This document shows positions 1 to 32,657 of a stretch of DNA of 32,657 nucleotides, piece after piece. Location: assembly GCA_018607685.1 (NCBI GenBank), contig JABBBA010000322.1, positions 1-32,657 on the forward strand, given 5' to 3'. Below the pieces are notes generated by a model that searched no databases, was not told the DNA's origin, and saw only the letters and a program-made list of their open reading frames with translations. Each line of letters opens with the position of its first letter. The first letter of the stretch is position 1. Position numbers and translations under genes: made by a program. Origin of the DNA: K189A clade bacterium. Its GTDB lineage: Bacteria > Pseudomonadota > Gammaproteobacteria > Pseudomonadales > Azotimanducaceae.

Positions 1-101
1 GTGTAAAGGTGGAGTGATTAGATGTCTGTTTGTGACGCGAGTGTGACACAACGCTGCGAACTTCTCTGTAGTGGTGACACTCGATCTTGCCAACCAATGC
101 A

Positions 102-377
102 TTCCAGTACGACTTCTGACCCGTAGGTCTATTCCAGTATCAACGACATCAGCAAGAGAACAGGCTGCCTTATCAACTGGTGAAGGAACTCTGCAGCTAT
201 CCCTTCAAAGTAAAGCCAACGACTACCTTGCCCGTTATCCAAAGGGTAAGAAAGTAATCGTGCACTACAACCCCCCGGAAACCAGAAGAATCCGTGCTTG
301 AGGTCAGGGAAGAAACCCCGTGGGTTTACGTCGCCGCCGCCGCGGTCTGTTTTATCGTGGGCTATAATTTCATTTAA
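102..377 (+). pseudogene. Decayed DUF3592-like protein remnant
   Basis: Pieces of a DUF3592-type C-terminus can be read, but in different frames. One frame gives FQYDF then a stop near 117. Another gives VYSSINDISKRTG followed by a stop. The 71-301 frame gives ANDYLARYPKGKKVIVHYNP, the typical DUF3592 G-K-x-V-x-V-x-Y-N-P block. After the C6 run at 271-276 the sense moves to a third frame, reading KPEESVLE and then a hydrophobic tail VYVAAAAVCFIVGYNF with a stop at 375-377. Removing one C from that run restores Y-N-P-R-K-P-E-E-S-V-L-E. At least two frameshifts are therefore needed, which fits a pseudogene better than one sequencing error. The family is membrane-anchored and of unknown function. 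The family call rests on pattern memory only. Confidence 0.5.
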
Positions 378-690
378 CCATCCTGACCCTTTATGTCTGG
401 TTTTCGCTCGTCAACCAGAATTTGAGGGAGGCGAGGTCAAGTACCGAAGTAGACAGGATTAGAAAGTTGCCGAATCGTCGGTGATCATAGTGAATCAAGT
501 TAAGGCTTGGTTTCAACCACCCACTATCAGCTATTAGCCATGATCCTACCCTGAAGCTGTCTGCATTTTTCCAACAGCCGGCTGGAAGACCTTTTTGTGT
601 CAGATGGCCAATAGATTTTTAACGCGCCAATCCATATGATGGCCTGTTTTTCATGCCGTATTGACAGCGGCCCGTAACGGGAACACCCCT
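378..690. other. Non-coding stretch upstream of trpB2
   Basis: No gene is recognised here. The minus strand is open for about 70 codons ending at a stop at 391-393, but it has no ATG start and no family resemblance, so it is not called. A possible -10 box TATGAT lies at 635-640, with only a poor -35 (TAGATT, 17-bp spacing) before it; it would give a leader of about 44 nt for the gene at 691. A CAGCCGGCTG palindrome near 580 has no T-run immediately after it and is not a convincing terminator. Confidence 0.35.
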
Positions 691-2052
691 ATGACTGAGT
701 TGACCAAGATCCTGCTAGACGAAACTGAGATGCCGACGCAGTGGTACAACATTGTGGCAGATTTACCGGAACCTCCTCCACCACCGCTCCACCCGGGCAC
801 GCACGAGCCTGCAACGGGTGCAGATTTCAGCGCAATTTTTCCGGAGGCGCTGATCGCCCAGGAAATGTCGCAGGAGCGGTACATCGACATACCCGGCGAG
901 GTTCTGGATGTTTATCGACTTTGGAGACCCAGCCCCCTGTTCCGCGCTCACCGGCTGGAAAAGCTCCTGGATACGCCAGCAAAGATTTACTACAAGTATG
1001 AAGGTGTTTCACCTGCAGGCTCCCACAAGCCCAACACCGCGGTTCCGCAGGTCTGGTACAACGCCCAGGAAGGTATCACCAAACTCACCACAGAAACCGG
1101 CGCGGGTCAGTGGGGCAGCTCACTGGCATTTGCCTGTGCCCAGTTTGGCCTTGAATCCGAAATCTGGCAGGTAGCTGCTTCCTATCGAGCCAAGCCTCAC
1201 CGCCGCACGATGATGGAAATCTGGGGCGGTAAAGTTCATCCCAGCCCTTCCGAGGTAACTGAATTCGGTCGTTCGCTATTAGCTCAGGACCCCGATCATC
1301 CGGGCTCTCTGGGTATCGCTATCTCCGAAGCCGTGAGTGAGGCCATTGAGGACCCCAAAACACGCTATGCGCTTGGCAGCGTGCTTAACCATGTCCTGCT
1401 GCACCAGACGATTATCGGCGAGGAAGCTTTGCTGCAACTCGCGAAAGTGGGTGACGTTCCTGACGTACTCGTTGGCTGTACCGGCGGCGGATCAAACTTC
1501 GGCGGACTGGCTTTCCCGTTCCTGCGAGAAAAATTGAAAGGCAATATGAACCCGGTCATCCGCTGCGTCGAACCCACCGCATGTCCTACCCTCACCAAGG
1601 GCCAATATCGATACGACTTTGGTGACACAGCCGGTCTCACGCCCTTGATGAAGATGCACACCCTGGGCGCATCTTTCATCCCGGAACCCATTCACGCCGG
1701 CGGTCTCAGGTATCACGGCATGGCGCCGCTGGTGTCCCATGTGTACAACCTCGGGCTGGTCGAGGCCATCGCCATACCCCAGACAGAATGTTTCGCGGGT
1801 GCCCTGCAGTTCGCCCGAAGCGAGGGCATCGTCCCTGCGCCGGAGCCAACGCATGCGATTGCCGCCGCAATTCGCGAAGCGTTGTTGTGTAAAGAAACCG
1901 GCGAAGAGAAAACGATTCTCACGGCCTTATGCGGTCACGGCCACCTTGACCTGGCCTCTTACGATAAATATATGTCAGGCGAGATGGTTGATCTTGACCT
2001 GTCAGACGATGTCATTGCAGCCGCCATGAAAGGTGTACCGGTTATTGGCTGA
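691..2052 (+). CDS. trpB: TrpB2-type tryptophan synthase beta chain-like PLP enzyme
   Basis: This is a fold-type II PLP enzyme of the TrpB2 (trpB-related) branch, about 453 aa, the usual length for that branch and longer than TrpB1. The PLP lysine is K113 in GSHKPNTA. The ETGAGQWG segment (about 135-142) carries the catalytic glutamate, and CTGGGSNFGG (about 263-272) is the phosphate-binding loop. An in-frame TTG lies at 661, but the ATG at 691 fits the conserved N-terminus better. No trpA or other trp gene is nearby. TrpB2 proteins can condense indole with serine without TrpA, and some act as other PLP lyases or dehydratases, so the substrate is open. It lies 42 nt upstream of the TonB receptor, probably in one operon with it and the following CMD-like gene. 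Confidence 0.9.
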   Translation: MTELTKILLDETEMPTQWYNIVADLPEPPPPPLHPGTHEPATGADFSAIFPEALIAQEMSQERYIDIPGEVLDVYRLWRPSPLFRAHRLEKLLDTPAKIYYKYEGVSPAGSHKPNTAVPQVWYNAQEGITKLTTETGAGQWGSSLAFACAQFGLESEIWQVAASYRAKPHRRTMMEIWGGKVHPSPSEVTEFGRSLLAQDPDHPGSLGIAISEAVSEAIEDPKTRYALGSVLNHVLLHQTIIGEEALLQLAKVGDVPDVLVGCTGGGSNFGGLAFPFLREKLKGNMNPVIRCVEPTACPTLTKGQYRYDFGDTAGLTPLMKMHTLGASFIPEPIHAGGLRYHGMAPLVSHVYNLGLVEAIAIPQTECFAGALQFARSEGIVPAPEPTHAIAAAIREALLCKETGEEKTILTALCGHGHLDLASYDKYMSGEMVDLDLSDDVIAAAMKGVPVIG

Positions 2053-2094
2053 TCAATGCGAGCCACGAGCCGCGACGAAACACGAGGAGAAATT

Positions 2095-4506
2095 ATGAAG
2101 TACAGAGGGTTTACAGCATTAAACGTTGCCATGATTTTGGGCACCGGTCTGGTGTCATTGCCATCACAGGCTGAAACAGACCAAAGTCAGGACCAGGCCG
2201 CCCGTCTCATGGAAGAGTTGGTAGTGACCGCACGCCGAAGAGAAGAAGGCCTGCAGGATGCACCGCTTGCCGTCTCGGCATATACCAACGAAACGCTCGA
2301 CTATCGGGGCGTAACACGCCTGGATGAGATCGCACGTTTCGTACCCGGACTGACACTGGAAAATAACCCCAGCTTTGGCGGCGCTTCTAATTCAGCGGCT
2401 ATCTATCTTCGCGGCGTTGGTCAGAAGGAATTCCTGCCAACAACGGAGCCCGGCGTTGGCCTGTATGTTGACGGTGTTTACGTTGCCAGATCAGTCGGCG
2501 CGATCCTCGATATCGTGGATGTGGATCGACTGGAAGTACTGCGGGGTCCACAGGGTACGCTCTTTGGCCGAAACACCATTGGTGGTGCCATATCAATCAA
2601 TACCATCAAGCCCGAACCCGGTGGCGAACTGGAAGGCGAACTCTCTGTTTCTGCCGGCACGGACGACCTGCTTCGGCTGAAAGGTGTGGTCCATGTCCCC
2701 ATCAGTGATACCTTTGCAACACGCCTGTCCATCGCATCCTTTGAACAGGATGGTTACGTAAAACGCACAGACGGCACCGACCTTGGCGACGACGATACCA
2801 TCACCGCACGGTGGGCCTTTGCCTGGCAACCCAACGACCGCTTTTCAGCCGACCTTGCCTTTGACATGACCAGAGATCGTGAAAATGGTCCAGCTATGCA
2901 ACTGATTGGCATAGACTTTACTGATCTCAGCCAGCTGAATGGTGTCGTGCTCGCACCACCACCGCCGATGGCCTTTATTCACAACGTCACCGCGGCGGCG
3001 GTTGCCCCGGGTGTTCCCTGTGCTGCCACTGATGCTGCTGGCAATGGCATCACATCGAACCCATCCGTACCCAACTGCTACGACGATCGTTTTATCGGTG
3101 CTGATGACCAGAACGAGGGCACTGCTCCGGCCTATTCTGAGACGGATGTCTTTGGTGCGTCCCTGACCCTGAACTACGAGTTCAATGATGCTTTGACCCT
3201 GAAGTCGATCACCGCCTGGCGGGAACTTGATTCAGAGTTCGCCCGGGATGGCGATCATTCTCCCCACAGGATCTCGCAGTTCTACGATGATCTGCAGCAG
3301 GACCAGTTCAGTCAGGAACTGCAGCTGCTAGGCACCGCTGATCGCCTTAACTGGATCGTTGGCCTCTATTATTTCAACGAAGACGGCGACAACGAAAACA
3401 TCCTGGATTTCACGGTATCTAACTTCCGTTCGGGTGGTGAATTCGACAACGAAGCATGGGCCGCATTCGCGCAAATGACGTATGACCTTACCGACAGACT
3501 GCACCTGACGGTTGGTGGCCGCTATACCGACGAAGAAAAGTCTTTCAAGCCTGATCAGATTATTTTCACCAACTACTTCGCGGGCATCAGCCAGGTCGTA
3601 CCTCCCGGTAATCCGTTGGCCGCACTGGATGCACCTTTCCTGCAGGCAGGCGAGAGAATCCTGCCCTTTATTGAAAAGCAGATCGATATAGACGAATTCA
3701 CGCCCATGGTTAACCTGGCCTTTGACGCCACGGAAAATGCCATGCTGTATCTCAGCTATTCCGAAGGATTCAAGTCAGGCGGGTTCACGCAGCGGGTCTT
3801 CCCGCCGGTCGTGGCCGGATTCACCGCGCCACCCGGGACCCCGGACATTGACCTTATCCCAACTTATGAACCCGAGTTTGTCGAGGTGATTGAGTTTGGT
3901 TTCAAGACAAGCTTCATGAACGATCAGGTGCGTCTCAACGGTGCCATTTTCCAAACGGACTACGACGACCTCCAGGTCCAGGTGTTTAACAGCGTGGCCC
4001 CTGTGACGCAAAACATCGGCGCCGCTACTATAGAAGGCTTAGAGCTGGAACTGATGGCTTCGCCTGGCGGCGGCTGGTTCTTTGAGGCGAGCCTGGCTCT
4101 GCTCGATGCCAGTTACGATGATATCGATACCGGTATTACGCTGATTGGCGAAAACTTTGATTTTGAGCGTGTCCCTGAAACCACTGCGAGCCTTGGTGTA
4201 TCGAAGGAATTTTCACTGGACGAACTGGGGGCAGTGACGTTACGGGCAGACTGGAGCTACCGTTCGGAAACCTACAATGATGCATACAACACAGCAATAC
4301 TCGAGACAGACAGCTACGACCTTGTTGATGCGAGCATCCGCTGGTCAAACGTAGCTGAGGACTGGACAGTGGTGCTGTCCGGCCGAAACCTCACCGACGA
4401 AGAGTTCCTGATAACCGGCGTTTACGGCACGGCGTTTCAGTCTTACGAAGGCGCCTACAATCGGGGCCGACAGTGGCAGTTTGAAGTACGCAAGAGTTTT
4501 AACTAG
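2095..4506 (+). CDS. TonB-dependent outer-membrane receptor
   Basis: An outer-membrane beta-barrel receptor of about 803 aa that would import a substrate using TonB energy. An ATG exists at 2056, but the ATG at 2095 has an AGGAGAA Shine-Dalgarno and starts a clean signal peptide (MKYRGFTALNVAMILG..., cleavage after SQA). A TonB box-like EELVVTARRRE follows near the mature N-terminus. The plug has the typical IYLRGVGQKEF, VYVDGVYVAR-like and VLRGPQGTLFGRNTIGGAI blocks. The barrel contains many alternating aromatic strands, the SEGFKSGGF and TDEE signatures, and ends in FEVRKSFN. It resembles the broad sphingomonad and marine proteobacterial TonB receptors often found beside catabolic genes, rather than a known siderophore receptor. 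The ligand cannot be deduced. It sits between trpB2 and the CMD-like gene. Confidence 0.93.
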   Translation: MKYRGFTALNVAMILGTGLVSLPSQAETDQSQDQAARLMEELVVTARRREEGLQDAPLAVSAYTNETLDYRGVTRLDEIARFVPGLTLENNPSFGGASNSAAIYLRGVGQKEFLPTTEPGVGLYVDGVYVARSVGAILDIVDVDRLEVLRGPQGTLFGRNTIGGAISINTIKPEPGGELEGELSVSAGTDDLLRLKGVVHVPISDTFATRLSIASFEQDGYVKRTDGTDLGDDDTITARWAFAWQPNDRFSADLAFDMTRDRENGPAMQLIGIDFTDLSQLNGVVLAPPPPMAFIHNVTAAAVAPGVPCAATDAAGNGITSNPSVPNCYDDRFIGADDQNEGTAPAYSETDVFGASLTLNYEFNDALTLKSITAWRELDSEFARDGDHSPHRISQFYDDLQQDQFSQELQLLGTADRLNWIVGLYYFNEDGDNENILDFTVSNFRSGGEFDNEAWAAFAQMTYDLTDRLHLTVGGRYTDEEKSFKPDQIIFTNYFAGISQVVPPGNPLAALDAPFLQAGERILPFIEKQIDIDEFTPMVNLAFDATENAMLYLSYSEGFKSGGFTQRVFPPVVAGFTAPPGTPDIDLIPTYEPEFVEVIEFGFKTSFMNDQVRLNGAIFQTDYDDLQVQVFNSVAPVTQNIGAATIEGLELELMASPGGGWFFEASLALLDASYDDIDTGITLIGENFDFERVPETTASLGVSKEFSLDELGAVTLRADWSYRSETYNDAYNTAILETDSYDLVDASIRWSNVAEDWTVVLSGRNLTDEEFLITGVYGTAFQSYEGAYNRGRQWQFEVRKSFN

Positions 4507-4547
4507 TCGCACTTTAATTACAGAACAAACTTAAGAGGAAGCAACCC

Positions 4548-5117
4548 GTGGCCAGAGTCAGTATCGCCAAGCCAGAGATAGTAGATGACCCTGCCGTCCA
4601 GGGAATCTTCGATTGGGTCACCCAGATGGAGGGAAGCGTTCCCAACCACTTCTATGTGGAGCTCAATTTCCCCGAGTTCTTCACCGCAAAACTCGGCGCG
4701 ACCAAAGTGCTGTGGGAGGCCGGGGAACTCACCATGGAAGAGATTCAACACGTTGGCATCCTGGTGTCCCAGGCCAATGGCTGCCAGTACTGTACCGCCG
4801 CATTCTGCACAATCCTTAACCACGGAATGGGTACGCCTGAAGACTATATCGAGTCACTACTGGATTCAGGTGCCCAAGCTGCGGACAGCGAGCGCCTGAG
4901 CGCCATTCTGGACTACGCGTTACAGGTGAACAGCAATGCCGCCGGTGTTGAGGATTCGCAGGTCGAAAGCCTGCGAGAAGTCGGCCTTACGGATAAGGGT
5001 ATCGTGCAGCTCACCCATGTCGTCAGTGATTTTTCGTCTTACAACAACCTCAACCTGGCTCTGCAAACCGACTACGATTACCGTGATCTCTGGCAGCAGC
5101 TTGCGTTCAAAGGATAA
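4548..5117 (+). CDS. Carboxymuconolactone decarboxylase/AhpD-like protein
   Basis: A 189-aa all-helical CMD/AhpD-family protein starting at GTG with an AGAGGAAG Shine-Dalgarno. The signature NGCQYCTAAFCTILNHG (about 77-93) contains the C79-x2-C82 pair typical of AhpD-like peroxidases and reductases. The family histidine usually four residues after the second Cys is Phe86 here, with an extra Cys87 and a His92 further on, so the classic proton relay is altered. AhpD-like proteins reduce peroxides or quinone-like partners; CMD enzymes decarboxylate ring-cleavage products. The gene follows the TonB receptor by 41 nt, in a probable three-gene operon with trpB2. Family membership is solid but the reaction is unknown. 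Confidence 0.82.
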   Translation: MARVSIAKPEIVDDPAVQGIFDWVTQMEGSVPNHFYVELNFPEFFTAKLGATKVLWEAGELTMEEIQHVGILVSQANGCQYCTAAFCTILNHGMGTPEDYIESLLDSGAQAADSERLSAILDYALQVNSNAAGVEDSQVESLREVGLTDKGIVQLTHVVSDFSSYNNLNLALQTDYDYRDLWQQLAFKG

Positions 5118-5380
5118 TCAGAAGAACACGCACAGATAAGATCAACGTAGCCCTTAAGGAACACCCGGCGCGAGGCCGGCAGCGGAAGGTACCCAGGCCA
5201 TTCTATGATGCGATGGCGCCAAGCAATTGCCTTGCGGACTATAGCTATACAATGCCAGGAATTGCAGCTATCAGATCGTGTCGCGCAGCCTGAAGCAGTG
5301 TTTGGCAACCTAACGGTTGTCTTTCATCCCTGATTAGCCAATAGTTTAAACCTAAATAATTTAGCCCCGGGTCACCCCAT

Positions 5381-6535
5381 ATGACAATGTTCGATCAAGC
5401 GATCCTAGAAAATCCCTACCCTTCCTATGAGAAATGGCGAGCAGAGAAACCCATTTGGTGGGACGAAGATTCAAGCATGTGGATTGTCACGCGGTATGAA
5501 GATGTCAGGGGTGTACTAAAGGACGCAGCAACTTTTTCGTCAAAAGCGATGGGCGAAGGCGAGCAACGCGCAATCGCTTTACCGTTGCTTTCAGATGACC
5601 CACCGCGCCATACGGAGTTGCGGGCGATTGTTAACCGGGTCTTTACAAGCAGCGCTTTGAAAGAAATGGAAATAGAAGTCTCTGAACTCGTCGACGAATT
5701 GTTAGACGAGATCAAAGGTGAACAGCTTATTGATATCTCTGATGCTTTCACCATTCCTCTTCCTATTCGAATCATCGCGCGATTGATGGGAATACCAGAG
5801 GAGCGTAGCGATGACTTCAAACGCTGGTCGGATGCACTAACAGGGACCGCAGATGCAACCGATATGGAACAACGCTTGCCTGACATCATGGAGATGATGG
5901 GCTATTTCGTATCGTTGATACCGGAGCGAAGAAGCAACCCTGGTGATGATTTGATCAGCAAAATTGCAACGGCCACTGTCGAAGGTGAACAGTTAGGTGA
6001 TCAGGATATCGCCGGTTTTTGCATGCTGCTACTGATCGCAGGTAACGAAACCACGACCAACCTGTTGAGCAATTTGCTTAACTACTTGGCGACAGACCAT
6101 GAAATGTGGGAGACATTACGGCAAGACCCGGGAAAAATTGATGCGGCAATTGAAGAAATTCTCCGATACGATTCTCCCGTCCATTTTGTGTCACGTAAGG
6201 CAACCAAAGATACAGAGATCGCCGGTATAAATGTCAAAACCGGCGACGTTGTAACTGTGATTATGGGCGCTGCAAACCGCGATGAATCACACTACGAAGA
6301 TGCAGATACTTTCCGCCTTGATCGTGGCAAGAGCGATCACCATACCTTTGGGCATGGCATACATTTTTGTATTGGCGCGCCGTTAGCAAGACTAGAGGCT
6401 CGCTACGCGCTTCAAGGTCTCTTCAAGCGTTATAGTCACATTCGACATCCCATATCAGCAGACAACGAGAGAACGCACTCTTTTATGTTGCGGGGTTTCC
6501 ATCATCTTTGGTTGGAGTGTCAGCAGGTTAGCTAG
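5381..6535 (+). CDS. Cytochrome P450
   Basis: A soluble bacterial class I cytochrome P450 of 384 aa. The I-helix oxygen-activation motif is AGNETT (220-225), the ExxR pair is E259/R262, and the heme-ligand motif is FGHGIHFCIGAPLARLEA with Cys330. Upstream is about 260 bp without a recognisable gene and no good Shine-Dalgarno before the ATG (CCCGGGTCACCCCAT), so the in-frame ATG at 5387 is an equal alternative start. Codon use is visibly more A/T-rich than in trpB2 or the TonB receptor, a sign of separate ancestry. It ends 4 nt before the 3' end of a broken flavoprotein gene on the other strand. No ferredoxin or ferredoxin reductase adjoins it, so its electron donor lies elsewhere. The substrate is unknown. 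Confidence 0.93.
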   Translation: MTMFDQAILENPYPSYEKWRAEKPIWWDEDSSMWIVTRYEDVRGVLKDAATFSSKAMGEGEQRAIALPLLSDDPPRHTELRAIVNRVFTSSALKEMEIEVSELVDELLDEIKGEQLIDISDAFTIPLPIRIIARLMGIPEERSDDFKRWSDALTGTADATDMEQRLPDIMEMMGYFVSLIPERRSNPGDDLISKIATATVEGEQLGDQDIAGFCMLLLIAGNETTTNLLSNLLNYLATDHEMWETLRQDPGKIDAAIEEILRYDSPVHFVSRKATKDTEIAGINVKTGDVVTVIMGAANRDESHYEDADTFRLDRGKSDHHTFGHGIHFCIGAPLARLEARYALQGLFKRYSHIRHPISADNERTHSFMLRGFHHLWLECQQVS

Positions 6536-6539
6536 GCTT

Positions 6540-6926
6540 TCAGTGCAGGTCCATGCTTGAGACTCTTCGGTGTTCCGGAACAAAGATATCGTCAAGGATG
6601 AGGTCTTTACTGCCGGTTCCTGACAGGCCTATCTGCCAGTTGTGCACAATGAATAGATTGGCCACCCAGCCAATGGAGCCACAGGCTGTTGCCAGCGTGC
6701 GGATGACTTCCGCCGCCGTATCGAAACCCAACTCAAATCCGCCAAACTGTCTGGGCTGCAGAATTTTGTGAAATTCCGCATCCCGAAATTCCTGTACGGT
6801 TTCATCAGAAAGACGTCGATTCTCTTCCGCTATCGGCGCCCTTTCACGCAACCCGGGCAACAACGCTTCGGCACGCGCAATCAACTCTGTCTGGTCTGGC
6901 ACCCGCTCTGCCTGCATTTGATTCAA
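6540..6926 (-). pseudogene. Internally deleted acyl-CoA dehydrogenase/HsaA-type flavoprotein remnant
   Basis: This 128-aa frame begins like flavin-dependent monooxygenases of the acyl-CoA dehydrogenase fold (HsaA/HpaB-C2 type): LPGLRERAPIAEENRRLSDE, then FGGFELGFDTAAEVI and ACGSIGWVANL. Directly after HNWQIGL it jumps to SGTGSKDLILDDIFVPEHR, a block normally found roughly 90 residues further on, after the FAD-contacting beta-domain. The missing segment appears deleted in frame. The whole C-terminal helical domain (about 170 residues) is also missing, because the frame stops after VSSMDLH, 4 nt from the end of the P450 gene. Without these parts it cannot be a working enzyme. It is divergent from the PPOX-family gene that starts at 7048. 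Confidence 0.72.
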
Positions 6927-7047
6927 TGCCGTGGCTAATCCTCTCGAAACTGTTATTGGTTAATGACTTGATAATATACTTGTCGGGTTCGTGAGCGAAA
7001 TCGATACATCGCATACCATACTCAGGCGAGGCCAAAGGAGATTGAAA

Positions 7048-7548
7048 ATGGATAGCAGCTTCAATTACGACGACGTGAGCCACTACACGCTTGAAGAAAA
7101 GGATGAACAGGCTCTGATAGACGCCCAGAACGAATGTACCTTCATGTGGAGCACAAAAGACGGCTGGCCAGTTGGTGTCATCATGTCCTATGTTTTTGAT
7201 CAAGGTTACTTCTGGCTCAGCGTCTCATCCCTGCGCGTTAGAGTGCAGGCAGTTGCACGGGAACCTCGCACCTCAATCTCCATCACCAGCAAAGGGTGCG
7301 GTATGGAAGCACCCTTAAGCCTTACCTACAAAGGAACCTGTGAAGTGCTCAGCGATCAGGAGACTGTAGGCTGGTTCCTGCCGGCTCTGGCAAAACGGTT
7401 ACGCGCGGGCGATGAGCAGGCACAGAAGGAATTTGTAAGGCTGAACAACACGCCTAATCGGCGTGTACTGAAATTCAAGCCGACTAAAAAGATCGGTTTC
7501 GATAGCCGAAAAATGCGTCAGGCGACACAGGATGCAGAAGAGCGTTGA
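7048..7548 (+). CDS. Pyridoxamine 5'-phosphate oxidase-family (PPOX) flavin protein
   Basis: About 166 aa with a split-barrel flavin-binding fold of the PPOX / F420-FMN class. It shows the early strand CTFMWSTKDGWPVGVIMSYVF, the middle strand YFWLSVSSLRVRVQAVAREPRTSISIT and the strand LTYKGTCEVL. The ATG at 7048 is preferred over an upstream GTG at 6991 because AAAGGAG lies 8-10 nt before it. The role is probably an FMN- or F420-dependent reductase, or a binding protein; such proteins often accompany catabolic islands. A truncated SDR gene begins 40 nt downstream on the same strand, so the two were probably once an operon. Family call firm, function open. Confidence 0.78.
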   Translation: MDSSFNYDDVSHYTLEEKDEQALIDAQNECTFMWSTKDGWPVGVIMSYVFDQGYFWLSVSSLRVRVQAVAREPRTSISITSKGCGMEAPLSLTYKGTCEVLSDQETVGWFLPALAKRLRAGDEQAQKEFVRLNNTPNRRVLKFKPTKKIGFDSRKMRQATQDAEER

Positions 7549-7588
7549 TTGTGGGCATCATTTACCAGGTAATAGTGAAAGGCCGACT

Positions 7589-7663
7589 ATGAATCTGGAA
7601 CTCAAAGGCAAACGCGCAATTGTTCTCGGCGGCAGCCTTCGCCATAGAAATAGAGAAGTGTGA
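7589..7663 (+). pseudogene. 5' fragment of a short-chain dehydrogenase gene
   Basis: The frame reads MNLELKGKRAIVLGGS and then runs into unrelated sequence ending in a stop at 7661-7663. LKGKRAIVLGGS is the standard first beta-strand and start of the glycine-rich cofactor loop of an SDR. The rest of the gene (about 235 residues) is missing, and the break coincides with the start of the IS91-like transposase piece near 7632. It follows the PPOX gene closely, as an operon partner would. Confidence 0.6.
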
Positions 7664-7727
7664 GAGATGTGGTGGCTAAGTAAAGATCATAGCCAGCATT
7701 GAGGACCCGGACGTTATCGAAAAGGTG
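7632..7727 (+). mobile_element. IS91-like transposase C-terminal remnant, left piece
   Basis: One frame reads AAFAIEIEKCERCGG, a stop (TAA at 7677-7679), then VKIIASIEDPDVIEKV. This matches the C-terminal zinc-finger-like part of IS91-family Y2 transposases, where C-x2-C-G-G is followed by an IAxIEDPxVI block. The in-frame stop and the missing N-terminal catalytic domain show it is dead. The match stops at 7727 and the sequence continues as the truncated GFA gene. The second piece at 11188 overlaps its last 29 nt and continues to the natural C-terminus. Confidence 0.7.
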
Positions 7728-7888
7728 ATGTTCGAATCAAGGAACCAGAGGTTTGGCGCGAACAGTCCACCTGTCGCTCTTTGGCAATCTCTACAGTGAC
7801 ATTGGAACATGAACAGCGGAAGTACATTAATTTCAAACTTAATGTCGCCGCAAGCGCATCGTCCGGTAATTGGTAGCGAGTTTTTCAT
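7676..7888 (-). pseudogene. GFA/CENP-V-family gene truncated at its 3' end
   Basis: The frame starts MKNSLPITGRCACGDIKFEI and carries the zinc-binding CHCRDCQRATGG motif of the GFA (glutathione-dependent formaldehyde-activating enzyme-like) family. After APNLWFLDSNI, at about residue 53, it crosses into DNA antisense to the transposase remnant (SITSGSSMLAMIFT is not GFA sequence). GFA proteins are usually about 130-150 aa, so more than half is missing, including later zinc ligands. The start has a plausible GAAGG Shine-Dalgarno and looks intact. The break is at about 7727, exactly at the end of the left 29-bp repeat. Confidence 0.68.
7698..7726 (+). repeat. 29-bp direct repeat, left copy
   Basis: Starts ATTGAGGACCCGGACG and ends at GAAAAGGT. 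It matches 11188-11216 at 27 of 29 positions (two G/A differences) in the same orientation. It encodes IEDPDVIEKV of the IS91-like transposase. Confidence 0.85.
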
Positions 7889-8102
7889 TGATTAACCTTC
7901 ACGTGATTTTCGGATTCTGTTCCTAAGGCCCAATCGGCCTACCTTGCGCCGGTCGATCAAGGCCCCGGCAATAACGTTTGGCCACCATCGCGGATACATT
8001 CGAGATCCGATAGTTGTTCGGGGGTGTAAGCTATGAGTGACCTCAATTTTCAATTCAATGAGATCACTATAATGCGAGTGAAGAATATCGGCATCTGCAG
8101 TG

Positions 8103-8134
8103 TCTTTTACTCCCCCGTCAAATGCCTCTACACT
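8103..8134 (+). promoter_or_regulatory. Promoter-like element shared with the second VOC gene
   Basis: The block TCTTTTACTC...CAAA...CTCTACACT is nearly repeated (TCTTTTCCTC...CAAAA...CTCTACACT) upstream of the paralogous VOC gene on the other strand at 21396-21426, at almost the same distance from the start codon. TACACT could be a -10 box and the TTTACT region a weak -35, giving a leader of about 30 nt. A separate perfect TATAAT sits at 8068-8073 without a good -35. Confidence 0.45.
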
Positions 8135-8172
8135 TCATGGGTATTTATCGGCTAGCAGCTGTGGAGAATTGA

Positions 8173-8697
8173 ATGGACAAGCCAACAGACAGAACGGTAT
8201 TTCAGAATGCGTGGGTGGTCGATGATATAGAAGTCGCCTGCCGAAAATGGGTGGATGAACTTGGTGTCGGCCCCTTTCATATCGCAGACTACACGCCCGA
8301 GACTTTCGACGAGATCACCTATCACGGGCAACCCTCGGAGCTCGCCATGAGAGTGGGTATTGCCCAGGCGGGTAATGTTCAAATCGAGTTGATCGAGCCG
8401 ATCAGCGAAGAATGTGCCTACCGCGACTCGGTCCCCAAAGGAACGATGGCCTTTCATCACATGTGCGTCTGGACGCTGGACTTTGAAGCTGATCACGCCT
8501 ACTTCGATAAACTCGGGTATCCGGCAGCCAATACCGGCAAGCTGGGCGATATCGAATTTGCCTATTTCGACACTCGCCCCTTACTCGGTTGCATGCTTGA
8601 GGTCGTCACCAAAGCCGACTCGGTGGTGCAGAACTTTGAGTCCTATAAAGAAATCGCAAAGAACTGGGACGGCAAGGATCCGATCCGATACCGATGA
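8173..8697 (+). CDS. VOC/glyoxalase-family protein
   Basis: A 174-aa protein of the vicinal-oxygen-chelate superfamily, with two beta-alpha-beta-beta-beta repeats: the first from FQNAWVVDDIEVACRKW to VQIELIEP, the second from FHHMCVWTLDFEADHAYF to GCMLEVV. Potential metal ligands are the glutamate in QIELIEP, a histidine in FHHMCVW and the glutamate in CMLEVV. VOC enzymes include extradiol dioxygenases, glyoxalases and epimerases; this length fits glyoxalase or methylmalonyl-CoA-epimerase-like types. TGGAGAA precedes the ATG. The stop overlaps the next gene by 4 nt, so it is co-translated with the SDR. It is a close paralogue of the gene at 20842-21360, sharing the N-terminus MDKPTDRT and the tail NWDGKDPIR. 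Substrate unknown. Confidence 0.85.
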   Translation: MDKPTDRTVFQNAWVVDDIEVACRKWVDELGVGPFHIADYTPETFDEITYHGQPSELAMRVGIAQAGNVQIELIEPISEECAYRDSVPKGTMAFHHMCVWTLDFEADHAYFDKLGYPAANTGKLGDIEFAYFDTRPLLGCMLEVVTKADSVVQNFESYKEIAKNWDGKDPIRYR

Positions 8698-9470
8698 GAG
8701 GAGAGCTTGACGAAAAGGTCATACTGATCACCGGAGCAACCTCCGGAATTGGTCTCGCAACTGCTCGGCATTTCTCTACTCTCGGGGCCTGCGTCGTCGG
8801 CGCCGCGCGTTCGCACGACAAGGGCCGAGAGTTTCTGGAACAGTTATCGGTGGATAATGCCAATGTTCGGTTCATTGCCACAGATGTCACTATCAATGAT
8901 CAAGTGAAACAAATGCTGGCCTTTGCCTTGGATGAATTTGGTCGCCTGGATTTTGCATTCAACAATGCCGGTATCTTTATCAAGGAACCGCTCTTGGACG
9001 AACACGAGGAAGATATCTGGGATACGGTGATGAGCTCCAATCTCAAAAGTGTTTACCGCTGCATGAAGCACGAGGTCAAGGCTATGCTGCAGTCAAAACC
9101 AGCCGGCGGGGTGATCATTAACAATGCCTCCATCGTCGGGCATCGCGGCTCTACAGCATCGGGTTTGGCCTACACCACCGCAAAACACGGCGTAATCGGC
9201 CTGACCAGACAAGCCGCTCTCAGCTACGTTGATCAAAATATTCGCATAAACGCTGTATCACCCGGGCCGACACTCACGGCCGCTACAAGCGCGGGATTAA
9301 GCGGGTCCGAGGAAGAAGTTACAGCTCGCCTCACATCCCTGAATCCAACAGGCAGGACTGTCCCTGCCGAGCAGATCGCAAAGACAGTCGCATTCTTGTG
9401 TTCTTCGGCGGCCAGCATGATCAACGGCCACGACATTCCTCTCGATGGAGGTCAACTGGCCAAGCTTTAA
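8694..9470 (+). CDS. Short-chain dehydrogenase/reductase
   Basis: A 258-aa classical SDR. It has the TGATSGIG cofactor loop near the N-terminus, an acidic D-V-T after beta-3, the NNAG motif, the serine in NNASIVG and the Y-T-T-A-K catalytic pair. A terminal DGGQL segment is typical of the family. Its ATG overlaps the VOC stop codon (ATGA), and a Rieske oxygenase follows after 35 nt. The three genes form an operon-like cassette. The most likely role is oxidation of a hydroxyl or diol product, or reduction of a ketone, made in the same pathway. Cofactor choice (NAD or NADP) is not certain. Confidence 0.92.
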   Translation: MRGELDEKVILITGATSGIGLATARHFSTLGACVVGAARSHDKGREFLEQLSVDNANVRFIATDVTINDQVKQMLAFALDEFGRLDFAFNNAGIFIKEPLLDEHEEDIWDTVMSSNLKSVYRCMKHEVKAMLQSKPAGGVIINNASIVGHRGSTASGLAYTTAKHGVIGLTRQAALSYVDQNIRINAVSPGPTLTAATSAGLSGSEEEVTARLTSLNPTGRTVPAEQIAKTVAFLCSSAASMINGHDIPLDGGQLAKL

Positions 9471-9505
9471 CGAGCGTCGTATTATTCTGCAAGGAGGCTA
9501 TCTCT

Positions 9506-10849
9506 ATGTCTGAAGCTATTAAAAAAGAAGGACCCGTGCCCTTCACCAAAATCACGGCCGAGCGCTATATCTCCAGCGACTATATGCAGCGAGAGCGCGA
9601 TCAGTTATGGGCTAAAACCTGGTTGGTTGCCGGCGTTTCACAGGACGTTGTTGAACCCGGAGACTTCTTTGTCTTCAACCTCGAACCTGAATCTATTATC
9701 GTGTCTCGATCAGAAGCTGGCGAGCTAAACGCTTTCTTTAATGTTTGTCAGCATCGTGGCGCTCGATTGTTGCTTACCAACGCCGGGGCGATGCAAACCT
9801 ACACCTGTCCTTATCACGGTTGGGCTTATAACAATGATGGTTCACTGTGCAACGTCCCGGACGAAGATCATTTCAGTCGTGGTATCCCGAAAGATAAACT
9901 CGCGCTGCAATCGCTACGCGTTGAGGATTGGGCTGGCGCAATTTGGGTTTGCATGGACCCAGACGCTCCCGGCCTGCAGGACTACCTTGGGCCCATCATC
10001 GATCTGATTGAACCCTACCGGCCTCATGATATGGCGTTAGTCGAAGACCAGACCTGCCATCTTGATTGCAACTGGAAGGCGGTGTTCGATAATTTTGGTG
10101 AGCTTTACCACGTTGAGCACATTCATCCTCAGCATGAATTGATTTTTGATTGCCCGACCTCCACTAACGAATTTTTCGACGGTGGCCACACCCGCGTGTT
10201 GATCGATGGCTTTACCGTCAACTCAAGACTGCCAATTCCCGATGATGTGCCGCCGACACAATGGGCACAAATGGAAACGCTCGGGTTAAAGAAAGAAGAC
10301 TATACAGGTCGAGTCCTGGACGTACGCCGGGATGTTCAACTCAAGAAACGGGAACTCGGTCCCGCGCTCGGTTATAACTATGATTTGCTCTCCGACGGTC
10401 AACTTTCAGACATTGTTCAATACAACATTTTCCCCAACGTTGTACTCGTACTGCAGCCGGAGGAATACTGGATCCTGCGCTCAAGGCCACACCCCACGGA
10501 TCCGAACAAATGTTACTGGGACAAGTTTGCGCTAAGGATGCTGCCTGATACCAGCATTCAGGAAAAAGCGACAGATAAGTTTCCGGCGTTGCAGAATCGG
10601 GCGAACGTATCGTTCAACCTCGATCAGACCTCCGACGGTACTGTACGACCGGAGCACGATGAGTTCGATCAGGAGGCCATTATCGCGGGTGAAAAAACCA
10701 TGACGATCACCCTTGATCAAGACATCCATCTCATTCGCGATGTACAAAAGGGAATGCACTCGCGGGGTTTTCGTGAAGCATGGCTAAACGACGATGAAGC
10801 GCGTGTTCAGCATTATCACAGCTGGATAGACCGTTACATGAGGGAGTAA
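9506..10849 (+). CDS. Rieske non-heme iron oxygenase, alpha subunit
   Basis: About 447 aa. The Rieske cluster ligands are C81-x-H83 (CQHRGARLL) and C101-x2-H104 (CPYHGWAY). The mononuclear iron site is DNFGELYHVEHIH with H202 and H207, and a C-terminal aspartate lies in DQDIHLIRDVQ. The start at 9506 has a perfect AAGGAGG 8 nt upstream; an earlier in-frame ATG at 9398 lies inside the SDR gene. Family members hydroxylate aromatic rings or demethylate and hydroxylate quaternary amines and related substrates, using electrons from a reductase or ferredoxin. No beta subunit or reductase is adjacent; the Rieske ferredoxin at 20537-20842 is the only candidate partner in view. It ends the VOC-SDR-Rieske cassette. 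Confidence 0.93.
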   Translation: MSEAIKKEGPVPFTKITAERYISSDYMQRERDQLWAKTWLVAGVSQDVVEPGDFFVFNLEPESIIVSRSEAGELNAFFNVCQHRGARLLLTNAGAMQTYTCPYHGWAYNNDGSLCNVPDEDHFSRGIPKDKLALQSLRVEDWAGAIWVCMDPDAPGLQDYLGPIIDLIEPYRPHDMALVEDQTCHLDCNWKAVFDNFGELYHVEHIHPQHELIFDCPTSTNEFFDGGHTRVLIDGFTVNSRLPIPDDVPPTQWAQMETLGLKKEDYTGRVLDVRRDVQLKKRELGPALGYNYDLLSDGQLSDIVQYNIFPNVVLVLQPEEYWILRSRPHPTDPNKCYWDKFALRMLPDTSIQEKATDKFPALQNRANVSFNLDQTSDGTVRPEHDEFDQEAIIAGEKTMTITLDQDIHLIRDVQKGMHSRGFREAWLNDDEARVQHYHSWIDRYMRE

Positions 10850-10858
10850 ACCGTTCCC

Positions 10859-11185
10859 CTACGCCGTTAACGCCTTGATTTCGTCGTCAGACAAACCCGC
10901 GATTTGTGCCGACTTGTAAATCGATGACCAGAGTTGATCATCCGGAGGGATACCGTGCTCGGATCTGACTAACATGGTTTCTCTCTCAGGATCACCGGGC
11001 AGCCTCACACGATCGTGACCTACCGCTGGCTGCGAGTCTCGCAGCCAGTCAAACATTCCTTCAACCTCGCGCTGAAAGGATTCAAGACCATCGAACACGT
11101 TCGGGTCAATGATGAGCTCCAGCATATGATTAATCGTGGCATTCTTTTGTTTCTCGACATTCTGCATGGTCCATTCTCCGGCGAG
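10859..11185 (-). pseudogene. C-terminal fragment of an Ldh2-type malate/lactate dehydrogenase
   Basis: Translation from 11185 gives LAGEWTMQ, then TINHMLELIIDPN, EVEGM and DRVRLPGDPERE, ending in a normal C-terminus. It aligns without gaps to the last ~110 residues of the Ldh2-family gene at 19462 (once that gene's frameshift is corrected), with roughly two-thirds identity by eye. Everything upstream, including the catalytic and NAD(P)-binding regions, is missing. The homology ends at about 11186, where the IS91-like transposase piece begins. The internal ATG at 11165 gives a 102-aa frame, but that would not be a functional enzyme. Confidence 0.75.
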
Positions 11186-11187
11186 CC

Positions 11188-11216
11188 ATTGAAGACCCAG
11201 ACGTTATCGAAAAGGT
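11188..11216 (+). repeat. 29-bp direct repeat, right copy
   Basis: Starts ATTGAAGACCCAGACG and ends at GAAAAGGT. Same orientation as 7698-7726, with two mismatches. It abuts the truncated Ldh2 fragment on its left and continues into the transposase C-terminus on its right. Confidence 0.85.
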
Positions 11217-11307
11217 ATTGAAGCATCCTGGGCTTGATGAGGCGTCACAGGCCAGTAACCGATCACCGCCAGAAGGTCTCTTCCCGCATTCGACCCAACT
11301 ATTCTGA
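11188..11307 (+). mobile_element. IS91-like transposase C-terminal remnant, right piece
   Basis: The frame reads IEDPDVIEKVLKHPGLDEA, then SNRSPPEGLFPHSTQLF and a stop at 11305-11307. The IEDPxVI block and the proline-rich PPxGLF tail are typical of the extreme C-terminus of IS91-family transposases. Only 39 codons remain. Its first 29 nt repeat the end of the left piece (7698-7726). Joined at that repeat, the two pieces give one uninterrupted transposase C-terminus apart from the TAA at 7677. Confidence 0.7.
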
Positions 11308-11356
11308 CGTCTGCTAACGCTGGTGGGGTCTAACTCGGCTTGGTTGCCGTTAATGG

Positions 11357-11769
11357 TCACGCTTTGATCGACGTCCGATCGGCGAGCGGTGGCGGAGCGG
11401 TTAATGTGGGCGTGAGTATGACGTCATAACTGTGAAGTAGTTGCTCAAGTCGGTCGTAGGTGCGGGACCGACTGATTGCATCGGCCTGTAAACGGACACC
11501 ATTAGTTGTGAACTTCTTTTCGTCTAATAGGCCTTGCAGAGCTAGCCCTAGACGTCTTTGTGCTTCTGTCGGCATCTGGCAGCGAGATTAGAAGCCGTCA
11601 TCTGCGTCGTAACACCAGGATCGAACGACGTTGGATCATCGGCGGCAACGTCTATGACGACACCCTGTTCAGCGATCTTATCGATGGCTTGCTCGACGAT
11701 AACTAAGTACTGAGCGTCAGCGGCGTTGCCTCCCATCGCAGGAACGAACAATGCGCGTCGACCATTCAT
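11357..11769 (-). pseudogene. Truncated and frameshifted amidase-signature family remnant
   Basis: Two overlapping frames are pieces of one amidase (GatA/AmiE-type). The first (from 11769) reads MNGRRALFVPAMGGNAADAQ and EQAIDKIAEQGVVIDV, then drifts off. The second picks up after a one-base shift near 11577 with PTEAQRRLGLALQGLL and the highly typical YDVILTPTLTAPPP. The N-terminal part with the Ser-Ser-Lys catalytic triad is missing, and the C-terminus ends early (LADRTSIKA) next to the transposase remnant. The fragment follows the sulfatase stop by 32 nt on the same strand, so an amidase may once have belonged to that operon. Confidence 0.65.
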
Positions 11770-11801
11770 TGCAAGAGGGTACAGGAAGAATAAACCAAAA
11801 T

Positions 11802-14132
11802 TTATTGAGAACTTAACCCCGCTTCAAACCGACCCTTAATCTCAGCTTGCTTTACCTCAACGGTCGTTTCGGACAATCGCTCGAGAGTTACACCCACTAT
11901 GTCCCCAGTAAACGGGAAATTATGCGGATAGGGGCCAACGGGCGAACCTGTATCCCTGCCTACGTCAAATGTTTCACCGCTCATGGAGAAAATCACCGGA
12001 ACCGTTTTTTCTATTCTTTTCTCCTCCACCAGGACGCCGTCGATCAGCAGGGTCACTATGCCACCGGCGGCGAAACCGCCATCATGAAGGTACTCAACTA
12101 TGAGTTCGTGTTCACCTGCCCCAGGAGCCGCTTTCGATTCCAACAGGGTCAACTCATGACCAAACCAGTTATAGAGATAACTCGGTTTACCTTCTTCATT
12201 CAGGTAGAGACTCCAGCCAGCCATGTTGCCACCTTGACAGGCAATTACCCCATTTGCGGCACCTTCATTGATGATGATGTCAGCGGTAATTCTATGCGAC
12301 ACATTCTTGAGGTTAATCACCGAGGACTCAGGCATTCGAGTATGAACGGTGGTGTAGGTCATTTTAGTGTGCCCTTCCAGCGAATGTGGCACAGAGTAGT
12401 CACCGCTTCGTTTCGATGAAGCATCTCTTAGAGGATATATGCCATATTGTTCGGCCTCACTTTCAAACAGTGCGCGCAACTGTTTTAGTTTTTCTGGTTC
12501 CTGAGCCGCAAGGTTATGGCCCTGAGAGAAGTCGTTAGCGATGTTGTACAGCTCCCAATCCTCTTGGGAGCCATCAAACTCATACCCTGCAAAACGAATC
12601 CAGGGTAACCGGCCATGGAAGCACGAAGCGATCCAGCCGTCCTGATAGATCGCTCTGTTACCCAAAATTTCAAAATACTGTGTGCTGTGAGTACTCGGCG
12701 CATCAGCATTATCAAAGCTGTAAACCATGCTGGTGCCATGAACGGTATCCTGGGTGATTCCGTTGACCCGCTCCGGCGCATTGATTCCGGTCAGCTCGAG
12801 AATGGTGGGAAACAAATCTATGACGTGATGAAATTGTGTACGAAGCTCACCCTGCGACTTTATGGACCCCGGCCAGGAGATTGCCATTGCATTTCTCGTC
12901 CCCCCGAAATGTGAAGCCACCTGTTTCATCCATTGAAAGGGTGAATCCAAGGCCCACGCCCAACCTACATTAAAATGGTTCTCACATTTGTCGGTGCCGA
13001 AATCACCCATGTGATCGAGCAGCCACTGCGGATCTTCGTGGACACCATTTTGAAATGAAGGCGCACTCCAGGCGCCATGTACGGTGCCTTCGGCGGAAGC
13101 ACCGTTGTCACCCGTGAGATAAATAATCAGGGTTTCGTCAAAACAATCTATTGCGCTGAGACTATCAATAACGCGCTCTACCTGGGCGTCGGTATGCGCC
13201 ATGAAACCGGCAAAGACTTCCATTAACCGTGATGCAACCGGTTTGTATTCGTCAGGGTATTCGTCCCAGCTTGGAACCTCATCCGGACGTTCTGTCAGTT
13301 TGGTTCCAGGCGGGATAACACCTGATTCCAACTGACGTGCGTAAATCTCTTCTCTTAGCTGATCCCAACCAGCTTCAAACTGACCTTTAAATCGATCGCT
13401 CCACTCTGGCGCAACATGATGCGGTGCGTGGACCGCAGCCGGAGCAAAATAACAGAAAAAGGGTTTGTCCGGTGCGGATACTTTCTGTCTTGCGATCCAC
13501 TCGATGGCTTTGTCAGCGAGGTCTTCCGTCAGGTGATAATTGTCCTTGTCCAGGTGCGGCTCGATCGGGGTTGTCTGATCATAGACCGGCGGCTCCCAAT
13601 GCGATGCTTCGGCCCCGATGATCCCGTAAAAACGCTCGAAGCCCATCCCAGTTGGCCAACGGTCAAAAGGACCAGCCGGATTTTGCTCCCAGGACGGTGT
13701 TAAGTGCCACTTGCCAAAGCATCCCGTTGAATACCCACTTTGTTTCAGTATCTCGGCAATCGTCGCGGTTTCAGGTGGTATCGCGCTGTCATACGCAGGA
13801 AAACTGTTGGCGATCTCCGTAATGCCACCCATATGAACACTATGATGATTACGCCCCGTCAACAGCGAAGCTCTGGTTGGAGAACACAGCGCCGTGGTAT
13901 GGAATTGGTTGTATCGCAGTCCCGCCGCAGCCACTTTGTCGACGCCCGGGGTTGGTATAGGACCACCAAAAGTACTGCAGGTACCAAACCCTACATCATC
14001 CAGCATCACCAACAATATGTTCGGCGCACCCTTGGCTTTCTTTTCCAGGGAAAGACGTCTGGGTTCCGATTCACTGTGCAGCCGATTGACCTTTCCTGTA
14101 AAAGGAGGCGTTGGATTCGGAATACTACTCAT
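11802..14132 (-). CDS. Sulfatase (arylsulfatase-type, formylglycine-dependent)
   Basis: A 776-aa sulfatase of the alkaline-phosphatase superfamily. The C-x-P-x-R signature is Cys83 in ALCSPTRASLLTGR, the residue converted to formylglycine by an FGE-type maturase, none of which is in this window. Metal-binding aspartates lie in MLDDVGFG (45-46), with a later TGDNGAS block. The extra C-terminal ~200 residues form a beta-rich domain seen in long arylsulfatases. No signal peptide is visible, so it may be cytoplasmic. The ATG overlaps the stop of the MBL-fold alkylsulfatase-like gene (ATGA), so the two are translationally coupled. It would hydrolyse sulfate esters, but the organic part is unknown. 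Confidence 0.93.
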   Translation of the reverse strand: MSSIPNPTPPFTGKVNRLHSESEPRRLSLEKKAKGAPNILLVMLDDVGFGTCSTFGGPIPTPGVDKVAAAGLRYNQFHTTALCSPTRASLLTGRNHHSVHMGGITEIANSFPAYDSAIPPETATIAEILKQSGYSTGCFGKWHLTPSWEQNPAGPFDRWPTGMGFERFYGIIGAEASHWEPPVYDQTTPIEPHLDKDNYHLTEDLADKAIEWIARQKVSAPDKPFFCYFAPAAVHAPHHVAPEWSDRFKGQFEAGWDQLREEIYARQLESGVIPPGTKLTERPDEVPSWDEYPDEYKPVASRLMEVFAGFMAHTDAQVERVIDSLSAIDCFDETLIIYLTGDNGASAEGTVHGAWSAPSFQNGVHEDPQWLLDHMGDFGTDKCENHFNVGWAWALDSPFQWMKQVASHFGGTRNAMAISWPGSIKSQGELRTQFHHVIDLFPTILELTGINAPERVNGITQDTVHGTSMVYSFDNADAPSTHSTQYFEILGNRAIYQDGWIASCFHGRLPWIRFAGYEFDGSQEDWELYNIANDFSQGHNLAAQEPEKLKQLRALFESEAEQYGIYPLRDASSKRSGDYSVPHSLEGHTKMTYTTVHTRMPESSVINLKNVSHRITADIIINEGAANGVIACQGGNMAGWSLYLNEEGKPSYLYNWFGHELTLLESKAAPGAGEHELIVEYLHDGGFAAGGIVTLLIDGVLVEEKRIEKTVPVIFSMSGETFDVGRDTGSPVGPYPHNFPFTGDIVGVTLERLSETTVEVKQAEIKGRFEAGLSSQ

Positions 14133-15886
14133 GAACGAGCACCGGCGTCAGTAGTGCTCAAACCTGGCGAATCGAAACAATCAAAGAACGCGAGCACCGC
14201 TTCGCTATCCGTTGCAGAAGCGTCGCCGCCTGATAACAGTTCAACCAATTTTTGTTTACCCCCCAAAACTTCTGCCCACTGCGAGTGACGGATGCTTAGT
14301 GAGAGGTCAAATGACTCACCTGTTGTAGGTACTGCAACCTGGTTACGAATATGTAACCCCGCACTAGTGCCATCGTCGAACTCAATGCGCAGCGACTGAT
14401 TAAGATCACCGGCGACATCGGGCTTCAACAGCACCTTAAGTGTTGTGACTGACTGACTGGCGGTTTGAGATCGAACTTCCGCCACACGGAAACGGTGGCC
14501 GCGAAACCGCTCAAGGTCCAACGACCCTTCAAGCTCTAGTGCTCTGGTTAAGCACCAGTTGCGAACGTTTGCTGAAGTTGTCGAGCGAGCAATGCCTTTT
14601 AGACCAGCGGCCAAACGGTTGCGATCCTCTTGGTCACCTGCATCGGCTCGGCCCCGTTTATTAAGATCACCCCGTACGAGCCAGGTTGCCAGCTCAATGG
14701 CCCAGCGAAAATCCATCGACTCCAATGCCGTATCAATCCTTGATCGCACGGCCGGTTTCCCGCCGAATCCCTCAATGAGTTTTTGCGCGCGATCTGGCGA
14801 AGGTGTTGGAAACAATTTCGATTCATCTTCATCAAACCAGCCAAACAGGCCGCTGTAGACTTGACGGACATGATGTTCAACTACTCCGTACAACTGCGCG
14901 GTCATGTAGTGCTCTGAAAAATGTTCCGGCAGTTTCACAAAAGAGACGAGTTCATCGAGCGTTAAGCCAAGATTGGCACCACGAACGGTTTGATCCCAAA
15001 TAAACTGAATGGCATCTCTATAGTTTGTGATCGATTTCAATATCTCACTCGATCCTTCGACAGGCGGTCCGTGTGCTCCCAGCAAATAGTCGGCGCCTAG
15101 CTCAGCCATTTCATCCAAACCTTTCAATAGGATTCGTGGATCCCGGTACTCCTCTCCTCTGATTGCAAAGACATTAAAAAGTGCTGGCCACAACAAATTG
15201 TTAATCGCAAGGCTCAGCTCCGGAAACCAAATGGTGATCGAGTCCGTCGCATCAGAAGGCGCCGGGAGGCACTCAACTTTGAGCCCTGCGATCTCAAACT
15301 CAGCCCGTTCATCAAAGGTATGTTGCGCTGGCAGATGACCAGGGGTAAACGGCGCATGCGCAGGATTGCGCAGGAATTTGCCCAAGCCGACATTGACGAT
15401 GCCATCCGGACCGTCGGGCGGCAGCATCACAGCAAATTGATGAACCAGTCCACGCGCTCCCCGCGGTCCTACTTCACCGCCGAAGCGGCGCAGGTTCTCT
15501 TCAATGCCGCTGTGTCCATAGATAGGAAGATCATCTAATCCTGAAGCCTTAACTACAGCGGTTGTACCGCCCACATAGTGAAAGTGTGTATAGATACAAG
15601 CAACAATAGGTGCATTTGTCTCTTTTCTGATGGCCGTGAGCGCAGCATCCATTTCCTCGACGCACTCCCCCGTGTCAATAACAATCAATCCGGCGGGACC
15701 TTCTACGAATGACTGATTCGATAAACCATTGCCCACATAGGTCCAGGCTTTTTCACCAACACGATAGAGTTTTTCTTCCAGCCTTTTACTGTGTTCAATA
15801 GTCGCCGGGTGGGCAAGCTGGCCATTTGGGCCTGTGCCAGTTTGGCCCGGTAAAAACGAGTCGGGAATGCGAAGGAAGTCAGTCAC
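14129..15886 (-). CDS. MBL-fold alkyl sulfatase-like hydrolase with variant metal motif
   Basis: A 585-aa protein with the layout of SdsA1/BDS1 alkylsulfatases. An N-terminal metallo-beta-lactamase domain (about 45-290: WTYVGNGLSNQSFVEG, IDTGEC, YTHFHYVGGT, GAHGPPVEG) is followed by an alkylsulfatase dimerisation domain (about 330-460: YSGLFGWFDED, MDFRWAIELATWLV) and an SCP2-like C-terminal domain. The canonical H-x-H-x-D-H zinc motif is H101-F-H103-Y-V-G here, lacking the Asp-His pair, so metal binding must differ. It starts at GTG with an AAGAGAAG Shine-Dalgarno, 13 nt after the LLM gene, and overlaps the sulfatase start. A role on alkyl sulfates or a related ester is inferred from family and context. 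Confidence 0.85.
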   Translation of the reverse strand: MTDFLRIPDSFLPGQTGTGPNGQLAHPATIEHSKRLEEKLYRVGEKAWTYVGNGLSNQSFVEGPAGLIVIDTGECVEEMDAALTAIRKETNAPIVACIYTHFHYVGGTTAVVKASGLDDLPIYGHSGIEENLRRFGGEVGPRGARGLVHQFAVMLPPDGPDGIVNVGLGKFLRNPAHAPFTPGHLPAQHTFDERAEFEIAGLKVECLPAPSDATDSITIWFPELSLAINNLLWPALFNVFAIRGEEYRDPRILLKGLDEMAELGADYLLGAHGPPVEGSSEILKSITNYRDAIQFIWDQTVRGANLGLTLDELVSFVKLPEHFSEHYMTAQLYGVVEHHVRQVYSGLFGWFDEDESKLFPTPSPDRAQKLIEGFGGKPAVRSRIDTALESMDFRWAIELATWLVRGDLNKRGRADAGDQEDRNRLAAGLKGIARSTTSANVRNWCLTRALELEGSLDLERFRGHRFRVAEVRSQTASQSVTTLKVLLKPDVAGDLNQSLRIEFDDGTSAGLHIRNQVAVPTTGESFDLSLSIRHSQWAEVLGGKQKLVELLSGGDASATDSEAVLAFFDCFDSPGLSTTDAGARS

Positions 15887-15899
15887 GTTTTCTTCTCTT

Positions 15900-16736
15900 T
15901 TAGTTTTTCAGTAAGTCGGTATAGCCATCCAGAATCGTTAATACTTTATCTCTGCTGGCCGGGGGAAGGGCAAGAATGGATCGGTCGATGCCTGCAGCCT
16001 GGTAGCCATCGAGTGTTGCTTTGTCGGCTCGAGCGCCAAAGATGCTGACAGAGAGGGTGGACATGTCTCTGCCCGCTTCGTCTGCGATTCGTTTCAGTCG
16101 TGCGAGATTCTCGGCTGCATCAAAACCATGACGGGCCCTCGGTAACCAGCCTTCACAATAATCTACAACTCTACGCAGGGTGTAGTCGGTTTCACCGCCC
16201 AGAATGACGGGGGGTGGTGTCTGCACGGGTTTAGGATGCTGCCAGGTAGCGTCAAAATTGACGTGTTCCCCATGGAATTCTGCTTCTTCTTCACACCAGA
16301 GTTGTTTCATCGCCAGAACCTGTTCTTTCATTCTGGCGAATCGCTCGTTGTATTTCGTCCCGTGCTGCCGCATCTCTTCAACATTCCATCCTCCGCCTAT
16401 CCCAAACAGGAAGCGTCCATTCGACATGCGGTCCAGACTCGCAACTGATTTTGCAGTGGTAATGGTGTCTCTCTGCGGGAGTAAACAAATACCAGTGCCA
16501 AGCTTCAGTTTTTTAGTCACCGCAGCGGCGAAAGACAATCCGACAAAGGGATCATAGGTATGGGAGTACTCTTTGGGAAGGTCGGCGCCGCCGGGCCATG
16601 CCGACTCTCGACTGGCGGGGATATGAGTATGTTCGGGGATAAACAGGGATTCAAAACCCCGGTCTTCCAGTTCCCTGGCCAGTTCATCCATTTGGATAGT
16701 GTAGTCAGTAGCAAAAATCAGTACGCCAATCTTCAT
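15900..16736 (-). CDS. LLM-class (luciferase-like) flavin oxidoreductase
   Basis: A 278-aa TIM-barrel protein of the luciferase-like monooxygenase superfamily, in the branch often annotated as F420-dependent oxidoreductases. Typical blocks are the N-terminal MKIGVLIFATDY, GFESLFIPEHTH, LKLGTGICLLPQRDTITTAK, GRFLFGIGGGWNVEEM and PPVILGGE. Whether the cofactor is F420 or FMN cannot be told from sequence alone. It is the first gene of a tight minus-strand run with the MBL alkylsulfatase-like gene and the sulfatase. LLM enzymes include alkanesulfonate monooxygenases, so an oxygenative role in organosulfur use fits the neighbours, but this is inference. Confidence 0.88.
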   Translation of the reverse strand: MKIGVLIFATDYTIQMDELARELEDRGFESLFIPEHTHIPASRESAWPGGADLPKEYSHTYDPFVGLSFAAAVTKKLKLGTGICLLPQRDTITTAKSVASLDRMSNGRFLFGIGGGWNVEEMRQHGTKYNERFARMKEQVLAMKQLWCEEEAEFHGEHVNFDATWQHPKPVQTPPPVILGGETDYTLRRVVDYCEGWLPRARHGFDAAENLARLKRIADEAGRDMSTLSVSIFGARADKATLDGYQAAGIDRSILALPPASRDKVLTILDGYTDLLKN

Positions 16737-16809
16737 GCACGGTTCCTCTTTTATTTCCTGGAGCAGGAGGGAAGTACACCATTATGGCGAGTGGCTGTCG
16801 AGATGATGA

Positions 16810-18285
16810 TCAGGTTCCGCAGAATGTCTGGCGTACGACCTCTTCTGCTCTGGGTTTCTTCGCGAACCGGATGTCTACACCCGTCAGGTCGTATGGGTTC
16901 GCCAGATTATCGACCAGTTCGTTGAACAGTTCGAAATTTCCCTCGGTAGAAGCAGCCACAATTGATTCTTCGATCAGGTGATTACGAGGAATGATGGCAG
17001 GGTTGGTGGCTAACATGTTCTGCTGTCGAGTAGGGTTATCTTCCGCATCGCATCGGGTCTTCCATCGAGCCATCCAGTCGTCGAATACAGAAGGGAAACC
17101 GGCTAGCGAGCTGACGCTGGCCGCTGGCTCAGTACCTGACAATTCGGATAAGCGGCGGAATGACAATGTGAAATCCAGTTGATTGGCTTCCAGAAGATCG
17201 AGGAAATCTTTTGCCAGTGTTTCATCTTCATCCCGCGGTGTCGCTAATCCAAGTTTTTGACGCTGTCCGGAGATATTGGCCTCAAGAAAGTAAGCCGGAA
17301 ATTTGTCCAGAGCGTCCTTGGCTATTTCAATCGCGTCTTCTTCCTTGTCTGCAATGACAGGCACCAGCGCCTGGGCAAGACAGGCCATGTTCCAGTGAGC
17401 AATTCCTGGCTGGTTACGATACGCATAGCGACCACCATGATCGATGGAACTAAAAACAGTCTCCGGGTTATAGGTATCCATAAAGGCGCAGGGACCGTAG
17501 TCGATGGTTTCGCCGGATAACAATACATTGTCAGTATTCATCACACCGTGAATGAAGCCGACCATCTGCCAATTGGCCACCAGTTTCGCCTGTGCCTGCA
17601 TAACGTTGTCCAGCAGCGCCAGCGCTCTCGTGTGCGGGTCGGCGCCACCGTCGACTGCGTCGGGATAATGTCGTTCAAGAACATGGTCAACCAGCAGGCC
17701 TAGAGCTTCATTGTCCTCCCGGGATCCAAAAAACTGAAAGGTACCAATTCGAATATGGCTTTTTGCAACGCGTGCTAACACGGCGCCGGGTAAAGTCTCT
17801 TCTCGATAGACAGGTTCCCCTGTTGTAACAGCGGCCAGCGATCGACTGGTCGGGACGCCGAGTGCCGCCATCGCTTCGCTGACAATGTACTCCCTTATGA
17901 CCGGTCCGAGGGGCGCTCGTCCATCTCCCATTCTTGAATAAGGAGTTTGCCCGGAACCTTTCAGTTGTAAGTCGTATCTCTCTCCGTCCGTTCCAATAAG
18001 TTCACCCAGAAGAATAGCGCGGCCGTCCCCCAGTTGCGGGTTCCAGGATCCGAACTGATGACCGGCGTAAACAGTAGCGATGGGGTCGGCGCCTTCGGGT
18101 ACCAGGTTCCCCGCCATGGTTGCGATACCGTCCTCGGACAATAGCCAGGCTGGATCGATACCGAGTAATCGTGCCAGTTCAGGATTGGCTCGAATAAGTT
18201 CGGGCTTTGCCACGCTCGTGGGTGATTGCCGGGAATAGAATCGTTCCGGTAGTTGGACGTAGCTGTTGTTGAAAGGCACACTCAT
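16810..18285 (-). CDS. selO: Protein adenylyltransferase SelO (YdiU)
   Basis: A 491-aa pseudokinase-fold protein that AMPylates Ser/Thr/Tyr residues of target proteins in redox stress, as established for E. coli and human SelO. Conserved blocks visible are VYAGHQFGSWNPQLGDGRAI, LQLKGSGQTPYSRMGDGRA, GVPTSRSLA, VARVAKSHIRIGTFQFF, the catalytic loop HGVMNTDNVLLSGETIDYG and PCAFMD. The C-terminus is FCGT, with Cys489 at the position where eukaryotic SelO carries selenocysteine. Length matches the family. It is divergent from the flavoprotein gene at 18322, with only 36 nt between starts, and lies 73 nt upstream of the LLM gene with no clear terminator between. It is the only housekeeping-type gene here. 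Confidence 0.96.
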   Translation of the reverse strand: MSVPFNNSYVQLPERFYSRQSPTSVAKPELIRANPELARLLGIDPAWLLSEDGIATMAGNLVPEGADPIATVYAGHQFGSWNPQLGDGRAILLGELIGTDGERYDLQLKGSGQTPYSRMGDGRAPLGPVIREYIVSEAMAALGVPTSRSLAAVTTGEPVYREETLPGAVLARVAKSHIRIGTFQFFGSREDNEALGLLVDHVLERHYPDAVDGGADPHTRALALLDNVMQAQAKLVANWQMVGFIHGVMNTDNVLLSGETIDYGPCAFMDTYNPETVFSSIDHGGRYAYRNQPGIAHWNMACLAQALVPVIADKEEDAIEIAKDALDKFPAYFLEANISGQRQKLGLATPRDEDETLAKDFLDLLEANQLDFTLSFRRLSELSGTEPAASVSSLAGFPSVFDDWMARWKTRCDAEDNPTRQQNMLATNPAIIPRNHLIEESIVAASTEGNFELFNELVDNLANPYDLTGVDIRFAKKPRAEEVVRQTFCGT

Positions 18286-18321
18286 GGGCGCGACTTTATC
18301 ACACTAAGGAATGGGCAATTG

Positions 18322-19446
18322 GTGAAATCAGCACAGGTAATCGGAGATCTGGAAAGCATTGCGGCAGGATTTGCTGAAGATGTCATCTCCAGGCAAAAAC
18401 GCAGGCAGCTCGACCCTGATGATTTTGAGCAGCTGAAAGGCGCGGGTTTTCTGCTGACGGGTGTTCCTGCAGATCAGGGGGGGCTATGGAATGGTCCTGC
18501 GGGTTCTGCGCGTTTGTACGCTGAGATGGTTCGAACGATTGCGCACGGCGATCCCAGTGTTGCCCTGGTGGCGTCAATGCATCCGGCGGTCACGGGGTTC
18601 TTTCTGGGCGTTGAATCAGTAGATGACGAAGCTGAGGCATGGAGTGCTCAGCGACAATGGGTAATTGAAAGCGCTCAAGACCATTGGTGGGGAACGGTGA
18701 CTTCAGAACCTGGATCCGGCGGCGACATCATGAAGACCCGGTCAATGGCGGTGCCTGAGAAAGACCATTTCCTTATTACGGGAGATAAACACTTTGGGTC
18801 CGGTTCCGGGCAGGCAGACTTCATGATTACAACGGCAAAGGTCGAAGGGTCAGACTTGCCGGAACTTTTCTTCCTGCAAAATAAGGGTGAGCCCTGGGAT
18901 GGATCAACCGGCTGCAGGATGACGGTTGAGTGGGATGGTATCGGGATGTCATCGACCCAATCTCACGCCTTTCGTTTTGAAAACTTCCCGGCAACCAAAG
19001 CAGCGTCAAGAGAGGTGCTGACCAGGGTGGCGCCGATAGGCAGCCAGATCAGCAATATGTTGTTTGCAGGGGTTGTCCTTGGGGTTGCTGACAACGCGAT
19101 GGTTTTTGCCCGGGGGAAGCTTGACGGAAAAGAAGATGGCATGCGGGCGTTTGAAAAAACCGAGTGGGTAAGATGCCAGAATGAACTTTGGCTTGCTGAG
19201 CAGGCTTATGAGGGGGCTTTGCGCGCCATCGAGGCAGAAGACAAAAAGGCGCACATAACGGCTGTTCGTTGCAAGATTGTCTGCGCAGAGCTGATAGAGA
19301 CTGCGCTGTCCAGAATAGGCAAGGTGGTAGGCGGGGCAAGCTTTTCAAAAGCGATGCCGCTCGCACAATGGACCCAGGATGTGAAAGCTCTTGGGTATCT
19401 TCGGCCGCCATTGCCTCTGGCATACGATCAGTTGCTTGGTGAGTAG
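18322..19446 (+). CDS. Acyl-CoA dehydrogenase-like flavoprotein
   Basis: About 375 aa with the three-domain acyl-CoA dehydrogenase fold. The N-terminal helices are followed by FLLTGVPADQGGLW and a VRTIAHGDPSVALV segment. The FAD/substrate beta-domain includes GTVTSEPGSGGDIMKTR and ITGDKHFGSGSGQADFMIT. The C-terminal helical bundle ends with GGASFSKAMPLAQWTQDVKAL. The long frame extends back to a TTG at 18253 inside selO. GTG at 18322 or TTG at 18319, just after AAGGA, are the realistic starts. The usual catalytic glutamate near the C-terminus is not obvious, so it could be a monooxygenase of the HsaA/DszC type rather than a dehydrogenase. The Ldh2-type gene follows after 15 nt. Confidence 0.85.
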   Translation: MKSAQVIGDLESIAAGFAEDVISRQKRRQLDPDDFEQLKGAGFLLTGVPADQGGLWNGPAGSARLYAEMVRTIAHGDPSVALVASMHPAVTGFFLGVESVDDEAEAWSAQRQWVIESAQDHWWGTVTSEPGSGGDIMKTRSMAVPEKDHFLITGDKHFGSGSGQADFMITTAKVEGSDLPELFFLQNKGEPWDGSTGCRMTVEWDGIGMSSTQSHAFRFENFPATKAASREVLTRVAPIGSQISNMLFAGVVLGVADNAMVFARGKLDGKEDGMRAFEKTEWVRCQNELWLAEQAYEGALRAIEAEDKKAHITAVRCKIVCAELIETALSRIGKVVGGASFSKAMPLAQWTQDVKALGYLRPPLPLAYDQLLGE

Positions 19447-19461
19447 GATGGGAGAAATGCG

Positions 19462-20391
19462 ATGTTAATTACTGAGGGCCGGCTCCGGGAATTTGCAAAA
19501 AAAATCTTTGAGCAACTAGGCGCGACCGAGGACCGTGCCTGGCAGGTCGCAGAACACCTGGTTGAAGCGAACCTGAAAGGACATGACTCGCACGGTGTTG
19601 GCATGATTCCTAATTACGTAAATGGAGCTCGCAAAGGACATCTGCACGTCAATGAGGATGCAGAGTTGGTGGTAGATAAGGGCGCAGTGCTTCTCGTGGA
19701 CGGCCATTTCGGTTTTGGCCAGGTCGTGGCAAAACAGGCAACGCAGATGGGGATTGAGCGCGCGAAACAGATTGGAATGGCCTGTGTAGGCTCAAAGAAT
19801 AACTACCACATCGGTCGTGTTGGAACCTATGGAGAGCAATGTGCCCGGGAGGGTCTGGTATCAATCCATTTTGTTAATGTGGTTGGTCACTCGCCCTTTG
19901 TTTCGCCCTGGGGTGGCCGGGATAAAAGAATGCAGACGAATCCGTTTTGTTGCGCTATTCCCACCGCCGGTGACCCGATTGTGCTCGATATGGCCACAAG
20001 CGCGATTGCGCTGGGCAAAGCTCGCGTGGCGAGAATGAAAGGAGTAGCCGTGCCCGAGGGCTCTGTGTATGACGCCGAGGGCCAGCCGTCAACTGATCCT
20101 AATGTGCTCGAGCAGGGCGGGTCCCTTGCGCCCTTTGGTGAGCATAAGGGTTATGGGCTGGCGCTTGTCTGTGAACTGCTCGGCGGTGGGCTAGCGGGGG
20201 AGTGGACAATGCAGGATGTCGACAGGCAAACCGACATGACGATTAATCATATGCTGGAGTTCATTATCGACCCGAACCTGTTCGGTGGCCTGGAGGCCTT
20301 TCAGGAAGAAGTGGAGGGCATGTCACGTTGGTTGCGGGAGTCCGAGCCGGCTACCGGTAATGACAGGGTCAGGTTGCCGGGAAGAACCTGA
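19462..20391 (+). CDS. Ldh2-family malate/L-lactate dehydrogenase, frameshifted near the C-terminus
   Basis: A Ldh2/MDG-type NAD(P)-dependent 2-hydroxyacid dehydrogenase (malate, lactate or ureidoglycolate class). The catalytic-histidine block HDSHGVGMIPNYVNG, KNNYHIGRVGTY, VGHSPFVSPWGGRDKRM, TNPFCCAIPT, VLDMATSAIALGKARVA and APFGEHKGYGLAL are all present. The frame ends early at RLPGRT (309 aa) because of one extra A near 20384. The expected RLPGEPERE continues in the next frame to 20518, which would restore about 353 aa, the normal family length. The partial paralogue at 10859-11185 has the intact C-terminus and shows the correct reading. The start has GGGAGAA, 15 nt after the flavoprotein gene. 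Confidence 0.87.
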   Translation: MLITEGRLREFAKKIFEQLGATEDRAWQVAEHLVEANLKGHDSHGVGMIPNYVNGARKGHLHVNEDAELVVDKGAVLLVDGHFGFGQVVAKQATQMGIERAKQIGMACVGSKNNYHIGRVGTYGEQCAREGLVSIHFVNVVGHSPFVSPWGGRDKRMQTNPFCCAIPTAGDPIVLDMATSAIALGKARVARMKGVAVPEGSVYDAEGQPSTDPNVLEQGGSLAPFGEHKGYGLALVCELLGGGLAGEWTMQDVDRQTDMTINHMLEFIIDPNLFGGLEAFQEEVEGMSRWLRESEPATGNDRVRLPGRT

Positions 20392-20518
20392 GCGGGAGTC
20401 TATGAGTGAGAGAACCGCAAACGGAATTCCATTGGATGATCGATCCTGGGATTCGATTGTTAAGGCTGCCCAGGTTGCCGGGATGCCTCTCGATACAATT
20501 ACGTCGCTAACACAATGA
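20385..20518 (+). pseudogene. Out-of-frame C-terminal tail of the Ldh2-type gene
   Basis: In the frame shifted by one base, the sequence reads EPERESMSERTANGIPLDDR, then WDSIVKAAQVAGM and ends ITSLTQ. It aligns directly to the C-terminal tail of the Ldh2 fragment at 10859-11185 (DPERETM, HGIPPDDQLW, YKSAQIAGL). This shows that about 45 residues were lost from the upstream frame through a +1 shift, either a real mutation or an assembly error. Confidence 0.75.
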
Positions 20519-20536
20519 GCTTGCCTTTGACTCAAC

Positions 20537-20842
20537 TCATCCGTCGGTGGCAATAATTAGCTCGTTGCCGTCTTCACGCACCGTATAGCTCGCGATATCC
20601 AGAAAGGCTGGTCCCCCCAGGCATTTGCCGGTGGTAACGTCGAACCTGGCTCCATGGAGTGGGCAGGTAATCGTTGTGCCCCTGAGTCTTCCCTTGGACA
20701 GAAGTACTCGAGCGTGAGAGCAGATGTCGGACACCGCATGATACTGCCCCGCGATTTTGCATAGCAGGACGTGTTGGCCGTCCTCTTTCAATGCAATAGA
20801 TTCCCCATCTTCCAGGGACTGGCTTACTCTTATTTCTGACAT
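20537..20842 (-). CDS. Rieske-type [2Fe-2S] ferredoxin
   Basis: A 101-aa soluble Rieske protein like the ferredoxins of naphthalene and biphenyl dioxygenases. Cluster ligands are C41-x-H43 (ICSHARVLL) and C60-x2-H63 (CPLHGARFD). It carries single electrons from a reductase to a terminal oxygenase. The ATG overlaps the VOC stop (TAATG), so the two are translated together. No oxygenase or reductase adjoins it; the only Rieske oxygenase in the window is at 9506-10849, next to the VOC paralogue. It could also serve one of the P450s, though these normally use a different ferredoxin type. Confidence 0.92.
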   Translation of the reverse strand: MSEIRVSQSLEDGESIALKEDGQHVLLCKIAGQYHAVSDICSHARVLLSKGRLRGTTITCPLHGARFDVTTGKCLGGPAFLDIASYTVREDGNELIIATDG

Positions 20843-21360
20843 TAGCGAATTGGATCCTTACCATCCCAGTTTTGTGCCGCTTCGGCAATTTCTGCGAATC
20901 TTGCGACGGTTCCTTCGTTCTTTGTGACAACCTCAAGCATGCACCCCATCAAAGGGCGTGTATCAAAGTAAGCGAAGTCTATGTGGCGCACCTTGCCCGT
21001 ATTAGCGGCGGCATAACCCAGGCTTTCCATGTATTTGAGGTCTGCTTCGAAATCAAGCGTCCAGACACACATATGGTGAAATCCCAGCTGACCTTCAGGG
21101 ACGCTGTCACGATACGCGCATCTGTCCGTCGTTGGTTCGATCAGTTCAATCTGGACATTGCCTGCCTGTGCCACAGCCACTTTCATCGACAGCTCCGATG
21201 GCTCTCCCCGGTAGGTAATTTTTTCAAAGGTGCCAGGTGTGTAGTCAGTGAGGAAGAAAGGTCCGATGCCAAGTTCGGTCACCCATTTCATGCAGGCCGA
21301 TTCGATGTCGGGAACAACCCAGGCGTTTTGGAAAATTGTTCGATCGGTTGGTTTGTCCAT
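20842..21360 (-). CDS. VOC/glyoxalase-family protein, paralogue of the 8173 gene
   Basis: A 172-aa VOC-superfamily protein with the same two-repeat layout as the gene at 8173-8697: FQNAWVVPDIESACMKW to VQIELIEP, then FHHMCVWTLDFEADLKYM to GCMLEVV. The metal-ligand candidates are conserved. The two proteins align almost without gaps and share the ends MDKPTDRT and NWDGKDPIR. Here the partner gene is a Rieske ferredoxin instead of an SDR and oxygenase. A promoter-like element is conserved upstream of both paralogues. Probably the same reaction on the same or a related substrate. Confidence 0.86.
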   Translation of the reverse strand: MDKPTDRTIFQNAWVVPDIESACMKWVTELGIGPFFLTDYTPGTFEKITYRGEPSELSMKVAVAQAGNVQIELIEPTTDRCAYRDSVPEGQLGFHHMCVWTLDFEADLKYMESLGYAAANTGKVRHIDFAYFDTRPLMGCMLEVVTKNEGTVARFAEIAEAAQNWDGKDPIR

Positions 21361-21395
21361 GTCCGGTAAGTGTTTGCTGGTTGAGCGAGCATTCG

Positions 21396-21426
21396 AGTGT
21401 AGAGAATTTTGCCTGTGAGGAAAAGA
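21396..21426 (-). promoter_or_regulatory. Promoter-like element of the second VOC gene
   Basis: On the minus strand, TCTTTTCCTC, then CAAAA and CTCTACACT, closely match the block upstream of the first VOC gene (8103-8134). TACACT would be the -10 box, with a leader of about 30 nt. Conservation between paralogues is the main support, since the -35 region is weak. Confidence 0.45.
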
Positions 21427-21472
21427 GGGTTGGACATATGGGCGTTCGCTAACTGCCTCTCAAAACATTGTG

Positions 21473-21500
21473 GTGACAGCGACCAGGTTCGTACTATAGT
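21473..21500 (+). promoter_or_regulatory. Sigma-70-like promoter of the SnoaL-like gene
   Basis: GTGACA (-35, 5 of 6 matches) and TATAGT (-10, 5 of 6) are separated by 16 bp. Transcription would start about 21507, leaving a leader of about 27 nt before the GTG at 21534 with its GGAG site. Confidence 0.5.
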
Positions 21501-21533
21501 GCTGGTTCGATTCAGCAACTTTTGGAGTTGAAG

Positions 21534-22034
21534 GTGGGCTACACGCCGGGTCAGCTGTCAGATATTGAACTTATAAGAGATGTTGCCAAACGCTATTGTC
21601 GAGGCGTAGACCGGCTCGACGAAGCAGAGATGAAATCAGCCTACTGGCCGGATGCGACAGATGATCACGGTACTTTCGTGGGGAACGCCTGGGAGTTTGC
21701 AGAACACTGTATGGTTGGTCACCTGAAATGGCGATCCACGAATCACTGCATCTTTAATCATTTGATCGAACTGGATGATAATGGTGTTTATGCGCGGGGT
21801 GAAATCTACAACGTAAGCTATCTGCTGCAAAAGGAAGCGGACGTGCTGGATACCTGGCACGGGCGTTACCTGGACCTGTACGAAAAGAGAGATGATGAAT
21901 GGCGCATACTCGAGCGGGTCTGCGTGCATGAATACACAAAAACCGAATCAGTTTCCCCAATGCAAATTGATGCCGCGAGATTCAGGCAGGGTGAGTTCGA
22001 CAGACCGGGCGAAGGGCGGCAGATAGGGCCATAG
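21534..22034 (+). CDS. SnoaL-like (NTF2-fold) protein
   Basis: About 166 aa with a SnoaL_4/NTF2-like cone fold: N-terminal helices (DIELIRDVAKRYCRGVDRLD), the YWPDATDDHG strand, and FNHLIELDDNGVYARGEIYNVSY and GRYLDLYEKRDDEWRILERV strands. Such proteins act as dehydratases, isomerases, cyclases, or small subunits of ring-hydroxylating oxygenases. The start is set by GGAG at 21524-21527, which places GTG 21534 at ideal spacing; a TTG at 21522 overlaps the Shine-Dalgarno. It is divergent from the VOC/ferredoxin pair with its own promoter. A role in the same catabolic scheme is plausible but not shown. Confidence 0.82.
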   Translation: MGYTPGQLSDIELIRDVAKRYCRGVDRLDEAEMKSAYWPDATDDHGTFVGNAWEFAEHCMVGHLKWRSTNHCIFNHLIELDDNGVYARGEIYNVSYLLQKEADVLDTWHGRYLDLYEKRDDEWRILERVCVHEYTKTESVSPMQIDAARFRQGEFDRPGEGRQIGP

Positions 22035-22062
22035 TTAGTAAAAAGGGGTTAGTTAAAAGGGG
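22034..22062 (+). repeat. Two tandem copies of a 15-nt element
   Basis: GTTAGTAAAAAGGGG is followed immediately, sharing one G, by GTTAGTTAAAAGGGG, just after the SnoaL-like stop codon. One mismatch. Function unknown; too short to call a regulatory site. Confidence 0.6.
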
Positions 22063-22151
22063 CTCGTACAAAATCCTCGTGAAAGTAGTTTCTGGACGCG
22101 GTTGTGACTGCAGTTAAGCGTCTGGTTAAGAACCAAGATTGAGAGACAAAC

Positions 22152-23150
22152 ATGAGAGCTATTGTTGTTGCCTTTTTACTGTTCAGCTCGAACCTGTTCG
22201 CGGGTGAGTACCAGGCTGCGATTGATGAGCTGGACTTCGTGAAGTTGAGTGATACCTATAGCGATGAAAAAGTGTCCGCCATTCTGGAAGGGCACGGCGC
22301 GGACCTCTCTGCCGAGGAAAAAAGTGCCGCGGCGGTACTTGTCACCCTGGGTGCGCTGGATGCCGAGGATCTTGAGGATGAATCGTTCGCCGTCAAGAAA
22401 GTTAAATCCTATGTTGCAGTGGTATCAGCTAATCATCCCGCGCTGATGGGGCGCATTGGTGATGCTTCCCTCTACCACCATATGGCAGGCGGTTTTGATC
22501 ACTCTGCATTGCTGAAAGATAACGTGTTTCTGGAGGTGCTTGGGGAGGCGCTCGTCGACGGTGTCCTGACCGGATACGACCTGCGCGGTAAAGGGGTGTA
22601 TGACAATTTCCCGGTTGCACACACCTTTATCTATTCCCAGTCCAGCCTCCTGCATATGCGCCAGCTTGTCGCGTTGCTGGATAGTGAAGGTATTGAGGGC
22701 TGGGTTTACATTACACCCAAGGTGTCTGCATTTCTTTACCGTGACGATTGGGGCCCTGCTTCGGATGGGGTTGTTACGCTTGCCCATGGTGTTCGCGTTG
22801 TTCAGGGCCAGGAGATTGCGGTGCTGTTTCAGTTTGACTCCAGCGATGACCGGGAGCGGTTCCATGATGTGGTCACCAGGTTCGCCAAAAAGGATGAAAA
22901 AGACGAGCCGGGTCTGATTGAAAATGCCTGGTGGCAACCTTTTTACTATACGGACCAGGCGTTTGAGGGCTTTGAGCCTATTTCGCTGGTGGTCATTTCA
23001 TCTGACAGCCATGAAGCGACATTGACTGTTCTGGAGGGCAAGACGGAAAAGGTTGTTCAGGCGCTTAAAGACGATCGTTGGAATATGCGAGTTGACCGTG
23101 TGTGGGTGAACCCGCCGTTCTATCGGTTTTTGAACGGCGGGTATAAATAA
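22152..23150 (+). CDS. Exported protein of unknown function
   Basis: 332 aa, family not recognised. The N-terminus MRAIVVAFLLFSSNLFA is a good Sec signal peptide with likely cleavage after Ala18, so the protein is periplasmic or secreted. There are no lipobox, transmembrane helix or cysteine motifs. The mature part is acidic near the start (LDAEDLEDE), with a histidine-containing stretch (SLYHHMAGGFDH) and mixed alpha/beta character later (GWVYITPKVSAFLY, ISLVVISSDS). A GAGAGA site precedes the ATG. The upstream gene is SnoaL-like after about 117 nt, so it may have its own promoter. The last codons form a perfect hairpin (23111-23141). It faces yghU, which ends 31 nt away. Confidence 0.8.
   Translation: MRAIVVAFLLFSSNLFAGEYQAAIDELDFVKLSDTYSDEKVSAILEGHGADLSAEEKSAAAVLVTLGALDAEDLEDESFAVKKVKSYVAVVSANHPALMGRIGDASLYHHMAGGFDHSALLKDNVFLEVLGEALVDGVLTGYDLRGKGVYDNFPVAHTFIYSQSSLLHMRQLVALLDSEGIEGWVYITPKVSAFLYRDDWGPASDGVVTLAHGVRVVQGQEIAVLFQFDSSDDRERFHDVVTRFAKKDEKDEPGLIENAWWQPFYYTDQAFEGFEPISLVVISSDSHEATLTVLEGKTEKVVQALKDDRWNMRVDRVWVNPPFYRFLNGGYK
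23111..23141. other. Perfect 10-bp hairpin at the 3' end of the exported-protein gene
   Basis: CCCGCCGTTC and GAACGGCGGG are exact inverse complements around an 11-nt loop. The hairpin sits inside the last codons of the gene (encoding PPF through NGG) and between two convergent genes. There is no T-run directly after it on either strand, so it is not a classic intrinsic terminator, but it could stabilise mRNA 3' ends or slow convergent transcription. Confidence 0.6.
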
Positions 23151-23181
23151 AGCGGACGTTGGCCCACTGATTTTCCGGGTC

Positions 23182-24063
23182 TTATTCGGCAGCCTTTTGT
23201 TCAGCAGCTTTTGGTTCAGTGATGTCGAAGTCACTTGGGTCATGCCGTTCCATCACCCGGGTTTCTTCCGGCCCCCAGGCTCTGTTAACTCGCCGGCCCC
23301 GTTCAACCGCCGGGCGCGCTTCGTTTTCTGTCGCCCACCGTACAACATTTTTGTAGGACGCAACGTCAAGGAACCTGCTGGCGTCGTAAATGTTGTGTAG
23401 CACCAGCGCGCCATACCAGGCGTAGTTGGCCATATCAGCAATATTGTAGGTGTCGCCGCAAAGGTACTGGCGTGAGTCCAGATTCCGCTCAAGAACATCA
23501 AGCTGGCGCTTAACTTCCATTGCGTATCGATTGATGGGGTACTCCCATTTTTCGGGTGCATAGGCATAGAAATGGCCAAAGCCTCCGCCAAGATACGGCG
23601 CGCTTCCCATCTGCCACATCAGCCATGAAAGGCACTCCGCACGTTCCGATGGGTCGGTTGGAATAAATGCGCCACACTTTTCTGCAAGGTAAATCAGGAT
23701 AGCGCCGGATTCGAAGACCCGTGTTTCCGGTGAGGTGCTGGTGTCCAGCAGGGCAGGTATCTTTGAGTTTGGATTGATGTCCACGAACCCGCTGCCAAAT
23801 TGGTCGCCGTCACCGATGTTGATCATGTAGGCATCGTATTCCGCTTCCTTCTTGCCCAATGCCAGTAGCTCTTCAAGCAGTATGGTGACCTTTACGCCAT
23901 TGGGTGTTGCCATAGAGTGCAACTGGAGTGGGTGTTTGCCGCGGGGAAGTTCCTTGTCTTTAGTGGGCCCGGCGATGGGACGGTTGATGTTAGCGAACCT
24001 CCCTCCGCTTTCTGAATCCCAGGTCCAGACTTCCGGTGGCGTGTATACATCTGATTCAGTCAT
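23182..24063 (-). CDS. yghU: Glutathione S-transferase-like disulfide-bond oxidoreductase YghU
   Basis: 293 aa, very close in length and pattern to E. coli YghU (Nu-class GST), which reduces disulfides and organic peroxides using two glutathione molecules. Visible features are the long N-terminal extension (VYTPPEVWTWDSESGGRFANIN), the thioredoxin-fold start LHSMATPNGVKVTILLEEL, the glutathione contacts NPNSKIPAL and VFESGAILIYLAEK, and a helical C-domain including QYLCGDTYNIADMANYAWYG. It ends in an A/E/K-rich tail. It stands alone, divergent from the PhyH gene and convergent with the exported-protein gene. It may help against oxidative by-products of the oxygenases here. Confidence 0.93.
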   Translation of the reverse strand: MTESDVYTPPEVWTWDSESGGRFANINRPIAGPTKDKELPRGKHPLQLHSMATPNGVKVTILLEELLALGKKEAEYDAYMINIGDGDQFGSGFVDINPNSKIPALLDTSTSPETRVFESGAILIYLAEKCGAFIPTDPSERAECLSWLMWQMGSAPYLGGGFGHFYAYAPEKWEYPINRYAMEVKRQLDVLERNLDSRQYLCGDTYNIADMANYAWYGALVLHNIYDASRFLDVASYKNVVRWATENEARPAVERGRRVNRAWGPEETRVMERHDPSDFDITEPKAAEQKAAE

Positions 24064-24174
24064 ATTTGATCCGTATTTAATTTAAAAAATGAAAAACCCT
24101 AACCGGTGACACGATGTTGTGCGGTGTCCATAGAAATGGTGTCGAATTGCAGGGCCTTAAGGCTACAATAAAGT

Positions 24175-24972
24175 ATGAGCGAACAACATAACCTGACCTA
24201 TTCCCTGTCGAAAGAAGAATTATTCATCTATCGACGACATGGGTATCTGATAAGAGAGCAGGTCTTTGGCGCGGCCGAACTTGCGGACCTGACCGATTCA
24301 GTGGAGCGTGCTGTAGCAGCGGCATATGAGCAATCCACGAGGGGTCGTACCTATCATCTGGACGGTAAGCGGTTCGTTGATATTGACCATATGACCGTGC
24401 AGTTCGAGCATGGGGATATGAGTGAAACGATCAGGGTTATTGAACCGGCGCATCACCTTGATGCTGTTCTGGAGGCGCTCGCTGAAGACCCCCGGATTGT
24501 TGACCCGGTCAGAAGCATTATTGGTGTTGACGCAGTCAGTATTTGGACGAACAAGCTCAACCTTAAAAGAGCGGGCGAGGGTTCAGGGTTTGGCTGGCAT
24601 CAGGATTCCCCCTATTGGGTTCATGATAGTGATCATGTGGACCTGCTGCCTAACGTCTATCTGGCCTTTGACGATGCGTCCGCAGAGAACGGATGCCTTC
24701 GAGTGATCGATAAGAGTCATCTTCGCGGTTGTCTGCCAGGCAAGACTGACGGATCCCAGTTAGCCGGGTTTTTTACTGACCCTGCCTGTTTTGATGAGAA
24801 GGATCAGGTATTGCTGGAAGCTCCGGCTGGTTCCCTGGTGTTCTTTGACCCCCACTCCATTCATGGGTCTGAGCCTAACCGTTCCAGTAATCCCCGCCGC
24901 GCGATGGTTCTAACCTATCAGCCAGCGGACTATCCGATGCTCAAAACAGGTGAAGTTCGGAATATAGGTTAA
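24175..24972 (+). CDS. Phytanoyl-CoA dioxygenase (PhyH) family protein
   Basis: A 265-aa Fe(II)/2-oxoglutarate-dependent oxygenase of the PhyH family. The facial triad is H142-x-D144 in GWHQDSPYW and H230 in HSIHGSEPN, followed by an arginine (R241/R242) for 2-oxoglutarate. ENGCLRVIDKSH and AGSLVFFDPHS are standard blocks. No good Shine-Dalgarno is seen; a TACAAT lies only 6 nt before the ATG, so a leaderless transcript is possible but unproven. It converges on the minus-strand SDR 38 nt away. PhyH enzymes hydroxylate acyl-CoAs, amino acids or natural products; the substrate here is unknown. Confidence 0.92.
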   Translation: MSEQHNLTYSLSKEELFIYRRHGYLIREQVFGAAELADLTDSVERAVAAAYEQSTRGRTYHLDGKRFVDIDHMTVQFEHGDMSETIRVIEPAHHLDAVLEALAEDPRIVDPVRSIIGVDAVSIWTNKLNLKRAGEGSGFGWHQDSPYWVHDSDHVDLLPNVYLAFDDASAENGCLRVIDKSHLRGCLPGKTDGSQLAGFFTDPACFDEKDQVLLEAPAGSLVFFDPHSIHGSEPNRSSNPRRAMVLTYQPADYPMLKTGEVRNIG

Positions 24973-25010
24973 AGGGGAAGTCTTCTTTACGTCCCGGTTC
25001 TGCGAAACGA

Positions 25011-25772
25011 TCAATCGCGCGTAAGGCCCAGGCCCAGGCCGCCATCAACATCCAGGATAGCGCCGGTTGTCCACTCACCCCTTGCAAGATAGTCAACAGC
25101 CTCGGCAATCTCCGTGTTGGTACCGATCCGGCCGAGCGCGTGGCTGGAAGCCATCGACTGCAGTCTTTCAGCGGACTCGACATCGCTTAAAAGCCCGGCT
25201 CGCTGATAAATTTCTGTCAGGACAGCGCCGGGAACAACACAATTAACGCGGATGTTGTGTTCACCGAGTTCTGCGGCAAGAACTCGGGTCAATGTTTCCA
25301 GTGCGCCTTTGGTCGCGGCATATGCCGAGGCGCCCGGAAATGCCCGACGGGTATGAATACTGCCCATGAAAATGATCGCCCCGTCTTGTTTGGCCAGGTG
25401 AGGTTTACACAATCCGGTTAACAGCATCCCGGCGATGACATTGGTGTTAAAGATATCGATAAGCTGATCCTCACCCAGCGTGTCTACTTCGCCACGGACC
25501 ATGTTGCCGGCGTTGCTAACCAGTACATCCAGTTTGCCGCCGTGCTCGACGGCCGTCCGAACAGCATTTCTACGGTCTTCATCAATGGTGATGTCTGCTT
25601 TCACCGCCAGGCAGTTTTCGCCGAGTCTTTCGGCAACGGCTTCGATTTTCTCTTTCCTGCGACCACAGATGGTGACTCTCGCACCGCGCTCTACATAAAA
25701 CTGTGCAATACCTTCACCGATGCCGGAACCACCGCCGGTCACCAGAACAGAAAGACCCTCGATAGGCTTCAT
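25011..25772 (-). CDS. Short-chain dehydrogenase/reductase
   Basis: A classical SDR of about 253 aa: TGGGSGIG cofactor loop, CGRRKEK after beta-2 (arginines suggest NADP preference), SNAGN, the catalytic serine in FMGSIH and Y-A-A-T-K, with DVDGGLGLG near the end. The start is taken at 25772, where ATG overlaps the ThuA-like stop (ATGA) and GGAGAAAATCC precedes it; the longer frame to 25793 lies inside that gene. It is the last gene of the five-gene minus-strand operon and would oxidise or reduce an alcohol or ketone intermediate. Confidence 0.92.
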   Translation of the reverse strand: MKPIEGLSVLVTGGGSGIGEGIAQFYVERGARVTICGRRKEKIEAVAERLGENCLAVKADITIDEDRRNAVRTAVEHGGKLDVLVSNAGNMVRGEVDTLGEDQLIDIFNTNVIAGMLLTGLCKPHLAKQDGAIIFMGSIHTRRAFPGASAYAATKGALETLTRVLAAELGEHNIRVNCVVPGAVLTEIYQRAGLLSDVESAERLQSMASSHALGRIGTNTEIAEAVDYLARGEWTTGAILDVDGGLGLGLTRD

Positions 25773-26464
25773 GGATTTTCTCCGGCACACCAACGTGCGG
25801 CCTGCTGTAGGAAACGGGCATGGCCTGCGGCTGAGACAGAACCCCTGTCATGGGCCATGGCATCGTAGACAACACGCCCCCCTGAAGACTCGTTTGCCCA
25901 GGCTAGTGTTTGTGTGGAGTTGTCCTGTCCGAAACCTGTCTCCAGAAGTGGTGTGGATGCCTCCGAAGGTTTCAGGTTATGGTAGATTTCATCGGTGACT
26001 GAAAATGAGTTCAACCCTTCTGTTGATGGGTGTGAAGTGCTCGTCCTGGATACCTCGAAATCTTCGGGCGGTGGATGGAACGTTGTGCCCCATTTCCAGG
26101 AAACACCCAGTAAATCTTTCCATTTCGGCCAGGTGTCAAAACAAATAGCAGCCGTATGCAGGCCTAGCATGCCGCGGCCCTCGGCAAGATGATTGATCAG
26201 GTTGTTTCTATCCCTGTCCGAAATCTCGTAAGCCCACTCGTCTCGAAACGGGATGTACTTGTCGTCGTCCAGCATTCGCCATCGAAGGGCGAAAACGGTA
26301 ACCAGGTCATAAGTGTGCTGGTTCAGGGCGTCGAACCCCGCGTCGATATCCGCAAATACCTCTGATTGAATACCAGCTTTAGCCAGAACTTCGTCCAGTG
26401 CCTTCGCGGTATCTGCGTAGTCGTGGTTGATGCCACCGGTCAAAATGAGATTGCGAATTGTCAT
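25769..26464 (-). CDS. ThuA-like domain protein
   Basis: A 231-aa protein of the ThuA / class I glutamine-amidotransferase-like fold. It starts with ILTGGINHDYADTAKALDEV and contains GRGMLGLHTAAICFDTWPKW, the FHPPPEDFEV strand, a DEIYHNL motif and RVVYDAMAHDRGSV near the end. These match the ThuA family found in trehalose-utilisation and many sugar or aromatic catabolic clusters, where the exact reaction is still unclear. It overlaps the downstream SDR by 4 nt and follows the P450 by 10 nt, so it is tightly co-expressed with both. Confidence 0.82.
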   Translation of the reverse strand: MTIRNLILTGGINHDYADTAKALDEVLAKAGIQSEVFADIDAGFDALNQHTYDLVTVFALRWRMLDDDKYIPFRDEWAYEISDRDRNNLINHLAEGRGMLGLHTAAICFDTWPKWKDLLGVSWKWGTTFHPPPEDFEVSRTSTSHPSTEGLNSFSVTDEIYHNLKPSEASTPLLETGFGQDNSTQTLAWANESSGGRVVYDAMAHDRGSVSAAGHARFLQQAARWCAGENP

Positions 26465-26474
26465 TACAGTGTGG

Positions 26475-27665
26475 TCAAAGTCGTTCGAACTGAACGGGGT
26501 AGGTGCCCCAGTTGCTGCGACTGGTCGTTGGGTCCAGGGTTGGCGCTCTTGATTTGTGTGGAATCATTTTATGCTCGAGAAGCGTCTTGATTACCAGGCA
26601 GACGATACCATATTGGTGCGTCTCTTCGTCGGTGTCGGGGCGACTGGCGACACCGCCATCCAGGTCACGGCCGGTACACATGTGGACCCCTGTGCCGAAG
26701 GTGAGCCCGTACAGCTCTGTTTTAACATCGGGTACACGGCGGTGGGGGTCGAATTTTTCAGCGTCATCACCGAATATGTCCGGGTCCCGGTTTGCTGCGT
26801 GCAGATCAAGGATCAGCAGATCGTCTGGCATGATATCCCGGGACGCGATTGTTATCGGTTCGGTAGGGGTTCGCCATGCAACTGGACTCGCAGGATGCAG
26901 GCGCATGCTCTCGTGGACGCATTTTTGCAGGAGCAGCGGGTCTTCCAGCAATCTAGACGGATCATCTGTCCAGCAGAATATTTCGTTAACGGCGTGCACC
27001 ATCGAATTTGCTGTGCTGTGCGAGCCCGCCTGCAGGTAGAAGGCGATCTCCCGTTCAATGAGCTCATCGGTCAGTTCAACGCTGTCCTGATTGCGCAGTA
27101 GAACCGTCAGAACGTCCCTCGGTAACTCGTCCTCATCGATGTCCCCGCCGACAAACTGATCAATAAGTTGTTGTCGCCTGGCCCAGGAGGGTTCCAGGAA
27201 CTCCCTGAATGCGATTTGTGCTGCCTTTACCTCGTCAATGACTTCGCTGGCATCGCGGTCAGAATGGATCAGTGTTGCGCCTTCACTAAAGGTCTTGACG
27301 ATGGCGAGAAGTCGGGTGGTTTCTTCCGGGGTCTTCGCGGGCCGATCAACGCCGGCGAAATCGGCGGTGAGGTTCATCGTGACCCGGTAACCGAAGTCAA
27401 CCAAATCAGTTTCGCCGTGAGCGACAAGTGGGTCCAGCACCCACGCCAGGGTTTTTGGAAACACATTGGTTTCGTAGTGGTGGGCGAAGTTCCTGCGAAA
27501 CAGACGCAGCTCAAGATGACGGCGAATCTTGTGTTCCTCACCATGCAAAGTCAGTAAGACATCCTTCATGATGACTTCGCCCGCGTCATAAAGGCTCTGT
27601 CTTAGCCTCGGGTTACACAGGGCTGCATGCACATCTTTGAATCGAGATAACGTAGTTTGTGCCAT
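26475..27665 (-). CDS. Cytochrome P450 with atypical I-helix motif
   Basis: A 396-aa P450. The heme motif is FGTGVHMCTGRDL with Cys330, and the ExxR pair is E252/R255 in HESMRLHP. The I-helix reads QAGSHSTANS (A213-G214-S215-H216-S217). The acidic residue of the normal A-G-x-D/E-T pair is His and the threonine is Ser, so the usual proton-delivery pair is missing. The early LHGEEHKIRRHLE matches the C-helix H-x-x-x-R region. The region after the heme Cys carries a non-standard insert (ASRPDTDEETHQ). It lies in an operon with amidohydrolase upstream and ThuA-like downstream. No ferredoxin is nearby and the substrate is unknown. Confidence 0.9.
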   Translation of the reverse strand: MAQTTLSRFKDVHAALCNPRLRQSLYDAGEVIMKDVLLTLHGEEHKIRRHLELRLFRRNFAHHYETNVFPKTLAWVLDPLVAHGETDLVDFGYRVTMNLTADFAGVDRPAKTPEETTRLLAIVKTFSEGATLIHSDRDASEVIDEVKAAQIAFREFLEPSWARRQQLIDQFVGGDIDEDELPRDVLTVLLRNQDSVELTDELIEREIAFYLQAGSHSTANSMVHAVNEIFCWTDDPSRLLEDPLLLQKCVHESMRLHPASPVAWRTPTEPITIASRDIMPDDLLILDLHAANRDPDIFGDDAEKFDPHRRVPDVKTELYGLTFGTGVHMCTGRDLDGGVASRPDTDEETHQYGIVCLVIKTLLEHKMIPHKSRAPTLDPTTSRSNWGTYPVQFERL

Positions 27666-27744
27666 CAGTGACTGCCCGGTCTACCGTATGAGCTGTTGGT
27701 TGGGTAGTGGATATAACAATGGGCCAGGAACCGTTTCCTGCGGA

Positions 27745-29061
27745 CTAATCATCAACCTTGTCTCTGGTCAGTATGGAGGAAGAATACTGCGAGGTTCTCC
27801 ATCCGGAAATCGGTCGCCTCGGAGGCAGGGGTTCTGTATCCATCAGTTCACCACCCACATAGACTGATTTAATGCGGGACTTATCACCGAGAACAGTGAC
27901 GTCGGCTGCGGGGTTTCCATCAACGAGAATGAAGTCTGCCAATTTCCCGGGGGCAATGCTGCCGGTTTCCCCACCGAAGCCGCCATGCTCGCCACACTGC
28001 AGGGGGGCCGCGCTAATGGCTTCCAGTGGTGAAAAACCAAGTTCCTTCACAAACACTTCAAGTTCCCTGTAATGCCACTCACCATAGGGCGTTATCGAGA
28101 AGCCACTCTCGGAGCCGCAGAGTATAGGCACGCCATTATCAAATGCCTTGCGTATGAGTTCCGCGCTTTCTTCTATCTCGCGCCGAAATATTTCTCGAAG
28201 ATTCTCGTCTGCGCCCACAGCGTAACCGTGGTCTCTCAGGTTAGCCTGGAACGTAAATGTTGGGGCAATGGGCACTTTTTTGTCGATGACCAGGTCAAGT
28301 GTTGGTTCGTCCATGAAGGTGGCATGCAACAGCATGTCCATACCCGCGATAACTGAGTCCCGGATGCTGTTGGTGTTCCTGCAGTGTCCCATCACGGGTA
28401 CGCCTAATTCATGGGCGGTATCGCAAACCAGTTTGAGCTCATCCAGTGACCATGCCTGGATCTCACCCTTCATTTTCTGTCGTGGCAGGAGGCCGGTGAC
28501 ATGAACCTTGATCCAGTCAACGCCCATCTTGATCTGGCGCCGAACCTCGGTACGAATGTCGTCGGGGGTTGAGACTACCTTTGCGTATCCGCGAAGTCCG
28601 GCGTCGGGTATCAGTCGTCCTGCTGTGCCACCGACGGAGGTTAGCAGTGCATTACCGCCGGTTAGCATTCGAGGCCCCGGAATTATGTTTGCTTCTATGG
28701 CGTCCCGAAGATCTACCCCAATATCGAAAATGCAGTCAGGGTCGACGAAGGCGGTAACGCCGGCCTGAAGTAGTTTCCTGACATTTTGTCCGGCAACAAT
28801 CGCCGCAAGGGCTTCTCTTCTGTGGAAAAACAGCTCGTCATTGGAAGAGGGCTCATCAAACGTCATGTGGCAATGGGCGTCAATTAACCCTGGCATCAGC
28901 GTTAAACCGGTAGCATCCAAACGCGTGCCATCTACAGTTTCGCTTATCGCTTGCTCATCAACGGCGGTAATACGGTCATCGGTTATGGTGATGTTCCCAG
29001 GGTAGGGTTCCCTTCCTGTTCCATCGATAATTGTGGCGTTTTCTACTATTTTTACCGTCAT
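27745..29061 (-). CDS. Metal-dependent amidohydrolase (imidazolonepropionase-like)
   Basis: A 438-aa amidohydrolase-superfamily protein with the composite beta-domain at both ends and a TIM barrel. The H-x-H metal pair is in GLIDAHCHM, a lysine in DWIKVHVTG is the likely carbamylated bridge, a histidine is in GHCRN and another in LHATFMDE. The late acidic residue is in the CGSESG stretch. The final GSIAPGKLADFILVDGNP is a family hallmark. It resembles the broad imidazolonepropionase/prolidase-like group that cleaves amides, lactams or organophosphates. The ATG overlaps the molybdopterin-hydroxylase stop, and the P450 follows after 79 nt. Substrate unknown. Confidence 0.9.
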   Translation of the reverse strand: MTVKIVENATIIDGTGREPYPGNITITDDRITAVDEQAISETVDGTRLDATGLTLMPGLIDAHCHMTFDEPSSNDELFFHRREALAAIVAGQNVRKLLQAGVTAFVDPDCIFDIGVDLRDAIEANIIPGPRMLTGGNALLTSVGGTAGRLIPDAGLRGYAKVVSTPDDIRTEVRRQIKMGVDWIKVHVTGLLPRQKMKGEIQAWSLDELKLVCDTAHELGVPVMGHCRNTNSIRDSVIAGMDMLLHATFMDEPTLDLVIDKKVPIAPTFTFQANLRDHGYAVGADENLREIFRREIEESAELIRKAFDNGVPILCGSESGFSITPYGEWHYRELEVFVKELGFSPLEAISAAPLQCGEHGGFGGETGSIAPGKLADFILVDGNPAADVTVLGDKSRIKSVYVGGELMDTEPLPPRRPISGWRTSQYSSSILTRDKVDD

Positions 29062-31391
29062 TTGTTAATCGCCGACCAGATTTTTAAAGGGGTGGCTGGC
29101 ATATCGATATGGTCGATATCCAGCGCATTCACAATAGCATTTATCACCGCGGGCGGGGCTCCGATGGCCCCTGCTTCTCCGCAACCCTTTATTCCCAGCG
29201 GGTTGTTGGGCGTCTGGGTGTTGGTGAACTCCGTGGCAAAGGATGGCAGGTCATCTGCGCGGGGCATGCAATAGTCCATGAAGGAGCCGGTCAGGAGCTG
29301 CCCCTCCTCATCGTAAACAGCATGTTCCAGCAACGCCTGGCCAATGCCCTGTGCGATCCCGCCGTGCATCTGACCGTGAACAATCATGGGGTTGATGACC
29401 GTTCCGAAATCGTCAACCGCCACGAAGTTCAGGATATCTGTGGTGCCGGTTTCAGGGTCGATCTCAACCTCGCATATATGGCAGCCGGCGGGGAAGGTGA
29501 AGTCAGGTGGGTCAAAAAAAGCGTCGGCTTTTAGTCCTGGTTCCAGTTCGTCGGTTGGAAAAGATTGTGCAACATAGGATGCCAGCGCGATTTCTGCAAA
29601 CGCCATTCGCGTGTTGCTGCCGGGGCTGAAGAACTCGCCTTCTTCGAACTCAACGGATTCCGGCGCCACGTTCATATTGTAAGCGGCAATGATTTTTCCT
29701 TTTTCGACAATTTTGTCGCAACCAATGGCAAGTGCAGACATGCCAACGGGGCCGCTTCTGGATCCAAAGGTGCCCATCCCAAATTGCACCTTGTCAGTAT
29801 CGCCGTGAACTATTTCAATCTCATCCATGCTGATGCCAAATTTGTCGGCCACCAGTTGTGCGAAGGTAGTTTCGTGACCCTGGCCATGGGAGTGTGACCC
29901 GGTCAGGATTTCAACTGAACCTGTTGGATTGACTCTAATCTGGGCGGATTCCCACAATCCGGCACCGGAGCCGAGTTCGCCGAGTTTCTTTGACGGACCT
30001 ATGCCCGCTGCCTCGATCCAGGTGGCAAGGCCTATGCCACGCAATTTCCCCATTGATGTTGAGCTGGCTCTGCGTGCTTCAAATCCCTTGTAGTCGATCA
30101 TCTCCAGGGCTTTGTTTAACCCCAGGTCATAGTCTCCAGAGTCGTAGATAGAAAGAACCGGTGTCTGGTAAGGGAAAGCCCTGATGAAGTTTTTGCGCCG
30201 TAGTTCTACCGGGTCAACTCCCAGCTTTCGAGCGGCCAGATCAACCAGCCGTTCGATGACAAAAGCAGCTTCCGGCCTGCCTGCGCCTCGATAGGCATCA
30301 ACCGGTGTCGTATTGGTAAAGACCGCCGTCACTTCATTGTAGATGGCCGGTATTGTGTACTGACCCGATAACAGCGGTCCGCACATATAGGTCGGAATGA
30401 GTGACCCAAATGTAGAAAGGTAGGCCCCCATATTTGCCGTGATAGAAACATGTAGACCGGTAATCTTGTGCTCCGCATCCAGCGACATTGTGGCGTGCAC
30501 CTGCTGATCGCGGCCGTGTGCATCCGTTAGAAAAGCTTCACTTCGATCGGCGGACCATTTTATTGGACGCCCTATAATTTTGCTTGCCCAGGTGCAGATG
30601 ACTTCTTCTGAGTAGTTGAATGCCTTTGAACCGAAACCGCCGCCGACATCTTCGGAGATAACGCGAATTCTATGTTCCGGCGCAAGCCCAATGACCGCCG
30701 CCAGAGTCATTCTTAAACCGTGTGGGTTCTGGGAAGCGATATAGATTGTGTAGCGATCATCTCTCTCGTCATAGAAAGCATTCAGGGAACGCGTTTCCAT
30801 GGCGTTCGGGACCAGACGGTTGTTGTAGAGATCCAGCTCGATCCTGTGGCTGGCGCAATCAAAAGCTGCCTCGACCTCTTTTTTGTTACCCAATTCCCAG
30901 TCGAAGGCGACGTTACCCGGAACGTCGTTGTGGACAGAGGATTCATGACCCGCGGCATTTTTGAGTGAGACTACAGGGGTCAGCTCTTCGTATTCAACAT
31001 CGATCATTTCGGCCGCATCCCTTGCCATTTGACGGGTGTCAGCGATGACCACCGCAACCGGGTCGCCTACGTATCGCACTTTTCCGAGGGCAAGTGGCGG
31101 GTGTACGCCGGTTTTCATTTCGGCGCCGTCCTTCGAGTGGATCATCCAACCGCACATCAGTGTCCCGAGGGACGTTTCAGCATAGTCTGTACCGGTCAAC
31201 ACCAGACGAACGCCGGGCATTCCCGCAGCTACGGTGGTGTCTATGCTTGCAATAGTGGCGTGAGCGACAGGTGAGCGCGCGAAGATCGCGTGGCATTGGT
31301 TCGGGAGGTTGACATCATTTGTGTACCGGCCCTTGCCGGTGATGAATCTGATATCTTCCTTTCGCCTGATTGATTGCCCGGATACTGCCAC
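29058..31391 (-). CDS. Xanthine dehydrogenase-family molybdopterin-binding (large) subunit
   Basis: A 777-aa molybdenum hydroxylase large subunit (CoxL/XdhB-like). Conserved segments are the N-terminal RRKEDIRFITGKGRY, VRYVGDPVAVVIADT, EDVGGGFGSKAFNYSEE, DAYRGAGRPEAAFVIERL, GSHSHGQGHETTFAQ, GTFGSRSGPVG and the catalytic glutamate in GCGEAGAIGAPPA. The AYRGAGR loop differs from the AYRCSFR loop of true form I CO dehydrogenases, so an organic heterocycle, aldehyde or similar substrate is more likely. The FAD (CoxM-like) and 2Fe-2S (CoxS-like) subunits are not in the window. The start is GTG with AAGGA 8 nt upstream. It is first in the operon and divergent from the MFS transporter. Confidence 0.93.
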   Translation of the reverse strand: MAVSGQSIRRKEDIRFITGKGRYTNDVNLPNQCHAIFARSPVAHATIASIDTTVAAGMPGVRLVLTGTDYAETSLGTLMCGWMIHSKDGAEMKTGVHPPLALGKVRYVGDPVAVVIADTRQMARDAAEMIDVEYEELTPVVSLKNAAGHESSVHNDVPGNVAFDWELGNKKEVEAAFDCASHRIELDLYNNRLVPNAMETRSLNAFYDERDDRYTIYIASQNPHGLRMTLAAVIGLAPEHRIRVISEDVGGGFGSKAFNYSEEVICTWASKIIGRPIKWSADRSEAFLTDAHGRDQQVHATMSLDAEHKITGLHVSITANMGAYLSTFGSLIPTYMCGPLLSGQYTIPAIYNEVTAVFTNTTPVDAYRGAGRPEAAFVIERLVDLAARKLGVDPVELRRKNFIRAFPYQTPVLSIYDSGDYDLGLNKALEMIDYKGFEARRASSTSMGKLRGIGLATWIEAAGIGPSKKLGELGSGAGLWESAQIRVNPTGSVEILTGSHSHGQGHETTFAQLVADKFGISMDEIEIVHGDTDKVQFGMGTFGSRSGPVGMSALAIGCDKIVEKGKIIAAYNMNVAPESVEFEEGEFFSPGSNTRMAFAEIALASYVAQSFPTDELEPGLKADAFFDPPDFTFPAGCHICEVEIDPETGTTDILNFVAVDDFGTVINPMIVHGQMHGGIAQGIGQALLEHAVYDEEGQLLTGSFMDYCMPRADDLPSFATEFTNTQTPNNPLGIKGCGEAGAIGAPPAVINAIVNALDIDHIDMPATPLKIWSAINK

Positions 31392-31496
31392 GATGTCGTT
31401 CCTTCTTTAGATAAGTGATTGAGGTGAAAGGATGGAGATGTAGGGTTCGATGCTAGCAGCAGCATGATGTCATGGAAATACCTAAAAAATGTCGGC

Positions 31497-31525
31497 TCGA
31501 CCTCTGTGAGGCGACTCAGTATGAT
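31497..31525 (+). promoter_or_regulatory. Possible promoter of the GPH/MFS transporter
   Basis: TCGACC (-35, 4 of 6) and TATGAT (-10, 5 of 6) are 17 bp apart. Transcription would start about 31532, very close to the GTG at 31543. It lies in the 150-bp gap to the divergent molybdenum-hydroxylase operon. Confidence 0.3.
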
Positions 31526-31542
31526 CCGGCCTTATCAAATCT

Positions 31543-32657
31543 GTGGCGTTCTTTTTGCATCCAACTCAGGAAACTACTCCGGCGACCAGAAAGGTCGATT
31601 TTTCAACGAAGCTCTTCTATGGGTTCGGTGCTGTTGCCAACGGCGCCAAAAGCAATGGATTCAATTACCTGCTGCTTTTTTACTACAGTCAGGTAATTGG
31701 GTTAAGAGCAGACCTCGTCTCCCTTGGCATTCTTATTGCGTTAGTGTTCGATGCGGTTTCTGATCCGCTGGTAGGATACATTTCAGATAACACCCGCTCG
31801 AGGCTCGGGCGGCGTCACCCTTATATGTACGCGGCGGGCATTCCTGTTGCGGTTGCATACTATTTTCTTTGGTCTCCTCCCGCATGGGATGAGACAGGGT
31901 TGTTTCTCTATTTTGTTTGCATGGCGGTGCTGATTCGCACCCTGATCACCTTTTATGAGATTCCGGCGACGGCACTTGTTGCGGAATTAACGGACGACTA
32001 CGATCAGCGAACGGAAATGATGAGTTTTCGGTATTTCTTTGGTTGGTGGGGCGGGCTAACGATGGCGGTGATGAACTACCTCGTGTTTCTACCCGAAGAC
32101 AAAGGCGGGCTTGAATATGTTGAAGGCTGGAGCAACTACGGGCTGGCTGCTTCGATCGTTATCTTCGTTTCAATCTATGCCTCGGCCATCGGTACCCACA
32201 AGCATATCCCCCACCTTCGACAGCCTCCCAGTAGTGGGCCGTTCAGCTTTGCGAAGACAAAGAAAGAAATTAAAGAAACACTCTCCAATCGGTCTTTCTT
32301 CGCACTGTTCGCTTCCGCCCTATTGCAGGCGGTTGCGGCAGGTGTATCGACATCATTGTCGATCTATTTTTCCAGACACTTCTGGGAACTCACCAGTACC
32401 CAGATCGGATATATGAACATTCCGTATTTCTTCTCTGCTTTTATCGCGCTGATGCTTGCCCCCAGGGCGTCCCGTTGGTTGGGTAAGAAAAAAGGCGGCA
32501 TGATAATTCTTGGATTGGCCTTCGCGATGGCGCCGATGCCTTACATTCTTAGAGTCGTCGGTTTATTCCCGGAGAATGGAACCGACACGCTGTTCTGGAC
32601 TTTGGTGGTTTTTAATACCGTTGAGGTCACGCTGATCATAATGTCCTCATCCCTGAT
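31543..32657 (+). CDS. GPH/MelB-type MFS transporter, cut by the window end
   Basis: An open frame runs without stop to the window edge (at least 371 codons). It reads TKLFYGFGAVANGAKSNGFN, LLLFYYSQVIGL, FDAVSDPLVGYISDNTRSRL and GRRHPYMYAAGIPVAVAY, the classic N-terminal half of glycoside-pentoside-hexuronide (MelB-like) symporters, followed by FYEIPATALVAELTDDYDQR and several further hydrophobic helices. The frame opens after a stop at 31522-31524. Only GTG 31543 and TTG 31555 are plausible starts, and neither has a clear Shine-Dalgarno. It is an inner-membrane cation-coupled importer, probably for a sugar-like or other organic substrate processed by the divergent operon. The C-terminal part lies outside the window. 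Confidence 0.87.
   Translation, partial: MAFFLHPTQETTPATRKVDFSTKLFYGFGAVANGAKSNGFNYLLLFYYSQVIGLRADLVSLGILIALVFDAVSDPLVGYISDNTRSRLGRRHPYMYAAGIPVAVAYYFLWSPPAWDETGLFLYFVCMAVLIRTLITFYEIPATALVAELTDDYDQRTEMMSFRYFFGWWGGLTMAVMNYLVFLPEDKGGLEYVEGWSNYGLAASIVIFVSIYASAIGTHKHIPHLRQPPSSGPFSFAKTKKEIKETLSNRSFFALFASALLQAVAAGVSTSLSIYFSRHFWELTSTQIGYMNIPYFFSAFIALMLAPRASRWLGKKKGGMIILGLAFAMAPMPYILRVVGLFPENGTDTLFWTLVVFNTVEVTLIIMSSSL

Follow-up and report, generated by a model that had tools for sequence, protein, structure and literature searches.

We analysed a window of 32,657 nt (the whole stretch of DNA considered here, contig JABBBA010000322.1 of a K189A clade bacterium), in which two fragments of an IS91/ISCR transposase enclose 3.46 kb (7727-11186) holding GFA', SnoaL', VOC, SDR, Rieske oxygenase and Ldh' genes, the edges of this insert falling inside genes on both sides (GFA' and Ldh'). 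Genes of a native operon lie 9 kb away. The features are:

7042-7570, plus strand: PNPOx-like gene (7042-7548; Pfam PNPOx_N) and end of the conserved left block
7589-7633, plus strand: N-terminal scrap of a short-chain dehydrogenase (translation; family by eye)
7634-7726, plus strand: left IS91/ISCR transposase fragment, internal, with an in-frame TAA at 7677 (nhmmer 7636-7724; translation)
7697-7726, plus strand: left repeat copy, 30 nt (repeat comparison)
7727-7888, minus strand: GFA-family gene, N-terminal half, which breaks off at the IS junction (Pfam GFA over profile 2-50 of 115, E 8.5e-14)
7926-8034, minus strand: SnoaL-like gene, shortened by an internal deletion (tblastn with the native SnoaL protein)
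8173-8697, plus strand: VOC (glyoxalase-type) gene, open frame (Pfam Glyoxalase_4)
8694-9470, plus strand: short-chain dehydrogenase (SDR) gene, open frame (Pfam adh_short_C2)
9506-10849, plus strand: Rieske oxygenase alpha-subunit gene, open frame (Pfam Rieske, Ring_hydroxyl_A)
10859-11185, minus strand: C-terminal third of an Ldh_2 (malate/L-lactate dehydrogenase) gene, cut at the IS junction (Pfam Ldh_2, profile 248-332)
11186-11361, plus strand: right IS91/ISCR fragment, comprising the C-terminal end of the transposase with its stop codon and some of the 3' tail (nhmmer)
11187-11216, plus strand: right repeat copy, 30 nt (repeat comparison)
11357-11587, minus strand: amidase C-terminal remnant (Pfam Amidase; translation; coordinates by hand)
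19462-20518, plus strand: native Ldh_2 gene with a frameshift near 20383 (comparison with relatives)
20513-20534, no strand: scar at the site of the missing native Rieske oxygenase gene, overlapping the Ldh stop (comparison with G012)
20537-21360, minus strand: native Rieske ferredoxin and VOC genes (Pfam; comparison with relatives)

The first-pass annotation had described a direct repeat of 29 bp with two mismatches. The repeat is real and measures 30 nt (7697-7726 versus 11187-11216), with 28/30 positions identical and a longest exact run of 17 nt (by eye); the chance expectation for such 30-nt repeat pairs is about 2e-6. In nhmmer comparisons with an IS profile (53 aligned rows from other loci, many of them one copy fetched twice, the window loci being excluded), 7636-7724 matched model positions 55-143 (E 3e-22) and 11186-11361 matched positions 115-290 (E 1.5e-48). 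From these ranges it follows that the two pieces represent adjacent, overlapping portions of a single transposase C-terminus rather than parts of different transposases; G004:C33, for example, carries both parts contiguously, with a 28-bp overlap. Both pieces share one reading frame, 7726 and 11216 each being the second base of a codon (by count). The earlier proposal that deleting the insert rejoins a continuous transposase C-terminus thus holds for the order of the parts and for the frame, but not for an intact protein, because the left piece contains an in-frame TAA (7677-7679, by translation) and the joined frame would be a pseudogene. The natural stop foreseen in that proposal is present, and the right piece passes beyond it to about 11343-11361, still short of the right end of the element. 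A diverged continuation of the left piece beyond 7726 was rejected, as the IS profile found no match at E 10 in 7721-8172.

An intact relative of the element (L065, in G024) scored 113.4 bits with Y2_Tnp and 73 bits with Zn_Tnp_IS91, as an HUH/Y2 transposase with a Zn-binding domain; with NCBIfam models it scored 134.7 for IS91, above the cut-off of 125, and 560.7 for ISCR clade Ia, below the cut-off of 925. The 63-aa part of G004:C33 corresponding to the window pieces matched positions 450-494 of the 509 in the ISCR clade Ia model (E 3.1e-11) and no Pfam family. The source element of both pieces thus appears to be of IS91/ISCR type, with only its C-terminal part covered in the window. Among the matches listed there were 45 IS matches besides the window's two, and at least 14 of these reach a common right end at query 434-439, a minimum count because certain copies whose tails have diverged stop at this place too; the query copy continues through this point. 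The window pieces stop at query 148 and 271, and the right end is absent from left and right pieces alike.

This absence bears on one of the two routes originally suggested, namely that one-ended transposition of an IS91/ISCR element brought the cassette beside it. The cassette does lie immediately 5' of the right piece, where transposition that ran past the terminator would be expected to leave it, and IS801 is reported to mobilise adjoining DNA (PMC3189936). However, neither piece has the right end that this model requires, the ends of the insert do not match element ends, and the same study judges most IS801 fragments of Pseudomonas syringae to be rearrangement products, recognising one-ended products by a right end that is intact and, at the opposite end, a tetranucleotide resembling the target (PMC3189936). 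We therefore regard one-ended capture as very improbable. The window pieces resemble the IS801 fragments of that study in being short IS91-family pieces, truncated at either or both ends, beside genes; they differ in that their host is an uncultured gammaproteobacterium and in that both are without the right end and jointly make up one C-terminus around a metabolic cassette (PMC3189936).

The genus has many IS fragments, and a contig often carries several, so that the cassette could be flanked by pieces of two different copies, each trimmed by its own deletions, with the 30-nt overlap a coincidence favoured by conservation of that transposase region. The repeat indeed falls where the transposase is well conserved, and copies in other species are equally similar, the right repeat matching G004:C33 at 29/30 and two further copies at 28/30 positions; the 28/30 identity between the window copies accordingly does not look special. 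Five of the 45 other IS matches (among the matches listed) begin within the overlap, so such a start does occur, although at this frequency the fit would be uncommon for an unrelated fragment. Pairs of neighbouring IS pieces within 10 kb on one contig numbered five among the matches, the window pair included, and all are in direct orientation, but in the other four the second piece never begins where the first stops. At repeat position 29 both window copies have G, whereas 17/17 other resolved copies have A (a count that leaves out one copy with N and copies without more than 6 repeat positions). Taken together, we consider two independent fragments unlikely, if a genuine contender, and insertion into one IS91-type remnant seems the better reading: the pieces belong to the same element, their frames agree and they have the G at position 29 in common, this last argument being a single base.

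At the left of the site, the conserved block matches four relatives at 79-81% DNA identity up to 7536 or 7548, with likeness to 7570 by eye; synteny breaks at about 7548-7570, and a different gene comes next in 5/6 relatives examined. The short-chain dehydrogenase scrap (7589-7637) is too short for Pfam and is 80% identical to G025:C136 (E 8.7e-4), and the amidase remnant on the other side matches Pfam Amidase with E 0.0012 and 18.4 bits, below the cut-off of 27 (profile 347-385 of 445). The GFA profile match extends about one codon into the repeat. The likeness of Ldh' to relatives ends at 11185, and at this right junction the relatives' Ldh (..GGCCAG/GCC) and the IS (..AGCCAG/CATTG) have a few bases in common (by eye). 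Among the matches listed in 57 other genomes, none spanned the left junction and none crossed the right junction by more than 6 nt; a search of viral_contigs for both junction patterns found 0 matches, which carries little weight. The arrangement found in the window was seen in no relative. The insertion of ~3.5 kb into one remnant, as first proposed, stands as the better-supported reading, and since no empty site occurs among the genomes compared we infer, rather than observe, a single insertion. That the assembly joined unrelated stretches at short IS repeats is hardly credible: although the 450-contig MAG is fragmented, IS copies are repetitive and the blocks left and right of the site sit on separate contigs in four relatives, an exact match of 17 nt is short for an assembly join, more scraps and deletions are found away from the IS, and G+C shows no step at either junction.

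The insert itself is a divergent form of the SnoaL-VOC-SDR-Rieske-Ldh operon native to the genus, to which the start of a GFA gene is added at the left edge. GFA' homologues in 57 other genomes reached a top identity of 53% (46% for the best by E-value), and no close parent was found among them. As the first-pass annotation held, the VOC-SDR-Rieske cassette is intact, with open frames and Pfam matches, and it is framed by the incomplete GFA', SnoaL' and Ldh'. The inserted oxygenase differs from that of G012 at 369 positions, distributed 69/44/256 over codon positions 1/2/3, and the inserted VOC, SDR and Rieske oxygenase genes are intact, conserved and apparently working. Over Rieske-Ldh', DNA identity to G012, G001, G004 and G005 is 71-72%, compared to 78-84% for native-operon genes, and the inserted oxygenase is set apart from these four in the tree by a split with 99/98 support; the VOC tree is mostly without support and was left out of the argument.

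In the native operon the oxygenase gene is missing: between edges matching the scar, G012 has 1,465 bp that include it. The next oxygenase homologue in the same genome is only 39% identical, and with the native operon lacking its own gene the inserted copy is the sole close one found (MAG 82.6% complete). That the native oxygenase simply moved was rejected, the cassette being more diverged from relatives than the native genes are and having its own Ldh piece. An inverted repeat connects the Ldh copies (10995-11187/20189-20381), and Ldh' shares 73% (64 aa) and 53% (43 aa) protein identity with the window's native Ldh; an inversion between the two copies was also rejected, as they are paralogues overlapping by 64 residues. 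In xenologous or paralogous displacement an operon gene is replaced by a diverged copy elsewhere. With the native Rieske oxygenase gone and a diverged homologue conserved 9 kb off together with operon partners, the window would fit this pattern. Unlike plain displacement, two relatives (G014 and G008) likewise have no oxygenase gene in the native position but have one elsewhere; with the absence thus also seen in other genomes, the gain may have had nothing to do with the loss.

Overall, we somewhat favour a history in which the 3.46-kb insert entered an already dead IS91 fragment by illegitimate joining, duplicating 30 bp. An IS91/ISCR transposase would already have been reduced to a dead internal fragment in a scrap zone between conserved blocks when a piece of about 3.46 kb from a diverged genus operon was joined into it, 30 bp of the IS being duplicated, as expected of a break with staggered ends or of template switching during replication; selection would then have maintained the oxygenase genes as their flanks degenerated. 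The native operon's oxygenase is gone, whether lost before or after, leaving the inserted one as the only close copy found. The anatomy of the region, the divergence of the cassette, the missing native gene and the absent IS ends are observed directly, whereas the single event, its mechanism and the order in which gain and loss occurred are inferred. In homology-facilitated illegitimate recombination, foreign linear DNA is joined with 3-10 bp of microhomology at the illegitimate junction (PMC3240628); that process uses homology at one end and usually deletes recipient DNA, whereas no long homology was seen in the window and 30 bp are duplicated (PMC3240628). Campbell-type integration, the other route originally suggested, would have a circle with cassette and IS piece recombine with a resident IS remnant. 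It could account for the direct repeats and agreeing frames, but the homology is 30 nt only, the circle would have needed Ldh' and GFA' already fused to a 30-nt stretch of the IS, no replication or integrase gene is present among the identified insert genes, and the 966/72,556 plasmid records that match the oxygenase are all below 60% identity; we regard it as improbable and unneeded. Rather doubtful, too, is the wider proposal that parts of foreign operons repeatedly land in dead IS91 fragments in the genus, and that the landed oxygenase took over before the native one was cleanly deleted. It is weakened by G014 and G008, whose oxygenase genes lie away from the native place and for which a profile search of the surrounding stretches found no IS piece.

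Oxygenase genes in a dead transposon are an instructive yet ordinary case of genome reshuffling. A single contig displays both an operon piece that is diverged but conserved and the absence of the native gene, and IS pieces beside a cassette are no proof of IS-driven movement; if joining at IS fragments should prove to recur, the scars could serve to trace how genes turn over in marine bacteria of this kind. In 390 genomes of the order, at a limit of 1e-180 that was too strict (one other congener listed), the matches listed for the oxygenase were from its own genome only. Among solved structures, 29 distinct sequences match it, chiefly in the Rieske half.

The arrangement on this contig (C141, complete, of a metagenome-assembled genome of 3.45 Mb in 450 contigs that is 82.6% complete) is real and is accounted for by known kinds of processes; its attraction is that a diverged oxygenase present and a native oxygenase gone are both seen on a single contig. 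The stretch between the two IS91/ISCR transposase pieces (7727-11186, henceforth the insert) contains, from left to right:

Leftmost, minus strand: N-terminal half of a GFA gene (Pfam E 8.5e-14)
Right of the GFA part: SnoaL gene, its ends fused over an internal deletion
Right of SnoaL: VOC, SDR and Rieske oxygenase genes, open frames
Rightmost, minus strand: C-terminal third of an Ldh_2 gene

The first-pass annotation had described an intact VOC-SDR-Rieske oxygenase cassette here, and all three of its genes are indeed open frames. The native loci of relatives (57 other genomes were compared) show the order VOC-SDR-Rieske-Ldh (G002) or VOC-ferredoxin-Rieske-Ldh (G001, G004, G005 and G012), which makes the insert a fragment of such an operon. 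All homologues of the GFA part, present in 16 of the 57 genomes, are distant ones, and the 28 stretches examined showed none.

Its sequence marks the insert as a diverged copy. Over the Rieske-Ldh part, DNA identity to G012, G001, G004 and G005 is 71-72%, and for the window's native-operon genes identity to the same four genomes is 78-84%. In the oxygenase tree (n=14, in an unrooted sense) the window copy is split from these four with 99/98 support, its exact place being unsettled. Differences at codon positions 1, 2 and 3 number 69, 44 and 256 for the insert oxygenase (against G012), 83, 60 and 167 for the SDR (G002), 32, 27 and 104 for the insert VOC (G016) and 14, 7 and 61 for the native VOC (G012), a pattern that would agree with purifying selection. 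Among 14 public loci encoding oxygenase relatives, eight are 75-83% identical and carry the titles Gammaproteobacteria, Pseudomonadales or OM182 clade.

The native locus lies about 9 kb from the insert, in a region where the window is collinear, with gaps, with G012 from 16770 to 28786 (the end of the G012 stretch compared) and with G004 from 16770 to 31646. Only 22 bases (20513-20534) separate the native Ldh and ferredoxin genes, compared with 1,465 bp including the oxygenase gene in G012, and no close second oxygenase was found in the genome (the best other of all 34 candidates scored is 39% identical). The native Ldh_2 gene (19462-20518) reads through to its usual end except for a frame shift at about 20383, which is either genuine (a pseudogene) or a sequence error. 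The window also lacks, at 19434-19480, the 3.2-4.0 kb that separate the acyl-CoA dehydrogenase gene from Ldh in four relatives. Oxygenase loss from the native locus is not peculiar to this genome: in G014 and G008 that locus is also without oxygenase, which is placed elsewhere together with the SDR, and G016, G015 and G003 have the VOC there and no close oxygenase. With the SDR-Rieske oxygenase pair lying apart from the conserved operon in L048 (G014:C11), L050 (G008:C41) and L051 (G013:C1), the unit seems to relocate repeatedly within the genus. The IS search found no IS91 C-terminal piece in the 16-18-kb stretches around these three displaced oxygenases, a result that counts against any general association with IS91.

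The direct repeat reported as 29 nt with two mismatches is real but measures 30 nt (7697-7726 and 11187-11216, identity 28/30), with a chance expectation of about 2e-6 for a pair of such quality. An IS profile built from other loci, with the window loci omitted (53 rows, some being the same copy repeated), matched 7636-7724 and 11186-11361, the two hits lying side by side on a single model with an overlap. The reading frames of the two pieces agree, but with an in-frame TAA at 7677-7679 within the left piece the proposed continuous transposase C-terminus would be a pseudogene. The intact transposase of a relative (L065, 485 aa) is IS91-family, its nearest model being ISCR clade Ia with a score under that model's cut-off. 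By eye, the transposase C-terminus of IS91 copies in L060, L064, L066 and L067 is interrupted by short stretches that are rich in G+C and resemble GGGCGGCC or CGCGGCCCG; they may be a small repeat element.

The view that the stretch between the pieces was inserted draws on the end-to-start fit of the two pieces and on a G at repeat position 29, present in both window copies and in none of 17 other resolved copies; both count against the real rival that two separate IS fragments flank the insert, as does the failure of the other four close IS pairs to fit together. Five of the 45 other IS matches listed (at most 11 candidates scored per genome) start within the overlap (BLAST ends being approximate), and such a fit is therefore uncommon but not rare. 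The rival gains from the repeat identity, which is not special (G004:C33 matches the right copy at 29/30, and two other copies do so at 28/30), and from neighbouring IS pairs on one contig, of which there are seven among the matches listed, five within 10 kb, the window's pair included. All seven pairs (G001:C276, G001:C446, G009:C173, G024:C71, G005:C288 and the window; among the matches listed) are in direct orientation.

According to PMC3189936, IS91 transposition runs from the right end to the left end or a look-alike, IS801 can carry neighbouring DNA, and most IS801 fragments are judged to be rearrangement products; ISCR elements are thought to behave like IS91 (PMC13393415). The common right end of many IS copies lies about 205 nt past the equivalent of window position 11300 and is reached by 14 of the 45 non-window IS matches listed, the query copy continuing through it. 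Neither window piece contains this end, and amidase-like sequence (Pfam E 0.0012, below the family cut-off) replaces the IS from about 11360. The window thus differs from IS91 transposition as described in lacking its starting point, and with most IS801 fragments attributed to rearrangement, the suggested one-ended capture lacks support. Campbell integration is a possible but less likely origin of the insert. For a single insertion, a staggered break or template switch could have produced the 30-bp duplication.

Where Ldh meets the IS, at the right-hand junction, the two sequences have a few bases in common, and for illegitimate junctions a microhomology of 3-10 bp is reported in PMC3240628. 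Among the candidates scored in the 57 other genomes (at most five per genome), Ldh matches overrun this junction by at most 1-2 nt, two IS matches start 6 nt ahead of it, and no reported match spans the left junction. The block to the left (ACAD', PNPOx) matches other contigs of relatives, with homology ending at about 7548, and the PNPOx match is followed by a gene of one conserved type in five of six relatives, G027 being the exception. Scraps of six genes, the IS among them, lie between 7548 and about 11800. The acyl-CoA dehydrogenase remnant (6540-6926) has an internal deletion of ~250 bp relative to relatives. Farther right, with at most seven candidates scored per genome, G012 has a match (contig C8) for only the second gene of the sulfatase and metallo-beta-lactamase-fold pair (11802-15886), the latter, and both genes occur together in G010, G008 and G006.
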